From an uncultured Acetatifactor sp. (GTDB lineage Bacteria; Bacillota; Clostridia; Lachnospirales; Lachnospiraceae): DNA of 64,000 nucleotides. The notes under the pieces were generated by a model, which worked only from the letters and a program-made list of their open reading frames with translations, was not told the origin of the DNA and did not search any database. The DNA lies in NCBI GenBank assembly GCA_934394815.1, contig CAKRRD010000001.1, forward strand, positions 224,542-288,541, written 5' to 3'. Shown one piece after another: positions 1 to 64,000 of the stretch; the first letter of the stretch is position 1, and each line of letters opens with the position of its first letter. The position numbers were made by a program, and so were the translations under genes.

Positions 1-71
1 TGTTCCCCGAGATGCGGGAAGAGGAGATCGCACGGGTCATCGACCTGTGCAATGCATATAAGCAGGCATAA
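1..71 (+). CDS. C-terminal end of a DegT/DnrJ/EryC1/StrS sugar aminotransferase (partial, possibly pseC)
   Basis: Only the last 22 codons are present, read from base 3 to the TAA at 69-71. The peptide contains FPEM, then EEEI and a V-I-D-L stretch. This matches the usual C-terminal pattern of PLP-dependent DegT-family sugar aminotransferases (FPE, a few residues, EEEI, then a hydrophobic helix). The neighbouring GNAT starts 20 bases downstream, and a pseudaminic acid pathway lies further along with no other PseC candidate in the window. PseC (UDP-4-amino-4,6-dideoxy-AltNAc transaminase) is therefore a reasonable guess, but the catalytic lysine region is outside the window and any other DegT-family member would look the same here. 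Confidence 0.6.
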   Translation, partial: FPEMREEEIARVIDLCNAYKQA

Positions 72-90
72 GTAACAAGGAGTGGACAGC

Positions 91-681
91 ATGCAGGCAG
101 AGACAGAAAAAAGGATATCGCCGGAGGAAATCCCACAGCGCTTCCGGGAGGAAAAAGCCGGGATTTATTTACGGCTTATGACTTATGACGATACCGACCG
201 GATCGTGGCATGGCGCAACAGCGATGCCGTGCGGAAAAATTTTATCTATCAGGCACTGTTTACCAGGCAGTCCCATGAGAACTGGATCCGGACCCATGTG
301 GAGACCGGGGATGTGGTGCAGATGATCATCTGCAATCTGATGGATGATAAGCCCCTGGGATCAGTCTATATCCGGGATATTGACAGGCACCATAATAAGG
401 CGGAATACGGTATTTTCATCGGGGAGGCAGAGGCCAGAGGCAGAGGTGTCGGCACGGCAGCGGCGAAACTGATGCTTCGTTACTGTTTCGAAGAAGAACA
501 GCTGCACAGAGTGTATCTGCGGGCATTGTCAGACAATGGGCAGGCCATCCGCAGTTATGAAAAAGCGGGATTTTGCAGAGAGGGACTGTTAATAGACGAT
601 GTATGTATCGACGGAAGGTACCGGGACATTGTCTGGATGGCGGCTGTAAACTCCGCAGATGATCAGAAAAACGAGGAATAG
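91..681 (+). CDS. GNAT-family N-acetyltransferase (RimJ/RimL-like, possible PseH-type sugar acetyltransferase)
   Basis: 196 residues. The ATG at 91 is chosen because AAGGAG lies at 77-82, eight bases upstream; an in-frame GTG at 82 would sit inside that Shine-Dalgarno. The fold is a single GNAT domain: LRLMTYDDTDRIVAWRN near the start, the acetyl-CoA loop ARGRGVGTAA in the middle, and the late YEKAGF motif typical of RimJ/RimL and of sugar N-acetyltransferases. It follows directly on the tail of a sugar aminotransferase. Such pairs usually make a 4-amino sugar and acetylate it (PseC-PseH or WecE-WecD logic). A second GNAT at 17246 also resembles PseH, so which one acts on the Pse precursor is open. 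Cytoplasmic; family sure, substrate inferred. Confidence 0.8.
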   Translation: MQAETEKRISPEEIPQRFREEKAGIYLRLMTYDDTDRIVAWRNSDAVRKNFIYQALFTRQSHENWIRTHVETGDVVQMIICNLMDDKPLGSVYIRDIDRHHNKAEYGIFIGEAEARGRGVGTAAAKLMLRYCFEEEQLHRVYLRALSDNGQAIRSYEKAGFCREGLLIDDVCIDGRYRDIVWMAAVNSADDQKNEE

Positions 682-690
682 AACAAGAAT

Positions 691-1647
691 ATGAAAAAAG
701 TAAGTTTTGTAATCCCCTGCTACCGCTCTGAGCATACGCTGCCCCATGTGGTGGCGGAGATCCGGGAGAAAATGCGGGAACTCACGGCACAGTATGAATA
801 TGATATTTTTCTGGTAAATGACTGTTCTCCGGACAATACCATGGGGATCATCCGGGAACTGTGCGACAGGTATGACAATATCAGGGGAATCGGTTTCGCC
901 AGAAATTTCGGACAGCATGCGGCGCTGATGGCGGGCCTGCGCCATTCCGACGGCGACTATGTGGTATGTCTGGATGATGACGGGCAGACACCGGCCAACG
1001 AAGTGGACAAGCTGCTTACAAAGCTGGAGGAAGGCTTCGATGCCGTGTATGCCAGCTATGCCCACAAACAGCATTCTGCATTCCGCAATCTGGGAAGCAA
1101 GGTCAACGAGCTGATGACCCGCATGATGCTGGATAAACCGGCAGACCTGTATATTTCCAGCTACTTTGCGGTGAAGAGATTCGTGGTGGAGGATATGATC
1201 CGCTATGAGAATTCCTATCCTTACGTCATCGGACTGGTACTGCGGGCCACCAAGAATATCACCAATGTGCCTGTAAACCACAGAGAGCGGGAGGAGGGTA
1301 ATTCCGGCTATACATTGAAGAAGCTGTTGGGCTTATGGTTCAACGGCTTTACGGCATTTTCCGTAAAACCCTTACGGATCGCCACAACGCTTGGCGTGGG
1401 CTGTGCGGGAATGGGATTCCTCTACGGGATCTACACGATCATCAAGCGTCTGGTGAATCCCAATGTACCTATGGGCTTCAGTGCCCTGATGGCGGCAGTG
1501 GTATTTTTCGGAGGTATGATCATGATCATGCTGGGCCTGATCGGAGAGTATGTGGGCCGTATCTATATCAGTATGAACAATTCTCCTCAGTATGTGATCC
1601 GGGAAAAGATCCATCTGGGGGAGGACAACAGCAAAACAGAAGGGTAA
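691..1647 (+). CDS. GT2 polyprenyl-phosphate glycosyltransferase, GtrB/ArnC/DPM1-like, membrane anchored
   Basis: 318 residues. The N-terminal GT-A domain opens with VSFVIPCYRSE, has the VNDCSPDNT loop and the metal site CLDDDGQ. Two hydrophobic helices follow at about residues 228-255 and 263-290, ending in GEYVGRIY. This is the layout of GtrB/YfdH/ArnC proteins, which move a sugar from a nucleotide donor to undecaprenyl phosphate on the inner face of the membrane. In Gtr systems the lipid-linked sugar is then flipped and used by a GT-C enzyme outside the cell. That fits the run of GT-C-like membrane proteins that follows. No small GtrA-type flippase is visible in the window. A close relative lies at 22415. 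The sugar is unknown. Confidence 0.87.
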   Translation: MKKVSFVIPCYRSEHTLPHVVAEIREKMRELTAQYEYDIFLVNDCSPDNTMGIIRELCDRYDNIRGIGFARNFGQHAALMAGLRHSDGDYVVCLDDDGQTPANEVDKLLTKLEEGFDAVYASYAHKQHSAFRNLGSKVNELMTRMMLDKPADLYISSYFAVKRFVVEDMIRYENSYPYVIGLVLRATKNITNVPVNHREREEGNSGYTLKKLLGLWFNGFTAFSVKPLRIATTLGVGCAGMGFLYGIYTIIKRLVNPNVPMGFSALMAAVVFFGGMIMIMLGLIGEYVGRIYISMNNSPQYVIREKIHLGEDNSKTEG

Positions 1648-1658
1648 TAAGAAAGCAC

Positions 1659-3290
1659 ATGAAGAAAGAACGCTTTGTGGATTGGTGGAAACAGGACAAA
1701 CGTTATATAACCATGCTGAAGGCAGTACTGATGGCACTGCTTCCCGTGGTCTGCTGTCTGGTGCGGACGGCGGCGGAAGGCAGAAGCATCGGCCAGGTAT
1801 ATCTTCCGTCTTCGGAATGGAATGACGAGTTATTCTATTTCAAGCAGGTGGAAGGAATCGTGAACTATGGTTTTCCCCAGGGGTATTTCGGCTTTAATGA
1901 AAGCCATGCCCTGCAGCTGTCCTTTGCGGCGTGGAGCCCGGTACTGGTATTTCCCTGGATCCTGTGGGGACTGCTCTTTGGATGGAATCTGATGTCTCCT
2001 GTGATCTGCAATATCGTTCTGTTGACGATCACCATGTTTGTGTTTGTATGGCTGGTAAAGCCCACCTGGAAGCAGCTGGGAGTGCTGACGGTACTGTTCA
2101 GCCTGTATTCCCTGTTTGTCCGGTATATGCTGTCGGGCATGCCGGAAGTGATCTGTTTCAGCCTGCTGATCCTGTTCTATGGTCTGGCCATGAGCTACTT
2201 GAAAAAAGAGAGCAGGGGCAGGCTGATCGCCATGTTTGTGATCTCGGTGCTGCTGACACTGATGCGCCCGTACATGTTGTTATTCCTGGCACTGGCCTGC
2301 TATTTCTGGATACGCAGAGGCAAAAAGGCCGGTTGGATCGGGTCGGTGCTTGTGGTGGCCGCGACGGGAATCGTATATGCACTGATCAAACATTTTCTGG
2401 GGGCGGAATATTTTACACCGCTGTTTTACACGGACTGGATCACCACCTTTTTCACGGACGGAATCGGTGCGGGCTTTCGGAATTTCTTTGGAACGCTTCA
2501 CTGGAAGGGCATGGAATTCTACAGACATTGTATCGAGGGAGTGCGGAACGGGCTGGCTTCCGGAGCCTTCTTTGACGGTTATCTGGTAGTCCTTCTGATC
2601 CTGCTGGTGCAGAGCTTTCTGGATTTCAGAAAGCTGCGCAGAGCAAAGCGTGCAGAGAGGACCGTCATGGAACCGGAGGATAAGAACGTCCGGGAATTAC
2701 AGAATCAGCTGACCATCGAAGTGCATTTTGCGCTGAGCCTCATTGCCATGCTGTTTGCACATCTGCTCATGTACAAAATGGTGGAGGGCAGCAAGCATTT
2801 CCTGACCTTTATTGCGGCGGGAATATTCATTGTAAGCATGCTGGAGACGAAATACTACAAGAAAGCGGTGCTTCTGGGAGCAGCTTTCCTGTATCTGTAC
2901 AGCTATAAAGCAGTGGAACCCTATGACTATCAGATTCCCTATGTGACAGAGGAACGGCAGGCGCAGGTGGAGTACTGGCAGCAGATCTTCTCGGAGAATC
3001 TGGTGCTGGATACGGAACAGGTTCCGAATTACGGGAATGTGGTGATCTGGACTTTTGGCGATGTTACCCCGGATGGTAACCGGAATCTGCAATGGCAGCT
3101 GCTGTACAGTGTACCGAAGGGATTCGGTATCAGTTGCTGCGAACGGGAATATATCACCGGACATCTGGCGGAACTTCAGAGCCGTTATCTGGCAACGGTA
3201 AGCGGCGGAACCATTGACGAACTGTGCCGGACGGAAGGTTATGAAGAAATCGGCCGGGATGTGGACATGGTTCTGTACCGGAGATATTAA
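1659..3290 (+). CDS. Polytopic membrane protein, probable GT-C-fold glycosyltransferase (unrecognised family)
   Basis: 543 residues from the ATG at 1659 (MKKERFVDWW), 11 bases after the previous stop. The open frame extends far upstream, but that part lies inside the GtrB-like gene. About ten hydrophobic segments are spread over roughly residues 20-480, followed by a soluble C-terminal tail of about 80 residues. A short acidic motif after the first helix (SSEWNDELFYF) sits where GT-C enzymes carry their catalytic D/E. I do not recognise a named family. Its place between a GtrB-like donor enzyme and GT39/GtrII-like proteins suggests it transfers a lipid-linked sugar on the outer face of the membrane; this is inference from context and topology. 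Confidence 0.7.
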   Translation: MKKERFVDWWKQDKRYITMLKAVLMALLPVVCCLVRTAAEGRSIGQVYLPSSEWNDELFYFKQVEGIVNYGFPQGYFGFNESHALQLSFAAWSPVLVFPWILWGLLFGWNLMSPVICNIVLLTITMFVFVWLVKPTWKQLGVLTVLFSLYSLFVRYMLSGMPEVICFSLLILFYGLAMSYLKKESRGRLIAMFVISVLLTLMRPYMLLFLALACYFWIRRGKKAGWIGSVLVVAATGIVYALIKHFLGAEYFTPLFYTDWITTFFTDGIGAGFRNFFGTLHWKGMEFYRHCIEGVRNGLASGAFFDGYLVVLLILLVQSFLDFRKLRRAKRAERTVMEPEDKNVRELQNQLTIEVHFALSLIAMLFAHLLMYKMVEGSKHFLTFIAAGIFIVSMLETKYYKKAVLLGAAFLYLYSYKAVEPYDYQIPYVTEERQAQVEYWQQIFSENLVLDTEQVPNYGNVVIWTFGDVTPDGNRNLQWQLLYSVPKGFGISCCEREYITGHLAELQSRYLATVSGGTIDELCRTEGYEEIGRDVDMVLYRRY

Positions 3291-3321
3291 AATAACAGGA
3301 GCGGAAGGAAACAGGGACAGA

Positions 3322-4815
3322 ATGGAGACGCAGAGCGGGAAACAGAACAATTTCATACAGAAAAATGTGTGGACCGTATTGTGGAACGGACTGCCCATAG
3401 CGGCACTGGTGATCTGGGGAGCCTTCTGCATTACCAACAGCCTCTGGTATGACGAGGCGTATTCGGCGTCCATGGTCTCCCTGCCCTGGAAGCGCCTGAT
3501 CTACATTACGGCTACGGACGACCATTCGCCGTTTTACTATGTACTTTTAAAGCTGTTCTATCATCTGTGCGGCGGAGGCAACCATTTCTGGGCATTGAAA
3601 CTGATGTCCGTGCTTTTTATGCTGGGCTATATGCTTCTGGGAAAATATTATGTGGAAAAGCTGTTTGACCGGAAAATCTCAGTGTATTTTATGGCATTTT
3701 CCCTGTTGATGCCGATCTTCAGTGTACAGGCGGGCAACGTCAGAATGTATGCGGTAGCCCTGTTTTTCCTGACTCTGACAGGTCTGTCCGCTTATGATAT
3801 TTTCAGGGAACCGACCCGCAGAAAATGGATCGTATTCTGTGTGGCCAGCATCGGAACGGTGTATTGCCATACTTTTGCCCTGATCCAGACATTTTTGTTT
3901 TATCTGTTGTTCCTGGCAGTGATCCTGATCTGCCACAGAAAGGAATTGATCAAAGGATATTTTATCTCCGGATTTACGGTGGCACTGGTATTTTCTCCCT
4001 GGCTGGCAGTGACGATTAGACAGTTTGTTCTGCGGATGCGCTATGATGACGGGTCTACGTCGGAACTGGCCACCCTGTATTCCGTCATGGATTATTGCAA
4101 GGAATGGTTTTCCGCGGTGGAGACACCCATCGGGATCGTAGTGCTGTCAGGACTGGCGTTGTGCCTGGTGCTCAGCTTCGCAGCGGTAGACTGGGTGCGG
4201 ACTCACAAAAATGCGGCACCGGCCATCGGTGCAGGCACCTTTGCCCTGACGGGGATTGTGGGTGGTGTGATCTCTGCCACAGTCAATAACTGTTTTATGG
4301 GACGCTATGCTTTTCCGGGAATGGGATTTGTCATGCTCTGGTATGCCGTGGGTTTCGCACAGATCACGGAGACCGTGAAGGAAAAGAACCGAAAATGGTG
4401 GATCGGAGGGATCCTCGGAACTGCCGGTTTGTGCTTCCTGTTGCAATATACTTCCGAGATCCGGCTGGAATACGGTGATGGATTGCAGATCTACGAGGAA
4501 TTCGTGGAAGAACAGGTGACGGACAATGATGCCTTCATCGGACCCTATACCCATACTATTTTTTTGAATGTATATCATCCGGAGTTGCATTATTATACGA
4601 TTGCCTATAAATTATACAGTCTTCCCTTTGTCAATACAGAGGCTCTTACGGATTACAGTCAGCTGGATTCCTACGACAATCTGTGGTATATCTGCTTCCA
4701 GGGAGGCTATCCCAATGAAGTGGAAGATGCTTATGACTATGAGGAAGTACTGGAATTCCACTATATGTACTATGATTTTGTAATCTACCGCCTAGAGAAA
4801 AAGATAGCAGAATAA
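3322..4815 (+). CDS. GT39/ArnT-like membrane glycosyltransferase
   Basis: 497 residues from the ATG at 3322 (METQSGK), with GGAAGG about 13 bases upstream; longer in-frame versions would overlap the preceding gene. After the first hydrophobic helix comes LWYDEAYSA with D44-E45, the first-loop acidic motif of GT-C enzymes. DDHSPFYYV at about residues 66-72 is the second motif typical of the dolichyl-phosphate-mannose/ArnT group (PMT_2). Roughly ten more hydrophobic helices and a soluble C-terminal region of about 100 residues follow. Expected to use an undecaprenyl-phosphate sugar as donor at the outer membrane face. The acceptor is unknown. Family assignment is good, the specific function is inferred. 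Confidence 0.8.
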   Translation: METQSGKQNNFIQKNVWTVLWNGLPIAALVIWGAFCITNSLWYDEAYSASMVSLPWKRLIYITATDDHSPFYYVLLKLFYHLCGGGNHFWALKLMSVLFMLGYMLLGKYYVEKLFDRKISVYFMAFSLLMPIFSVQAGNVRMYAVALFFLTLTGLSAYDIFREPTRRKWIVFCVASIGTVYCHTFALIQTFLFYLLFLAVILICHRKELIKGYFISGFTVALVFSPWLAVTIRQFVLRMRYDDGSTSELATLYSVMDYCKEWFSAVETPIGIVVLSGLALCLVLSFAAVDWVRTHKNAAPAIGAGTFALTGIVGGVISATVNNCFMGRYAFPGMGFVMLWYAVGFAQITETVKEKNRKWWIGGILGTAGLCFLLQYTSEIRLEYGDGLQIYEEFVEEQVTDNDAFIGPYTHTIFLNVYHPELHYYTIAYKLYSLPFVNTEALTDYSQLDSYDNLWYICFQGGYPNEVEDAYDYEEVLEFHYMYYDFVIYRLEKKIAE

Positions 4816-4831
4816 GAGGTTTTGGAACGGA

Positions 4832-6559
4832 ATGAACAGAAAAAAATGGACCGCTTACATCAGAAAGTTTTGGGAGAATCGCGTGTTTATGGGAATCCTG
4901 CTGCTGACGGCAGTGGGATCCTACGGCTATAAGGTGACCAATGCAACCATCGGAATCGATGATACCCCCTCTCTGTATTATTTTCAGGAGGGACTGATCG
5001 CCATTGTAGGGCGCTGGGTGCTGTTTTTATTGAACAAAGTGGTGTCTCTGGCGGAATTCGTACCCTTTGTGACGGATTTTGCAGCGGTGATTCTGCTGGT
5101 ACTGGCGGCTGTCGTCTGGTCCGCATTGTTTTATTCGGTTCTGGGTGAGAAGATCCCAGTGGTGGGATATGCTTTTTTTGCGGCGGTATTCATTTCCTGT
5201 CCGCTGATCAGCGAGGTCTTTACGTATTTCCTGCATAACGGAATCGCTATCGGCTATCTGTGCTGTGGCATCAGCCTGTGTCTGGTGAGAGAGTGGCAGT
5301 GCTGCAGCCGGAAAATAGAGAGAAAGACCGGCATCCGGGAAAAATTGGGCTGCCTTGCAGTGCCGCAGATCGTAGCGGCAGCAGTCTTTTTATGGATCGC
5401 CATGGGATGTTATGAATCCTTTATGATCCTGTGGCTGGCGGGACTGATGCTGCTTCTCCTGACGGAGCGGATCGCTGTGGGACGGCAGCAGAAGGATGTG
5501 TTTGCCACGCTGGTGGCCGGTGCGGTGACTGCACTGCTGGCCATTGTGCTGCGCAGTCTGATGATCGTGGTAGTGACGAAGGCTTTTCATTTGGAATATC
5601 TGCAGGGAGAGGCCGTGCAGCGTTCCGTGACGGAAATGCTGGGCTGGATGCTGCAGCCGGGAGCTTTCAGCGAACTGGCAATGATCCTCAAGAGGACCTT
5701 CGTTCTGTATGGAGTGTTTGCCTATGCCTATCTGCCGATCCGGATTTTCGTCCTGTCAGCGGTGGTGATCACGGTGGTTACGCTGGTACGGGTGATCCGG
5801 GGAAGAGACCTGTGGGCGCTGGTGTTGCTGCCGGCATCCTGTCTGGCTGCATTTTCCCTGCTGTTTGTGGAAGGTAAGGCTACCTTATATCGTTCGGCAC
5901 AGTTCCTGCCGGTGTTCTGCGGCTATGGAGCGCTGTTATTCTGCTATGGCATCTGGCAGCTGACGGGAGCTTCTGCGAAAAAAGGGAAGAATACGGCGGG
6001 AAGAAAGATCACCGGTGCGGTGCGGGCGCTTACGCTTCTGGTGCTGTGTGTGATTACGTGGAACCAGTGCATGGATATGACCAGATGGTTCTATATCGAC
6101 AAGAAAAAGTATGATGTGGCTGTGAAGACAGTGGATCAGATCGCCATGGATCTGGAGCGGGATTTCGATACTTCCAAACCGGTGATTTTTACCGGCAATT
6201 ACGAGATCCCTTACAGTATTATTCAGGATGCTTATGTCAGCTACGGAAGTACCACATATATAAAAATGAAGCGGCTGGCAGACCGGATCGATCCGGATCT
6301 GCTGGATAAATATAACCGCGGTTCCAAGGGCGTGTGGGTGGCACAGACCCCAGCACTGTCCGTAATCGACTGGGGGCGCTATGCCTTTGATTCCGATGCG
6401 GAACTGGTGAAATTTTTTGCAATGCACGGACACCGGCTGGTGGCGCTGGAGGATATCAGTCTCTATGCGGAAGCGGAAGAAGAATCCTTGAATCTGCCGG
6501 AATATCCTCAGAATGGCTATATCGTAGACAAGGGGGACTATATTATTGTTCACTTCTGA
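4832..6559 (+). CDS. GtrII-family membrane glucosyltransferase-like protein
   Basis: 575 residues, start ATG at 4832 after a purine-rich AGAGG stretch. The early sequence GIDDTPSLYYFQEG followed by GRW resembles the first periplasmic/extracellular loop of the GtrII (Glucos_trans_II) family, with DD as probable acidic site. About ten to twelve hydrophobic segments follow, then a soluble C-terminal tail of about 130 residues. GtrII proteins add a glucosyl residue from undecaprenyl-phosphate-glucose to a surface polysaccharide. A second member is at 20858, also next to a GtrB-like GT2. The last 14 bases overlap the next gene if that gene starts at its TTG. Family call moderately sure; sugar and acceptor unknown. 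Confidence 0.75.
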   Translation: MNRKKWTAYIRKFWENRVFMGILLLTAVGSYGYKVTNATIGIDDTPSLYYFQEGLIAIVGRWVLFLLNKVVSLAEFVPFVTDFAAVILLVLAAVVWSALFYSVLGEKIPVVGYAFFAAVFISCPLISEVFTYFLHNGIAIGYLCCGISLCLVREWQCCSRKIERKTGIREKLGCLAVPQIVAAAVFLWIAMGCYESFMILWLAGLMLLLLTERIAVGRQQKDVFATLVAGAVTALLAIVLRSLMIVVVTKAFHLEYLQGEAVQRSVTEMLGWMLQPGAFSELAMILKRTFVLYGVFAYAYLPIRIFVLSAVVITVVTLVRVIRGRDLWALVLLPASCLAAFSLLFVEGKATLYRSAQFLPVFCGYGALLFCYGIWQLTGASAKKGKNTAGRKITGAVRALTLLVLCVITWNQCMDMTRWFYIDKKKYDVAVKTVDQIAMDLERDFDTSKPVIFTGNYEIPYSIIQDAYVSYGSTTYIKMKRLADRIDPDLLDKYNRGSKGVWVAQTPALSVIDWGRYAFDSDAELVKFFAMHGHRLVALEDISLYAEAEEESLNLPEYPQNGYIVDKGDYIIVHF

Positions 6560-8318
6560 TAAAAAGGGAAAAACGGGCGTGGACGGATGGATCTCCCGGC
6601 TGGACAGGATTCCTCTTTGGTGGCTGGGGATCCTGATTGCGGTTGTGTTTTTCCTGCCCTATTTTCTGTTGGGGAACGGCTGCGTCTTTGAGATCAATGA
6701 CCAGTTGGACGAGAGCATCATGAACTATATGCTTCCGGCAAGGCATCTGGGCGATGGCAGTGCGGTATATCCGGAGATGTTGAACGGTGTGAATGCCAGC
6801 GGAATGCAGCCTTCGGCCGTATTGTTCCTGCCGCTGTATTGCCTGTTTTCTGCCAGAGTGGCATTTGAGATCCAGTATGTGATCTGCTTTCTGCTGGCTT
6901 TCCTCGGAATGTATCTGCTGGTGAAGGAAATCACAGACAGCAGTATTCTGGCAGTGATCTCCGGCAGTTGTTTCTGCGTTCTGCCGCTGTACCCGGTCTA
7001 CGGATTGTCGGAATTCGGCATTCCGCTGGTGGCATACGCTTTTTTGTGCCTGTGGAAACAGAAAAAGAAGGTTCCGGCTCTGCTGCTTACTTTGCTGTTT
7101 GGTCTGACCAGTCATCTGGTGTATACAGGATATGTGGTATTGGGGTTATGGCTGCTGGCACTGGTGATCGACGGATTCCGCAAACGGAAAAATAAATGGA
7201 CACTTCTCGGATTTGCGGCCCTGTTGCTCACTTACGTGATCGTCAACCGGGCGCTGATCCTGGAGATCCTGTTGGGCAGCGGCAGCTATGTCAGCCATCG
7301 GGAAGAAATGGTATCGACAGCCACACCTTTTCTGCAGACCTTCCGGGAGGTGTTCCCTGGCAGTGCCCAGCATGCGCCGTCCCTGCACAAATACCTGATC
7401 CTGCCCATCGTCGTGTTTCTGATACTGGGAGCGTTCTGTCCCAAAGAAAAGACAGAGAAACGCATTTACCGGGGAGCACTTGTGAATTTCCTGTTCCTGA
7501 TCGCGATTGCCCTCTTTTATGCGTTCTGCCATACCCAAGCAGTAGTGGATCTGAAAAACAGTATGACGGGATTTTTACATTATTTTCAGATTGAGCGTGT
7601 GTACTGGCTGTATCCGGCGGGATGGTATCTGGAGCTTGCGCTGGCGGCAGCCGTATTGTGGCGGACGAAGATTCCACACACGGACAGACGTATGCTTACA
7701 GGCAAGCTGGTGATTCTCCTGCTCTGCCTGTTACCGACGCTGCAGCTGTTGAAAGTAAATTCCGGCATGTATCTGAATGTCAACCAGAGAAACAACGGTT
7801 CCGGCATCACCGGATACATTTCCTGGGAAAGCTGGTTCGCCGAAGATCTGATGCAGGAGATCGACGAGGCCATCTGCAGGGACAAGAGCACCTACCGGGT
7901 GGCACATCTGGGAATCAGTCCGGCACCGGCATTGATGCATGGTTTCTATACAGTAGACGGCTATTCCAATAATTATCCCCTGGAGTATAAGCACAGATTC
8001 CGGAGAGTGATCGCGGCGGAACTGGAAAAAAACGAAGAGATACGGAACTATTTTGACCTGTGGGGAAATCGCTGTTATCTGTTCAATAGTATTACCGGTA
8101 ATTATATGCGCCTGCAAAAGGGTAATTCTCTGGTCTACGAGGGACTGGAGTTCGATATGGATGCCCTGCGGGAACTGGGCTGCGAGTACCTGTTCTCCGG
8201 AGCGGAGATCGCCGATGCCACCCGTATGGGGCTGAAATCTTTGGGATATTACGAGACAGAGAAATCATATTGGGGAATCTGGGTCTATGTCCTGGAGAAA
8301 GAGGAAGGATTACAATGA
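6546..8318 (+). CDS. Large polytopic membrane protein of an uncharacterised family (paralogue of 26054-27913; possibly DUF6044)
   Basis: 590 residues if translation starts at the TTG at 6546, preceded by AAGGGGG at 6530-6536; a GTG at 6579 is the alternative. Features: a first helix ending in PYFLLGNG, the acidic motif EINDQLDESIMNYM, the sequence PARHLGDGS, about ten helices, and a C-terminal soluble domain with GFYTVDGYSNNYPLEYKHRF and WGNRCYLF. The same motifs recur in the protein at 26054, so the two are paralogues. I believe the family is DUF6044, but could not check. The topology (acidic first loop, C-terminal extracytoplasmic domain) suggests a GT-C enzyme. Its stop overlaps the next start in an ATGA, indicating translational coupling. 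Confidence 0.75.
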   Translation: MFTSDKKGKTGVDGWISRLDRIPLWWLGILIAVVFFLPYFLLGNGCVFEINDQLDESIMNYMLPARHLGDGSAVYPEMLNGVNASGMQPSAVLFLPLYCLFSARVAFEIQYVICFLLAFLGMYLLVKEITDSSILAVISGSCFCVLPLYPVYGLSEFGIPLVAYAFLCLWKQKKKVPALLLTLLFGLTSHLVYTGYVVLGLWLLALVIDGFRKRKNKWTLLGFAALLLTYVIVNRALILEILLGSGSYVSHREEMVSTATPFLQTFREVFPGSAQHAPSLHKYLILPIVVFLILGAFCPKEKTEKRIYRGALVNFLFLIAIALFYAFCHTQAVVDLKNSMTGFLHYFQIERVYWLYPAGWYLELALAAAVLWRTKIPHTDRRMLTGKLVILLLCLLPTLQLLKVNSGMYLNVNQRNNGSGITGYISWESWFAEDLMQEIDEAICRDKSTYRVAHLGISPAPALMHGFYTVDGYSNNYPLEYKHRFRRVIAAELEKNEEIRNYFDLWGNRCYLFNSITGNYMRLQKGNSLVYEGLEFDMDALRELGCEYLFSGAEIADATRMGLKSLGYYETEKSYWGIWVYVLEKEEGLQ

Positions 8319-9871
8319 GATCAAAAGCACGGACATGGAATAAAAATCACGTCATTTTATTGCTGGTCTTAGGGCTGGCGGTACTGACCCGATGGGTCGG
8401 ACTGGGAAAGATCCCCGGAGGCATACTTCCGGATGAAGCTTACGGAGCCTATAATGCCTGGGCTTTGTTAAAGGATGGGATCGACAGCAGAGGATATCAT
8501 TTCCCGGTGTATTTTGTAGCCTGGGGAAGCGGCATGAATGTGCTGTATTCGTATCTGGCAATCCCGCTGTTTCGCCTGTTCGGCGCTACGATCACCGTAT
8601 ACCGGATCCCACAGGCCCTGTTCGGCATTCTGGGAGTCTACGCGGCCTATGTGCTGGGAAGAGAATTATATAATGAAAACTTCGGCCTGTTCTTTTCCTT
8701 CGTACTGGCGATCAATCCCTGGAATATTATGAACAACCGTTTTGCGCTGGAGTCCAATCTGGCACCGTCCCTGCTTTTGATCGCAGTGACGCTGTTGGTG
8801 CTGGGCGTGAAGAAAAAGACGATCTATCTTCCCTGTGCAGCAGTTGTCTTTGGCGCAACCTTATATGCCTATGCCCAGAGCTGGATCGTGATACCGCTTT
8901 TCCTGCTGCTGTTTCTGATCGTGTACCGCAAGAGGATCCCCTTCGGAAAGCATCTGTGGATCGCGGTGGCAATATTGTTCGTGATGGCGTGTCCCTTATT
9001 GTATTTTGTGGGAGTGAATCTGGGATTCCTTCCGGAGGTAAAAACAGCGTTCTTCTCCATTCCAAGATTGTTGTCTTTCCGTGGAGAGGAGTTAAACCTT
9101 GCCAATATTCTTTCCGGTGTGAAGACTCTGCTCAGATTAATTTTTGTGCGGCAGTATGACGGTACCAGCTATACGGCCTGTGAAGAGACGGGAGCTTATT
9201 ATTATTTTACGACCCCGTTCTGCATTCTGGGGATCCTGATCCAGATGATCAGCTTCTTCCGGAACCGGAAGCAGGAGAGAGCCTGGGAGTATGTCATGCT
9301 TCTCTGGCTTGTGAGTGCCGGAGTGATGAGTGTACTGAATGAGGTAATTACGATCATTCATGTGAACCTGATACATATTCCGGTTATTTTCTACGGAGCC
9401 TACGGCATTTACAGAATCAGCGAAAAATTAAGGAACAAAGTGTTTTCCGGCGTGTGTCTTGCGGTACTTTGTATATCCTTTGTTGTCTTTTTGCAGGATT
9501 ATGTGGAAAATAACAGAGTGGTCTCCATGTTCTGTGGTGATGAGGCCAAAGAGGCGATGACGGCGGCAGGAGAAGCTTCGGAAAACGGGGAATATACCAT
9601 TGTGAAGCCCCAGACCATTAATTTCGCTGTGATCCTGTGGAATGAGAAGATCCCGGTGCGGGAATTTATGGACAGCGTGGTATATACCGGAGATGTGGGC
9701 TGGGAAAATGCGGAAGAATTCTGCGGTTTCAGGTATGTACAGGATCTGCAGGACGCAGTGGAAGATGGGGTATATCTGATCCCGCATGCTTACGAAGAGG
9801 AAATGATGCACAGAGATTATGAAGTCATTACCGTAAATGATATTTATTCACTGGCGGTCAGACAGCCGTAA
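8315..9871 (+). CDS. GT39/ArnT-like membrane glycosyltransferase
   Basis: 518 residues. The ATG at 8315 overlaps the previous stop (ATGA) and has GAGGAAGGA just upstream at about 8301-8309. After one hydrophobic helix comes ILPDEAYGAY (D40-E41), the GT-C first-loop motif. The sequence then has GMNVLYSYLAIPLFRLFG and about ten helices, characteristic of the PMT_2/GT39 superfamily, with a soluble C-terminal tail. Probably uses a polyprenyl-phosphate sugar to decorate an exported glycan. It is the last gene of the first plus-strand block. Its final 24 bases overlap the end of the convergent minus-strand gene, with no terminator in between. Confidence 0.8.
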   Translation: MRSKARTWNKNHVILLLVLGLAVLTRWVGLGKIPGGILPDEAYGAYNAWALLKDGIDSRGYHFPVYFVAWGSGMNVLYSYLAIPLFRLFGATITVYRIPQALFGILGVYAAYVLGRELYNENFGLFFSFVLAINPWNIMNNRFALESNLAPSLLLIAVTLLVLGVKKKTIYLPCAAVVFGATLYAYAQSWIVIPLFLLLFLIVYRKRIPFGKHLWIAVAILFVMACPLLYFVGVNLGFLPEVKTAFFSIPRLLSFRGEELNLANILSGVKTLLRLIFVRQYDGTSYTACEETGAYYYFTTPFCILGILIQMISFFRNRKQERAWEYVMLLWLVSAGVMSVLNEVITIIHVNLIHIPVIFYGAYGIYRISEKLRNKVFSGVCLAVLCISFVVFLQDYVENNRVVSMFCGDEAKEAMTAAGEASENGEYTIVKPQTINFAVILWNEKIPVREFMDSVVYTGDVGWENAEEFCGFRYVQDLQDAVEDGVYLIPHAYEEEMMHRDYEVITVNDIYSLAVRQP

Positions 9872-10498
9872 GACCATTCCGGTCAGAAAAATACCGGCCA
9901 GCAACAGCCAGGAGATCATGGCAAAGGCTTTATAACAGGAGTAGGAAGAGGTGTAGTACATCTGGCACAGAAGGCGGCCATTCTGCACCTGACCATCGTA
10001 ACGGTAATCGGATACTTTATCCAGATAGTAGAATTCGTCATCGGTAGACAACAGACTGAAGGCGGAGGAGGGATCGTCTGACATATTTTCAATGTGAATG
10101 GTGAAAGTACTCCCGGCACAGTTGGACTGACCGAGATAGAAATTCAGATAGCGGCCATTGGGCAGTGCAGTCAGATTCAGAAGTTCATTTGCGATCAGAT
10201 CATCATTCCGGAGTACGGAAATCATGACCTGTGTATCCGGGGATATTTCTTCGGAATAGGAAAAGGCGATGTCAATGCGGTCCAGATTGGGCTTGTCCCA
10301 GTAGATATCCTCCTCAATGGATTCCCCGGGCAGCAGTACCTCCGTGTCCTTCGGATAGGCGACCGTGAGGGAATCGATGGAAATATTGGGAGTGATCTCT
10401 TTTTTCCATACGATTATCATACCACAACAAAGGAATGCCCACAGAACGACCAAAAAAATTCTCCGGAACAGAGGATGGGATACTAAAAATTTCTTCAT
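9848..10498 (-). CDS. Membrane-anchored protein of unknown function with two terminal TM helices
   Basis: 216 residues, start ATG complementing 10496-10498, with AAAGGAG (complement of 10505-10511) upstream. One hydrophobic helix lies at about residues 13-30 and another at about 188-208. Between them is a mostly beta-rich, extracytoplasmic stretch with no cysteine-rich or catalytic motif I recognise. It is transcribed against its neighbours from its own promoter and shares 24 bases with the end of the gene at 8315. This is one of only two minus-strand genes in the window. The position inside a glycan locus suggests a surface or assembly role, but no function can be assigned. Confidence 0.7.
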   Translation of the reverse strand: MKKFLVSHPLFRRIFLVVLWAFLCCGMIIVWKKEITPNISIDSLTVAYPKDTEVLLPGESIEEDIYWDKPNLDRIDIAFSYSEEISPDTQVMISVLRNDDLIANELLNLTALPNGRYLNFYLGQSNCAGSTFTIHIENMSDDPSSAFSLLSTDDEFYYLDKVSDYRYDGQVQNGRLLCQMYYTSSYSCYKAFAMISWLLLAGIFLTGMVLRLSDRQ

Positions 10499-10540
10499 AA
10501 GTTTCTCCTTTGTAAGTGGATAGAATACGTTTATTCGTTT

Positions 10541-10571
10541 ATTATAGCATACAAATCTTAAATTTTGTTAA
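10541..10571 (-). promoter_or_regulatory. Promoter of the minus-strand gene 9848-10498
   Basis: On the minus strand, TTAACA (complement of 10566-10571) and TATAAT (complement of 10541-10546) are 19 bases apart. The -10 is preceded by TGC, an extended -10 element that can tolerate the long spacer. It reads toward the ATG at 10498, leaving a leader of about 35 bases. Confidence 0.65.
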
Positions 10572-10607
10572 GAAAATAAAGGTTTCTGTTTCGATATTTG
10601 AAAAATA

Positions 10608-10616
10608 TGTTAGAAT
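10608..10616 (+). promoter_or_regulatory. Probable extended -10 promoter for the 10644 operon
   Basis: TGT followed by TAGAAT forms an extended -10 element 28 bases before the ATG at 10644. No good -35 hexamer is seen 16-18 bases upstream. It is divergent from the minus-strand promoter at 10541-10571. Confidence 0.45.
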
Positions 10617-10643
10617 AGAAAAATAAAGTGAAGCAGTGAAATA

Positions 10644-11741
10644 ATGGAAAATAAGATGAAAGACAGAATTTATATCTGTCACACTTACTATCATGTATAT
10701 GTGACTTTTTTAAAAGAACTGAAATTACGGGCGGAGGCAGATCCTGCAAAGAGAGCGGGGACTGCTGCTTTAGTGCTGTCCAAAATGTCCAATAACTTTG
10801 AGAATCTGAAAGCCCGGGTGGAGAGCACGGGATTGTTTGAAGAAGTATTGGAATTCGATGAGAAACGGGAAGACTTTTTTCCGGAGTTGGCGAAATACCG
10901 GAAGGATACCGGAAGCTTTCTGGGGAACCTGAAAAACCGCATCCGTTTTACCAGAGAGTATGCCAGACTGGAAGCCCCCTTCGTGCCGGTAGACCTTCGG
11001 ACGTACAGGGATATCTATGTCTATTGTGACTCCGATCCCATCGGCTATTACCTGAACCAGAACCATATCCGGTATCATGCCGTGGAGGACGGACTGAACT
11101 GTCTGAAGAATTTCGATGCGGCGCGCTACGACAATCGCGGACATTTTAAAATCAAGGCCTTTTTATCCATGTATCTGAATCTGATCTTCGTCCAGAACGG
11201 TTACGGGAAATATTGCATGGATATGGAAGTCAATGACATCTCCGCAATCCGTTATCCCTGCCCCAGATATATCGAAGTGCCGAGAAAGCCTCTGGAAGAC
11301 CGTCTGACGGCAGAGGACAAGCAGCTGATCCTGCAGGCCTTTGTGCGGAACAAGGAGGAACTGGAACGGCAGATTGAAGAGAGCAGCAAGGTGGGGGATA
11401 AGATACTGATCCTCACAGATCCGGTATGTGCCTTGGATGTGAGAGAACAGATCTTCCGGGATATTATTAAAAGGTATGAAAAAGAGGGTACCATTTTCCT
11501 AAAGCCCCATCCCAGAGATCTGCTGGATTATCAGAAGCTTTTCGCAGAGTATCCGCAGTTTGATGCGTCCATGCCCATGGAGATGCTGAACTTTTTTCCG
11601 GGCCTGCGTTTTCAAAAAGTGGTAACCATATTTACCGAGGTGAAGGGACTTCCTTTCGCGGACGAAGCCGTACGTCTCGGCCCCGATTTTATGGATGCCT
11701 ATGAGGATCCTCTGATCCACCGACAGAATGAACAGATATAA
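10644..11741 (+). CDS. GT52-type (sialyltransferase-like) glycosyltransferase, candidate pseudaminyltransferase
   Basis: 365 residues. An in-frame ATG at 10656 is a possible alternative start; neither has a strong Shine-Dalgarno. The N-terminus IYICHTYYHVYV, the motif E148-D149-G150 and the motif KPHPRD with H289-P290 correspond to the two signature motifs of bacterial sialyltransferases of family GT52 (Lst, LsgB): a D/E-D-G triplet in the N-terminal half and HP in the C-terminal half. These enzymes use CMP-activated nonulosonic acids. The downstream operon makes CMP-pseudaminic acid (PseF, PseI, PseG) and no other CMP-sugar user is seen, so this is the best candidate to transfer it. No signal peptide or TM helix; cytoplasmic. 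Family likely, sugar inferred. Confidence 0.75.
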   Translation: MENKMKDRIYICHTYYHVYVTFLKELKLRAEADPAKRAGTAALVLSKMSNNFENLKARVESTGLFEEVLEFDEKREDFFPELAKYRKDTGSFLGNLKNRIRFTREYARLEAPFVPVDLRTYRDIYVYCDSDPIGYYLNQNHIRYHAVEDGLNCLKNFDAARYDNRGHFKIKAFLSMYLNLIFVQNGYGKYCMDMEVNDISAIRYPCPRYIEVPRKPLEDRLTAEDKQLILQAFVRNKEELERQIEESSKVGDKILILTDPVCALDVREQIFRDIIKRYEKEGTIFLKPHPRDLLDYQKLFAEYPQFDASMPMEMLNFFPGLRFQKVVTIFTEVKGLPFADEAVRLGPDFMDAYEDPLIHRQNEQI

Positions 11742-11756
11742 GTTGGGAGACCGTCA

Positions 11757-13511
11757 ATGATACAGATCATCAAAAAATTACGTGTCCTGCTGGACAAAAA
11801 ACAGAAGAGAACCATGGTGGGACTGATCATTCTTATGGTAATCAGTGCCTTTTTGCAGACTGCCGGTGTGGGAATGCTGGTGGAGGTCATGCAGATCGTC
11901 ATTGATCCCGAAGCGGTGCAGCACAGCCGGGTGGCGGAAGCCTGTTATGAGATTCTGGGGGTGGAGAGTTACCGGACCTTTTCGATCATTGTCATGGTGC
12001 TGCTGATCCTGGTATTCGTGGTGAAGAACCTGTTTACCTATGTACAGCAGAAGCTGACCTTATCCTTTGTCTATACGAACCAGTTCCGTACTTCCGAGCG
12101 CATGATGCGCAATTATCTGCGCCGCGGCTATGAATTTTATCTGAATGCGGATACCGCCGTGGTACAGCGCAGCATCACTTCGGATGTTAACAATATGTAT
12201 GCTCTGATCCTGGCACTGTTACAGCTGTTGTCTGACAGCGTGGTGTCTGTGTTCGTCATCAGCTATTGCTTTATTTCCAGCGGTACCATGACGATCCTGA
12301 TGGCGGTAGTACTGCTTCTTCTGATGTGGTTGATCAAGAGAGTGCTCAAGCCCATCATGTACAAGGCCGGTAAGGACAATCAGGACTACTACAGCAGCCT
12401 GTTCAAATGGATCTCCCAGACCGTACAGGGCATCAAGGAAGTGAAAATCTCCGGCAAGGAGCAGTATTTCGTGTCCGAGTACCGCAAGTGCGGCAAGGGC
12501 TATGTGGATGCTGTGCAGCGCTACAGCCTGTACAATCAGGTGCCGAAGCTGCTGATCGAGACAGCCTGTGTTGCCACTATGGTAGGATACATGATCTTCC
12601 TGGTAGCCACCGGAGTGCCTACGGAAAATATGCTGACCGTATTCGGAACGCTGGCGGCAGCGGCTCTGGTACTGCTGCCCTGTGTGAACCGTATCAACAA
12701 CCAGATCAATTCCATCGCCTATTTTGAGCCGTTCTTCATGGGTGTCAGCGACAATCTGCAGGATGAGATCAACGGACAGAATATTGATATGTCCTTTGCT
12801 ACGGATGAAGACGAGAAGCTGGATGTAAAGGAAAGCATCCGGATGAAAGATATTACTTATGCATACCCCAATACGGAGCGTCTGATCTTCAATCATGCGG
12901 ATCTGAAGATCCCGGTGGGCGCATCGGTGGGTATCGTGGGTACTTCCGGCGCCGGCAAGAGTACGGTGGTGGATATCCTGCTGGGACTGCTGGAGCCAAG
13001 CACGGGACATATCTATGCGGACAGCGTGGATGTGAAGGAACCGGGCAACTACCGGAAATGGCTGAAAAATATCGGCTATATCCCCCAGATGATCTTCATG
13101 CTGGACGACACGATCCGCAAAAATGTGGCCTTCGGCGTGCCGGAGGATAAGATCGACGAGGACAGACTGTGGGAAGTATTGAAAGAGGCACAGCTGGATG
13201 AATTCATAAAGACGCTGCCGGACGGTCTGGAGACCGGCATCGGTGAGCGGGGCATCCGTCTCTCCGGAGGGCAGAGACAGCGTATCGGTATCGCCAGAGC
13301 GCTGTACAATGATCCGGAGGTACTGATCCTGGATGAGGCCACTTCCGCACTGGACAACGACACGGAGGCAGCCATCATGGAGTCCATTAACCGACTGCAT
13401 GGCCGCAAGACCCTGATCATTATCGCCCACAGATTACAGACCATTGAAAAATGCGATATTGTCTACCGGGTAGAAGACGGCAGAGCAAAAATAGAACGGG
13501 GAAGCCTGTAA
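11757..13511 (+). CDS. ABC exporter, fused permease and ATPase (MsbA/PglK-like flippase)
   Basis: 584 residues. The N-terminal membrane domain (about residues 20-320, five to six helices) is followed by an ATPase with Walker A GTSGAGKST at 395-403, signature LSGGQRQR, and Walker B VLILDEATSALD. This is the half-transporter layout of MsbA, and of PglK, which flips lipid-linked oligosaccharide. Its place between a GT52-like and a GT2 enzyme, upstream of pseudaminic acid genes, suggests flipping of a lipid-linked glycan assembled by those enzymes. It is separate from the Wzm/Wzt-type exporter at 40136-44103, so the window has two export routes. Family very sure; substrate inferred. Confidence 0.88.
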   Translation: MIQIIKKLRVLLDKKQKRTMVGLIILMVISAFLQTAGVGMLVEVMQIVIDPEAVQHSRVAEACYEILGVESYRTFSIIVMVLLILVFVVKNLFTYVQQKLTLSFVYTNQFRTSERMMRNYLRRGYEFYLNADTAVVQRSITSDVNNMYALILALLQLLSDSVVSVFVISYCFISSGTMTILMAVVLLLLMWLIKRVLKPIMYKAGKDNQDYYSSLFKWISQTVQGIKEVKISGKEQYFVSEYRKCGKGYVDAVQRYSLYNQVPKLLIETACVATMVGYMIFLVATGVPTENMLTVFGTLAAAALVLLPCVNRINNQINSIAYFEPFFMGVSDNLQDEINGQNIDMSFATDEDEKLDVKESIRMKDITYAYPNTERLIFNHADLKIPVGASVGIVGTSGAGKSTVVDILLGLLEPSTGHIYADSVDVKEPGNYRKWLKNIGYIPQMIFMLDDTIRKNVAFGVPEDKIDEDRLWEVLKEAQLDEFIKTLPDGLETGIGERGIRLSGGQRQRIGIARALYNDPEVLILDEATSALDNDTEAAIMESINRLHGRKTLIIIAHRLQTIEKCDIVYRVEDGRAKIERGSL

Positions 13512-13515
13512 GCCT

Positions 13516-14547
13516 ATGAGTAAAAAACTGAGCATCATCGTGCCTGTCTATAATATGGCGGCAGAGGGAAAACTGAATTATTGTCTGGACAGTCTGGTGG
13601 GACAGACTATCCGGGGATGGTACGATTATGAGATCCTCTGTGTGGATGATGCCTCTACAGACGAATCTCTGGAGATCCTGTTAGATTATCAGAAACGCTA
13701 TCCGGAACTGGTCTGTGTTATTCCGAACTCTGTGAACTTAAGACAGGGCGGTGCCAAGAATGTTGGATTGCGGGCAGCACAGGGGGAATGGATCGGATTC
13801 ATCGACAGTGACGACTGGGTATCTCCGGACTACTATGAGAAGCTTCTGAAGAAGGCGGAGGTAACCGGCGCGGATCTGGTGGGCTGTGATTACAGTCTGG
13901 TGGATCATCATACCTTTGAAGTCGGCAAAGTCATTGTCAATAACACGCCGGATCAGACCGGGGACCTGACGAAGGAAAAGCATGAGAGACTGTTCATGCG
14001 CCCCGGCAGTATGGTGTTGAAAATCTATAAACATAGTGTGATCCGGGAGAATCATCTGGATTTTCCGGAACATATTTTCTACGAAGATAACTGTGCAGGC
14101 CCCTTGTGGAGCCTGTACTTTCGACGTTTTGAGAGAGTGGAGGAACCGCTGTATTATTATTACCAGCATGCGGTGTCCACGGTCCATCACATCACGGAAG
14201 AGAAGTGCCGCGACCGTATGAAGGCGGCGGAGCTTTTATATACGGAATGTGAGAGCAGGGGATTCCTTACGCAATACCGGGAGCAGATCGAATACCGTTT
14301 CACGGAACTGTATTATGCGATCACGCTGTTCTCCTATTTGTCCGGGGTGAGACATCCGAAGCTGTCTTTTGTAAAAGAATTACGGCAGGGGACGGAAAAA
14401 CATTTTCCGGAATTCGACCGGAACAAATATTATCTGGAATATACCGGACCGGAGGAACGAAAGCTGATCGCCCTGCAGAAAAAGAGCGACCTGCGGTTCT
14501 ATCTCTATTACAGGATCCGGCAGTTTGTATGGAAATTACGGGCCTGA
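13516..14547 (+). CDS. GT2 family glycosyltransferase
   Basis: 343 residues, beginning four bases after the ABC exporter stop. The GT-A domain opens with LSIIVPVYNM, has VDDASTDES, and the metal-binding IDSDD at about residues 94-98. It resembles EpsJ/WaaE-like capsule glycosyltransferases. No TM helix; probably peripheral on the inner face. Tight spacing to the exporter suggests it adds a sugar to the same lipid-linked glycan. The donor is unknown. Confidence 0.85.
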   Translation: MSKKLSIIVPVYNMAAEGKLNYCLDSLVGQTIRGWYDYEILCVDDASTDESLEILLDYQKRYPELVCVIPNSVNLRQGGAKNVGLRAAQGEWIGFIDSDDWVSPDYYEKLLKKAEVTGADLVGCDYSLVDHHTFEVGKVIVNNTPDQTGDLTKEKHERLFMRPGSMVLKIYKHSVIRENHLDFPEHIFYEDNCAGPLWSLYFRRFERVEEPLYYYYQHAVSTVHHITEEKCRDRMKAAELLYTECESRGFLTQYREQIEYRFTELYYAITLFSYLSGVRHPKLSFVKELRQGTEKHFPEFDRNKYYLEYTGPEERKLIALQKKSDLRFYLYYRIRQFVWKLRA

Positions 14548-14586
14548 AGGGGGGCCACGGGTCATGAGAAAGACGAGGTTATTAAA

Positions 14587-15279
14587 ATGAGCAGATTAGC
14601 CATTATTACCGCCAGAGGCGGAAGCAAGCGGATTCCGAAGAAAAATATCAGAGAATTCTGTGGAAAGCCGATTCTGGCATATTCCATTGAGGCGGCACTA
14701 TCCAGCGGACTTTTCGATCATGTGATGGTATCCACGGACGATACGGAGATTGCGGAGATTGCCACAAAATACGGTGCGGAAGTACCGTTTTACCGGAGTG
14801 AGGCTACTTCCGGGGACTTCGCCACCACCAACGATGTGCTGGCGGAAGTACTGGCAGAGTATGAGAAGCGTGGCATGCATTTTGATGTGGCATGCTGTAT
14901 CTATCCCACGGCGCCCTTCGTAACGGCAGAAAAGCTGAAAACAGCGGTAGAGCAGCTGGAAGCAAGTGATGCGGATACCCTGATCCCGGTGGTCAGTTTT
15001 TCCTATCCGCCCCAGCGGGCCATGGTGGTGGAGCAGGAGCGGCTGGTATTCAAATATCCGGAATATCTGGACAGCAGATCCCAGGACTTACAGCCCCATT
15101 ACCATGATGTGGGACAGTTCTATGTCTTCCGCACGGACCGTTTTGCCGTGAATCAGAAGCTGATGGTGGGAAATATTCTGCCCCTGATCGTGTCGGAACT
15201 GGAAGTACAGGATATTGATAACCTGACGGACTGGAAGATCGCAGAGATGAAATACCGTCTGATGACGGAGGAAAAATAA
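14587..15279 (+). CDS. pseF: Pseudaminic acid cytidylyltransferase
   Basis: 230 residues. It begins LAIITARGGSKRIPKKNI, the CMP-nonulosonate synthetase loop, followed by FCGKPILAYSI, VMVSTDD and CCIYPTAPF, all typical of PseF rather than NeuA. It joins CTP to pseudaminic acid to give CMP-Pse, the last step of the pathway. PseI and PseG follow in the same operon, which supports the assignment. GAGG lies a short distance upstream of the ATG. Legionaminic acid synthetases are close relatives, but the neighbours point to Pse. Confidence 0.88.
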   Translation: MSRLAIITARGGSKRIPKKNIREFCGKPILAYSIEAALSSGLFDHVMVSTDDTEIAEIATKYGAEVPFYRSEATSGDFATTNDVLAEVLAEYEKRGMHFDVACCIYPTAPFVTAEKLKTAVEQLEASDADTLIPVVSFSYPPQRAMVVEQERLVFKYPEYLDSRSQDLQPHYHDVGQFYVFRTDRFAVNQKLMVGNILPLIVSELEVQDIDNLTDWKIAEMKYRLMTEEK

Positions 15280-15299
15280 TCCCGGAGGGATCGGAGACT

Positions 15300-16949
15300 A
15301 TGGCAACAGGCAGACTGGCAGTATTGTCCAATGTAAATATGAATATGGTGATCCGGATGCTTGGAAAGCAGGCGGAAGTCTACGAGGCAGAGGGCTATGG
15401 AAACGAACTGGGGGTTCTGCTGAATCCCACATCTTCCTATCATACGTTTCAGCCGGATATTACCTTTCTGTTCATGGATCTGGCGGAACTGCTGGAACAT
15501 GACTATGATCCCCGGACGGCAAGGGAACGGATCGGAAACTGGTACCAGACGCTGGACGGATGCCTGCCGGAGCACGGCGTCTTCTATATCTCCGATGCCT
15601 GTCTGTGGGCGGTGGAACTGGCCGTTCTGGCGGATCCGGAGCGCAAACAGCAGCTGGAGAGCCTGTGGAGCGCAGAACTGCAAAAGCTGGCGGAGAAGCA
15701 TGCGAATGTAAGGATATTCCCTTATCGCAGGATCATAGAGCAGCAGGGCGAGGAGAAGGCTTTTTCCCTGAAAATGTGGTATATGGGAAAAGTACTGCTG
15801 GGCATGGAGACTCAGTCCCTTCTGGCAGAGAAGATATTATGGCAGGCGGAACTGGAAGAACGCACTCCCAAAAAGGTGCTGGTATTAGATCTGGACAATA
15901 CGCTGTGGGGAGGTCTGGCCGGAGAGGCGGATCATACCCCGGTACTTTTATCGGAGGATCATAGCGGCCTGGCGTATAAAAATTTACAGCGGGTACTGAA
16001 GCTTATGCAGGAACAGGGCGTCCTGTTAGCTATTGCATCCAAGAACAATGAAGAGGATGCCATGGAGATCTTAGAGCACCATCCTCATATGCTGCTTCGT
16101 CCGGAAGCGTTCGCGGCACGAAAGATCAACTGGGATCCGAAGCCGGACAACATCCGTAAGATGGCGGAGGAACTGAATCTGGGAACGGATTCCTTTGTTT
16201 TTTTCGATGACAGTGAGGCAGAGCGGGAAATGGTACGGCAGATGCTGCCGGAAGTGACGGTTCCGGATTTCCCGGCGAGACCGGAGGAACTGGCTCCCTG
16301 TATGGTGAAGATTTATGAGACCTGTTTTGCCCGGGCGGTGATCACAAAAGAAGACCGGGAGAAGACCGCGCAGTACCGGGCCAATGCCGGCAGAAATGCC
16401 ATGGCAAAGCAGGCGGTAAGCTTTGAAGATTATGTGAAAAAGTTGGAAATCTGTCTGATTCCGGTGGATCCGAAGGAACACCTGGACCGGCTGATGCAGC
16501 TTTTAAATAAGACGAACCAGTTCAACCTGACCACCAGGCGCTACACCAGAGAGCAGCTGCAGCAGATCGCGGAAGATGCCGGAAAGAGGGTATTCCTGTA
16601 TCAGGTGACGGATACCTTCGGGGATAACGGGATCGTGGCGGCGGCCATTGTGGATACCGCCGGAGAACTGCCGGAGATCACGGATCTGGTTATGAGCTGC
16701 CGGGTGATGGGCAGGAATATTGAAAATGCAGTGATCGACCGTATTGAGAGACAGATGCAGGAGGAAGGATATCCGGGACTCCGGGGCAGATACGTCCCCA
16801 CTGCGAAAAACAAGCCGGTGGAGACTCTGTATGAGAGACTGGGCTATCGCAGGATAGAAAGTACACCGGAGGGCGGCACCTGCTATGAGATCACGCTGGC
16901 GGAGAAGCCGGAGAGAGTCTATTGGCTGAAGGAGACTCTGTATGACTGA
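15300..16949 (+). CDS. FkbH-like HAD-IIIC protein with N-terminal SGNH-like and C-terminal GNAT-like regions
   Basis: 549 residues, the usual length of full FkbH-like proteins. Residues 1-180 resemble the N-terminal domain of that family (GNELGVLLNPTSSYHTF, QPDITFLFMDL). The HAD core has D197-L-D199-N-T-L-W-G-G, keeping both catalytic aspartates. The C-terminal third contains LLNKTNQFNLTTRRYT and VMSCRVMGR, standard for FkbH. Known FkbH proteins load an acyl carrier protein with a glyceryl group from 1,3-bisphosphoglycerate. Here an ACP gene follows, then a GNAT whose start overlaps the ACP stop. An acyl-ACP made by this pair could be the donor for acylating pseudaminic acid. Family sure; the acyl group and acceptor are inferred. 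Confidence 0.85.
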   Translation: MATGRLAVLSNVNMNMVIRMLGKQAEVYEAEGYGNELGVLLNPTSSYHTFQPDITFLFMDLAELLEHDYDPRTARERIGNWYQTLDGCLPEHGVFYISDACLWAVELAVLADPERKQQLESLWSAELQKLAEKHANVRIFPYRRIIEQQGEEKAFSLKMWYMGKVLLGMETQSLLAEKILWQAELEERTPKKVLVLDLDNTLWGGLAGEADHTPVLLSEDHSGLAYKNLQRVLKLMQEQGVLLAIASKNNEEDAMEILEHHPHMLLRPEAFAARKINWDPKPDNIRKMAEELNLGTDSFVFFDDSEAEREMVRQMLPEVTVPDFPARPEELAPCMVKIYETCFARAVITKEDREKTAQYRANAGRNAMAKQAVSFEDYVKKLEICLIPVDPKEHLDRLMQLLNKTNQFNLTTRRYTREQLQQIAEDAGKRVFLYQVTDTFGDNGIVAAAIVDTAGELPEITDLVMSCRVMGRNIENAVIDRIERQMQEEGYPGLRGRYVPTAKNKPVETLYERLGYRRIESTPEGGTCYEITLAEKPERVYWLKETLYD

Positions 16950-17027
16950 ACCGGAGAAACCGGCAGAACGGAAGGATCCGGAGCGTCGGCAAAAAGATGA
17001 CAAAACGGTAAGGAAGGAAACGATCAT

Positions 17028-17246
17028 ATGAAAGAGAAGATCATAAAGCTGATTGAAGACATATTAAAGGTTCCGGAGGGAACTATCACGGAGGATACCA
17101 TGATCGAGGATGTGGAGCAGTGGGATTCCCTGGCGCATGTCATGATCATCGGACAGTTGGAGGAAGAACTCGGCGTGAGCATTCCGTTAGAGGAAGCCAT
17201 TGAATTAAAGGGGATGCGGGAACTTCTGGAAAAGGCGGGCTGCTGA
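17028..17246 (+). CDS. Acyl carrier protein
   Basis: 72 residues. The sequence EQWDSLAHV places the phosphopantetheine attachment serine at S34, and the acidic helix pattern is that of ACP. AAGGAAGG lies upstream of the ATG at 17028. Its stop overlaps the next start by one base, so ACP and GNAT are translationally coupled. Standalone ACPs next to FkbH genes usually carry glyceryl or similar short acyl groups. It is unlikely to be the fatty-acid ACP, given its place in a nonulosonic acid operon. Confidence 0.88.
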   Translation: MKEKIIKLIEDILKVPEGTITEDTMIEDVEQWDSLAHVMIIGQLEEELGVSIPLEEAIELKGMRELLEKAGC

Positions 17247-17791
17247 TGAGCGTTACATTAAGAAAAGTCGCGGAGGGAGATCTGGAACAGATCATGCGCT
17301 GGCGCATGGATCCGGATATCACTCGTTATATGAATACCGACCCGAAGCTGACGCTGGAAGGACAGAAGAAATGGTTTGCCAAAGTGCAGCAGGATCCGGA
17401 TGTGAGCTACTGGATCATTGAGATTGACGGCATGGCGGCCGGCGTCATCAACTACACGGGGCTGACGAACCCGGACGGAGATCTGGGCTGGGCATATTAT
17501 GTGGGTGAGAAGAAGCTGCGTAGTATCCAGACTGCTCTGGCATTGGAGATGAGCATGTATGATCATGCGTTTCTGGATCTGGGGAAACAGGCGGTGTACA
17601 GTGATGTCTTCACCCTGAATCAGGGAGTTATCCAGCTTCATAAGATCTGCGGATGTGAAGTCGTGGAAGAGAAAAAGGAGCATGTGGTGAAGAACGGAAC
17701 GGCTTATGATGTGACGTTCATGCGCATGACGGCGGAACACTGGAAAGAGATCCGGGACAGCAAGAAGTACGAGCATATTGTATTTCCTTAA
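17246..17791 (+). CDS. PseH-like GNAT sugar N-acyltransferase
   Basis: 181 residues; the ATG at 17246 overlaps the ACP stop. The start LRKVAEGDLEQIMRWRMDP and the motif ITRYMNTDPKLT, then QKKWF, are characteristic of PseH (UDP-4-amino-4,6-dideoxy-AltNAc N-acetyltransferase). PseH acts before PseG in the pseudaminic acid pathway. The coupling to an ACP rather than to pseC is unusual: the donor may be acyl-ACP instead of acetyl-CoA. The acetyl-CoA loop is weak (GEKKLRSIQTALAL in place of a clear Q/R-x-x-G-x-G/A), which fits a changed donor but also occurs in ordinary PseH. The GNAT at 91-681 could be the acetyl-CoA enzyme. Family good, donor inferred. Confidence 0.8.
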   Translation: MSVTLRKVAEGDLEQIMRWRMDPDITRYMNTDPKLTLEGQKKWFAKVQQDPDVSYWIIEIDGMAAGVINYTGLTNPDGDLGWAYYVGEKKLRSIQTALALEMSMYDHAFLDLGKQAVYSDVFTLNQGVIQLHKICGCEVVEEKKEHVVKNGTAYDVTFMRMTAEHWKEIRDSKKYEHIVFP

Positions 17792-17835
17792 AAAAGATTT
17801 TTATACGCAGGCTACGGAAAGGCAAGGGAACTATT

Positions 17836-18909
17836 ATGAACAAAGAGATCATGATTGGGAATCATAAAATCAGTGAGGATTCTCCTACTTTTGTAATCGC
17901 AGAGATGTCTGCGAATCATCTGATGGATTTTGACAGAGCAGTGGCTATCATGCAGGCGGCAAAGGATGCCGGTGCGGATGCCATTAAGATACAGACTTAC
18001 ACCCCGGATACCATCACACTGGACTGTGATGATCCCTGCTTTCAGATCACGCAGGGAACCATCTGGGACGGAACCACACTGCATAAGCTGTACCAGACTG
18101 CCTACACTCCCTGGGAGTGGCAGCCGAAGTTAAAAAAGATTGCAGAAGAGATGGGACTGGTGTTCTTTTCCTCTCCCTTTGATCTGACCAGCATCGATTT
18201 TCTGGAAGAGATGGATGTGCCGGTGTACAAGGTGGCATCCTTCGAGATCAACGACATTCCCTTTATCCGCAAGATCGCCCGTACCGGCAAGCCGATCATC
18301 ATGTCCACCGGTATTGCCTATCTGGCGGATATGGAACTGGCACTTCGTACCTGTAAGGAAGAGGGTAACGAGAATGTGATCCTGTTAAAATGCACTTCCG
18401 CCTATCCCGCGCCCTACGAGGATATTAACCTGAAAACGATTCCTTCCATGAAGGAAGTCTTTGACTGCGTGGTGGGTCTGTCAGATCATACCATGGGATG
18501 TGCGGTGGCCGGTGCCGGAGTGGCGCTGGGCGCAAAGGTGGTGGAGAAGCATCTGACCCTGCGCAGAGCGGACGGCGGTGCCGATGCCGCATTCTCCATG
18601 GAACCGGAAGAATTCAAGGAGATGGTGGATCATATTCGCATGATCGAGAAGGCGGCAGGCAGGGTGACTTACGACCTGACACCGAAGCAGAAGAAGAGCA
18701 GAGAGCATTCCCGTTCCCTGTTCGTGGCACAGGATATGAAGGCCGGAGATGTGTTTACTCCGGAGAATCTGCGGTCCGTAAGACCCTCCTGCGGCCTGCA
18801 TACCAAATATTATGAGGAACTGCTGGGCAAACGGATCACCCGGGATGCAAAACTGGGAACGCCCATGAGCTGGGATCTGGTGGATTTCACGGAGAAAGAA
18901 CAGCAGTAA
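17836..18909 (+). CDS. pseI: Pseudaminic acid synthase
   Basis: 357 residues. The NeuB-type barrel begins FVIAEMSANHLMDFDRA and continues with AGADAIKIQTYTPDTIT, the PseI signature. A C-terminal SAF (antifreeze-like) domain covers about residues 290-350 (SREHSRSLFVAQDMKAGD). The enzyme condenses 2,4-diacetamido-2,4,6-trideoxy-L-altrose with phosphoenolpyruvate to give pseudaminic acid. It lies between the PseH-like GNAT and PseG, as in many Pse operons. NeuB and LegI are related, but the MSANH and YTPDT motifs favour PseI. Confidence 0.9.
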   Translation: MNKEIMIGNHKISEDSPTFVIAEMSANHLMDFDRAVAIMQAAKDAGADAIKIQTYTPDTITLDCDDPCFQITQGTIWDGTTLHKLYQTAYTPWEWQPKLKKIAEEMGLVFFSSPFDLTSIDFLEEMDVPVYKVASFEINDIPFIRKIARTGKPIIMSTGIAYLADMELALRTCKEEGNENVILLKCTSAYPAPYEDINLKTIPSMKEVFDCVVGLSDHTMGCAVAGAGVALGAKVVEKHLTLRRADGGADAAFSMEPEEFKEMVDHIRMIEKAAGRVTYDLTPKQKKSREHSRSLFVAQDMKAGDVFTPENLRSVRPSCGLHTKYYEELLGKRITRDAKLGTPMSWDLVDFTEKEQQ

Positions 18910-18918
18910 GGAGCGGAA

Positions 18919-19971
18919 ATGTATTATTTTCGGGCAGACGGCAGTGCCGCCACCGGCGCAGGACATCTGATGCGCTGTCTTACAGTGGCACAGGAATTAC
19001 GGAAAAGAACGGAATCCCCGGAAGAACTCTGCTTTCTGTGTGCGGAGGAGGCTTCCGCGGAACTGTTGCAGAGCTGGGACATGCCGGTGAAGGTACTGGG
19101 GACGGATCCTTCCGATCTGGAAGGGGAGATTCCGGTACTGGAACAGCGGATACAGGGAAATGACCATGTCTTTCTGGTGGACAGCTATGCGGTGACGGAC
19201 GCCTATTTGCAGGAGCTGCACCGTTTCGGTAAGGTATATCTGCTGGATGATATGCAGCAGCACGCATTTCCGGTGGAGGGTGTGATCAATTATAACCTGT
19301 TCGCCTCCCCGGAAAAGTACCGGGAGTTGTATGGGGAAGAGACCGAAAAATATCTTGGGGCGGCCTATGTGCCGGTGCGGCAGCAGTTCTGTGAAGCCGC
19401 AGAACGCTACACTCTGTCGGAGGACGTGACGGATCTTCTGATCACTACCGGTGGTGGAGACAAGGATAACATTGCGGGAGAGATCCTGCGGGAGCTGTGT
19501 GAGCACAGCCTGTCGGGAGAATATGTAAAATATCATCTGGTAGTGGGAAGATTTAATCCAAACCTTAAGGAATTGGAACGATACGCTTCAAAGCACAGAG
19601 AGGTGGTTATGCACTGTGATGTGCGGGATATGGCGGGACTGATGGCGGATTGTCAGCTGGCGGTGACCGCAGGCGGTACAACGATCTATGAACTTGCGGT
19701 GCTGGGAGTCCCTTTTGTCTGTTTCTCCTATGCGGAGAATCAGGAGGGACTGACCGAATGGCTGGGAGAACACGGCATCAGCGGCTATGGCGGAGCCTGG
19801 CATCGGGATGCGGCGGCAACGAAGAAAGCCATCGGCAGCTGGTGTCGTCAGGCCTTTGAAAGCAAAGAATTACGCCGGAATGCCTGGAAAGCGGAGAGAA
19901 CCCTGATCGACGGACAGGGGGCTGCCCGGATCGCAGAGATCCTGCGGGCAGCGGAAAATATAAGGATATAA
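18919..19971 (+). CDS. pseG: UDP-2,4-diacetamido-2,4,6-trideoxy-beta-L-altropyranose hydrolase
   Basis: 350 residues. The N-terminal motif RADGSAATGAGHLMRC contains H16, equivalent to the catalytic histidine of PseG, in a GT-B (MurG-like) fold. The later LLITTGGGD and the AGGTTIYE loop complete the UDP site. It removes UDP to release the free altrose derivative used by PseI. Nine bases separate it from pseI. With pseF, pseH-like and pseI, four of the six Pse enzymes are in the operon; pseB is not in the window and pseC may be the fragment at its left edge. Confidence 0.88.
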   Translation: MYYFRADGSAATGAGHLMRCLTVAQELRKRTESPEELCFLCAEEASAELLQSWDMPVKVLGTDPSDLEGEIPVLEQRIQGNDHVFLVDSYAVTDAYLQELHRFGKVYLLDDMQQHAFPVEGVINYNLFASPEKYRELYGEETEKYLGAAYVPVRQQFCEAAERYTLSEDVTDLLITTGGGDKDNIAGEILRELCEHSLSGEYVKYHLVVGRFNPNLKELERYASKHREVVMHCDVRDMAGLMADCQLAVTAGGTTIYELAVLGVPFVCFSYAENQEGLTEWLGEHGISGYGGAWHRDAAATKKAIGSWCRQAFESKELRRNAWKAERTLIDGQGAARIAEILRAAENIRI

Positions 19972-19983
19972 GACAGAAAATTT

Positions 19984-20850
19984 ATGAAGAAAAACGGGAG
20001 CCGGAAAGGAAAAATTATATACAGTGTGGCGGCAGTGGTTTTGTTCGCAGTGCTTTTGCTGCTGTTTTTCCCGGGAGACCGTGAATACCAGAGGATTCCC
20101 TATGATGTGGTATTCTTAGGGGACAGTGTGTACGGCCTGTGCCGGGATGAGACTTCCATCGCGGCAAAACTGCAGGAGAAAACGGGCTTAAAATGCTACA
20201 ACGGCGGACTGGGAGGAACGGTCCTCGGCAGGGCGGATACGGAGAGGCGGCTGGGATATACCAAGGATTCCATCTCCGTAGCGGGACTGGTGCGCTCCTT
20301 TGTGGTGAAAGACTTCGGCGTGCAGAGGACGGTGCATATCAGAGAGGCCGCCACGGATTATTTTGAGGATACCCTGGGGGATCTGGGACAGATCGATTTT
20401 GATCAGGTGAAGATTCTGTTCATCGGTTCCGGACTGAATGATTATCACTCCGGCAATCCCATTGAATCCACGGCGGATCCGTATAATCCCTATGATGAAT
20501 ATACCTATTGCGGGGCTATCCGCAGTATTGTGAAGGAATTGCGGGAAGCCTATCCGGATCTGCGCATTATTTTTATCACACCACCCTATACCTGGTATAC
20601 GGTGCCGGAACTGACCTGCGAAGAATACGATTTGGGTGGCGGTGTTCTGGAAGATTATGTCAACGCGGAGATCGGGCTATGTGAAGCCCTGGATGTGGAA
20701 GTCATAGACATCTACCATGACTATTATCCCCATGAGACCTGGGATGATCTGTACCGGTATACGGATGACGGGCTGCATCCCAATGAGGTGGGACGGGAGA
20801 AGATCGCCCAGACATTGGCGGACTATCTGAATAACAACACGGAGGAGTGA
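19984..20850 (+). CDS. SGNH/GDSL hydrolase, membrane anchored
   Basis: 288 residues with one signal anchor at about residues 10-29. The block I motif FLGDSVYG places the serine nucleophile at S48. GSGLNDY gives the oxyanion-hole asparagine, and DGLHPNEVG gives D262 and H265. All four SGNH blocks are therefore intact. The active domain faces outside. Such proteins in glycan loci often add or remove O-acetyl groups. It follows pseG closely and precedes a GtrII gene, so a modified surface glycan is the likely substrate. Compare the degenerate relative at 31705-32910. Family sure, substrate unknown. Confidence 0.82.
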   Translation: MKKNGSRKGKIIYSVAAVVLFAVLLLLFFPGDREYQRIPYDVVFLGDSVYGLCRDETSIAAKLQEKTGLKCYNGGLGGTVLGRADTERRLGYTKDSISVAGLVRSFVVKDFGVQRTVHIREAATDYFEDTLGDLGQIDFDQVKILFIGSGLNDYHSGNPIESTADPYNPYDEYTYCGAIRSIVKELREAYPDLRIIFITPPYTWYTVPELTCEEYDLGGGVLEDYVNAEIGLCEALDVEVIDIYHDYYPHETWDDLYRYTDDGLHPNEVGREKIAQTLADYLNNNTEE

Positions 20851-20857
20851 CAGACGG

Positions 20858-22411
20858 ATGAAGAGTCCCTGGGAATTTTTTCAAGACAGCAGAGCAAAGA
20901 TCAAAAGTACATGGAAAATCGCGTTTTTTTCAGCCTTTTTACTGGGAATCCTGATCCATCTGCCGGTGATGCTTTCGGACATTCCGAATCATGACGGCTT
21001 AAGCAGCATGTATTTTGACCAGAATATGATCACTTCGGGACGCTGGTTTTTATCCATTGCCTGTGGCTTCTCTTCTTATTTTACGATTCCCTGGATCATC
21101 GGTCTGATCGGCCTGTTCTGGCTTGGGCTGGCAGCGGCGGCGCTCACGGAGGTACTGGAACTGACGGATCCGCCGGTGATCACGGCGGTGGGCGGACTTT
21201 TGGTTTCTTTTCCGGCACTGGCATCTACCTTTGCCTATGTATTTACCTTGGATGGTTATATGCTGGCGCTGTTCCTTGCGATTCTGGCAGTTCTTTTTAC
21301 GAAAAAATATGAGAAGGGCTGGCTGGCCGGTGCGGTATGCCTGGCATTCAGCATGGGAACCTACCAGGCCTATCTGCCCTTTGCCATTCTGCTGTGCGTA
21401 TATGTGATCCTTCTCTTTTTCATGGAAACAAAAGGGTTTCGGGATAAGGCTGTTTATGTACTGCGTTATCTCGGTATGGGAGCCGCCGGTGCGGTCCTGT
21501 ATTATGTGATCTTACAGATCCTGCTGAAACTGCAGGGAAAGGTACTGGATACCTATCAGGGAATCAATTCCATGGAGCATGGCTCCGGACAGGGACTTTT
21601 CGCAACGGTTAAGGGAATGTATCTGGATTTTCTGGCATTTACGGTACACGGGAATGTACTGGTGAACAATATTTTCTCCCTTGCCGCCTGTGCGGTACTG
21701 GTGCTTCTGACGGCATATCTGCTGATAAGAGGCATGCTGCAAAGAAAATGGTGGAAGAATCCGTTATTTTTCGTTATAATAATTCTATTGGCCGCAGGAC
21801 TTCCGCTTCTGACCAATGTGATCCTGGTGATCTCACCGAATCTGACCTATCATCTGCTCATGAGGTATCAGTGGATACTCTATCTGATCCTGATGCTGGC
21901 ATTTGTGAGCCGGGGCGCCACGACGGAAGGAAAAGCGGATACCGGTATCCAGTGGGCTGCACTGCTGGCAGCGGTCGTTTTGATATTTAACTATGGAGTA
22001 TCGGACAACATCGGATATTCCAATCTGGAGAAAAAATACGAGAAGACCTATGCGTACTGTGTACGCCTGTTAGACCGGATTGAGCAGACGGACGGGTACT
22101 ATCAGGGGATTCCCATCGCACTGGTGGGTGTGATCGGGTATGACGAGTTCCCCACCACGGATATTACCGGGAATGTCACGGACGGAATGATCGGCCTCAG
22201 CGGAGATTATCTGATCTATAAGGGAGCGGATTACCAGTCCTTTATGCAGAATTATCTGGGGGCAACCCTGAATTTCCTGGATCCGGATACCGTAGGGGAG
22301 ATCTATATGACGCAGGAATATATTGACATGGATACCTTTCCGGGAGCCAATTCCACGAAAGTCGTGGAGGGTATCCTGTATGTCAAGACCGAGAACTGCG
22401 GAAGGGATTAA
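20858..22411 (+). CDS. GtrII-family membrane glucosyltransferase-like protein
   Basis: 517 residues, eight bases after the SGNH gene. Near the N-terminus are a helix, then HDGLSSMYFDQ and TSGRW, the pattern expected for the first outside loop of GtrII (Glucos_trans_II) proteins. About ten more helices and a soluble tail of about 110 residues follow. It is directly followed by a GtrB-like GT2, giving a GtrB/GtrII pair like phage serotype-conversion cassettes, though in reverse order. The first paralogue is at 4832. The donor would be a polyprenyl-phosphate sugar made by the neighbour. Confidence 0.78.
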   Translation: MKSPWEFFQDSRAKIKSTWKIAFFSAFLLGILIHLPVMLSDIPNHDGLSSMYFDQNMITSGRWFLSIACGFSSYFTIPWIIGLIGLFWLGLAAAALTEVLELTDPPVITAVGGLLVSFPALASTFAYVFTLDGYMLALFLAILAVLFTKKYEKGWLAGAVCLAFSMGTYQAYLPFAILLCVYVILLFFMETKGFRDKAVYVLRYLGMGAAGAVLYYVILQILLKLQGKVLDTYQGINSMEHGSGQGLFATVKGMYLDFLAFTVHGNVLVNNIFSLAACAVLVLLTAYLLIRGMLQRKWWKNPLFFVIIILLAAGLPLLTNVILVISPNLTYHLLMRYQWILYLILMLAFVSRGATTEGKADTGIQWAALLAAVVLIFNYGVSDNIGYSNLEKKYEKTYAYCVRLLDRIEQTDGYYQGIPIALVGVIGYDEFPTTDITGNVTDGMIGLSGDYLIYKGADYQSFMQNYLGATLNFLDPDTVGEIYMTQEYIDMDTFPGANSTKVVEGILYVKTENCGRD

Positions 22412-22414
22412 AGA

Positions 22415-23383
22415 ATGTCATTGTTATCTATTGTTTTACCGGCATATAACGAAGAACAGAATATTGCCAATACCGCAAAAGTACTGGGAGATCTGCTGGA
22501 ACAGCACGGGATCGATTATGAACTGGTCTTTATCAGTGATGGATCGAAGGACGGCACTTTTGACCGCATACAGGAGTGCGCGGCGAAGAACCCAAGGATA
22601 CGGGGCGCGGAGTTCTCCCGGAACTTCGGAAAGGAAGCCGGTATTTTTGCAGGACTGGAGCTGACTACGGGAGATGCAGTGATCGTTATGGACTGTGACC
22701 TGCAGCATCCGCCTGGGGTGATCCCGCAGATGTGGGAGAAATGGCAGCAGGGAGCCGAGATCGTGGAGGGCATCAAGTCCGACCGCGGTAAGGAAAGCCT
22801 GGGGTATAAGCTTTCCGCAGGACTTTTTTACAAGATCATGAGCAAACTGATCAAGATGGACATGAATGCCTCTTCCGATTTTAAGCTTCTGGACAGAAAA
22901 GTAGTACAGGTCCTTTTGGAACTGCCGGAGCGCAATACCTTTTTCCGGGCACTGACTTTCTGGGCGGGATTCCGCACGGAGACCGTGGAATACGAGGTAC
23001 AGGAGCGGAAATACGGACAGAGCAAGTGGTCCTTCTGGAGCCTGATGAAATATGCCATCACCAATGCCACTTCGTTCAGCACCCTGCCGCTGCAGCTGGT
23101 GACGATCCTGGGCATGGTGTCGATCCTGTTCAGTGTGGTTCTGGCGATCCAGACATTAGTACGTTATCTTATGGGGACAGCGGTGGAAGGCTTTACCACA
23201 GTGATCCTGCTGATCCTCATTATTGGTGGATTCATCATGTTGAGCCTTGGTGTGATCGGCCATTATATTGCAAGAATTTATGAGGAAGTCAAAGGCAGAC
23301 CGAAATATATCATCAGCCATGTGACGGAGAATGTGCCGGGGACAGCGGTAGGAAGCTGGAAACGGGAACACAGAGAAAATTGA
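22415..23383 (+). CDS. GT2 polyprenyl-phosphate glycosyltransferase, GtrB/DPM1-like
   Basis: 322 residues, starting three bases after the GtrII stop. GT-A motifs: LSIVLPAYNEE, VFISDGSKDGT, and VMDCDLQHPP with the D-x-D metal site. Two TM helices near the C-terminus (about residues 230-255 and 265-295) end in GHYIARIYEE. This is the standard GtrB/YfdH architecture; it would attach a hexose to undecaprenyl phosphate. Its partner is probably the GtrII protein just upstream. Second GtrB-like enzyme of the window, after the one at 691. Confidence 0.87.
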   Translation: MSLLSIVLPAYNEEQNIANTAKVLGDLLEQHGIDYELVFISDGSKDGTFDRIQECAAKNPRIRGAEFSRNFGKEAGIFAGLELTTGDAVIVMDCDLQHPPGVIPQMWEKWQQGAEIVEGIKSDRGKESLGYKLSAGLFYKIMSKLIKMDMNASSDFKLLDRKVVQVLLELPERNTFFRALTFWAGFRTETVEYEVQERKYGQSKWSFWSLMKYAITNATSFSTLPLQLVTILGMVSILFSVVLAIQTLVRYLMGTAVEGFTTVILLILIIGGFIMLSLGVIGHYIARIYEEVKGRPKYIISHVTENVPGTAVGSWKREHREN

Positions 23384-23408
23384 AAGACAGCAGAAAAGAG
23401 GATGCGCT

Positions 23409-24560
23409 ATGGGAGAGATCGATATTAAATTTAATGTACCGCCCTATGTGGATAAAGCAGCAGATTATATTCAGGAATGTGTAAAAAATCAGAAAATCTG
23501 CGGAGACGGAGAATATACGAAAAAATGTAATGCCTGGATCGAGGAGAGAACCGGCACCGGTAAGTGCCTGCTGACGACCTCCTGCACCCATGCAACAGAG
23601 CTGGCGGCACTTCTGTGCGACATCCAGGCCGGAGACGAAGTGATCATGCCTTCTTATACGTTCGTATCTACGGCGGATGCCTTTGTACTCCGCGGTGCGG
23701 TTCCCGTATTTGTGGATATCCGTCCGGATACCATGAATATTGACGAAACACTGATCGAGGATGCCATCACAGAGAAGACGAAAGCCATCGTTCCGGTGCA
23801 TTATGCCGGTGTGGCCTGCGAAATGGATACCATTATGGACATCGCAAAGAGACATCATCTGAAGGTAGTAGAAGATGCCGCCCAGGGTGTGATGGCATTT
23901 TATAAGGGAAAGGCACTGGGAACCATCGGTGACTTCGGTGCCTACAGCTTCCATGAGACCAAGAACTACAGCATGGGTGAGGGCGGAGCATTACTGATCC
24001 GTGATAAGAAGGATGTGGAAGAAGCGGAGATCATCCGGGAAAAGGGAACCAACCGCAGCAAATTCTTCCGCGGACAGATCGACAAATATACCTGGGTCAA
24101 CTACGGGTCCTCCTATCTTCCCAGTGATATGAATGCGGCATATCTTTACGCACAGCTGGAGATCGCCGATGAGATCAACGAGGCCAGACTGGCCTGCTGG
24201 AACCGCTATTATGAGCAGCTGCTTCCCTTAAAGGAGGCGGGAAAGATTGATCTTCCCACCGTGCCGGAAGGCTGTGTACACAATGCCCATATGTTCTACA
24301 TCAAGGCCAGAGATCTGGAACAGAGAACGAGATTCATCAGTTACATGAAGGAAAACGGTGTGCTTACGGTATTCCATTACATTCCGCTGCATACTTCTCC
24401 TGCCGGACAGAAGTTCGGCCGTTTCCACGGAGAGGATCGTTACACCACAAAAGAGAGCGAGCGTCTGGCAAGACTTCCCATGTACTATGGGCTGACACTG
24501 GATCAGGTGGACTTCATCTGCGGACTGGTGAAAAACTTTTTTGAATTAGAGGAGCAGTAA
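23409..24560 (+). CDS. wecE: dTDP-4-amino-4,6-dideoxygalactose transaminase (WecE/RffA-like)
   Basis: 383 residues, close to the 376 of E. coli WecE. The match extends along the whole protein: ICGDGEYTKKC, GDEVIMPSYTFVSTADAF, RPDTMNIDETLIE, VPVHYAGVACEMDTI, VEDAAQGVM, and SFHETKNY with the PLP lysine at K185. WecE makes TDP-Fuc4N from TDP-4-keto-6-deoxyglucose, the product of RfbB, which is encoded at 36218. TDP-Fuc4N is best known from enterobacterial common antigen, so here it points to a Fuc4N-containing surface glycan. It sits between a GtrB-like enzyme and further membrane GTs. Very confident of family, good confidence in reaction. Confidence 0.86.
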   Translation: MGEIDIKFNVPPYVDKAADYIQECVKNQKICGDGEYTKKCNAWIEERTGTGKCLLTTSCTHATELAALLCDIQAGDEVIMPSYTFVSTADAFVLRGAVPVFVDIRPDTMNIDETLIEDAITEKTKAIVPVHYAGVACEMDTIMDIAKRHHLKVVEDAAQGVMAFYKGKALGTIGDFGAYSFHETKNYSMGEGGALLIRDKKDVEEAEIIREKGTNRSKFFRGQIDKYTWVNYGSSYLPSDMNAAYLYAQLEIADEINEARLACWNRYYEQLLPLKEAGKIDLPTVPEGCVHNAHMFYIKARDLEQRTRFISYMKENGVLTVFHYIPLHTSPAGQKFGRFHGEDRYTTKESERLARLPMYYGLTLDQVDFICGLVKNFFELEEQ

Positions 24561-24561
24561 C

Positions 24562-26019
24562 ATGCAAAAACTTGGCAGATCGCTTGCACAGATCGCAGGC
24601 AGATTTCTGTTCCTGGGTGTCTCCGTGCAGATCCTTCTGGGTATCTGCTGGAGCGTCAGATCCTTTGGAATTTTTCCGGAATTCGGCGATAGTTATATGT
24701 GGCTGAAAGCGTCAGAGACACTTGTGTGTGATGACTACATGGGGATCGGATACCCTCTTTTTCTGATGCTTGTAAAAGGGATAGAATCCATAAGTTCTAT
24801 CCCTTATACTTTTTTGGCAGATATGGTACAGATTGTGGTGGCTTTTGTGGCAGGAGCCGTATTTTTACAGGCCTGCGGAGTGACCGGGAGGACATTCCTG
24901 TGTTGGGGAAGTCTGGGACTTCTGACGTTTCCCTGTGCCATGCAGACCCATCTGGCAGTATTGCCGAACTCGCTGGGATATTCTTTTCTGTTATTGGAAT
25001 TGTCGGTGTTGCTCCGGATTCTGCGGCAGGACGTGGCACCTTTGCACGGAATGTTCCGGGCCGGGATCTGGTGGGGACTCAGCACCCTGTTTGTAGTGGA
25101 GAACCGGTATCTGGGACTGGTGCCGCTTGTGACAGTAGGACTGATTCATCTGTGGCAGCTGCGTAAGGGAACAATCGAAAAAAAGAGAATAGGGCAGGAA
25201 CTGTTGCTGCTGGCGGCAATGGTGGGAATCCTGTTTACATTGGTGCCAATGTGGCAGACACCGGGCAGCTACGGGAAAGCAGAGAATACCGTAAGTGCTG
25301 CCATGATGAGGAGATTCTGCTGGACCCATATGCGGGACAGGGAGGAATACGATGAATGGCCCGGGCAGCTGCGCGGACAACTGGAATGGGAAGATATTAA
25401 GAGGGCCGGATATTACGCAGGCACCATGGAGGAAGGCATTCAGAAGACACTGGAGGATCGTTTGGGAAAGGCGGAAGCACAGAAAATCTTCCGGGAATAT
25501 GCTCTGTATCATTTGAAGACTTATACTTCCGACAATCTCCACCAGATCGTATGGGATATCCTCGGTTATGGCATGCCTACGGTACTGCTGCAGTTATTGT
25601 TGGACGGCAGAGGGTATGATTCCTTCTCCGGAAGAAACGTGGATATTATGATGACGGGAGATCCGAGACTGACGGAGGTACTGCTAAAATACAGTTACTG
25701 GTGGTTCCTGTCGGGAATCGCAGTGATGGTGATTACCGGAATCGTTGGCGGAATCCTTACTATGGCAGTACGGAAAAAGGACAGGAAGACGCAGAAGGAA
25801 AGCCGTCAGACATCCGGAAATCGGGGATTGTTCTGGCAGATGACCGGGCTTTGTGTGATCACGGCCACAGGCATGATCCTGTGGTATACCCTGCAGGATG
25901 CGGGCTGTCTGGATTATAAAAACGGATTGCTGCCGGGATCTCTGTGGCTGGTGGGAATGATCCTTGGGATCCATAAGACCATCCTGAATGACAGAGACAC
26001 GGAAGAAAAGACAGAATAA
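24562..26019 (+). CDS. Polytopic membrane protein, probable GT-C-like (unrecognised)
   Basis: 485 residues; the start ATG follows GGAG in the end of wecE, one base after its stop. About ten hydrophobic helices lie across the protein, with an extracytoplasmic stretch containing RRFCWTHMRDREEYDEW and a charged C-terminal linker followed by two to three more helices. After the first helix, EFGDSYMW may be the acidic loop motif of a GT-C enzyme. I recognise no named family. The neighbours suggest a glycan transferase or polymerase. A terminator-like hairpin lies inside the gene at 24776-24815. Confidence 0.65.
   Translation: MQKLGRSLAQIAGRFLFLGVSVQILLGICWSVRSFGIFPEFGDSYMWLKASETLVCDDYMGIGYPLFLMLVKGIESISSIPYTFLADMVQIVVAFVAGAVFLQACGVTGRTFLCWGSLGLLTFPCAMQTHLAVLPNSLGYSFLLLELSVLLRILRQDVAPLHGMFRAGIWWGLSTLFVVENRYLGLVPLVTVGLIHLWQLRKGTIEKKRIGQELLLLAAMVGILFTLVPMWQTPGSYGKAENTVSAAMMRRFCWTHMRDREEYDEWPGQLRGQLEWEDIKRAGYYAGTMEEGIQKTLEDRLGKAEAQKIFREYALYHLKTYTSDNLHQIVWDILGYGMPTVLLQLLLDGRGYDSFSGRNVDIMMTGDPRLTEVLLKYSYWWFLSGIAVMVITGIVGGILTMAVRKKDRKTQKESRQTSGNRGLFWQMTGLCVITATGMILWYTLQDAGCLDYKNGLLPGSLWLVGMILGIHKTILNDRDTEEKTE
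24776..24815 (+). terminator. Terminator-like hairpin inside a coding region
   Basis: A perfect 11-bp inverted repeat (24776-24786 with 24795-24805) has an 8-base loop and is followed, after four bases, by six Ts at 24810-24815. It looks like an intrinsic terminator but lies about 215 bases inside the open reading frame of the membrane protein at 24562. It may be a chance result of codon choice or may reduce expression of the downstream operon. Confidence 0.4.
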
Positions 26020-26053
26020 AAATGTGACGGCAGAGAAACGGGAAGGAGGAACT

Positions 26054-27913
26054 ATGACAGGGAAGACGAAGACATCCGGAATACAGAGAGCAGAAAAGGT
26101 CTGGTTCCTTCTGGGGATTCTGGCGGTACTTTTTATGGGAATTCCATATTTTGTATTGGGGAAGGATTCCATATTTGTGTATCATGACCAGCTGGACGGA
26201 GAGGTGATCGCCTATCTGCTGCAGGCAAGACATTTGTGGGACGGCAGCAGTGTACTGCCGGAATTCATGAACGGTGCGGCGAAAACGGCACTGACCATGC
26301 CGGCACCGGCCTGTGTGCTGCTCTATCGCCTGTTTCCGGCGGAACTGGCACTGGCCTGCATGCAGATCCTTGGCAGCTTCACCGGATATATGGGAATGTA
26401 TCTATTGATCCGGTGGGCCGGGGAAGGAGCTGACGGCTTACGGGAGCGAAAAGGACTGGTCAGCTTTCTGGCAATGACGGTGGGCTGCATGTATGCCTAT
26501 CTGCCCTTTTTGCCGGTATACGGTCTGTCGCAGTACGGCCTGCCGTTACTTCTGTATTGTGTACTGCGCCTGGGGGAAAAAGGACAGCCGAAGAATTCCA
26601 TGATTTTTTGTTATGTTTATATTCTGATGTTTGGAGTCGATTCCTCTCTGGTTTTATCCGGGTTTGCAGTGCTGGGAATCTGGGCACTGGCGGAACTGGT
26701 GACGTTGCTCCGGAAGCATTTCTCAGGAAGACAGGCCATCGCCTGGGGGCTTCTTCTGCTTACTTATATTCTGGAGAACGGTGCGCTGTTATCCCAGATT
26801 TTTGCCGGACAGGGGAAGGTGGTCTCCCACAAGACGGAATATACCCTCAGTCCGGTATCGTTTTCCGGCCAGTTTGTAACGAACTTCCTGCAGGGAGGAC
26901 AGCACAGTGTGGATTATCACGGGGGGATCCTTGTGATATTGCTGCTGGCTGCTGTGGCCTTGCTTTTGAAAAAGCGGACGGAGGGAAAGAGCGGCCTGTC
27001 CGGGGAAAGGCGCCTGTGTGACGCTTTGATTCTTTCGCTGGCGGTGCTTCTTGGCTTTGCGGCGGCAGCCGCGTTATGGGACTGCAGTATCGGAATCGCT
27101 GTCCGGTCCCGGCTGGGGGCATTGAAAGGCTTTCAGGCCAACCGGGTCTTATGGCTGAGTCCCTGCCTGTGGTATTTTATTCTGGGATGCAGTCTGCTGG
27201 TGCTTGCGGAGCAGCTTCCGGCGAGACGGACCGATGCCGGATGGGCGGCAGAAAAGCATAAAAAGTCCCGTAAGGGAAGCGCGATTGCGCTGGCTATGGC
27301 AGCAGCGGCCTTTCTTTTTACGATGATAACGGCAGGAAGAATTCTGCTTTCCAGCAACCTGAAGCCGAATCTGCAAAAGGTTGTGAACCGGAATTACGCG
27401 GCTATGAGCTTCCGGGATTACTATGCCATTGATGTGCTGGATCAGGTGCAGGAGTATCTTCGGGAACAATGTGGAGAGGAGCCGGAGGAGTACCGGGTCG
27501 TGAGTCTGGGGATAGACCCGGCAGCAGCATTGTATCATGGCTTCTACTGTCTGGATGGATACTCGAATAATTATTCCCTGGAATACAAGCACCGCTTCCG
27601 GGAGATCATTGCACCGGAACTGGAGAAGAGCGAATATCTGACAGACAGCTTTGACCACTGGGGGAACCGCTGCTATTTATTCAGTGCGGAATGTCCCGGA
27701 TATTATACGGTGCAAAAGGGCGGTTTCTATTTTCAGGATTATGAGATCAATGTGGAAAGTCTGCGGCAGCTGGGAGGACGTTATCTGCTGTCGGCAGCCT
27801 ATATAGATCACAGTGAAGAGACCGGACTGGAACTGGTGTGTCCGGAAGCCTTTGAGACAGAAGACAGTTATTATCGGATCTATCTCTATCGGGTGATGGA
27901 GAGCGGAAAATAA
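26054..27913 (+). CDS. Large polytopic membrane protein of an uncharacterised family (paralogue of 6546-8318; possibly DUF6044)
   Basis: 619 residues from the ATG at 26054, with AAGGAGGA at 26043-26050. The first loop after helix one reads VYHDQLDGEVIAYLLQARHLWDGS, parallel to the acidic INDQLDE motif and PARHLGDGS of the paralogue. The C-terminal soluble domain has GFYCLDGYSNNYSLEYKHRF and WGNRCYLF, again shared. Roughly twelve helices lie between. The conserved D-Q-L-D and the C-terminal outside domain suggest a GT-C glycosyltransferase; DUF6044 is my recollection of the family name and is unverified. It lies next to a GT39-like protein, as does its paralogue. Confidence 0.75.
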   Translation: MTGKTKTSGIQRAEKVWFLLGILAVLFMGIPYFVLGKDSIFVYHDQLDGEVIAYLLQARHLWDGSSVLPEFMNGAAKTALTMPAPACVLLYRLFPAELALACMQILGSFTGYMGMYLLIRWAGEGADGLRERKGLVSFLAMTVGCMYAYLPFLPVYGLSQYGLPLLLYCVLRLGEKGQPKNSMIFCYVYILMFGVDSSLVLSGFAVLGIWALAELVTLLRKHFSGRQAIAWGLLLLTYILENGALLSQIFAGQGKVVSHKTEYTLSPVSFSGQFVTNFLQGGQHSVDYHGGILVILLLAAVALLLKKRTEGKSGLSGERRLCDALILSLAVLLGFAAAAALWDCSIGIAVRSRLGALKGFQANRVLWLSPCLWYFILGCSLLVLAEQLPARRTDAGWAAEKHKKSRKGSAIALAMAAAAFLFTMITAGRILLSSNLKPNLQKVVNRNYAAMSFRDYYAIDVLDQVQEYLREQCGEEPEEYRVVSLGIDPAAALYHGFYCLDGYSNNYSLEYKHRFREIIAPELEKSEYLTDSFDHWGNRCYLFSAECPGYYTVQKGGFYFQDYEINVESLRQLGGRYLLSAAYIDHSEETGLELVCPEAFETEDSYYRIYLYRVMESGK

Positions 27914-27961
27914 CCGGTGCTCCCGACAGGAGAGCAGACGGGACGGAGATGGAAGATTTCT

Positions 27962-29719
27962 ATGGATGGACGGAACAAATGGAAAAGGATCCTGCCGGAA
28001 CTGCTGGCAGTTATATTGTGTCTGGTATTGATGGGAGCGGGAGTGAGCCGGAAGGAAGGCTATCACATGGACGAGCTTCTGAGCTTCGAGCTGGCCAATG
28101 CCCGGTACAATCCCTGGATCGTACCTACCCAGCCGGTCGGACGTCTGGCAAAATTTGTCAATGAAGAGATTCAGGGAGACAGTCTGGGAGAGACGTTTGG
28201 GAACCTGAAGGATACGGTAACGGATGTGCTCACGAACCGGGGCAGCAGCAAACTCCTGTCCTATAAGGCGGATGTCTATGAAGAACCGGTCTGGATCACA
28301 GCGGAACAGTTCCGGAACTATGTCACCGTAGAGGGCAGGGATGCCTTTGACTATCTGTCGGTTTATTTTAATGTCAAGGACGACAATCATCCTCCGGTAC
28401 ATTTCATGCTGCTGCATACCATGAGTTCTGTTTTTCAGAGGACCTTATCTCCCTGGCTTGGCTGCGGGATCAATCTGGTCTGTCTGGGGATCACTTTGTG
28501 GCTTCTGCTGCGGCTGGGAAAACAGCTGGCGGATCTTTTTGATTTGGAAGGAAAGGGACGACAGCTGGGGATTCTGGCGGTGCTTCTCTATGGAATGAGT
28601 ACAGGGGCACTGGCTACGGTATTGCTGATCCGGATGTACGGCCTGCTTTCCTGCCTGTGTGTGGCACTGTTTTCCGTGCATGTGGAAAAATGGAAGGACG
28701 AAGGATTCCACAAGAAAAATAAGGGACTGATCGCCATCACCGTATTGGGCTTTCTGACCCAGTACTTTTTCCTGTTTTATTGTATTCTGCTGGCGGCGGT
28801 TACGGCGGCACTTCTGCTGTATCGCCACAGGACCAGGGAACTGTGGTGTTATATCCGGTCCATGGTGATCGCGGCGGTGACCGGACTGGTGCTGTTTCCT
28901 TTTGCAATTTCGGATGTCTTTTCCAGCGGAAGAGGTACGGAAGCTCTCGGAAATCTGACATCCGGACTTACCGGTTACGGAGCGAGACTGCTGGCATTCG
29001 GTAAGATCCTGGCAGACCGGACCGTAGGATGGCCGCTGCTTCTCGGCGGATGTGCTGCCGGTGTGATTCTCCTTCTGGGGAAAGGGATCCGGAGACATCA
29101 GACCGGAGAAAAAGCGGAAGCTGCCCCAAAAGAGGCACTGTTAATGCTGTTTGTGCCGGTGGCGGGATATTTCCTGCTGGCTTCCCGGATGTCCCCTTAT
29201 CTGGTAGATCGTTATATTATGCCGCTGTTTCCTTTTGCGGCACTGTTACTTGCACTGCTTTTGTGTTGTCTTGGAAAGAAACTTGCGCGGACTGCCTGCT
29301 GGAAAGAAACGGTGGTGGGATATGGTCTGGTGGCATTGCTTGTGGTGGTGCAGGGACTGCGTCTGGCGTCTTATGACGGAGAATATCTCTATACCGGTTA
29401 TGCGGATCAGACGGCTTTGGCCCGGGAATACGCGTACCTTCCCTGTATCTGCGTCTATGCGGGGGTAGGCTATTATGAAAATCTGCCGGAATTCATGGAG
29501 TATACCGGAACTCTGCTGGTGACGGAGAAAGAACTGGAGAACCGGAAGGATACCGGATCTGTGGAGAATCTGGATCAGGTAGTGGTGCTGGTAAAACAGG
29601 GCGTGGAGAAGGAAAATGTAAGATCCATCCTGCGGGATAAATACGGATATACGACGGAAGAGGTGCTGCTTTCCGGAGGGGCCCACGGAGATACGGTCTA
29701 TCTGTTCTCCGGAAAATAG
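27962..29719 (+). CDS. GT39/PMT-like membrane glycosyltransferase
   Basis: 585 residues from the ATG at 27962; GGAAGA lies just upstream. A GTG at 27917 directly after the previous stop is an alternative. After the first helix, GYHMDELLSFE gives D37-E38, and DDNHPPVHF at 140-148 is the second conserved motif of this superfamily (D-x-H-P-P-L). About ten helices and a soluble C-terminal region follow. The first loop is long (about 100 residues). Expected to use a polyprenyl-phosphate sugar outside the cell; acceptor unknown. Confidence 0.8.
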   Translation: MDGRNKWKRILPELLAVILCLVLMGAGVSRKEGYHMDELLSFELANARYNPWIVPTQPVGRLAKFVNEEIQGDSLGETFGNLKDTVTDVLTNRGSSKLLSYKADVYEEPVWITAEQFRNYVTVEGRDAFDYLSVYFNVKDDNHPPVHFMLLHTMSSVFQRTLSPWLGCGINLVCLGITLWLLLRLGKQLADLFDLEGKGRQLGILAVLLYGMSTGALATVLLIRMYGLLSCLCVALFSVHVEKWKDEGFHKKNKGLIAITVLGFLTQYFFLFYCILLAAVTAALLLYRHRTRELWCYIRSMVIAAVTGLVLFPFAISDVFSSGRGTEALGNLTSGLTGYGARLLAFGKILADRTVGWPLLLGGCAAGVILLLGKGIRRHQTGEKAEAAPKEALLMLFVPVAGYFLLASRMSPYLVDRYIMPLFPFAALLLALLLCCLGKKLARTACWKETVVGYGLVALLVVVQGLRLASYDGEYLYTGYADQTALAREYAYLPCICVYAGVGYYENLPEFMEYTGTLLVTEKELENRKDTGSVENLDQVVVLVKQGVEKENVRSILRDKYGYTTEEVLLSGGAHGDTVYLFSGK

Positions 29720-29769
29720 ATGTTTCGCGTGTCCTGTCAGAGATTATAATGCAGAAATGAGGATGAAAA

Positions 29770-30837
29770 ATGATCGTAGTTCGTTTGCTGTGGCTTGCCG
29801 TTTTGCTGGTCGTGGTCCCGGCATGGATCGGTAATTGCTTCCTGAGTGTGGATAAACCTTATAAAAATATGGTGTTTTTGTGGATCAGCGGACAGATGCT
29901 GCTATGGGCAGGATTCCAGGTGATCTGTGTGCCGGTGATCCTGCTGGAAGGCAGATTGTGGATGGTGACACTGGGGTATTCCCTGTATATTCTGGTACTG
30001 CTTGTCTGCGCAACGGTCTTACGTCTGCGACAGCCGCGGAACTTAAGACCTTTGCGTACGGAGAACCCGGAAAAATCCGTACTTCTGCTGTGGATCCTCT
30101 TTGGTATATTACTGCTGGTACAGCTGGTGCTGGCGGTGGTGATGGTCTACAATGACGGAGATGATGCCTACTATGTGGCTATTTCCACGGCGGCGGAGGA
30201 ATCCGGCAAGATGTATCAGAAGATTCCATATACGGGAATGAACACGGAACTGGATGTGCGGCACGGGCTGGCACCTTTTCCCATCTGGATCGCATGGCTG
30301 GCCCGGATGACGGGAATCAACACAGTGATCGTGGCGAAGACATTGCTTCCCATCGCTTTGATCTCCATGACCTACAGTATTTTTTACCTGCTGGGAAAAC
30401 GGATCCTGTTTACAGGAAACCGCGGAAGTGACAAAAAATGGGCGCTGCCGGTCTTCCTGATCTGTACAGAAGTGCTGGTGCTGTTCGGGGATTATTCCTT
30501 TTATACGGTGGAGAACTTTATGATCGCCAGAAGCAGACAGGGGAAAGCTGCTTTGGGCAGTATTCTGATTCCCATGATATTTTTCCTTCTGCTGACATTG
30601 TTTCGAAGAATGCAGGAGCAACAGAAGATGTCCATCGCTTTCTGGGTACTGCTTGCAGCCGTAATGACCTGTTGTTGCCTGGCCAGTACCATGGGTGCAC
30701 TGCTGGCCTGCATGCTGGTGGGAACCGCCGGGATCTGCGGAGCGACCAGCTATAAAAAGTGGAAGATCCTGCTGCCGCTGTGTGCCTGTTGCATTCCCTG
30801 CATTGTCTATGCCGGAATGTATTTGCTGTTGGGATGA
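29770..30837 (+). CDS. Polytopic membrane protein, N-terminal part of a probable GT-C enzyme
   Basis: 355 residues with eight to nine hydrophobic helices and almost no soluble part. The loop motif YNDGDDAYYVAIS (D129, D131, D132) and RHGLAPFPIW look like the acidic loop and second motif of GT-C proteins. The frame ends in two consecutive stops (TGA TAA at 30835-30840), and the next gene resumes in the same frame at 30856 with the missing helices and C-terminal soluble domain. The two may be a split version of one protein. I associate the sequence with DUF6077, unverified. Confidence 0.65.
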   Translation: MIVVRLLWLAVLLVVVPAWIGNCFLSVDKPYKNMVFLWISGQMLLWAGFQVICVPVILLEGRLWMVTLGYSLYILVLLVCATVLRLRQPRNLRPLRTENPEKSVLLLWILFGILLLVQLVLAVVMVYNDGDDAYYVAISTAAEESGKMYQKIPYTGMNTELDVRHGLAPFPIWIAWLARMTGINTVIVAKTLLPIALISMTYSIFYLLGKRILFTGNRGSDKKWALPVFLICTEVLVLFGDYSFYTVENFMIARSRQGKAALGSILIPMIFFLLLTLFRRMQEQQKMSIAFWVLLAAVMTCCCLASTMGALLACMLVGTAGICGATSYKKWKILLPLCACCIPCIVYAGMYLLLG

Positions 30838-30855
30838 TAAGACCGGAGGAGAAGA

Positions 30856-31620
30856 ATGGAAGCTTTGAAGCTGTTTCAGGAATATATGGGAACCGGGTTG
30901 ATCATGATCTGGTTTCTGGTAAGTCTGTTATATCTGTGGCTTACGGAGAAGAGAAAGCACATCCGGGTGATGTTTCTTTATGTGCCGTTTGTGTTGTTGC
31001 TGGTGTTTTTCAATCCGTTGATGGCGAAGGTGATTGCCCGCATGGCGGATGGAGAGATCTATTACCGGATCCTGTGGCTGCTGCCGGTTACACCGGTGGT
31101 TGCGTTTGGAACGGTCAGTTTCTGTGGAAAACTTTCCGGCAGGAAAAAGTATGTGGGGATAACGGCGGCGATAGTGGTGTTTGTGGTATCCGGAGGCCTG
31201 ATCTACCGGAACCCTTTTTTCCAGAGAGCGGAAAATGCCTATCATGTGCCCCAGAGTGTGGTGGATATCTGTGATGCCATCGAAGTGCCCGGCAGAGAGG
31301 TCATGGCGGCATTTCCCAGAGAACTGCTGCAATATGTAAGGCAGTATTCCAATGTGGTATGCATGCCTTATGGCCGTGATATTGTGGTAAGCAAATGGAC
31401 GGTACAGAATGATCTCCATGACGTCATGGAACGGGAGATCATAGATACGCTGGAACTGGCGACCCGGGCCAGGGAAGAAAACTGTGCGTATGTGATCCTG
31501 CCAGAGGATAAGGAACTGGTGGGCAGGATGGAAGATCAGCAGTTCGAAGAATTTGCAAGAATGGACGGATATGTGATCTATAAGGATTCCACGGTGGATC
31601 TGTATTACTTCACAAAATAG
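30856..31620 (+). CDS. Membrane protein with C-terminal soluble domain, possible second half of a split GT-C enzyme
   Basis: 254 residues. GGAGG lies upstream of the ATG, so it has its own ribosome site. Three to four helices (about residues 10-120) include YYRILWLLPVTPVVAF. A soluble domain of about 130 residues follows (VPQSVVDICDAI to the end) with no motif I know. It is in the same frame as the preceding gene, 18 bases after its stop. Alone it lacks the acidic GT-C loop, which is in the upstream protein. The two probably work as one unit. Last gene before a bidirectional terminator. Confidence 0.65.
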   Translation: MEALKLFQEYMGTGLIMIWFLVSLLYLWLTEKRKHIRVMFLYVPFVLLLVFFNPLMAKVIARMADGEIYYRILWLLPVTPVVAFGTVSFCGKLSGRKKYVGITAAIVVFVVSGGLIYRNPFFQRAENAYHVPQSVVDICDAIEVPGREVMAAFPRELLQYVRQYSNVVCMPYGRDIVVSKWTVQNDLHDVMEREIIDTLELATRAREENCAYVILPEDKELVGRMEDQQFEEFARMDGYVIYKDSTVDLYYFTK

Positions 31621-31630
31621 CCGGAGATAA

Positions 31631-31675
31631 AAGACTCCCGGAGAGAATCCTGTGTGATTCCTTCCGGGAGTTTTG
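31631..31675. terminator. Bidirectional intrinsic terminator
   Basis: An inverted repeat pairs 31631-31642 with 31663-31674 (core CTCCCGGA and TCCGGGAG), with inner pairing GAATC/GATTC. Ts follow on the plus strand and the As on the left give Ts on the minus strand. It separates the convergent genes ending at 31620 (plus) and 31705 (minus). Confidence 0.85.
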
Positions 31676-31704
31676 TTCTACATGAGAAGTTCTGTCAGGC
31701 GGGA

Positions 31705-32910
31705 TCAGTTATCCAAAGACGCGTAATCCTTGGAATAATAATTCAGGAAGTACTCAAACCGCTTGGCGATGAGCTTACGTCCCTCCACATTCAGATGCAG
31801 GTTATCGACCAGATATTCATCGGCATTGTCTTCGGTCACACTGCCGTACAGGTTATCCATGAAGGAGACACTGTGAATATTGGCGGAGTAGCATTCCTTG
31901 ATAACGTAGGTGGAGAGAACGTCACGGTCATTGTAAATATACATATCGGAGCTTACATAATCTCCATTCTCGTCTATGGCATAAGCATAGGTCGGTGACA
32001 TTACGATAATGCGGATCTGCGGGTAATAGTACTGCAATACTTCGATGCTGGCTTCCAGATTGCCGGTAAACTGTGTGGGATCCGTGGGGTTATCGTCGCT
32101 GTACATGGCATTGCCGCACAGATAGTCGGTAGCGTCATACATGATAGCTATGGTATCGATTGTGTTAAAATCCAGTGTTTTCAAAGTGTTAACTACTTCT
32201 TCGGCTTCGGGCGGCGTCCGGTCTCCCAGAGCTTCTGCTGCATCGGTGTAATAGCCGTCCAGAGGAACTCCGGCGGCCAGATTCACCAGCCAGTACAGGC
32301 AGTAGGCATCCATGGGAGCAACGGAGGGATCGTAGTTCAACTGCTGGGCAGCCAGATAACTTCCGCTGACAGAACAGTTATATACGTTGGCCCCGGTCTC
32401 TTTGGCAATCAGGCTGGCCAGATTGTCGGAGGAATCTCTGTCATCTGCAAAGGGAGCGTTTCCGAAGACGACGATATTGGAGGCATCCGTGATTATCATT
32501 TTGCCGTTTTCGTCGGTCAGCGGGAGAATGGAGTCCCAGCTGTCATCATAGGAACCCTGACCGTCCTTGAAGATCTCGGACTGGCTGATCTTTTGTCCCC
32601 AGTGGGTAACACGGTAGCCGACGATGCCGACCACGGCCACCAGGACAACGGCGAATAGAACGTGAAGATTCAGAAAACGTCGGATGTCGATAGGGGCGGA
32701 AGTTGTTTCCTCCTCCGGGAAAATGTCTTCTTCGGAAAAATCATCCGTGTAGCCAAGGTCGTCGTAGGTATCAGGATCTGTTTCTACATTCTGAAAATTT
32801 CCAGAATCTGTGTCTTGTATATCGTTGGAGTCCAGATCTACAATCTCAATATCCGGCATGCCATTTATTGAGGATGCCGGGGTATTATGGTTGTTTTTGT
32901 TTTGTTTCAT
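31705..32910 (-). CDS. SGNH-like membrane-anchored protein with degenerate catalytic site
   Basis: 401 residues, start ATG complementing 32908-32910 with GGAGAGA upstream. Residues 1-79 are acidic and predicted cytoplasmic, one TM helix is at 81-99, and the rest lies outside. The outer domain has the SGNH layout, ending with VDNLHLNVEGRKLIAKRF (D369, H372). Block I reads VVFGNAPFADD at 147-157, so the G-D-S motif is G-N-A and the serine nucleophile is replaced by alanine. Block III reads YDATDY where G-x-N-D is expected. It is therefore probably not a hydrolase; it may bind a glycan or act as a scaffold. It is divergent from the GH25 gene at 33126, which also has an acidic cytoplasmic tail. 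Confidence 0.75.
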   Translation of the reverse strand: MKQNKNNHNTPASSINGMPDIEIVDLDSNDIQDTDSGNFQNVETDPDTYDDLGYTDDFSEEDIFPEEETTSAPIDIRRFLNLHVLFAVVLVAVVGIVGYRVTHWGQKISQSEIFKDGQGSYDDSWDSILPLTDENGKMIITDASNIVVFGNAPFADDRDSSDNLASLIAKETGANVYNCSVSGSYLAAQQLNYDPSVAPMDAYCLYWLVNLAAGVPLDGYYTDAAEALGDRTPPEAEEVVNTLKTLDFNTIDTIAIMYDATDYLCGNAMYSDDNPTDPTQFTGNLEASIEVLQYYYPQIRIIVMSPTYAYAIDENGDYVSSDMYIYNDRDVLSTYVIKECYSANIHSVSFMDNLYGSVTEDNADEYLVDNLHLNVEGRKLIAKRFEYFLNYYSKDYASLDN

Positions 32911-32980
32911 GTATTCTCTCCGTTTCAGGTAAGTCTTAAAGATGCATAATAATGGTAAAAAGAGTCACTCTGATTTTACT

Positions 32981-33009
32981 ATTATACGGAAGGAAAGTCC
33001 ATAATATTA
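32981..33009 (-). promoter_or_regulatory. Probable promoter of the minus-strand SGNH-like gene
   Basis: On the minus strand TATAAT (complement of 32981-32986) lies about 70 bases before the ATG. The -35 at 17 bases (complement of 33004-33009, TAATAT) is weak. Confidence 0.4.
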
Positions 33010-33047
33010 GAAAGATTTAAGAAATTCTGAAGAAATGGGTGAATGCC

Positions 33048-33076
33048 TTGATGCGTGGAAAATACAATGCTATAAT
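33048..33076 (+). promoter_or_regulatory. Promoter of the GH25 gene at 33126
   Basis: TTGATG at 33048-33053 and TATAAT at 33071-33076 are 17 bases apart, and TGC before the -10 gives an extended element. Upstream, AAGAAAT occurs at 33019-33025 and again at 33030-33036, an 11-base period that suggests a response-regulator site. Confidence 0.8.
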
Positions 33077-33125
33077 GTTACAGAATTGTTACACCGAAGA
33101 ATTATGAGCAGAAGGGAAAGAGCAG

Positions 33126-36100
33126 ATGAAGAGATTATTTAACCATACAAAGCGTCCGGATCGGGACTGGGAGAGGGATGTACAGGATGGTTACGATTGG
33201 GATGAGGAGGTAGAATACACCGGAGAAACCGATGACGAAGAGTATTATGCCGGGGAGGAAGAATACATCGGGGAAGCCGACGACGAAGAGTATTATGCGG
33301 ACGAGGAGGAATACACCGGAGAGGACGGCGGCGAGGAATATTACGCGGACGAGGAGGAATACACCGGAGAGGACGACGGTGAGGAATATTACGCGGACGA
33401 GGAAGAATACACCGGAGAGGACGGCGGCGAGGAATATTACGCGGACGAGGAAGAATATACGGGAGAGAACGACGGCGAAGAGTACTATGCCGACGAGGAA
33501 GAATATACCGGAGAGACTGACGGTGAGGAATATTATACTGAGGAAGAAGAGTATATCGGAGAGAACGATGGCGAAGAGTACTATGCCGAGGAAGAGAAAT
33601 TTCCTGTGGATCGTGGGCCTGCCCGCAAAAAGCAGAACAGAAAGAAAAAGTCCGGTCTTCTGGCAAAATTTCTGAATATGAGCACGATGGACCGGATCAT
33701 GGCTGCTACCGGAGCGGCCGTGCTGATTCTGGCTGTTGTAACGGTCAGTGTTTATGCCAGCGCCCGTACCGTGGACGGACAGGTATCGGAATTTGTCAGC
33801 GTGGGAACTCAGTTAGACGGAATCTCCATGATCGGTGAGAAGGGACTTCTGGCGGTGGCGGATGCGCAGATGGCGAAGATCGCAGCAGCCAATGCCGTGG
33901 AGGAAGAGCCGGAGGAACAGCCGGATTATAAGGAAGCGGAATATACCAACGGCGGTACCGTGGTACTGGAACTGATCTCCGTACAGAAGGATCTGAAGAT
34001 TAAATTCAACAATAAAAAGTCCGGTAAGCTGGTATCCAATGTACCTTTCAATGTAACAATCACGGATCCTAACGGCAAGACGGAGACCTGGACCGATGAT
34101 GATATGGACGGTATCATCTATAAGAAGGGAATCACTCCCGGTAATTATACAGTGGCAGTGAATGCACTGACCGATGAAAAGTATAAGGATTATACTTTGC
34201 CCACAGGCACACAGAAAGTGGAGGTCAAGAAAGACATCACCTACAAAAAGGTAGATGTATCCAACGAGATCAAAAAAGAGTCCGAGATCAACGTGGCCAA
34301 AGAGGACACCAAGAAAAATGAAACTGTGGTAGAGTCTACGTTACAGGATACGGTACAGTGGGTGGCGAGTACTTCCACCGCCAATACCTATGTGGAAGTG
34401 TCCAAGGATACCATCACCAATCCGGAGACGCTGGTGTACAGCGGTAATTTCCTGCGGATGGCAGAGGCGGAAGTGCCGAGCGTAACCCCGACGGAGACTC
34501 CGGCAGAGCCCCCCACCGTGGCACCGACGGAGACCCCGGCAGAGACTCCTGTGGAGACCCCCACTGTGGCACCTGCGGAGACTCCGACACCCGCACCTGT
34601 AGAGACCCCGACACCCGCACCTGTGGAGACCCCGACACCAACTCCGGTACCTACCCCGACGCCGACTCCGGTACCTACCCTGACGCCGACTCTGGTACCT
34701 ACATTGACGCCGACCTCGGTACCTACCCTGATGCCGACCCCGACACCCACCCCGGCGCCTGCGGCTGTACTTTCCAGTGGAGCAGTGACGGTGGCTGTGG
34801 ACACGGAAGCAACCGTGCAGATCAGCGTGGCAAACTTCGCGGGAACCCCTGCGTACAGTGTGGCTTCCGACAATGCCGGTATTGCAACGGCAGCGGTAGA
34901 TGCAGCAGGTAAGATCACGGTAAAAGGTGTTGCGGCGGGAGATACTGCCGTACATGTGGCAGTTACCATGGGAACCGCCAGTACGACCATGGATCTGGCA
35001 GTGAAGGTCACGGCAAAACAGGCAGTGACACTGGATAAAACGGCAATCACAACTTATCCGAAGGCTGCGGATACCGTTACCGCCACCGTAAGCGGAAGCG
35101 GAACCGTGAGTGCAGTTTCCGGAGATACCAATATCGCAGCAGTAGCGGTAAATGGCAATGTGATTACCATTACAGGCGTGAATGCGGGAAGTACTACAGT
35201 GACCGTAACATATACGGAAGGTGCGGACAGCGTGAATGCCGGCGTTACCGTAACGGTAAAAGCCACCAATCCCAGAGAAGATAAGGTAACGAAACTGAAA
35301 GACCAGAGCGGCCAGCAGCTGTATGTGGCCGAGGGAGACAGCTACAGAGAAGCGGTTTATGCGGATTATTTCACAGCATCCAAATTCTTCGTTAAGGGTG
35401 CAATCAAATATACCGGCTGGCAGACACTGGACGGAAAGCTGTATTTCTTCACGGCAGACGGCAATAAGGTCACGGGAGAACAGGTCATCCAGGGTGCAAA
35501 ATACAATTTTGCCAGCGACGGATCTCTGGTAGTCGGTTCCGGAACCATGGGTATCGATGTATCGAAATGGAACGGAAGCATCGACTGGAATGCAGTAAAG
35601 AATTCCGGTGTCAGCTATGTGATCATCCGCGTGGGATATCGTGGTTCCTCTCAGGGAGCACTGATCGAGGATTCCACCTTTAAGACCAATATCAAGGGAG
35701 CCACCGCGGTCGGACTGAAGGTCGGTGTGTACTTCTTCACGCAGGCCGTGGATGAAGTAGAAGCCGTACAGGAAGCTTCCATGGTACTGGACCGCATCAG
35801 CGGATATAAGATTTCCTATCCGGTATTCCTGGATGTGGAGAGCAGCGGCGGAAGAGGAGACAAGATTGATTCTGCCACCAGAACCGCAGTCTGCAAGGCC
35901 TTCTGCAGTACCATCCAGAATGCCGGTTATACGGCGGGTATTTATGCCAACAAGACCTGGCTGACAAATAAGATGGATGCCGGCTCCTTAAGCAGTTACA
36001 AGATCTGGCTGGCACAGTATGCCGCAAGCCCTACCTATACGGGACGCTATGATCTGTGGCAGTATAAAACCACAGGAAAGGTCAGCGGCATCAGCGGAAA

Positions 36101-36134
36101 TGTGGACCTGAACTTAAGCTATCTGGGATATTAG
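33126..36134 (+). CDS. Large membrane-anchored GH25 lysozyme-like protein with acidic repeats
   Basis: 1002 residues. In order: acidic tandem repeats (about 27-159), basic KKQNRKKK stretch, one TM helix (190-212), a CnaB/prealbumin-like beta domain (273-386), a Pro/Thr-rich linker (449-547), two bacterial Ig-like domains (549-715), a cell-wall-binding-like segment with GWQTLDGKLYFF (720-808), and a C-terminal GH25 domain. GH25 catalytic residues are present: D811 in GIDVSKW, and D903 and E905 in DVES. It would cleave the MurNAc-GlcNAc bond of peptidoglycan outside the membrane, while the repeats stay inside. It has its own promoter. The enzyme may open the wall for glycan passage or growth; this is inference. 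A smaller relative is at 38257. Confidence 0.88.
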   Translation: MKRLFNHTKRPDRDWERDVQDGYDWDEEVEYTGETDDEEYYAGEEEYIGEADDEEYYADEEEYTGEDGGEEYYADEEEYTGEDDGEEYYADEEEYTGEDGGEEYYADEEEYTGENDGEEYYADEEEYTGETDGEEYYTEEEEYIGENDGEEYYAEEEKFPVDRGPARKKQNRKKKSGLLAKFLNMSTMDRIMAATGAAVLILAVVTVSVYASARTVDGQVSEFVSVGTQLDGISMIGEKGLLAVADAQMAKIAAANAVEEEPEEQPDYKEAEYTNGGTVVLELISVQKDLKIKFNNKKSGKLVSNVPFNVTITDPNGKTETWTDDDMDGIIYKKGITPGNYTVAVNALTDEKYKDYTLPTGTQKVEVKKDITYKKVDVSNEIKKESEINVAKEDTKKNETVVESTLQDTVQWVASTSTANTYVEVSKDTITNPETLVYSGNFLRMAEAEVPSVTPTETPAEPPTVAPTETPAETPVETPTVAPAETPTPAPVETPTPAPVETPTPTPVPTPTPTPVPTLTPTLVPTLTPTSVPTLMPTPTPTPAPAAVLSSGAVTVAVDTEATVQISVANFAGTPAYSVASDNAGIATAAVDAAGKITVKGVAAGDTAVHVAVTMGTASTTMDLAVKVTAKQAVTLDKTAITTYPKAADTVTATVSGSGTVSAVSGDTNIAAVAVNGNVITITGVNAGSTTVTVTYTEGADSVNAGVTVTVKATNPREDKVTKLKDQSGQQLYVAEGDSYREAVYADYFTASKFFVKGAIKYTGWQTLDGKLYFFTADGNKVTGEQVIQGAKYNFASDGSLVVGSGTMGIDVSKWNGSIDWNAVKNSGVSYVIIRVGYRGSSQGALIEDSTFKTNIKGATAVGLKVGVYFFTQAVDEVEAVQEASMVLDRISGYKISYPVFLDVESSGGRGDKIDSATRTAVCKAFCSTIQNAGYTAGIYANKTWLTNKMDAGSLSSYKIWLAQYAASPTYTGRYDLWQYKTTGKVSGISGNVDLNLSYLGY
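33205..33602 (+). repeat. 48-bp tandem repeat encoding acidic 16-residue units
   Basis: Seven full 48-base units start at 33237, 33285, 33333, 33381, 33429, 33477 and 33525, with partial units on both sides. Each encodes a version of EEYYADEEEYTGEDGG. The central units are nearly identical, so copy number may vary between strains. The stretch lies before the single TM helix, hence on the predicted cytoplasmic side. Confidence 0.92.
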
Positions 36135-36142
36135 AGCCCGTG

Positions 36143-36171
36143 TTGATATCCTGAAAATTTTATGGTAAAAT
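36143..36171 (+). promoter_or_regulatory. Promoter of rfbB
   Basis: TTGATA at 36143-36148 and TAAAAT at 36166-36171 are 17 bases apart, 47 bases before the rfbB ATG. No terminator is seen between the preceding GH25 gene and this promoter. Confidence 0.75.
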
Positions 36172-36217
36172 ATCCTTATCTATAGCAAAAATGCGCAAGG
36201 CGCAGAACGGAGAAAAA

Positions 36218-37300
36218 ATGAGAACATATCTGGTAACAGGCGGAGCCGGTTTCATCGGTTCCAATTATATTCATTACATGTTTAAGAAATACGATAATGA
36301 AATCCGCATCATCAACGTGGATGCACTGACCTATGCAGGCAATCTGGAGAACCTGAAGGACGTGGAGAAGCGTGAGAACTACACCTTTGTAAAGGCAAAC
36401 ATCTGCGACAAGGAAGCCATCAGCAAAATTTTCGCAGAGAATGATATTGACCGCGTGGTACATTTTGCCGCAGAGAGTCATGTAGACAGAAGTATCCGCA
36501 ATCCGGAGATCTTCGTACAGACCAACGTTCTGGGAACCGCGGTAATGTTAAACTGTGCCAAGGCAGCCTGGGAGCTTCCCGACGGCAACTTTAAGGAAGG
36601 CAAGAAGTTCCTGCATGTTTCTACGGATGAAGTCTACGGATCTCTTCCTGATGATGACAATGCCTTCTTCTATGAGACCACACCCTATGATCCCCACAGC
36701 CCTTACTCCGCAAGTAAGGCAAGTTCGGACATGCTGGTGAAGGCCTATATGGATACCTACCATTTCCCCGCCAACATCACCAACTGCTCTAACAACTACG
36801 GACCTTACCAGTTCCCGGAGAAGCTGATCCCGCTGATCATCAACAATGCACTGCATGGTAAGAAGCTTCCGGTCTACGGTGACGGTAAGAATGTCCGTGA
36901 CTGGCTGTATGTAGAGGATCATGCCAAGGCTATCGACATGGTACAGGAGCAGGGCAGACTGTTCGAGACCTACAACGTGGGCGGACATAACGAGAAGCAG
37001 AACATCGAGATCATCCACATCATTATCGAGACCTTACAGGAAATGCTTCCGGATTCCGATCCCCGCAAGGCGCATATCAATAATGACCTGATCACTTATG
37101 TAGAAGATCGTAAGGGTCACGACAGAAGATACGCCATTGCGCCGGATAAGATCAAGGCAGAGATCGGCTGGTACCCTGAGACCATGTTCAAGGAGGGTAT
37201 CCGCAAGACCATTGCCTGGTACTTCGAGCACGAAGACTGGATGAACAATGTGACCAGCGGTGACTACCAGAAGTACTACAATGAAATGTATGAAAAGTAA
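36218..37300 (+). CDS. rfbB: dTDP-glucose 4,6-dehydratase
   Basis: 360 residues from the ATG at 36218, with CGGAGA just upstream; a longer frame from 36191 lacks that site. The NAD-binding TGGAGFIGSNY is at the N-terminus, HVSTDEVYG holds the catalytic T/D/E, and Y163-S-A-S-K167 is the SDR catalytic pair. It converts dTDP-glucose to dTDP-4-keto-6-deoxyglucose, which feeds both rhamnose synthesis (RfbC) and the WecE-like transaminase at 23409. Codon use looks more optimised than in the membrane GT genes, in line with high expression. Very confident. Confidence 0.95.
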   Translation: MRTYLVTGGAGFIGSNYIHYMFKKYDNEIRIINVDALTYAGNLENLKDVEKRENYTFVKANICDKEAISKIFAENDIDRVVHFAAESHVDRSIRNPEIFVQTNVLGTAVMLNCAKAAWELPDGNFKEGKKFLHVSTDEVYGSLPDDDNAFFYETTPYDPHSPYSASKASSDMLVKAYMDTYHFPANITNCSNNYGPYQFPEKLIPLIINNALHGKKLPVYGDGKNVRDWLYVEDHAKAIDMVQEQGRLFETYNVGGHNEKQNIEIIHIIIETLQEMLPDSDPRKAHINNDLITYVEDRKGHDRRYAIAPDKIKAEIGWYPETMFKEGIRKTIAWYFEHEDWMNNVTSGDYQKYYNEMYEK

Positions 37301-37313
37301 AGAATACCTTCTA

Positions 37314-37341
37314 AATGGGAACGATGCACGTCGTTCCCATT
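37314..37341. other. Hairpin between rfbB and rfbA
   Basis: A perfect 11-bp inverted repeat (37314-37324 with 37331-37341) with a six-base loop lies 13 bases after the rfbB stop. No T tract follows, so it is not a standard terminator; it may protect the rfbB mRNA end or act as a weak pause site. Confidence 0.6.
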
Positions 37342-37397
37342 CGGTGTGTTAAAAAACAAGTAAAAGTAAGCCCCCAAAGGGCGGATCGGAGGACGAA

Positions 37398-38267
37398 ATG
37401 AAAGGAATAATACTGGCGGGAGGCTCCGGAACCAGACTGTATCCCCTGACCAAGGCAATCTCCAAGCAGATCATGCCGGTGTACGATAAACCAATGATTT
37501 ATTACCCCCTGTCAACGCTGATGCTGGCGGATATCAGGGAGGTACTGATCATCTCCACCCCGAGGGATCTTCCGGTATTTAAAGAACTGCTGGGAGACGG
37601 CAGCCAGTTGGGCATGCGTCTGGAGTATGCGGTGCAGGACAAACCCCGCGGACTGGCAGATGCTTTTATCATCGGTGCGGATTTTATCGGTGATGACCGG
37701 GTGGCACTGGTGCTGGGCGACAATATTTTCTATGGACAGAGCTTCTCCAGAGTGCTGCGCACTGTAGCAGCAAGAGAAAAGGGAGCCACCATTTTCGGCT
37801 ATTATGTGCGGGATCCCAGAGAGTACGGTGTCGTGGAATTCGATGAGTCCGGAAAGGCTCTTTCCATCGAGGAAAAGCCCGAACATCCCAAGAGCAATTA
37901 TGCGGTTCCGGGATTGTATTTCTATGACAATGATGTCGTGGAGATCGCGAAGAATGTGAAACCCTCAGCAAGGGGAGAGATCGAGATCACCAGCATCAAC
38001 AACGAGTATCTGAACCGGGGAACCCTGCAGGTAGAGACACTGGGAAGAGGTTTTGCATGGCTGGATACCGGCAATCACGATGCGCTGTTGGATGCGGCAG
38101 ATTTTGTGGCAGCATTCCAGAAGAGACAGGGATTGTATATTTCCTGTATCGAGGAGATTGCATTCAAACGTGGATTTATTGACAGAGAACAACTGCTGAC
38201 ACTGGCGGAGCCGTTACTTAAGACAAATTACGGAAAATATCTGGTAGAGGTAGCCAATGGACTCTAA
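37398..38267 (+). CDS. rfbA: Glucose-1-phosphate thymidylyltransferase
   Basis: 289 residues, preceded by GGAGG. The start [18 protein letters not shown], then [17 protein letters not shown] and [10 protein letters not shown], are the RmlA signature. It makes dTDP-glucose from glucose-1-phosphate and dTTP, the substrate of RfbB; glucose-1-phosphate can come from the phosphoglucomutase at 50462. Its last 11 bases overlap the following GH25 gene. Confidence 0.95.
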
Positions 38268-39546
38268 GCTTCGAAAAATGGCAATTCTGGCCTCCATGGC
38301 AGTCATTCTGCTGGTGGCTCTTCTGGTAGTATATGTCAACAGAGAGCAGCTTTCTTCGGCTTCCGGACAGTCGGCAGGGACACAGAATGCCGGTACGGAT
38401 CTGCAGGCGGCTGCTGCGGAGACGGACACCCCGGAAGGGGAGAGTGTCACGCAGAGTGGACAGATCGGCAATGATCTGAAAGCCTTTTTAAAGGACAGCA
38501 CCTTTTTTGATCAGGAAGTGAATCCAGTGCTGGAAGCGGCGAAAGATAACAGCCGCCGCCTGTCGCTGGTGGTGACTTCCATAGAAAAGGATCTGCGGAT
38601 CCAGATTGTGAATAACGAGGGCATTCCGGTAACCGGGGAGAGCTTCTATGTCCGGCTGGACGGTCTTGGAGATTATAAGGATCTGGATCAGGACGGCATC
38701 ATCTACATCGGAGATCTGGACTCCGGTGACTACTATGTGGAACTGCTGCCTGTCGAAGGGTACAAGGTGCCCATCAGTGAGACCCGGGTGCACGTTAAGG
38801 ATAAGGTGGAGTATCTGGCCATTGATGACATTTCTTTGCTGATCAGGACAGAGGACGAAGTGGATGCCGATGCCGAGGACAGCGCTGTGGCAGGGGCTCT
38901 GGCTGATGCGGACAAAACCGAGATCCAGAAGCTGCAGACGACTTCAGGCAATGCAAAAGCCGGCATCGATGTCTCGAAATGGAACAAGGAGATCGACTGG
39001 GATAAGGTGAAGAATGCGGGAGTGCAGTTTGCCATTATCCGTGCGGGTTACCGTGGTTCCGTTACGGGCAGCTTGGTAGAGGATCCGATGTTTGTGACGA
39101 ATATGAAGGGAGCCGAAGCCGCGGGAATTCCGGTAGGCGTATACTTCTTTACCCAGGCCGTGGATGAGAAGGAAGCGGTGGAAGAGGCATCCGCAGTGAT
39201 TGAACTGATCCGGGATTACCGACTGACTTATCCCGTATTTATTGATACGGAAGGAGCCGGCGGCAACGGGCGGGCGGACGGACTGGATGCAGAGACCAGA
39301 ACACTGGTATGCGAAGCGTTCTGCCGTACCATAGAAAATGCCGGATATACGGCAGGTGTCTATGCCAGCCGTAACTGGTACAACAATAACCTCCAGACGG
39401 CGAGACTGGAGAACTATCATATCTGGCTGGCGGAGTACCGCAGCGTGCCGTTATATCAGGGTTATTATAAGACCTGGCAGTATACCTCCAAGGGAACAGT
39501 GGACGGTATTGAAGGCAGAGTGGATATGAATATATCTTATGAATGA
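38257..39546 (+). CDS. Membrane-anchored GH25 lysozyme-like protein
   Basis: 429 residues; the start overlaps rfbA by 11 bases. One signal anchor is at about residues 6-27, then a low-complexity stretch, a CnaB/prealbumin-like beta domain (about 97-198) homologous to that in the protein at 33126, and a GH25 domain to the end. Catalytic residues are D238 in GIDVSKW and D330 and E332 in DTEG. It is a short version of the larger GH25 protein without acidic repeats, Pro/Thr linker or Ig domains. A muramidase fixed to the membrane between rfbA and rfbC suggests wall remodelling linked to glycan synthesis. Family very sure, role inferred. Confidence 0.88.
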
Positions 39547-39576
39547 TTAGAATAATAAAGAGTGAGGACGAAATAA

Positions 39577-40149
39577 ATGGGTAAGATAACGGTAGAAACC
39601 TGTGAGATTGAAGGGTTGAAAATCATTACGCCTACGGTGTTCGGAGACGCCAGAGGATATTTCATGGAAACCTATAATTACAATGATTTTAAGGCAGCAG
39701 GCATTCCGGAAGTATTTGTACAGGATAACCAGTCTGCTTCCAAGAAAGGTGTGCTGCGGGGACTGCATTTTCAGAAGCATTTTCCGCAGGACAAGCTGGT
39801 AAGAGTGATCCGCGGCGAAGTGTATGACGTAGCGGTGGATCTGCGGGAAGGTTCTAAGACTTTCGGAAAGTGGTACGGTGTACTTCTGTCCGAGGAGAAT
39901 AAGAAACAGTTCTTTATCCCGAAGAATTTTGCCCACGGATTTCTGGTATTGTCCGATTATGCGGAATTCTGTTATAAATGTACCGATTTCTATCATCCCG
40001 ATGATGAGGGCGGTATTGCCTACAATACTCCGGACATCGGTGTAAAATGGCCGATTTCCGAAGGAATGGAACTGATACTTTCCGAGAAAGATACCAAATG
40101 GGGTACTCTGGAGCAGTACATGAAGGAAAAAGAGCATGAAAGTAAGTAA
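39577..40149 (+). CDS. rfbC: dTDP-4-dehydrorhamnose 3,5-epimerase
   Basis: 190 residues. RGLHFQ gives the catalytic H64, and CTDFYHP gives Y139, matching H63 and Y138 of RmlC. GDARGYFMETYN at the start binds the nucleotide sugar. It epimerises dTDP-4-keto-6-deoxyglucose to the L-rhamno form. The last enzyme, RfbD, is not in the window and must be encoded elsewhere if dTDP-L-rhamnose is made. The end overlaps the ABC permease start by 14 bases. Confidence 0.93.
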   Translation: MGKITVETCEIEGLKIITPTVFGDARGYFMETYNYNDFKAAGIPEVFVQDNQSASKKGVLRGLHFQKHFPQDKLVRVIRGEVYDVAVDLREGSKTFGKWYGVLLSEENKKQFFIPKNFAHGFLVLSDYAEFCYKCTDFYHPDDEGGIAYNTPDIGVKWPISEGMELILSEKDTKWGTLEQYMKEKEHESK

Positions 40150-41128
40150 GAAGACGGGCATTGCCCTGTTCGTGACAGCAGCGGTGATCATGGCGGTGCT
40201 TATTGTATTCCACAAAAATCCGGGACCGGCGGCGGATCCGGCACAGGAACTGGCCAAGAAGATCATATCCTGTGTGGTGATCGCGGCCGCCTGTTTCACT
40301 TTTATCCACTGGTATGATAAATTCACCGGACTGCCTGTGGAACTGTTCCAGAACCGCCATCTGATCTGGAAGCTGGCAAAAAATGATTTCAAAAAGAGAT
40401 ATGCGGGTTCTTATCTGGGCGCGGTATGGGCCATGGCACAGCCGGTGGTTACGGTGGCCATGTACTACATTGTTTTTGACAAGATCATGGGCAATACCAG
40501 TACCCCGCTGCGGGAAGGCGTGGAAGTACCCTTTGTATTGTTCCTGACGGCGGGACTGGTACCCTGGTTCTATTTCAGCGAAGCACTGAACAATGGAACC
40601 AATGCCTTGCTGGAATATAATTATCTGGTGAAAAAGGTAGTATTTAAGATCAGTATTCTGCCGATCATCAAGATTATCGCAGCTACCTTTATTCATGTAT
40701 TTTTTGTATGTCTGCTGTTGATCGTGGCAGCGGTTTACGGATATTATCCCACTATATATACGATACAGATCGTGTACTACAGTTTCTGCCTGTTTATTTT
40801 TGTACTGGCACTGAGCTATACAACCTGTGCAGTGGTGGTATTTTTCCGGGATCTGTCCCAGATCATCAGTATCGGATTGCAGATCGGGATGTGGGCGACT
40901 CCTATTTTATGGAATCTGGAGTCTCTGTCCGGTACTTGGGTCACAATCTTAAAGCTGAATCCGCTGGTCTATATCGTCAACGGATACCGCAGTGCTGTTT
41001 ATGAGAGGGAATGGTTCTTCCAGGATTTCTTTTCCACAATGTATTTCTGGATCGTAACCGTAGTATTATTCGGATTGGGAGCCGTTATTTTCAAACGTTT
41101 GAAGGTACATTTCGCAGACGTATTATAA
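40136..41128 (+). CDS. ABC-2 type polysaccharide exporter permease (Wzm/TagG-like)
   Basis: 330 residues. From about residue 75 the family core begins with IWKLAKNDFKKRYAGSYLG and AVWAMAQPVVTVAMYY, followed by six helices, as in Wzm and TagG. The first about 75 residues are an addition with two hydrophobic segments (VTAAVIMAVLIVF and CVVIAAACFTFI), not found in typical members of about 260 residues. It pairs with the ATPase at 42763, although another membrane protein gene lies between. Overlap with rfbC suggests coupled translation. Exports a finished lipid-linked polysaccharide. Confidence 0.88.
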   Translation: MKVSKKTGIALFVTAAVIMAVLIVFHKNPGPAADPAQELAKKIISCVVIAAACFTFIHWYDKFTGLPVELFQNRHLIWKLAKNDFKKRYAGSYLGAVWAMAQPVVTVAMYYIVFDKIMGNTSTPLREGVEVPFVLFLTAGLVPWFYFSEALNNGTNALLEYNYLVKKVVFKISILPIIKIIAATFIHVFFVCLLLIVAAVYGYYPTIYTIQIVYYSFCLFIFVLALSYTTCAVVVFFRDLSQIISIGLQIGMWATPILWNLESLSGTWVTILKLNPLVYIVNGYRSAVYEREWFFQDFFSTMYFWIVTVVLFGLGAVIFKRLKVHFADVL

Positions 41129-41130
41129 TA

Positions 41131-41160
41131 TTGACAAGGGCATGGCAAAACTTTTATAAA
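41131..41160 (+). promoter_or_regulatory. Internal promoter upstream of the 41230 gene
   Basis: A consensus TTGACA at 41131-41136 and TATAAA at 41155-41160 are 18 bases apart, just after the permease stop. It would drive the 41230 gene and the Wzt, methyltransferase-kinase and GT2 genes after it. The leader is G-rich. Confidence 0.75.
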
Positions 41161-41229
41161 ATGAAGATCCTTATGGGGGGAGGGACTGCATTGCTGAACT
41201 GTTGTGGGGGACAGAAAGGGTGAAAGTTA

Positions 41230-42756
41230 TTGAAGGGTGCTCGAGAAAAATTCAAAAAAATATGGTTATGGAAGCCTGGGAAACTCCTGCTGGCAGCAGG
41301 ATGTCTGGGACTGCTGCTGTTGACGCTGGTTCCGCTGTTCCGCCTGACGGTCTATGCGGTTCCTTATTATGACGATTACAATTTCGGAAGATTTGCCAGG
41401 ACTGCCATGGAACAGGAACAGACGAAATGGGCAGCTGTCTCCGGCGCACTGGATTGTTCCAGAACCCAGTGGTATGCATGGCAGGGAACGTATTCTTCCA
41501 TTTTCTTCATGACGCTGATGCCGGCAATCTGGGGAGAAAAATACTATTTTCTGGGTCCGGTATTCATTCTGCTGTTGCTGCTTGCGGGGACGATGCTGTT
41601 TACCGGAACCATTCTGCGGAAAGTGTTGCAGCTGGACCGTTGGGACAGTCTGGCCATACAGGCAGTGATCACAGCAGCGGTGTTCATGTTCATATATTCC
41701 GCCCAGAGCGGATTTTACTGGTACAACGGCGGAATCCATTATGTGGGAATGCATGGATTTGCATTGTTGTTTTTGTCTGCAGCCATCTGTCTGGAGCGGG
41801 CAGACGGCAGAACGTCCACAGGACTGCTGTTTACCGCGACGGTACTTCTGGCAATGATTACGGCAGGAAGCAATTTTGTCACGGCACTGCAGGGACTGGT
41901 AAGCCTTTTGTCGGTCCTGCTGGTAAGTGTGGTACTGGAACGTCGGAAAAAGGGCCTGTGGCTGTTACCGGCCACACTGGTATATATCATAGGTTTCGGA
42001 CTGAATGTGGCAGCTCCCGGTAATTCTGTCCGGGCCCGCAGCTATGAGGGATGGGGATACGGTCCTCTGGAAGCTATCGGAAGATCTTTTCCGGAGGCGG
42101 TAAAGCATATTCCGGAGTACACCGGACTGGCGGTACTGACCGTGATGCTCCTGTTGTTTCCCATGATCTGGCAGGCGCTTAAGAGCACCGGCTATCGTTT
42201 CCGTTATCCGGGAGTGGTACTTGCCTGGTCCTTCTGCGTGTATGCCACCGGATATACGCCCAGCCTGTATTCTCTGGGACATGCGGGGCTATCCAGAACA
42301 TTGAATGCGGTGAAGATCACCTATCTGTTGTTATTGTTTTTGAATGAAGTATACTGGTGCGGCTGGCTGCAGCAGAAGCTGCAGGAAAAAGCGGAGCAGA
42401 AAGCGGTACGGAGGCTGTCTGCCTGGAGCGGAGCAGTCGTCTGGGAATTTTATGTGCTCATCGGAGTGGCATTTTTAATGATCTTTCGTGCGTCTCCGAA
42501 TCAGGCCGGGCATTATTCGGCCTACGGAGCGTATTACTATGTGCATACCGGAGAGGCGAACAATTTCCACCAGGAGTATCTGGAGCGTGTGAAGAGACTG
42601 TCGGGAATTGCCAGAAATGTGCATCTGCCCGCCTACCGGTACGAACCGTGGTTTCTGTGCATGGGGGACATCTCGGAAGACGCCAATAATGAAGCGAACC
42701 AGTCTCTGGCCATGTGGTATGGCAAAGACAGCGTGACGCTGATAAGCGAGGAATAA
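41230..42756 (+). CDS. Polytopic membrane protein, probable GT-C-like (possibly DUF6056)
   Basis: 508 residues from a TTG at 41230, with AAAGGG about nine bases upstream; no in-frame ATG is near. After the first helix, YYDDYNFGRF provides acidic residues where GT-C enzymes have them, then SRTQWYAWQGTYSS. VAAPGNSVRARS in the middle and about ten to eleven helices fit a family I recall as DUF6056, unverified. It sits between the exporter permease and ATPase and may modify the exported glycan. Function not proven. Confidence 0.68.
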   Translation: MKGAREKFKKIWLWKPGKLLLAAGCLGLLLLTLVPLFRLTVYAVPYYDDYNFGRFARTAMEQEQTKWAAVSGALDCSRTQWYAWQGTYSSIFFMTLMPAIWGEKYYFLGPVFILLLLLAGTMLFTGTILRKVLQLDRWDSLAIQAVITAAVFMFIYSAQSGFYWYNGGIHYVGMHGFALLFLSAAICLERADGRTSTGLLFTATVLLAMITAGSNFVTALQGLVSLLSVLLVSVVLERRKKGLWLLPATLVYIIGFGLNVAAPGNSVRARSYEGWGYGPLEAIGRSFPEAVKHIPEYTGLAVLTVMLLLFPMIWQALKSTGYRFRYPGVVLAWSFCVYATGYTPSLYSLGHAGLSRTLNAVKITYLLLLFLNEVYWCGWLQQKLQEKAEQKAVRRLSAWSGAVVWEFYVLIGVAFLMIFRASPNQAGHYSAYGAYYYVHTGEANNFHQEYLERVKRLSGIARNVHLPAYRYEPWFLCMGDISEDANNEANQSLAMWYGKDSVTLISEE

Positions 42757-42762
42757 ATATTT

Positions 42763-44103
42763 ATGCAGGAAAAGAAAAAACTGGCCATTGCAGTCGATAA
42801 TGTCCAGAAGATCTACAAATTATATGACAAGCCTTCGGACCGGATGAAGGAAGCTTTCGGCTTTGGCAGGAAGACGAAGCATAAGCTTCACTATGCCCTG
42901 AAGGGTGTGGATATGAAGATCTATCAGGGAGAGACGGTGGGCATCATCGGTACCAACGGCTCCGGTAAATCCACGATCCTGAAGATCATTACCGGTGTAC
43001 TGAATCCGACCTCCGGAAGAGTGCTGGTAAACGGACGAATCTCCGCTCTGCTGGAGCTGGGTGCCGGATTCAACATGGAATATAACGGGATCGAGAATGT
43101 GTACCTAAACGGCACCATGATGGGATTTTCCGAAAAAGAGATCGAGGCGAAGCTGCCGGAGATCTTAAGCTTTGCGGATATCGGAGACTATGTCTATCAG
43201 CCGGTGAAGACGTATTCCAGCGGTATGTTTGTCCGACTGGCTTTTGCGGTGGCCATCAACATTGAACCGGAGATCCTGATCGTAGATGAGGCGCTGAGTG
43301 TCGGCGACGTATTTTTCCAGGCGAAATGTTATCATAAATTCGAAGAATTCAAAAAGATGGGTAAGACTATCGTGTTCGTCAGCCACGATCTGAGCAGTAT
43401 CAGCAAATACTGTGATCGTGTCTATCTGCTGAATCAGGGAAATATTCTGGGGGAAGGCAGTCCCAAGGCCATGATCGACACTTACAAGCGGGTGCTGGTA
43501 GGGCAATATGACGGCCCGGAGAGTGTAGGAGAAGAGACGGCCAGTCTGCTGGATGACGAGGATCTGCAGAGAGCGGCAGCCAGAAAGGCGGACGAAAAGG
43601 GAACGGATCCGGCGGAGGCTTCCATGGAGGCAAAGGGCCAGAATCCCAACGCGCTGGAATATGGCACGAAGCAGGCGCAGATCGAAGAATTTTACATTAC
43701 GGATGACCGTGGAGTTCCCACCAATGCGATCCTGAAGGGCAGTATGTTCACGATTCATATGAAGGTCCGGTTTCTGGAGCATATTCCGGCACCTATTTTT
43801 GCATTTTCCGTAAAAAATGTTATCGGCGTGGAGATCACCGGTACGAATACCATGATTGAGAAGGCTTTCCTGGACAGCGTGGAACCGGGAGAGGTGAAGA
43901 ATGTGACTTTTACCCAGAAGATGAATTTGCAGGGCGGAGAATATCTGCTGTCTCTGGGAGTGACCGGCTACAATCAGGATACCTTTGAGGTATACCACAG
44001 ACTGTATGATGCCCTGAATATTACAGTAGTATCGGACAAGAACACAGTAGGCTATTATGATATGGATTCCGAAACAAAAGTATGGGATGCGGAGGAGAAG
44101 TAA
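42763..44103 (+). CDS. ABC exporter ATPase with C-terminal glycan-recognition domain (Wzt-like)
   Basis: 446 residues. The ATPase domain (1-245) has Walker A GTNGSGKS at 63-70, the Wzt/TagH-type signature YSSGMFVRLAFA and Walker B ILIVDEALSVGD. After an acidic linker, residues 306-436 (from AQIEEFYITDD to TVVSDKN) form a beta-rich domain like the C-terminal domain of E. coli O9a Wzt. In that system the domain binds the modified non-reducing end of the O chain and permits export only of capped chains. The next gene encodes a methyltransferase-kinase that could make such a cap. Works with the permease at 40136. Confidence 0.88.
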   Translation: MQEKKKLAIAVDNVQKIYKLYDKPSDRMKEAFGFGRKTKHKLHYALKGVDMKIYQGETVGIIGTNGSGKSTILKIITGVLNPTSGRVLVNGRISALLELGAGFNMEYNGIENVYLNGTMMGFSEKEIEAKLPEILSFADIGDYVYQPVKTYSSGMFVRLAFAVAINIEPEILIVDEALSVGDVFFQAKCYHKFEEFKKMGKTIVFVSHDLSSISKYCDRVYLLNQGNILGEGSPKAMIDTYKRVLVGQYDGPESVGEETASLLDDEDLQRAAARKADEKGTDPAEASMEAKGQNPNALEYGTKQAQIEEFYITDDRGVPTNAILKGSMFTIHMKVRFLEHIPAPIFAFSVKNVIGVEITGTNTMIEKAFLDSVEPGEVKNVTFTQKMNLQGGEYLLSLGVTGYNQDTFEVYHRLYDALNITVVSDKNTVGYYDMDSETKVWDAEEK

Positions 44104-44106
44104 GGA

Positions 44107-46179
44107 ATGACAGAGACCATCGGGAAGATCACACTGAATCTGGATAAATATCCCGGCGAGGATTATTATTGTGACGGCAGTGTGGAGGACGAGATCTTAG
44201 ACATTGTAAAAAAATACAGTACGGTGGAATATGACCGGATCATTGCGGAGCGGAAAAGCTGGCCGATCCTGTATCACCTGTCGGCTCTCCGGGAAAATAT
44301 CGTGGACTTTCTTCCCATACAGAAAACGGACAAGGTGCTGGAAGTGGGCAGCGGCTGCGGAGCCATTACGGGAGCACTGGCAAGGAAAGCCGGGGAAGTG
44401 ACCTGCGTGGATCTTTCAAAGAAGCGCAGCCTGATCAATGCCTACCGTCACAGCGGGTGTGAGAATGTGACGATCCATGTGGGAAATTTTACGGATGTGG
44501 AGCCGGAACTGCCCGTGGAGTATGACTATATCTGTCTGATTGGTGTTTTTGAGTACGGACAGGCTTACATAGGCGGCAGGACGCCTTATGAGGATTTCCT
44601 GAAGATCCTGCAGAAGCATCTGGCACCGGGCGGCCGGATCGTCATCGCTATCGAAAATAAATACGGACTGAAATATTTTGCCGGCTGTAAGGAAGATCAT
44701 CTGGGCAGCTGGTTCTCCGGTATCGAGAATTATCCGGAAGGCGGCGTGGTGCGCACTTTTTCCCGGAAAAAGCTGGAGCGGATCTTTGATACCTGTGGCG
44801 TGGGAGAACGCAGCTTTTATTATCCGTACCCCGATTATAAATTCATGACCACGGTCTATTCCGATGCCTATCTTCCGGGACGGGGAGAACTGTCTAACAA
44901 TCTGCGTAATTTTGACCGGGACAGAATGCTGTTATTTGATGAGAAAAGCGCCTTTGACGGCATGGTGGAGGAAGGACTTTTTTCAGTATTTTCCAACTCT
45001 TACATGGCGGTGATCGGAGCACCGCTTGCTCTGAAATATGCCAGATATTCCAATGACCGCGCAGAAAACTTCCGGATCCGGACGGAGATCCAGCAGGATG
45101 AAAAAGGTGGTAAGACGGTCCGGAAATATCCGCTGTCCAAAGAGGCGGAAGCCCATGTACGTCATATGGCGGAAGCGTATGAAAAACTGAAAGACCGCTA
45201 TGCGGGAAGCCGCCTGGATGTCAATGTCTGTCATTTGGGAGAAGAGAACGGCATTCCTTATGCGGAGTTTGCATTTGTAGCGGGCAGACCGTTGTCAGAG
45301 CTGATGGATGAGTGCCTGGACAGACGGGACGTGGAAGGGTTCCACAAACTGTTTGCGGAGTATCTGGAGCGGGTAGGCTACGGGGAGGATGTCCCGGTGG
45401 CAGACTTCGATCTGATCTTTGCCAATATTCTGGTGGATGGAGACCACTGGACGCTGATTGATTATGAATGGACGTTTGACCGCCCCATAGAGACCAGAGC
45501 ACTGGCTTTCCGGGCAGTCTATTGTTATGTGCTGGAAGATGAGAGACGGAATGCACTGGAACTGGACCGCATTCTGGATCGTCTGGGTATCACGGAAAAC
45601 GAGGCCAGACAGTACAGAGAGCAGGAGATGGAATTCCAGAAATACGTCACCGGGCAGAAGCTGTCCATGGGAGAGATCCGGAATCTCCTGGGCGGTGAGG
45701 TCTATAAGCCTACGGAATGGATCGGTCGTTTCCGCCAGACGGAAGGAGAACTCCGGGTGCAGATCTATGAAGACAAGGGGCAGGGATTTTCCGAGGAAAA
45801 TTCCTATTTCCCGGAGAACGTCTATGCAGAGGAGAAGCAGGCGGAATTTACGGTGCATTTTGACGGCAATGTGCATTATTTACGGCTGGATCCCGCCATG
45901 TGTGCCTGCGTGTGCAAGATCCGGGAACTGACCATGAACGGCCAGCCGGTTCCGGTGCAGGAGAAAAAAATTGTTACCACCAACGGCAAAATCTTAAAAT
46001 CCGCTGACGGTGCGGAGCATCCCAGTCTGGTATTCCCCACGGAGGATCCGAACCTGACGATCCGGGTGGAAGCACTGGACAGAAGGGCAGACAATGTCCT
46101 GACTGTAAAAATGGAGATCGTGCAGATCCCTCTTGCAGTGGCAAAAGATATGGCGGGAGCAGTGAGAAAGCTCTTTTAA
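44107..46179 (+). CDS. Methyltransferase-kinase fusion resembling the chain terminator WbdD
   Basis: 690 residues, three bases after the Wzt-like gene. Residues 60-220 form a class I SAM methyltransferase with motif I VLEVGSGCG at 77-85. Residues 300-480 resemble a kinase fold: possible ATP lysine K340 in VRKYPL, following EAEAHV helix, hinge-like EFAFVAGRPLSEL, then D435-x4-N440 and D452 in LIDYEW, at the spacing of the catalytic and metal sites of APH-type kinases. Residues about 530-690 are a beta-rich region. E. coli O8/O9 WbdD (about 700 residues) also joins a methyltransferase to a kinase and caps O chains. A C-terminal coiled coil as in WbdD is not evident. Domain calls good; the capping role is inferred. 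Confidence 0.75.
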   Translation: MTETIGKITLNLDKYPGEDYYCDGSVEDEILDIVKKYSTVEYDRIIAERKSWPILYHLSALRENIVDFLPIQKTDKVLEVGSGCGAITGALARKAGEVTCVDLSKKRSLINAYRHSGCENVTIHVGNFTDVEPELPVEYDYICLIGVFEYGQAYIGGRTPYEDFLKILQKHLAPGGRIVIAIENKYGLKYFAGCKEDHLGSWFSGIENYPEGGVVRTFSRKKLERIFDTCGVGERSFYYPYPDYKFMTTVYSDAYLPGRGELSNNLRNFDRDRMLLFDEKSAFDGMVEEGLFSVFSNSYMAVIGAPLALKYARYSNDRAENFRIRTEIQQDEKGGKTVRKYPLSKEAEAHVRHMAEAYEKLKDRYAGSRLDVNVCHLGEENGIPYAEFAFVAGRPLSELMDECLDRRDVEGFHKLFAEYLERVGYGEDVPVADFDLIFANILVDGDHWTLIDYEWTFDRPIETRALAFRAVYCYVLEDERRNALELDRILDRLGITENEARQYREQEMEFQKYVTGQKLSMGEIRNLLGGEVYKPTEWIGRFRQTEGELRVQIYEDKGQGFSEENSYFPENVYAEEKQAEFTVHFDGNVHYLRLDPAMCACVCKIRELTMNGQPVPVQEKKIVTTNGKILKSADGAEHPSLVFPTEDPNLTIRVEALDRRADNVLTVKMEIVQIPLAVAKDMAGAVRKLF

Positions 46180-46212
46180 GATAATGATGGGAAACTAAAG
46201 GAGACAGGGAAT

Positions 46213-48246
46213 TTGAGCATTCGGACATCAGTGAAGCAGCTACTTGTCAGACAACAGGATAAAAAATATGAGACAGAACTGGCAAAGCTTCGGGTCACCT
46301 ATGCCCAGTGGGTGTCAGAGCGGGAAGAAGCCATGGCCGAAGCAGGAAAAAACCAGGGCGAAGGATGTGTGGGTCTTGCGGAATTCGTGATCTACCGGCA
46401 GCAGAGAGGACAGCTGGCGGACAATGCCACAGAACGGATCAACGCTTATTTTGTAAATCATCCGGAGGCAGAGATTGTCTACGGAGATGAGGATCTGCTC
46501 TCGGAAAGCGGAGAACGTTGTATTCCCTGGTTCAAGCCCTGCTGGTCCCCGGATCTGTACCGTGGATACTTTTATGTGGGAAGTGTGGTGGCGGTACGGA
46601 GCAGACTGTTACAAAAAGCGGGAGAACCGGTGGCAGTAACGGAAGGTGAGAGCACCGGGAAGGAGATTCCGTTCGCGAAAGCGGAAGAGATCCGTCCGCT
46701 GATGGATCGGCTGTTTCTGGCGGCCGGAGGCTTTGAAAGGGGCTGCCATACCATCGGTCATATGGAAGAAGTATTGTTTCACGGGGAATTTGGCACCTCC
46801 GGGATCGGTATTCAGGGTCCGGAGGAGACTGTCCGGGAGAACGAGGCGGCGGAACTGACACCTTGGGAGGAGTACCGGACGGCAGCGGAATCTGCAAAGC
46901 TGTCTGTAGAGTTGGCGGACAAGGCAGCAAAAAGTGCCGGAGATACCTTTTCCGGGGAACTGTTGGTCTCTGTGATCATTCCCTCCAGGGACAATCCGGA
47001 GGTGCTTGCAAAGTGCCTGACGTCGCTGACGAAGCGTCCCCAGGGCAGTGTTCCGGTGGAGATCCTGCTGGTGGACAACGGCAGTAATGAGGAAAACAGG
47101 AAAAAGACGGAAACGCTGGCAGAACAGATCCGGGCAGAAGGAACGCAGATCCGATACCTTTACGAGCCTGCGGAATTTAATTTTTCCGCCATGTGCAACC
47201 GTGGTGCGGCACTGGCAGAGGGAAAGCTTTTACTGTTTTTGAATGATGATATCGAGTTATGTCAGAATGACTGGCTGGACAAAATGGTGGCCAGAGCCAT
47301 GCATCCCTATGTGGGCAGTGTGGGCCTAAAGCTGTATTATCCGGATTCCGTGAAAATCCAGCATGATGGCATCGTCAATCTGCCGGTGGGACCGGTGCAT
47401 AAGCTGCAATTTCTGGAAGATGACAGAAGCTATTATTTCGGGCGGAACCGTTTTCCACAGGATTGTGTGGCGTCGACCGGTGCCTGTCTGCTGCTGCGGA
47501 CAGAGGTATTCCGGGAGGCCGGAGGATTCAGCGAAGCCCTCAGAGTGGCTTACAATGACGTGGATCTGGGCTTCCGGCTGGTGGAAATGGGCTATTACAA
47601 TGTGGTATGGAATGACAGATTTGCTTATCACCATGAATCCTTAAGCCGGGGAAGTGATGAAAGCCCGGAGAAGATGCAGCGGCTGGTCCGGGAGAGAGAA
47701 CTGCTCTACCAGATGCATCCGCAGTTTCGCGGGGAAGATCCCTTCTACCCGGTGGGACTGAACAGAGAAGGACTGGACAGCCGGGTGGTTCCGGCTTATC
47801 TGACGGATCGGAATATTTTGCAGGAGCCTCTCTGGCAGGCTGGACTTCCCGGAGGGGAAGCCTTACAGAATGTCCGCAGGGATGACTGCCTGATGGCGAG
47901 AGTGGAGACAGCGGGGCCGGAGCGGATCCAGGGGTACAGTGTGATCCTGGGAGACGACAATGCCTGCTATGAGAGATATCTGCTGCTGCTTCCCTGTGGA
48001 GAAACGCAAGGTCAGGGGGTGTGGTCCCTGAAGCTGCTGCCCGCCTACCGGCAGGAACTGGAAGAGAACCTTCCGGATCAGAAAAATGTGGCTTTGGGCG
48101 GTTTCTGTGTCCGCAGGGAAGGAGAGCAGCTGCCGGTGGGAAATTATACCATCGCTGTCCTTGCGGTGAATCGGGTCAGCAAGCTGAAGCTGTGGAATAC
48201 TACGGGAAAATATCTGACCGTAGAACTTCCGGCAGCAAACCAATAG
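46213..48246 (+). CDS. Multi-domain GT2 glycosyltransferase with a truncated N-terminal GT-A half
   Basis: 677 residues from TTG at 46213, with AAGGAGA nine bases upstream. Residues about 60-215 (IVYGDEDLLSE, WFKPCWSPDLYRG) match the second half of a GT-A domain only; the nucleotide-binding first half and D-x-D are missing. A full GT-A domain follows from about residue 252: VSVIIPSRDNPE, LLVDNGSNEE, FLNDDIEL, and HHESLSRG. The final about 110 residues are a beta-rich domain. Tandem GT2 proteins of this type build rhamnan-like chains. Only the second domain should be catalytic. It follows the capping-like enzyme in the exporter operon. Confidence 0.85.
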   Translation: MSIRTSVKQLLVRQQDKKYETELAKLRVTYAQWVSEREEAMAEAGKNQGEGCVGLAEFVIYRQQRGQLADNATERINAYFVNHPEAEIVYGDEDLLSESGERCIPWFKPCWSPDLYRGYFYVGSVVAVRSRLLQKAGEPVAVTEGESTGKEIPFAKAEEIRPLMDRLFLAAGGFERGCHTIGHMEEVLFHGEFGTSGIGIQGPEETVRENEAAELTPWEEYRTAAESAKLSVELADKAAKSAGDTFSGELLVSVIIPSRDNPEVLAKCLTSLTKRPQGSVPVEILLVDNGSNEENRKKTETLAEQIRAEGTQIRYLYEPAEFNFSAMCNRGAALAEGKLLLFLNDDIELCQNDWLDKMVARAMHPYVGSVGLKLYYPDSVKIQHDGIVNLPVGPVHKLQFLEDDRSYYFGRNRFPQDCVASTGACLLLRTEVFREAGGFSEALRVAYNDVDLGFRLVEMGYYNVVWNDRFAYHHESLSRGSDESPEKMQRLVRERELLYQMHPQFRGEDPFYPVGLNREGLDSRVVPAYLTDRNILQEPLWQAGLPGGEALQNVRRDDCLMARVETAGPERIQGYSVILGDDNACYERYLLLLPCGETQGQGVWSLKLLPAYRQELEENLPDQKNVALGGFCVRREGEQLPVGNYTIAVLAVNRVSKLKLWNTTGKYLTVELPAANQ

Positions 48247-48297
48247 AACAGAGGCATTTCCTGCAAAATGGCAGCAGATGCATCACGGAGGAGACAT

Positions 48298-50364
48298 ATG
48301 TCAGAGAGTAACACGGAGATCAATTATAAGGAAGCTTACGAGAGAGAGCACGAGAAATGTGCGGATCTGGCGGACAAAATTGTAGTGCTGGAATCGGAAA
48401 AGGAAGATCTGCAGTTCAAGCTAGACCGGATCAAGAAGAATAAATTCTGGAAGGCTACAGGCCCGGCGAGAAGTGTGATCCATTTTGCCCAGAGACAGAA
48501 GGAGCGTCTGTCCCATTGCGGGGGACCGAAGGACATCCTGCGCAAGCTCCGCAACAAGAGCCACCAGAAGAGCCTGATGGAATCTTACGGCACCGGAAGC
48601 TTTCCCGATGCGGAGCAGAGGAAAAGGGAAGAAGAGACCGTTTTCCCTTATATGCCGAAGATCAGTATTCTGGTGCCTCTGTGGAATAACAGGAGAGAAT
48701 TCCAGATTCAGATGCTGGACTGCGTCATGAACCAGACCTATCAGAACTGGGAACTGTGTCTGGCGGACGGTTCCGATGCGGAGCATGCCTATATCGAAGA
48801 ACTCTGCAGGGAGTATGCGGCGAAGGCAGACGGCCGTATTGTATATAAGCATCTGGACCATAACGGCGGCATCTCTTATAATACCAACGAGTGTTACAAA
48901 CTGGCTGCGGGAGAATATATCGGACTGTTTGACCAGGATGATATTCTGCACCCTTCCGTATTGTTCGAGTATGTGAAGGCCATCAATGAAAAGGGCGCGG
49001 ATTATCTGTACTGCGATGAAACGACTTTTCAGGAAAATAATATCAATAAAATGCTGACCATGCACTTTAAGCCGGATTATGCACCGGATAATCTGCGGGC
49101 CAACAATTACATCTGTCATTTCAGTGTCTTTTCCAGAAAACTTCTGGAGGGAGAGGAACTGTTCCGCACGGCATTCGACGGTGCACAGGATCACGATATG
49201 ATCCTGCGTCTGACAGACAGAGCGGAAAACATCGTACATGTACCCAGGCTGATGTATTACTGGAGAAGCCATGCGGGCAGTACCGCGGCCAGCATCGACG
49301 CGAAGCCCTATGCCATTGAGGCGGCAAAGGGAGCCGTGGCGGATCATCTGAAAAAGCACGGTTTCAAACATTTCCAGATCACCAGTACCAGGGCCTGTGC
49401 CACCATCTTCCGGATCCGTTACCAGATCCTGGGAGACCCGAAGATTTCTATTGTCATTGCCAACAGGGATCATGCGGAAGATCTGAAGCGATGCATTACC
49501 TCCATTCAGAAGAACAGCACCTGGAGCAATTACGAGATCATCGTGGTAGAAAATAACAGTACCACACCGGAGATTAAGGACTATTATTCCCAGCTGCTGG
49601 GATTATCCGGCAAGGATTCCTATGTGGAGCGGTGCAAGCTGCATACGGTCTGCGGCCATGACGGCGGCATTCTGCACAGTGAGGATGGCCGGATCTCCGT
49701 AGTGACCTATCACGGAGACTTTAATTATTCCGCAGTGAATAATCTGGGCGTATCTTACGCCACGGGGGAATATATCCTGCTGCTGAATAACGATACGGAA
49801 GTCATCACTGCCAACTGGATGGAGGAGATGCTGATGTATGCCCAGCGGGAAGATGTGGGAGCTGTAGGTGCCAAGCTGTACTATGCGGACAAGACGATCC
49901 AGCATGCCGGTGTGGTCATCGGGCTGGGGGCACATCGCACGGCAGGCCATACCCATTACCGCATTCCGGTACAGAACCTTGGGTACATGGGACGCCTGTG
50001 CTATACCCAGAATGTTACGGCAGTGACAGGTGCCTGTCTGCTGGTGAAAAAGAAGCTGTATGAGCAGGTGGGAGGTCTGGATGAAAGCTTTGTGATCTCC
50101 CTGAATGATGTGGATTTCTGTCTGAAACTGCGGGATCTGGGGCTGTTAAATGTATGGACGCCTTTTGCGGAGCTGTATCATTATGAGTCCATTTCCAGAG
50201 GACTGGACGATCAGGGCGAGAAGGCGGAGCGTTACAATAAAGAATCCGGACTTTTCCGCGAAAAATGGAAAGCACAGCTGGAGGCGGGAGATCCCTATTA
50301 TAATCCGAATTTTTCACTGGACCGCAGTGATTATGCTCTGAAGGATCCGGTTAGCGGACGTTAA
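48298..50364 (+). CDS. Tandem-domain GT2 glycosyltransferase
   Basis: 688 residues from the ATG at 48298, with GGAGGAGA upstream. A coiled-coil-like N-terminus (about 10-55) is followed by GT-A domain one (ISILVPLWNNR, FDQDD as metal site, FKPDYAPDNL) and GT-A domain two from about residue 385 (ISIVIANRDHAED, LLNNDTEV, AGHTHYRI). Both domains look complete, unlike its neighbours at 46213 and 52271. Such two-domain enzymes usually add two sugars, or alternate linkages, in rhamnose-rich polymers. Last gene of the exporter operon. Confidence 0.87.
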   Translation: MSESNTEINYKEAYEREHEKCADLADKIVVLESEKEDLQFKLDRIKKNKFWKATGPARSVIHFAQRQKERLSHCGGPKDILRKLRNKSHQKSLMESYGTGSFPDAEQRKREEETVFPYMPKISILVPLWNNRREFQIQMLDCVMNQTYQNWELCLADGSDAEHAYIEELCREYAAKADGRIVYKHLDHNGGISYNTNECYKLAAGEYIGLFDQDDILHPSVLFEYVKAINEKGADYLYCDETTFQENNINKMLTMHFKPDYAPDNLRANNYICHFSVFSRKLLEGEELFRTAFDGAQDHDMILRLTDRAENIVHVPRLMYYWRSHAGSTAASIDAKPYAIEAAKGAVADHLKKHGFKHFQITSTRACATIFRIRYQILGDPKISIVIANRDHAEDLKRCITSIQKNSTWSNYEIIVVENNSTTPEIKDYYSQLLGLSGKDSYVERCKLHTVCGHDGGILHSEDGRISVVTYHGDFNYSAVNNLGVSYATGEYILLLNNDTEVITANWMEEMLMYAQREDVGAVGAKLYYADKTIQHAGVVIGLGAHRTAGHTHYRIPVQNLGYMGRLCYTQNVTAVTGACLLVKKKLYEQVGGLDESFVISLNDVDFCLKLRDLGLLNVWTPFAELYHYESISRGLDDQGEKAERYNKESGLFREKWKAQLEAGDPYYNPNFSLDRSDYALKDPVSGR

Positions 50365-50371
50365 ATTGGTC

Positions 50372-50423
50372 TTTTCAGTAAAGGGAAACTATGGTAAAAT
50401 ATGACCGGAGAGCGTTTACTGAA
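50372..50423 (+). promoter_or_regulatory. Promoter of phosphoglucomutase with flanking inverted repeat
   Basis: TTTTCA at 50372-50377 and TAAAAT at 50395-50400 are 17 bases apart. A 9-bp inverted repeat, TTCAGTAAA at 50374-50382 and TTTACTGAA at 50415-50423, brackets the promoter, with its left arm overlapping the -35. It could be an operator or the base of a leader hairpin. Confidence 0.6.
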
Positions 50424-50461
50424 GAAAGATAAAGATAGCGATAAAACAGGAGGATAGGAAA

Positions 50462-52183
50462 ATGAGTTATATGGACGAACTGAATTTCTGGTTGAATGAT
50501 GATTATTTTGACCAGAAGACCAAGGATGAACTTCTGGCAATCCGCAACAACGAGGCAGAAGTGGAAGATCGTTTTTACAAGGAACTGGAATTCGGTACCG
50601 GCGGTTTACGTGGCGTGATCGGTGCAGGAACCAACCGCATGAACGTATATACCGTTCGTAAGGCAACTCAGGGTCTTGCTAATTATATCATTAAGCGCGG
50701 CACCCAGAGCAAGGGTGTGGCTATCGCATTTGACTCCCGCCGCATGTCTCCCGAGTTTTCCGATGAGGCAGCAAGATGTCTGGCAGCCAATGGCATCAAG
50801 GCATACATTTTTGAATCTTTAAGACCTACCCCGGAACTGTCCTTTGCCCTTCGTACGCTGGGATGTACCGCAGGTATCGTAGTGACCGCAAGCCACAACC
50901 CTCCTGAGTACAACGGCTATAAAGTATACTGGGAGGACGGCGCACAGGTAACCGCTCCTATCGATAAGGACATCATCACCGAAGTACAGTCCATCAAGGA
51001 TTATCATACCGTGAAGACCATGAGCAGAGAGGATGCGATAGCTGCAGGTCTCTATCAGGTAATCGGTAAAGAGATCGATGACAAGTACATGACAGAGCTG
51101 AAGAAGCAGATTATCCATCCGGATGTTATCAAAGAGATGGCTGATGACATTAAGATCGTATATACTCCGTTGTGCGGTACCGGCAACAAGCCGGTAAGAC
51201 GTATCCTGTCCGAGCTGGGATTCAAGCATGTCTATGTGGTTCCCGAGCAGGAGAATCCGGATCCGGACTTCACCACACTGGATTATCCGAACCCCGAGGA
51301 TCCCAAGGCATTTACCTATGCACTGCGTCTGGCAAAGGAAAAGGATGCGGACATCGTTCTGGCAACCGATCCAGATGCAGACCGTCTGGGTGTCTATGCA
51401 AAAGATACTAAGACCGGAGAATATGTGGCATTTACCGGTAATATGTCCGGTATGCTGATCGCAGAATATATCTTAAGAGAGAAGACTGCAACCGGCGCAA
51501 TGCCTGAGAATCCCGCACTGGTAACCACCATCGTTACCACCAACATGACCAAGCCCATCACCGAGGCTTACGGCGTAAAGCTGATCGAAGTACTGACCGG
51601 CTTCAAGTTCATCGGCGAGCAGATCAAGTTCTTCGAGCAGACCGGCAGCAACAATTATGTATTCGGTCTGGAAGAGAGCTATGGCTGTCTGGCAGGTACC
51701 CATGCAAGAGACAAGGATGCTATTGTAGCTGTTATGTGTCTGTGCGAAGTAGCTGCTTACTGCAAGAAGCACAATATGACTCTGTGGGATATGATGGTAT
51801 CCATGTATGAGAAATACGGTTACTTCAAGGAGACCCAGTACACCATTACCATGAAGGGTATCGACGGTGCAAGACAGATCGCTGAGATCATGGACAAGCT
51901 TCGTAAGAATCCTCCTAAGGCATTCGGTGACCTGAAAGTAGAGAAATTCCGTGATTATCAGAGCGATGTGATCATCGACATGGAGACCGGTGAGAAGACC
52001 ACCACCGGACTTCCGAAGTCCAATGTTCTGTACTTTGAGCTTCCCGACAACGCATGGTGCTGTGCACGTCCTTCCGGAACCGAGCCCAAGATCAAGTTCT
52101 ACATGGGCGTGAAGGGCAACAGCATTGAGGATGCACAGGCTAAGGTAGAGAAGCTGACCGAGGATGTAAAGGCAGTATTGTAA
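50462..52183 (+). CDS. Phosphoglucomutase/phosphomannomutase
   Basis: 573 residues, preceded by AGGAGG. Alpha-D-phosphohexomutase features: FGTGGLRGVIGAG near the start, TASHNPPEYNG with the phosphoserine S144, the metal loop DPDADR at about 303, and the C-terminal phosphate site RPSGTEPKIKFY. It interconverts glucose-6-phosphate and glucose-1-phosphate (possibly also mannose phosphates), supplying RfbA and other nucleotide-sugar enzymes. It has its own promoter and terminator and optimised codons, so it is probably a core metabolic gene next to the glycan locus. Confidence 0.92.
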   Translation: MSYMDELNFWLNDDYFDQKTKDELLAIRNNEAEVEDRFYKELEFGTGGLRGVIGAGTNRMNVYTVRKATQGLANYIIKRGTQSKGVAIAFDSRRMSPEFSDEAARCLAANGIKAYIFESLRPTPELSFALRTLGCTAGIVVTASHNPPEYNGYKVYWEDGAQVTAPIDKDIITEVQSIKDYHTVKTMSREDAIAAGLYQVIGKEIDDKYMTELKKQIIHPDVIKEMADDIKIVYTPLCGTGNKPVRRILSELGFKHVYVVPEQENPDPDFTTLDYPNPEDPKAFTYALRLAKEKDADIVLATDPDADRLGVYAKDTKTGEYVAFTGNMSGMLIAEYILREKTATGAMPENPALVTTIVTTNMTKPITEAYGVKLIEVLTGFKFIGEQIKFFEQTGSNNYVFGLEESYGCLAGTHARDKDAIVAVMCLCEVAAYCKKHNMTLWDMMVSMYEKYGYFKETQYTITMKGIDGARQIAEIMDKLRKNPPKAFGDLKVEKFRDYQSDVIIDMETGEKTTTGLPKSNVLYFELPDNAWCCARPSGTEPKIKFYMGVKGNSIEDAQAKVEKLTEDVKAVL

Positions 52184-52213
52184 TAGATGTGATCCAAAAT
52201 AAATTCTGATTCC

Positions 52214-52252
52214 AAAAGAGCGAATCGCCCGGAGAGGGCGGTTTGCTCTTTT
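52214..52252 (+). terminator. Intrinsic terminator after phosphoglucomutase
   Basis: A long hairpin, AAAAGAGC through CGCCC pairing with GGGCG through GCTCTTTT, has a five-base loop and ends in four Ts. It ends only eight bases before the Shine-Dalgarno of the next gene, so no room remains for a separate promoter after it. Confidence 0.88.
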
Positions 52253-52270
52253 ATAAACGTGGAGGTATCT

Positions 52271-53695
52271 GTGGCAAAGCTGAGTAGGGCAAACCTTAAG
52301 AAAACTCTATATTATCTGCAACGTAACGGCCTGAGGGAAACCTGGATCTCTGTAAGGGAACGCCTGACAGAGACAGACCGCTATTTTTATGTACCCTGTT
52401 CGGAGGAGACGCTGGAACAGCAGAGTGCCAGAAAATGGGACAAGCCCATTACCTTCAGTATTGTGGTACCCCTGTACCGTACGCCGGAAAAGTATCTGGA
52501 AAGAATGATAACGAGTGTTATCACACAGAGCTATCCCCATTGGGAACTGATCCTGGCGGATGCCACGGAGGATCAAAGTGTGGAGGAAACGCTGAAAAAA
52601 CAGGGATTTCTGACAATACAGACAGAGGAAGACCGTGCAATCATTGCAGCGGATCCGAGGATCCACTATGTGCACCTTACGGAGAATGCCGGCATCGCAG
52701 CCAATACCAATCAGGCACTTTCTTATGCGAAGGGAGAATATATCGGCCTGCTGGATCATGATGATGTTCTGACACCGGATGCTCTGTATGAAATGGCGGA
52801 TGCCATGGCAAAGGCGGATGACAGAGGTGTCAGAACTGCTTTTGCCTATTCCGACGAGGATAAATGCGACGGAGAAGAGACAAAATATTACGATCCGAAC
52901 CATAAAGAAGACTTTAATTACGATTTGATCCTCAGCAATAATTATATTTGTCATTTTCTGGTCATGGAGGCAGGTCTGATGAAGAAGCTGCAATTCCGGC
53001 CGGAGTGTGACGGAGCCCAGGACTATGATCTGGTGCTGCGCGCCGTGGCAGAGGTGCTTGCCGCAGACGGGCGTTCCGGGGAAGAACGGATTCTCCATAT
53101 CCCGAGAGTGCTGTATCACTGGCGATGCCATGAGGCATCCACGGCGGCCAACCCGCACAGTAAGAAATACGCCTATGAGGCGGGGCTTCGTGCATTACAG
53201 GATCATGCCATGGAATGTGGGATTCCTGCAACAGCGGAAGAGACCAGGCATGTGGGATTTTATCGTTTACAATATAAAGACGTATTACAGGAAAGACCGG
53301 ATGTGGCTGCTGTGGGCGGCCGGATACTGTCCGGGAAGAGACACGGCCGGATCAGCGGCGGCAGAATGACTGCGGATGGCAAAATCCTCTATGAAGGACT
53401 GCCGGAGGGATTCGGAGGCTATCTTCACAGAGCGGAGCTGTCCCAGGATGCGGAGGCCTTAGATCTCCGCTGTCTCAGGATCCAGCCTGTCTGCAGGAAA
53501 ATATTTGAAAAAATTGTGGGAGTGCCTTATACGGAAGTGGTGAGGGAGCCGGGACAGCAGCCGGTGTTTGATGTCACCACATTGCCTGCGGGAGCAGACA
53601 TCCGGCAGTTAAGCCTGCGATTATCGGAAGCACTGCGCACACAGGGAAGATTACTTTATCTGCCGGAATACCCCGAGAGGTGGAACACATTATGA
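52271..53695 (+). CDS. GT2 glycosyltransferase with a degenerate second domain
   Basis: 474 residues from GTG at 52271, with GGAGG at 52261-52265; an in-frame GTG at 52259 precedes that site and is less likely. One complete GT-A domain covers about 60-330 (FSIVVPLYRTPE, LDHDD, YSDEDKCD, YHWRCHEAST). Residues about 335-410 (VAAVGGRILSGK, then GYLHRAELSQ) match only the later half of a second GT-A domain, without its nucleotide-binding half. It looks like a tandem GT2 that lost part of domain two. No promoter is visible between the terminator at 52214-52252 and the start, so expression may depend on readthrough. Confidence 0.83.
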   Translation: MAKLSRANLKKTLYYLQRNGLRETWISVRERLTETDRYFYVPCSEETLEQQSARKWDKPITFSIVVPLYRTPEKYLERMITSVITQSYPHWELILADATEDQSVEETLKKQGFLTIQTEEDRAIIAADPRIHYVHLTENAGIAANTNQALSYAKGEYIGLLDHDDVLTPDALYEMADAMAKADDRGVRTAFAYSDEDKCDGEETKYYDPNHKEDFNYDLILSNNYICHFLVMEAGLMKKLQFRPECDGAQDYDLVLRAVAEVLAADGRSGEERILHIPRVLYHWRCHEASTAANPHSKKYAYEAGLRALQDHAMECGIPATAEETRHVGFYRLQYKDVLQERPDVAAVGGRILSGKRHGRISGGRMTADGKILYEGLPEGFGGYLHRAELSQDAEALDLRCLRIQPVCRKIFEKIVGVPYTEVVREPGQQPVFDVTTLPAGADIRQLSLRLSEALRTQGRLLYLPEYPERWNTL

Positions 53696-54714
53696 GAGAA
53701 GTAACAGTCGTTATACCGAATTACAATGGGATGAAATATCTGCCGGAATGTATGACATCCTTGTGCAGGGGGCAGGAAAAGGCACCGGAATATGAAGTGC
53801 TGATCATAGACAATGGTTCTTCCGACGGCAGTGTGGAATATCTGGAAAGCGGATGGTGCTGTGAAAAAGAAGTACAGGTACCGGCAGAACAGGTTACAAA
53901 ACCGCAGGTGCGTCTGATCGCACTGCCGGAAAATACCGGCTTCTGTCATGCGGTGAATCTGGGAATCCGGGAGGCCAGGAGCCCTTATGTGATCCTGTTA
54001 AACAACGATACTAAGGTGGAGGCGGGCTTTATCAGAGGACTGTATGATGCCATCCGGCAGAATGAGAAGATCTTTTCTGTCAGCGCGAAGATGCTTATGT
54101 GGGATAAGCCGGAACTGCTGGATGATGCAGGAGACCGCTATTGTGTTCTGGGGTGGGCCTATTCCCGGGGAAAAGGACGGCCTGCCGCAAATTATGACAA
54201 GAATGTCAGCGTATTTTCCGCCTGTGGCGGGGCGTCGATTTACAGGCGCCGGGTGTTTGAAGAGATCGGTTATTTCGATGAGGCCCATTTTGCCTATCTG
54301 GAGGATCTGGATATCGGGTATCGCGCCCGGATCTATGGCTACGAGAACCGGTACGAGCCATCAGCGGTCGTGCTGCATTATGGCAGTGCCTCCACGGGAT
54401 CCCGGTATAATTCCCGGAAAACGGAACTTTCTTCTGCCAATAATATCTATGTCATCGGCAAAAACATGCCGCTGTTGCAATGGATTTTGAATCTGCCCTT
54501 TTTTGTGCTCGGATTTGGTATAAAATTTCTGTTTTTTTGCAAGAAGAGAATGGGAAAACTATATCTGAAGGGACTCTTCGCGGGATGGAAAAGGACGGCC
54601 GGATCTGTGGGAAAACAGAATAAAGTCCGCTTTCATTGGGGCCATCTGTGGAATTATGTGAAGATCCAGTGGCAACTATACCTGAATGTTTTTCGAATTC
54701 TTATGAAATCTTAA
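53692..54714 (+). CDS. GT2 rhamnosyltransferase-like glycosyltransferase (WbbL-like)
   Basis: 340 residues from the ATG at 53692, which overlaps the previous stop (ATGA). The GT-A domain has VTVVIPNYNGMKYL, VLIIDNGSSDGS, LLNNDTKVE and FAYLEDLDIGYRA, the pattern of WbbL-type rhamnosyltransferases. A hydrophobic C-terminal stretch (about 262-285) may anchor it. It could use the dTDP-rhamnose expected from the rfb genes. Donor inferred from family. Confidence 0.85.
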   Translation: MREVTVVIPNYNGMKYLPECMTSLCRGQEKAPEYEVLIIDNGSSDGSVEYLESGWCCEKEVQVPAEQVTKPQVRLIALPENTGFCHAVNLGIREARSPYVILLNNDTKVEAGFIRGLYDAIRQNEKIFSVSAKMLMWDKPELLDDAGDRYCVLGWAYSRGKGRPAANYDKNVSVFSACGGASIYRRRVFEEIGYFDEAHFAYLEDLDIGYRARIYGYENRYEPSAVVLHYGSASTGSRYNSRKTELSSANNIYVIGKNMPLLQWILNLPFFVLGFGIKFLFFCKKRMGKLYLKGLFAGWKRTAGSVGKQNKVRFHWGHLWNYVKIQWQLYLNVFRILMKS

Positions 54715-54738
54715 GAAATTACTTCATAAATTCTTAAG

Positions 54739-54767
54739 TTGAGAAAAAACCACCGTTATTGTAGAAT
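54739..54767 (+). promoter_or_regulatory. Promoter of the priming sugar transferase
   Basis: TTGAGA at 54739-54744 and TAGAAT at 54762-54767 are 17 bases apart. Upstream, TCTTAAG occurs at 54709-54715 and 54732-54738, and TCTTATG at 54699-54705; these may be regulator sites. Confidence 0.75.
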
Positions 54768-54814
54768 GAAATCGTTAAAAAGAAGCTTTTCAGACTTAGA
54801 GATTGGGTGACCGT

Positions 54815-56221
54815 ATGATAAAAGACAACCAGAAAGTCTTTAACAGGCTTCTTGTGATAATCGATGCGCTGATCACGGCGGTATCTTTTATCCTTGCCTA
54901 TTATATTAAATTTTATATTTTGAATGACGGTCCGGGGATCGGTGTCCTGCCCGTGCAGGATTACTACATGCTGCTTCCCTTTATCGTACCGGGTTACATG
55001 TTCCTGTATTATCGGTGCAGCGTATATTCCCCGAAGCGTACTGTTCGCCGCAGACATGAGATTTACAGTATTCTGCAGGCAAACACCATTGGCCTGGCGG
55101 CCCTGATTATTATTCTGTATATGATCATCCGTGAGATCAACTTTTCACGATCCGTCATGGCAATTTTTTATGTCCTGAATGTTTTCCTGACCTCCGTATT
55201 CCGTATCTTCATGCGAAAGGCATTGCGTTCCCTACGGAAAAAGGGATACAACCTGAAGCATATTCTTCTGGTAGGATATTCCCGGGCGGCGGAGGAATAT
55301 ATCGACAGGATCCTGAGCAATCCCCAGTGGGGATATGTGGTATGTGGTATTCTGGATGAACACATCCCCGGAGGAACCACTTACAAGGGGGTCAAGGTTC
55401 TGGGGACTCTTGGAAATCTGGAGTATATACTTCCGGAGAATAAACTGGATGAGATTGCCATTACGCTTTCCCTGAAAGATTATGATTATCTGGAAGGTGT
55501 GGTGGACATCTGTGAGAAATCCGGTGTACACACCAAGTTCATTCCGGACTACAGCAGTCTGATCCCCAGCAGACCTTATACCGAAGATCTGATGGGACTG
55601 CCGGTGATCAATATCCGCTATGTGCCTCTGACGAACACCGGCAATATGGTGATCAAGCGGGCCATGGATATTGCAGGTTCCATCTTCGGTATCATCATTA
55701 CCTCACCGATCATGTTACTGTCGGCCATTCTGGTAAAACTGTCCAGCCCCGGACCTGTGATCTTTAAACAGGAAAGGGTGGGACTCCATAATAAATCGTT
55801 TTATATGTACAAGTTCCGCAGCATGACAGTACAGCCTGCCTCGGAAGAAAAAAAAGGATGGACGGTACGCAATGATCCCAGAGTCACGGGGATCGGCAAG
55901 ATTCTCAGACGTACCAGCATTGATGAGCTTCCGCAGCTGTTCAATATTTTAAAGGGTGATATGAGTCTGGTGGGACCCCGGCCGGAACGACCACAGTTCG
56001 TGGAAAAGTTCAAGGAAGAGATTCCCCGTTATATGGTAAAACATCAGGTACGGCCGGGACTGACCGGCTGGGCACAGGTCAATGGCCTGCGAGGAGATTC
56101 TTCCATCAAAAAGAGGATCGAATATGATATTTACTATATTGAGAACTGGACCCTGGGCTTTGACATTAAGATCATCCTCATGACGTTTTTTACAGGATTT
56201 ATCAATAAAAATGCTTATTAA
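54815..56221 (+). CDS. Undecaprenyl-phosphate sugar phosphotransferase (WcaJ/WbaP-like priming enzyme)
   Basis: 468 residues from the ATG at 54815; a TTG at 54803 is the alternative. Four N-terminal TM helices (about 10-130) are followed by a CoA-binding-like domain (VGYSRAAEEYI) and the C-terminal catalytic domain: KRAMDIAGS, SSPGPVIFKQERVG, MYKFRSM, SIDELPQLFNILKGDMS, VGPRPERP, and RPGLTGWAQVNG. This enzyme transfers a sugar-1-phosphate to undecaprenyl phosphate and starts chain assembly. It is the only priming transferase seen in the window, so it probably begins the glycan built by the GT2 enzymes. Its own promoter precedes it. Confidence 0.92.
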   Translation: MIKDNQKVFNRLLVIIDALITAVSFILAYYIKFYILNDGPGIGVLPVQDYYMLLPFIVPGYMFLYYRCSVYSPKRTVRRRHEIYSILQANTIGLAALIIILYMIIREINFSRSVMAIFYVLNVFLTSVFRIFMRKALRSLRKKGYNLKHILLVGYSRAAEEYIDRILSNPQWGYVVCGILDEHIPGGTTYKGVKVLGTLGNLEYILPENKLDEIAITLSLKDYDYLEGVVDICEKSGVHTKFIPDYSSLIPSRPYTEDLMGLPVINIRYVPLTNTGNMVIKRAMDIAGSIFGIIITSPIMLLSAILVKLSSPGPVIFKQERVGLHNKSFYMYKFRSMTVQPASEEKKGWTVRNDPRVTGIGKILRRTSIDELPQLFNILKGDMSLVGPRPERPQFVEKFKEEIPRYMVKHQVRPGLTGWAQVNGLRGDSSIKKRIEYDIYYIENWTLGFDIKIILMTFFTGFINKNAY

Positions 56222-56238
56222 TACAAGGAGAAGACAAG

Positions 56239-57408
56239 ATGGCAGCAAATTCTAACAACAATGGCGGAAGAAGACCTTCCGGAAACGGACAGAGACCGGC
56301 AGGCAACGGCCAGCGCACGAACACCGGCAGCGGACAGAAGAGAATGTCCGCAAAACAGAGGGAAGCCAAAAAGAGAAGAAAGGTTATCATCTTTGGTGTA
56401 GAGATTGTAGTGATCCTGGTCATGGTGGCAGTACTGTATCTGGTAATGACCCATACCAGCAACGAAGGACCCAAGGTAACGGTTCTGGAGACCGAAGAAC
56501 TCCGGATTCCCGAAGAGGTTCAGCAGGACGAGGCCATGAAGGGCTATATGAACATCGCATTGTTTGGTGTGGATGCAACGAAGGAAAGCCAGCTGTATAA
56601 GGGCAGCCGAAGCGACAGTGTCATGATCGCCAGCATCAATATGGACACCGGTGATATCAAGCTGGTCAGCGTATACCGTGACACCTACCTGAATATCGGT
56701 ACCGATTCCTACCAGAAATGTAACGCTGCTTATTCCTATGGTGGTGCAGAACAGGCGGTTAAGATGCTGAACATGAATCTGGATATGGATATTACGAACT
56801 TTGTGACCGTAGGCTACAAGGGACTGAGCGAAGTCATCGACGGTCTGGGTGGTATCTACATCGATGTGGACTCTGAGGAAATCAAACACATCAACAACTA
56901 TCAGATCGGTATTGCCGAGGTTCTGAAGTGTGATTATACCCCTGTAACAGAGACCGGTCTGCAGCTGTTAAACGGTCTGCAGGCGACTGCTTACTGCCGT
57001 ATCCGTTATACCGCAGGTAATGACTTCAAGCGTGCTGCCCGTCAGCGTGAAGTCATTCAGGCCATCGAAGATCAGGCAAAGAAAGCAGATTATGCAACTC
57101 TGTCGAAGGTATTCAACAGTGCCATCGACGATATTTACACCAGTCTGGATTCCAAGGATATTCTGGATCTGTTAAGCAATATTGCAAACTATCGCATTGT
57201 GGACGAGGGTGGTTTCCCTGAGGAGAACATGCGTGATACCGGTAATATCGGCGCCAAGGGAAGCTGCGTTATTCCTGTAAATCTGGAGAGCAATGTTGTA
57301 TGGCTCCATCAGTTCCTGTTCGATGATGCAGGCTACACTGTTACCGACAGCGTTAAGGAATACAGCAACAAGATCGAAGCCGATACCTCACCGTATCTGG
57401 GAAGATAG
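56239..57408 (+). CDS. LytR-CpsA-Psr (LCP) family glycopolymer ligase
   Basis: 389 residues, preceded by AAGGAGA. A basic, Asn/Gly-rich cytoplasmic tail (1-47) is followed by one TM helix (about 48-70) and an LCP domain: NIALFGVD, GSRSDSVMIASIN, VSVYRDTYL, GGAEQAVKMLN, YKGLSEVIDGLGGI, then RQREVIQAI. LCP proteins move polyprenyl-linked glycopolymers onto peptidoglycan. It follows the priming transferase by 17 bases, so start and final attachment of the chain are probably co-expressed. Family very sure. Confidence 0.92.
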   Translation: MAANSNNNGGRRPSGNGQRPAGNGQRTNTGSGQKRMSAKQREAKKRRKVIIFGVEIVVILVMVAVLYLVMTHTSNEGPKVTVLETEELRIPEEVQQDEAMKGYMNIALFGVDATKESQLYKGSRSDSVMIASINMDTGDIKLVSVYRDTYLNIGTDSYQKCNAAYSYGGAEQAVKMLNMNLDMDITNFVTVGYKGLSEVIDGLGGIYIDVDSEEIKHINNYQIGIAEVLKCDYTPVTETGLQLLNGLQATAYCRIRYTAGNDFKRAARQREVIQAIEDQAKKADYATLSKVFNSAIDDIYTSLDSKDILDLLSNIANYRIVDEGGFPEENMRDTGNIGAKGSCVIPVNLESNVVWLHQFLFDDAGYTVTDSVKEYSNKIEADTSPYLGR

Positions 57409-57460
57409 GAAAAGCATTTCACAGTTTATAAATTTATACAAATATATAGAAGTGACAGGA

Positions 57461-57502
57461 GTACAAGGGAGTCTTCCGGAACAGGCCGGGGCTCCCTTGT
57501 GC
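57461..57502. other. Hairpin downstream of the LCP gene
   Basis: An 11-bp inverted repeat with one G-T pair joins 57461-57471 to 57492-57502. No T tract follows, so it is at best a weak or factor-dependent terminator between the LCP gene and the promoter at 57546. Confidence 0.5.
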
Positions 57503-57545
57503 ATTACCCAAAGGGACAGATTGCCGTGGGGCATTGGGAAAATGC

Positions 57546-57574
57546 TTGTGCTGTAAAGAGAGATAAAGTATAAT
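57546..57574 (+). promoter_or_regulatory. Promoter of the GT2-glmS unit
   Basis: TTGTGC at 57546-57551 and TATAAT at 57569-57574 are 17 bases apart, 36 bases before the ATG at 57610. Confidence 0.7.
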
Positions 57575-57609
57575 AGACCAGAGATTGGGAAGGTAAGGAG
57601 CGCTCTGCA

Positions 57610-58548
57610 ATGGAGATTGATGTGATCATTCCTCTGTATAAGCCGGGGAAAGAATTATTTACATTATTGGATAAGCTTGGCAGCCAGAGCGTGCCGGTAC
57701 ATCAGGTGATTCTTCTGAACACGGAGGAGAAATATTTTGAACAGCTGATCTATGGTACCAGATTTCTGGAGACCTATCGGAATATCAAAGTATACCATGT
57801 ATCTAAGAGAGAATTTGATCATGGCGGAACGAGACGGATGGGAGTGAAAAAATCTTCCGCAGATGTCTTTGTCACCATGACACAGGATGCCATGCCTGCA
57901 GATGACAGATTAATCGAGAATCTGATCAGGCCTTTGCAGGGAAATGTGGCGGTGTCCTATGCGAGACAGCTGCCCGGAGAGGACTGTAATCCGGTGGAAA
58001 GCTACACCAGAGAGTTTAATTATCCGGCTCAGTCCCGGATCAAATCCGCGGAAGATCTGGGGACGTTGGGAATCAAGACTTTTTTCTGCTCCAATGTCTG
58101 TGCGGCCTATCGACGGGAAATCTACGAGGAATTGGGCGGATTTGTAAAGCATACCATATTTAATGAAGATATGATCTATGCGGCCGGTGCGGTGAAAGCC
58201 GGATATGCCATCGCCTATGCGGCAGATGCACAGGTGGTACACTCCCATAATTATACCAACGGACAACAGTTCCACCGGAACTTTGACCTGGGAGTGTCAC
58301 AGGCGGAGCATCCGGAGATCTTCGCAGCGTATCCTTCGGAATCCGAGGGAAAACGAATGGTAAAAGATGTGACGTCCTATCTGCGTGACAACCATATGAC
58401 TGCCGGACTGCCTCATTTTTATATGCAATGTGCCTGCAAATATGCGGGCTATCTGTTAGGAAAAAACTATCGCAGGCTCCCGAAAAAATGGGTACTTGCG
58501 TTTACCTCAAATAAAGAATACTGGAAACAGAACAGAAAGGATGTATGA
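57610..58548 (+). CDS. GT2 family glycosyltransferase (rhamnosyltransferase-like)
   Basis: 312 residues, with AAGGAG nine bases upstream. The GT-A start IDVIIPLYKPGKEL is followed by KREFDHGGTRRMG and VTMTQDAMP as metal site, then NEDMIYAAGAVKAGY. This pattern is common in capsule rhamnosyltransferases of Firmicutes. The stop lies two bases before the glmS ATG. It is the last GT of the locus, under a separate promoter with glmS. Donor not certain. Confidence 0.83.
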   Translation: MEIDVIIPLYKPGKELFTLLDKLGSQSVPVHQVILLNTEEKYFEQLIYGTRFLETYRNIKVYHVSKREFDHGGTRRMGVKKSSADVFVTMTQDAMPADDRLIENLIRPLQGNVAVSYARQLPGEDCNPVESYTREFNYPAQSRIKSAEDLGTLGIKTFFCSNVCAAYRREIYEELGGFVKHTIFNEDMIYAAGAVKAGYAIAYAADAQVVHSHNYTNGQQFHRNFDLGVSQAEHPEIFAAYPSESEGKRMVKDVTSYLRDNHMTAGLPHFYMQCACKYAGYLLGKNYRRLPKKWVLAFTSNKEYWKQNRKDV

Positions 58549-58550
58549 CT

Positions 58551-60377
58551 ATGTGTGGTATCGTAGGATATATTGGAGCGGATCAGGCGGCACCGATCAT
58601 TTTGGACGGCCTGTCCAAGCTGGAATACCGTGGCTATGACTCTGCCGGAATGGCTATTTTTGACGGAGAGAAGATCATTACCAAAAAGGCAGTGGGACGA
58701 CTGAAGGTTCTGGAGAATCTGACCCACGGCGGCGAGAATATGAAAGGAACTTCCGGTATCGGACATACCCGTTGGGCGACCCACGGAGCTCCCAGTGATG
58801 TGAACTCACATCCCCATATGAACAATGCGGGAACCATTGCAGTGGTACACAACGGTATTATCGAGAACTATATTCCGCTGAAGAAAAAGATGCAGGATAA
58901 GGGTTACCAGTTTGTATCTGAGACCGATACCGAGGTGCTGGCACATCTGCTGGATTATTATTACAGGGGAAATCCGCTGGAAGCTATTACCAAGGTGCTT
59001 CATCGTGTGGAGGGTTCCTATGCATTGGGAATCATGTTCGCAGATCAGCCGGATAAGATTTTTGCGGCCCGCAAGGACAGCCCGCTGATCGTCGGTAAGA
59101 GCGGCACCGGCTGTTTCATTGCTTCCGATGTTCCCGCTATTTTGAAGTATACGAGAACCGTATATTATGTGGATAATCAGGAAGTCGTGGAATTACAGAG
59201 GGATAGTCTGCGCTTTTTCTCCGTGGATGAGGAAGAGATTGAGAAACAGCCTATTACCATCGACTGGGATGCCAATGCGGCAGAAAAGGCCGGTTACGAG
59301 CATTTCATGCTGAAAGAGATCTACGAGCAGCCCAGAACCATCAACGATACCATTTCTCCCAGAATGAAGGACAATGATATCGTGATCGATGAACTGAATA
59401 TGACGGAGGAGGAAATCCGGGAGATTACCAAGATCCATATCGTAGCCTGCGGTTCTGCCTATCATACCGGTGTTACCGCAAAATATGTGATCGAGGGTCT
59501 GGCACGAATTCCGGTAGAAGTGGATGTAGCCAGCGAATTCCGATATCGGGATCCCATTCTCCAGAAGGGCAACATGGTCATTGTCATCAGCCAGTCCGGT
59601 GAGACGGCGGATACCCTGGCAGCTCTGAGAGAAGCTAAGGAAAGAGGCTTCAGGGTGCTGGGAATCGTTAATGTGGTGGGCAGCTCTATTGCCAGAGAGG
59701 CAGACAGTGTCATGTACACCTGGGCGGGTCCCGAGATCGCGGTGGCAACCACCAAGGCTTACAGCGCGCAGCTGACCGCACTTTACATGCTGGCCATGAA
59801 GTTCGCCAGGGTACGCGGCACCATTGATCAGGAGAAGTACGCGGGCATGTTGACAGATTTAAGATGTCTGCCGGATCAGATCGAACTGCTTCTGGGACAG
59901 AAGGAGAAGATCCAGCATTTCGCCAACCGTTATGTGGGAGCCAGAGATATCTTCTTCATCGGACGCGGTATCGATTATGCGATCTCGCTGGAGGGTTCCC
60001 TGAAGCTGAAGGAGATCTCCTATATCCACTCCGAGGCTTATGCAGCGGGAGAATTGAAGCACGGTACGATCTCCCTGATTGAAGATGGTACACTGGTAGT
60101 AGCACTGGCCACCCAGCCGGAGCTGTTCCAGAAGACCATCAGCAATATGGTGGAAGTAAAAGCCAGAGGCGCTTTTGTGATGGCAATCACCATCGAAGGC
60201 AACAAGGCCATCGAAAAGGCGGCGGATTATGTGGTATATATTCCCGAGACCAATCCGTACTTTACCAATTCCCTGGCAATCATTCCTCTGCAGCTGTTTG
60301 CCTACTATGTGGCAGTGGGACGCGGCTGTGATGTGGATAAGCCCAGAAACCTGGCAAAATCCGTTACTGTGGAGTAA
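58551..60377 (+). CDS. glmS: Glutamine-fructose-6-phosphate aminotransferase
   Basis: 608 residues. The ATG at 58551 is chosen so that cysteine follows Met directly (MCGIVGYIG), since GlmS needs an N-terminal catalytic Cys; the ATG at 58545 would leave MTMC. Glutaminase motifs GYDSAG, GHTRWATHG and HNGIIEN are present, then two SIS domains (ACGSAYHTG, ISQSGETADT, and CDVDKPRNLAKSVTVE at the end). It makes glucosamine-6-phosphate for UDP-GlcNAc, the start of peptidoglycan and of the Pse pathway. No glmS ribozyme precedes it; the GT2 gene lies directly upstream. Confidence 0.95.
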   Translation: MCGIVGYIGADQAAPIILDGLSKLEYRGYDSAGMAIFDGEKIITKKAVGRLKVLENLTHGGENMKGTSGIGHTRWATHGAPSDVNSHPHMNNAGTIAVVHNGIIENYIPLKKKMQDKGYQFVSETDTEVLAHLLDYYYRGNPLEAITKVLHRVEGSYALGIMFADQPDKIFAARKDSPLIVGKSGTGCFIASDVPAILKYTRTVYYVDNQEVVELQRDSLRFFSVDEEEIEKQPITIDWDANAAEKAGYEHFMLKEIYEQPRTINDTISPRMKDNDIVIDELNMTEEEIREITKIHIVACGSAYHTGVTAKYVIEGLARIPVEVDVASEFRYRDPILQKGNMVIVISQSGETADTLAALREAKERGFRVLGIVNVVGSSIAREADSVMYTWAGPEIAVATTKAYSAQLTALYMLAMKFARVRGTIDQEKYAGMLTDLRCLPDQIELLLGQKEKIQHFANRYVGARDIFFIGRGIDYAISLEGSLKLKEISYIHSEAYAAGELKHGTISLIEDGTLVVALATQPELFQKTISNMVEVKARGAFVMAITIEGNKAIEKAADYVVYIPETNPYFTNSLAIIPLQLFAYYVAVGRGCDVDKPRNLAKSVTVE

Positions 60378-60396
60378 GAATTATCGGAAATGGACG

Positions 60397-60432
60397 AATC
60401 CCGGAGAGCAGAGATCTTCTCCGGGATTTTTT
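60397..60432 (+). terminator. Intrinsic terminator after glmS
   Basis: A perfect 11-bp stem (60397-60407 with 60418-60428) with a ten-base loop runs into six Ts (60427-60432). Confidence 0.92.
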
Positions 60433-60460
60433 CAGGATTCATAATTGCTTCAGAAAGTTA

Positions 60461-60491
60461 TCACAATTCGGTCACAATTCACGGTTATACT
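60461..60491 (+). promoter_or_regulatory. htrA promoter region with 11-base direct repeats
   Basis: TCACAATTC occurs at 60461-60469 and again at 60472-60480, an 11-base step. A -10 element TATACT follows at 60486-60491. There is no good -35; the repeats occupy its place. This is typical of a promoter activated by an OmpR-type response regulator. htrA genes of Firmicutes are often controlled by the CssRS two-component system, which is not in the window. Confidence 0.55.
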
Positions 60492-60571
60492 GTGTTCATA
60501 AGGTGAGAGGAAGAAATGAACCGATATGGTAAAAAGAGTTTCTCACTTGCAACAGGATAGGAGGAAGCAAT

Positions 60572-62002
60572 ATGTACGAGAATGACAATTTTTCCGGTTA
60601 CGGAACCGGCAATGAAAATACAACCGGTACATTCAGCGGAGCAGATCTGAATGAGACAAGGGCAGAGAACGGTTACGGCTATGAGAACAGCACGACACAG
60701 AGCGCTGCGGGAAGCGCGAATGGCTACACCACCTACCAGATGGGCGGTACCGCAGGCAGCAACAGCACGGAGCCTAAGAAATCGAAAAAACACGGCGGCT
60801 ACTTCCGGAAAGCGATGGTGAGTGTCAGCCTGGGACTGTTCTTCGGCCTGTTCGCCGGAATCGGTTTCTATGCCGTACAGCAGGGAACCGGAATGATGAA
60901 GACCGGTACGGATACCGCGGTGGTAGACGAGATCGTCTCACAGGCTGCGACAGAGAGCACCCAGAGCAGCACACAGCCGGCCACCAGCGTTACCTATGTA
61001 GAGTCCGATGTATCCAATGTGGTAGAGAAAGTAATGCCTGCCATGGTATCCATCGTCAATAACTTTACCGAGACGGCGAATGTCTTCGGCCAGCAGTATA
61101 CACAGGAAGAAGCAGCCAGCGGTTCCGGTATCATCGTAGGCAAGACGGATGAGGAACTGCTGATTGTATCCAATAATCATGTAGTAGAGAGTGCAGATAC
61201 CCTGACCGTTACTTTTATCGACGGCAGCGAAGCACAGGCACAGATCAAGGGACTGGATTCCGACATGGATCTGGCAGTGATCGCCGTATCCTTAAATGAT
61301 CTGAGTGATGACACTAAGAATGCCATTACCGTAGCTACCCTGGGCAGCAGTGATGAACTGAAGCTTGGTGAGCCGGTCATCGCCATCGGTAATGCCCTTG
61401 GTTATGGCCAGTCCGTTACCAACGGTATCGTAAGTGCGTTGAATCGTGAGATCACGCTGGAGAACGGTTCTACCGGTACTTTCATCCAGACCAATGCGGC
61501 TATCAACCCAGGTAACTCCGGCGGTGCACTGCTTAACATGAACGGTGAGGTCATCGGCATCAACTCCAACAAGATCGGTGGTACGACCGTAGAAGGTATG
61601 GGATATGCAATTCCCATTACTTCCGCAAGCCCGATCATTGCAGACCTGATGGAGCGTCAGACCAGAACCAAGGTGGCTGAGGATGAAGTCGGTTACATCG
61701 GCATCTCCCTGCAGGAGGTAACTTCCCAGATCTCCCAGATGTACAATATGCCGGAAGGTATTTATGTAGTATCCGTAGAGGAAGGCAGTGCCGCAGCCAA
61801 TGCCGGTATCATGAAAGGGGATATCATTACCAAGTTTGACGGCAGCAGCATCAGTTCTTACTCTGATCTGCAGAAAATATTACAGTACTACGCAGCCGGT
61901 GATTCTGTAACCGTGACGGTACAGAGACCCCAGAACGGTGAGTATGTCTCCATAGAATTGAATCTGACACTGGGCAGCAGACCAGCAAGCCAGAGTAAAT
62001 AA
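60572..62002 (+). CDS. htrA: HtrA/DegP-family serine protease with PDZ domain
   Basis: 476 residues, preceded by AGGAGG. A long polar N-terminal cytoplasmic tail (1-75) and one TM helix (about 78-100) are followed by the trypsin-like domain with triad H203 (SNNHVVE), D233 (DSDMDLAV) and S316 (GNSGGA), and one C-terminal PDZ domain (about 370-465). It degrades or refolds misfolded proteins outside the membrane. It has its own promoter and terminator. A locus that exports much surface material may depend on such quality control, but this is a common core gene. Confidence 0.94.
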   Translation: MYENDNFSGYGTGNENTTGTFSGADLNETRAENGYGYENSTTQSAAGSANGYTTYQMGGTAGSNSTEPKKSKKHGGYFRKAMVSVSLGLFFGLFAGIGFYAVQQGTGMMKTGTDTAVVDEIVSQAATESTQSSTQPATSVTYVESDVSNVVEKVMPAMVSIVNNFTETANVFGQQYTQEEAASGSGIIVGKTDEELLIVSNNHVVESADTLTVTFIDGSEAQAQIKGLDSDMDLAVIAVSLNDLSDDTKNAITVATLGSSDELKLGEPVIAIGNALGYGQSVTNGIVSALNREITLENGSTGTFIQTNAAINPGNSGGALLNMNGEVIGINSNKIGGTTVEGMGYAIPITSASPIIADLMERQTRTKVAEDEVGYIGISLQEVTSQISQMYNMPEGIYVVSVEEGSAAANAGIMKGDIITKFDGSSISSYSDLQKILQYYAAGDSVTVTVQRPQNGEYVSIELNLTLGSRPASQSK

Positions 62003-62021
62003 GTAATAAAAATTGGAATAT

Positions 62022-62056
62022 GCCCCGGGTGAGCCGAATGACTCCCCGGGGTTTTT
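62022..62056 (+). terminator. Intrinsic terminator after htrA
   Basis: CCCCGGG (62023-62029) pairs with CCCGGGG (62045-62051), extended by GAG/CTC with one bulged T, and five Ts follow. Confidence 0.88.
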
Positions 62057-62073
62057 GTTTAGAAAAACTTCAC

Positions 62074-62102
62074 TTGTACCCCGTAAGTGGATTGGGTATA
62101 AT
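62074..62102 (+). promoter_or_regulatory. Promoter of the clpX-like gene
   Basis: TTGTAC at 62074-62079 and TATAAT at 62097-62102 are exactly 17 bases apart. The start of transcription near 62109 would give a leader of about 240 bases that contains the tandem repeat at 62175-62324. The gene-free stretch 62003-62350 thus holds a terminator, this promoter and the repeat. Confidence 0.78.
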
Positions 62103-62174
62103 GAGCGTAGGTGTGAGAAGTGTCAGACACGGGTATTACGCAATATGACTGCTCGCAGGCACTATAGCGCAATG

Positions 62175-62324
62175 GCCGGGATGACGGGCGACATCCGGAT
62201 ACCCGGAGAACGTGGAGCATACCGAGATACACTGCGAAGATACGCCGGAGCCGGGATAACGGGCGACATCCGGATACCCGGAGAACACGAAGTGCTGCCG
62301 AGATACACTGTGAATGAGCAGCAC
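62175..62324 (+). repeat. Two-copy 75-bp tandem repeat in the clpX leader
   Basis: Unit one begins at 62175 and unit two at 62250. The first 37 bases (from GCCGGGAT to GGAGAAC) differ at one position, and CCGAGATACACTG recurs near the end of each with a one-base shift. Each unit contains CCGGG, ATCCGGAT and CCCGG elements that can form alternative GC-rich hairpins. It lies between promoter and ribosome site. Confidence 0.85.
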
Positions 62325-62350
62325 CGATGTATTTAGAAGAGGAGAATAAC

Positions 62351-63922
62351 ATGACTGATAATTACAATGATGATTATAGAGAAGTGATTCCTGAGGAGGA
62401 AAATAAGGAGACAAATCCGAAGGAAACTCATGATAATGGAAATACACAGGTAACGGATCCTGCGAAGGAGACCCCGGCGGACAAAAAGGAAGAGGACAAA
62501 AAGGACAGCAGTGAGTACGAGGATGTCTGCTTCATCTGCCGCAGACCGGAGAGCAAGGCGGGCAGAATGTTCAAGCTGCCCAACCATATCTGCATTTGCG
62601 ATGACTGCATGCACAAGACCATGGACACCGTGAGCCAGTTCGATTATCAGGGAATGCTGAACAACCCCAATGATTATAACCAGTTTGGCGGACAGACCGG
62701 ATTTCCCAACATCAGTTTCGTGAATCTGGCGGATCTGCAGGGAGACGGCGGCATTCCCAATAAGCAGAAGCTGAAGAAGAAAAAGAAGGCGGAAGGTCCC
62801 AAACCGGTCTTCAATATCAAGGACATTCCGGCACCTCATAAGATCAAGGCCAGCCTGGATGAGTATGTGGTGGGACAGGAAAAAGCCAAGAAGGTCATCT
62901 CGGTAGCTGTATACAACCATTACAAGAGAGTAGCCACCGATACTATGGATGAGATCGAGATAGAAAAGTCCAACATCCTCATGATCGGCCCCACCGGTTC
63001 CGGTAAGACCTATCTGGTGAAGACACTGGCGAGACTTTTGGATGTGCCTCTGGCCATCGCGGATGCCACTTCCCTGACGGAGGCCGGATATATCGGTGAT
63101 GATATCGAGAGCGTGGTATCCAAGCTGCTGGCAGCCGCCGGTAACGATGTGGAGAAAGCGGAAAAAGGTATTATCTTCATCGATGAGATCGATAAGATCG
63201 CCAAGAAGAAAAACACCAACTCCCGGGATGTCAGCGGAGAAAGTGTACAGCAGGGCATGTTAAAGCTTCTGGAAGGTGCGGAAGTGGAGGTGCCGGTAGG
63301 CGCCAACAGCAAAAACGCCATGGTGCCGTTAGCTACAGTGAATACCCGTAACATCCTGTTCATCTGCGGTGGTGCTTTCCCGGATCTGGACGAGATCATC
63401 AAGGAGCGTCTGACCAAGACCGCATCCATCGGTTTCAACTCGGAACTGAAGGATAAATACGATAAGGATACCAATATTTTATCCAGGGTGACTGTGGAAG
63501 ACATCCGAAAATTCGGTATGATCCCGGAGTTCATCGGCCGTCTGCCCATTATCTGTACCTTACAGGGACTGTCGAAGGATATGCTGGTGAAGATCCTGAA
63601 GGAGCCGAAGAATGCGATCCTGAAGCAGTACCAGAAGCTGTTGGAACTGGATGAAGTGAAGCTGGAGTTCACGGACGATGCCCTGGATGCCATCGCCGAG
63701 AAAGCCATGAAGCGTGACACCGGTGCCAGAGCCCTGCGCTCCATCATCGAGGACTTCATGCTGGATATCATGTATGAGATCCCGAAGGATGATAATATCG
63801 GAAGAGTCACCATTACCAGAGAATACATCGAAGGAACCGGCGGCCCCATTATTGACATCCGCAGCAACGAGATTCTGGAACCCGTGGAGAATCTGAAGCA
63901 GATTCCCGTGGAAGATAAATAG
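62351..63922 (+). CDS. clpX: Divergent ClpX-like AAA+ unfoldase
   Basis: 523 residues from the ATG at 62351, with AGAGGAGA upstream; about 100 longer than usual ClpX. An acidic N-terminus (1-55) precedes a C4 zinc site (C60, C63, C83, C86), a basic linker, and the AAA+ domain: Walker A GPTGSGKT at 213-220, pore loop GYIG at 246-249, Walker B with D278-E279, ICGGAFPDLDEII, I360-G361-F362 as probable ClpP-docking loop, and RDTGARALRSI as sensor 2. The segment where ClpX has its RKH pore loop reads VPVGANSKNAMVPLATVNT, with no RKH. It should thread substrates into ClpP but with changed recognition. It may be an extra ClpX paralogue. Family sure. Confidence 0.88.
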   Translation: MTDNYNDDYREVIPEEENKETNPKETHDNGNTQVTDPAKETPADKKEEDKKDSSEYEDVCFICRRPESKAGRMFKLPNHICICDDCMHKTMDTVSQFDYQGMLNNPNDYNQFGGQTGFPNISFVNLADLQGDGGIPNKQKLKKKKKAEGPKPVFNIKDIPAPHKIKASLDEYVVGQEKAKKVISVAVYNHYKRVATDTMDEIEIEKSNILMIGPTGSGKTYLVKTLARLLDVPLAIADATSLTEAGYIGDDIESVVSKLLAAAGNDVEKAEKGIIFIDEIDKIAKKKNTNSRDVSGESVQQGMLKLLEGAEVEVPVGANSKNAMVPLATVNTRNILFICGGAFPDLDEIIKERLTKTASIGFNSELKDKYDKDTNILSRVTVEDIRKFGMIPEFIGRLPIICTLQGLSKDMLVKILKEPKNAILKQYQKLLELDEVKLEFTDDALDAIAEKAMKRDTGARALRSIIEDFMLDIMYEIPKDDNIGRVTITREYIEGTGGPIIDIRSNEILEPVENLKQIPVEDK

Positions 63923-63974
63923 AAAGTTAGTGGAATGTCCCCGTAGCCCGCATTGGGGGTAAGGACAGCAGACC

Positions 63975-63997
63975 CGCTCTCGCTTCAAAGCAGAGCG
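63975..63997. other. Hairpin at the right edge
   Basis: CGCTCT plus GCT pairs with AGC plus AGAGCG, with one bulged C and a short loop. It lies 50 bases after the clpX stop; whether a T tract follows is outside the window. Confidence 0.4.
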
Positions 63998-64000
63998 TAG

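What the first reader, a model, noticed from the sequence alone, without database searches (positions are those of the whole stretch)
42763..46179. Wzt-like ATPase with glycan-binding tail next to a WbdD-like methyltransferase-kinase in a Gram-positive
Seen: the ATPase has a C-terminal beta domain (residues 306-436). The next gene, three bases away, encodes a SAM methyltransferase (motif 77-85) joined to a kinase-like fold with K340, D435, N440 and D452 in the right order and spacing. Known: in E. coli O8/O9, WbdD caps the O chain with methyl or methyl-phosphate, and the Wzt C-terminal domain selects capped chains for export. Inferred: the same length-control and export logic may operate here for a wall-linked glycan, with the kinase-like domain followed by a beta region rather than the coiled coil of WbdD.
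Basis: partly seen in the sequence, partly recalled or inferred. Interest (0 to 1): 0.75.

Follow-up and report, generated by a model that had tools for sequence, protein, structure and literature searches.

The report
Glycan-capping methyltransferase-kinase beside Wzt transporter
A bacterium of or near the gut family Lachnospiraceae carries an enzyme that probably caps a growing wall sugar chain with phosphate and methyl, so that the neighbouring transporter knows the chain is finished; it looks closer to a chain terminator of Klebsiella serotype O7 than to the E. coli enzyme WbdD.

The parts
42763..44103 (+). Wzt: ABC ATPase with Wzt_C tail (446 aa)
   Evidence: best solved sequence matches are 8dku (recalled as the Aquifex O-antigen exporter), TarH/TagH and RfbE
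43651..44064 (+). Wzt_C domain, residues 297-434
   Evidence: Pfam 144.6 bits; best solved sequence match of the tail 2r5o, E 1.1e-6
44107..46179 (+). methyltransferase-kinase-beta protein (690 aa), proposed chain terminator
44107..45006 (+). methyltransferase domain, residues 1-300; SAM motif residues 77-85 at 44335-44361
45022..45741 (+). kinase domain, about residues 306-545 including a helical C-terminal part; K340, D435, N440, D452
45409..45411 (+). D435, proposed catalytic base
   Evidence: identical in 133 of 133; aligns with D443 of P. asturiensis protein P0124
45754..46125 (+). beta domain, residues 550-673, with R593-x-D595-P596
   Evidence: secondary structure; hhalign to the Pseudomonas beta region 61.6%, E 7.7e-5
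46129..46176 (+). conserved C-terminal helix, residues 675-690 (PLAVAKDMAGAVRKLF), possibly membrane- or partner-binding (inference)
   Evidence: helical moment 0.50
40136..41128 (+). Wzm: ABC-2 type permease
   Evidence: Pfam ABC2_membrane 56.5 bits, cut-off 26.9
41230..42756 (+). DUF6056 membrane protein, perhaps a GT-C type transferase (inference); found in 37 of 80 loci
36191..37300 (+). rmlB-like NAD-dependent dehydratase (name assigned from Pfam and context)
   Evidence: same order in related loci
37398..38267 (+). rmlA-like nucleotidyl transferase
39577..40149 (+). rmlC, dTDP-4-dehydrorhamnose 3,5-epimerase
46213..48246 (+). GT2 protein
48268..50364 (+). tandem GT2 protein, relative of the GT2 part of a fused terminator
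   Evidence: 36% identity to residues 727-1276 of the fused protein in L122
50462..52183 (+). phosphoglucomutase family
52259..53695 (+). GT2
53680..54714 (+). GT2
54803..56221 (+). polyprenyl-phosphate sugar transferase (Bac_transf), probable initiating enzyme
56239..57408 (+). LytR-CpsA-Psr family, probable wall ligase

Best explanation
44107-46179 encodes a bifunctional chain terminator of the kind found in the K. pneumoniae O7 ORF6 N-terminus. On a polyprenol-linked, rhamnose-containing chain in the cytoplasm, its APH-like kinase phosphorylates the non-reducing terminal sugar (most likely rhamnose), and its methyltransferase methylates that phosphate. The capped chain can no longer be extended; the Wzt_C domain of 42763-44103 binds the cap, Wzm-Wzt exports the chain, and the LCP enzyme links it to the wall. 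The beta domain probably holds the glycan (CBM-like). Shown here: domains, invariant catalytic residues, predicted kinase fold, homology to Gram-negative relatives, genetic linkage to extended Wzt. Inferred: acceptor sugar, order of reactions, chemistry of the cap, export gating, length control.
Against: K340, invariant in Lachnospiraceae, is H or Y in the 8 Pseudomonas proteins aligned (C. braakii keeps K), and C. braakii has E for D452. No coiled coil is modelled in this protein, although the O7 paper says that all its orthologues have one. The beta-domain link is weak (61.6%). Foldseek TM-scores are low. The true ORF6 O7 sequence was not held, so the tie rests on residue numbers in a relative. 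Wzt and enzyme could be linked only by common descent of one cluster, and the 125-bit cut was set after seeing the scores. 8 of 61 contigs with the gene have no Wzt_C downstream-paired with it: among them G324, where a 121-bit Wzt_C lies 1.8 kb on the other side, and G377, whose genome has no Wzt_C. L123 has a fused relative beside a short 258-aa Wzt; L119 shows no Wzt and L120 only a weakly matching ABC protein in the 20 kb fetched. No rmlD was recognised among the window ORFs scanned.
Confidence: 0.74

Rival explanations
1. It is a Gram-positive WbdD orthologue: eukaryotic-like kinase, coiled-coil ruler lost or replaced.
For: Same order methyltransferase then kinase, same neighbour type; the weak sequence matches of the kinase profile are to protein kinases, as WbdD's own kinase resembles eukaryotic kinases (PMC3482155, abstract and part 1 of the Results).
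Against: VIA ranks aminoglycoside phosphotransferases and Bud32/PRPK first, and WbdD is not in the 50 rows shown (absence is not exclusion). No chain named WbdD among the sequence matches shown (32 of 32, 60 of 106, 37 of 37). Domain-by-domain homology to the O7-type family.
Confidence: 0.06
2. The enzyme adds phosphate and methyl to internal or side-chain sugars and is a decorating enzyme without a role in termination; Wzt_C recognises something else.
For: No cap is known here for any Lachnospiraceae glycan; a few relatives lie without a CBM-type Wzt nearby.
Against: Close linkage to one class of Wzt_C; the Wzt_C domains described in the passages read bind capped termini (PMC9445017; PMC11231755).
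Confidence: 0.13
3. Only one of the two activities is real: a methyl-only cap as with WsaE of Geobacillus, the kinase fold being a structural or glycan-binding relic, or a phosphate-only cap.
For: WsaE of a Gram-positive makes a 2-O-methyl rhamnose cap beside Wzm-Wzt (PMC2943079 passages). I did not identify a glycine-rich loop in the kinase part. K340 varies in the Pseudomonas relatives.
Against: D435, N440 and D452 and the SAM-motif glycines identical in 133 of 133 sequences; the kinase is kept even where it is a separate gene.
Confidence: 0.07

Closest known systems
K. pneumoniae O7 ORF6 N-terminal region (methyltransferase, AmiN-like kinase, Ig-like CBM, coiled coil, then GT2s), PMC11231755
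   Same: Domain order; SAM-site residues and catalytic Asp at matching places through P. asturiensis P0124; rhamnose and ABC-exporter context
   Different: Separate protein, not fused to GT2 modules; no coiled coil modelled; Gram-positive; LCP gene instead of LPS ligation. The ORF6 sequence itself was not compared
E. coli O9a WbdD, PMC3482155 (abstract and part 1 of Results read)
   Same: Methyltransferase followed by a kinase; role beside an extended Wzt
   Different: WbdD has a eukaryotic-like kinase and a C-terminal coiled coil, and caps polymannose; polymerase recruitment at its C-terminus is from PMC11231755 passages
Geobacillus stearothermophilus WsaE (S-layer glycan), PMC2943079 (passages read)
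   Same: Gram-positive, Wzm-Wzt, rhamnose glycan, methyl cap proposed to stop growth and be bound by Wzt
   Different: No kinase mentioned in the passages; methyl on O-2 of rhamnose; fused to two rhamnosyltransferase domains
Aquifex aeolicus Wzm-Wzt with carbohydrate-binding domain, PMC9445017 (passages read)
   Same: Cap-reading domain fused to the NBD; 8dku, recalled as this transporter, is the best solved match to residues 9-246 of the window Wzt
   Different: 3-O-methyl cap on mannose or rhamnose without phosphate; Gram-negative

Membership tests
WbdD | methyltransferase and kinase in one chain | tested here: met
WbdD | eukaryotic-type kinase domain most like WbdD | tested here: inconclusive
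   APH and Bud32-like chains rank first; WbdD not among the 50 rows shown, which does not exclude it
WbdD | C-terminal coiled coil | tested here: not met
   residues 552-673 modelled with strands; the only helix after 548 is 676-685, or 676-689 in the fragment model
WbdD | 3-phosphorylation then methylation of terminal mannose | not testable with these tools
   needs enzyme assay
O7 ORF6-type terminator | SAM-site residues Y28, Y66, G91, G93, E112, Y158 | tested here: met
   align through P0124 to Y21, Y56, G81, G83, D102, Y150; identical in 133 of 133 except D102 (104 D, 29 E)
O7 ORF6-type terminator | APH-like kinase with catalytic Asp | tested here: met
O7 ORF6-type terminator | Ig-like CBM after the kinase | tested here: inconclusive
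   beta domain present; hhalign 61.6%, E 7.7e-5; its fold was not searched alone
O7 ORF6-type terminator | coiled coil after these domains (stated for all orthologues in the paper) | tested here: not met
   a crude heptad scan marks no stretch of residues 545-690
O7 ORF6-type terminator | methylphosphate on O-3 of terminal rhamnose | not testable with these tools
   needs enzyme assay and NMR
CBM-type Wzt | ABC NBD plus Wzt_C | tested here: met
   ABC_tran 80.8 bits (cut-off 25), Wzt_C 144.6 bits (cut-off 30.4)
CBM-type Wzt | binds capped glycan terminus | not testable with these tools
   needs binding assay
WsaE-type methyl terminator | methyltransferase fused to two rhamnosyltransferase domains | tested here: not met
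   the 690-aa protein has no GT2 Pfam match; GT2s are separate genes

The most novel reading that the evidence does not exclude
Gut Lachnospiraceae widely end a wall-linked rhamnose glycan with a phosphate-methyl cap made by a terminator that lacks the coiled-coil ruler; length would then be set by the terminator's own glycan-binding beta domain, its C-terminal helix and competition with the separate GT2 polymerase. I saw no such mode of length control, for LPS or for Gram-positive wall glycans, in the listings of nine paper searches or in the passages read.
Probability: 0.33. Interest if true: 0.7.

Novelty: new variant of a known kind. Interest (0 to 1): 0.5.

Why it matters
How rhamnose wall glycans of Gram-positive bacteria get their length, and how their ABC exporters know that a chain is finished, is little understood (own knowledge). 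If the reading is right, about half of the sampled genomes of this family (58 of 120) have a capping step that gates export, with residues (D435, D452) that can be tested. The cap would sit at the outer end of a surface glycan. Ruminococcus gnavus, which I recall as belonging to the same family, has a glucorhamnan that a review calls pro-inflammatory in vitro (PMC10112845, passages); whether that organism has this gene was not tested.

Tried and rejected
WbdD as direct template: dropped for the reasons given; its absence from the lists is not by itself evidence, as those lists are cut. The published AmiN (6sul) match was likewise not among the rows shown.

Full-model fold search shows only SAM enzymes, as one domain fills the list; so the 300-690 part was folded alone.

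Pfam gives nothing over cut-off in residues 300-690 of the window protein; among the 66 aligned members there are scattered weak matches (best: ArsR in 11 of 66, E 0.00016), which I take for chance. NCBIfam shows only methyltransferase-region matches in the 25 of 39 rows listed. The beta domain against Wzt_C by hhalign: 0.2%, no relation shown.

A crude heptad scan for coils discriminates poorly: L121, L122 and P. asturiensis do not stand clear of their shuffles although heptad-like repeats are visible by eye in the first two. I use it only to say that nothing is marked in the tail of the window protein. The idea that the ruler moved to the start of GT 48268-50364 got no support from it.

Literature: Mann, Kimber and Whitfield 2019 (10.1093/glycob/cwz066), a survey of terminators and Wzt CBMs cited in PMC11231755, is not held. 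It may already list Gram-positive cases; I have not read it. Searches bearing on prior Gram-positive methyltransferase-kinase terminators; no title or abstract start listed, and no passage read, describes one. Papers seen: PMC11231755 (section 11 whole, else passages), PMC3482155 (abstract, Results part 1), PMC2943079, PMC9445017, PMC10112845 and PMC12220298 (passages only; the last had nothing on caps).

Rows dropped: A1 took 133 of 137 sequences left after an 88% identity filter of 198 (L031, L010, L005 and L013 left out). A3 took 58 of the 60 locus rows of A1 plus the window and 7 Bacillota rows. Regex for the kinase motif in Pseudomonas relatives: 101 of 120 match; of the 19 misses, the 5 printed keep D, N and DxEW but lack the P. 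In one search, rows short in a region were dropped and the number left on the Pseudomonas side was not printed.

The 125-bit cut between two groups of Wzt_C scores was set after seeing the gap between 134.3 and 121.

No whole genome is held for the window. The scan of genome contigs kept 80 of 588 loci, all fairly close relatives, so their synteny is partly shared descent.
Full report
The observation. The two ORFs, their coordinates and the three-base gap are as stated. The first is an ABC ATPase (ABC_tran 80.8 bits) with a Wzt_C domain at residues 297-434 (144.6 bits). Among solved sequences the whole protein is nearest to 8dku (residues 9-246, E 4.5e-80; recalled as the Aquifex O-antigen exporter), and its tail to 2r5o (E 1.1e-6; recalled as the E. 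coli O9a Wzt tail). The second protein has Pfam methyltransferase matches over cut-off between residues 60 and 230 and nothing over cut-off after residue 300. K340, D435, N440 and D452 are at the stated places.

More than chance. A search of 5.8 billion proteins scored 7997 candidates and found 4307 relatives, of which 120 are listed. In an alignment of 133 sequences, the window and 132 relatives at 58-88% identity, all four residues are identical in every row. In 66 rows of the kinase part, seven of them other Bacillota forms at 17-38% identity, K340, D435, N440, D452, E454, W455 and R469 are invariant, and so are R318 and T326.

What it is related to. The closest described system that I found is not WbdD. 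PMC11231755 (section 11, both parts) describes K. pneumoniae O7 ORF6: a methyltransferase whose nearest solved structure was CgnL, a kinase resembling AmiN with catalytic D441, an Ig-like CBM, a coiled coil, then GT2 modules. It puts methylphosphate on O-3 of the terminal rhamnose; D441A abolishes phosphorylation in vitro, and in vivo gives high-molecular-weight antigen but no detectable exported LPS. The paper lists orthologues in alpha- and gammaproteobacteria and cyanobacteria; the words Firmicutes and Bacillota do not occur in its main text. I did not hold the ORF6 sequence. A plasmid search with the window protein found 3 records: Pseudomonas asturiensis (27% over residues 21-596), Citrobacter braakii (27% over 21-520) and a partial Deinococcus match. 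In the P. asturiensis protein P0124, Y28, Y66, G91, G93, E112 and Y158 carry exactly the residue types and numbers published for ORF6, and its catalytic Asp is D443 against D441. By eye it goes on with a coil-like stretch and two GT2-type modules, and GT2 Pfam domains are listed for its relatives. Profile comparison of the window family (133 rows) with P0124 and its relatives (at most 121 rows) gives 100% (E 1e-48) for the methyltransferase, 97.8% (E 1.2e-12) for the kinase and 61.6% (E 7.7e-5) for the beta domain; five control pairs of other domains give at most 0.4%. K340 is H or Y in the 8 Pseudomonas proteins aligned and K in C. braakii, which has E for D452. In the Citrobacter record rmlBACD genes and an IS630 transposase precede an ABC permease, an ABC ATPase, the homologue and two glycosyltransferases.

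Context. The window cluster is rmlB, rmlA, a GH25 gene, rmlC, Wzm, DUF6056, Wzt, the enzyme, two GT2 proteins, a phosphoglucomutase-family gene, two GT2s, a polyprenyl-P sugar transferase and an LCP gene. Of the 80 loci fetched, the nearest is from Lachnospiraceae bacterium GAM79 (87% over 11 kb). Of these 80 loci, 78 have Wzt upstream (the two without, L031 and L077, lie on contigs of 3,965 and 5,132 bases), 75 of these 78 Wzt frames are at least 400 aa, 73 of 78 lie within 400 bases, 73 of 80 have Wzm, 71 an rml gene, 57 the tandem GT2 downstream. Many loci are cut by contig ends.

Association. In 120 genomes of the family, 58 have the gene (E up to 1e-15) and 75 a Wzt_C match, 74 over cut-off; 57 have both, one (G377) the gene alone, 18 Wzt_C alone, 44 neither (Fisher p 7e-17). 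Wzt_C scores fall in two groups, which I cut at 125 bits after seeing them: of 59 above, 53 have the gene on the same strand within 8 kb downstream; of 33 below, none, but in G324 a 121-bit domain has the gene 1.8 kb on its other side. 8 of 61 gene-bearing contigs have no Wzt_C paired in this way, and 6 of the 59 high-scoring domains have no gene; some of these are probably contig breaks. Common descent inflates such a p value. Against this, the pair survives rearrangement: a GT gene inserted between them (L052, L063, L070), methyltransferase and kinase as two genes (L117, L118), and longer fused proteins (L121, L122, L123). Exceptions: L123 has a short Wzt, L119 shows none, L120 only a weakly matching ABC protein. 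In 299 genomes drawn from the phylum, 114 match at E 0.001 or better, mostly in the methyltransferase part alone, and 9 at 1e-15 or better, so the gene is concentrated in this family.

Mechanism. Shown: the parts, conserved residues, fold predictions, homology and linkage. Inferred from the O7 enzyme and from Wzt work (PMC9445017 passages): phosphorylation of the terminal sugar, methylation of the phosphate, end of growth, recognition by Wzt_C, export by Wzm-Wzt, attachment by LCP. A Gram-positive precedent for a methyl-only cap next to Wzm-Wzt exists in WsaE (PMC2943079 passages); [quoted passage not shown] Here too no ruler is visible: the tail is a beta domain and a conserved amphipathic-looking helix.

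What stays open. The cap chemistry, the acceptor and the length control are untested. The true ORF6 sequence and the 2019 survey of terminators were out of reach, so I do not claim that Gram-positive members are unreported, only that the listings of nine paper searches (named under Tried and rejected) showed none.

Noticed in passing
38257-39546 and 33126-36134: Two GH25 muramidase-like proteins; one lies between rmlA and rmlC and has a like-placed relative in many of the 80 loci (not counted), the other has an acidic tyrosine-rich N-terminal repeat (read by eye) and a choline-binding repeat.
   Followed up: no
10644-18909: Nonulosonate-like genes: GT52 family, cytidylyltransferase, acetyltransferase and NeuB family, suggesting a second, sialic-acid-like surface glycan in the same window.
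   Followed up: no
41230-42756: DUF6056 membrane protein between Wzm and Wzt is found in only 37 of 80 loci, in L053 between Wzt and the enzyme; a side-chain glycosyltransferase that comes and goes is my guess.
   Followed up: partly
L117 8533-10633, L118 7783-10261: Methyltransferase and kinase encoded by two separate neighbouring genes in clusters with Wzm-Wzt.
   Followed up: partly
L121 8953-12735, L122 6608-11275, L123 9328-13458: Bacillota relatives of 1260, 1555 and 1376 aa: after the methyltransferase-kinase part no beta-domain motif aligns, and heptad-like repeats follow (by eye; above shuffles in the crude scan only in L123); in L122 tandem GT2 modules come next.
   Followed up: partly
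44107-46179, residues 675-690: Conserved C-terminal amphipathic-looking helix, perhaps a membrane or polymerase contact, as the O7 paper tells of the end of WbdD.
   Followed up: no
six high-scoring Wzt_C domains without the gene nearby (G320, G335, G349, G367, G382, G417): These may be contig breaks or clusters with another terminator.
   Followed up: no
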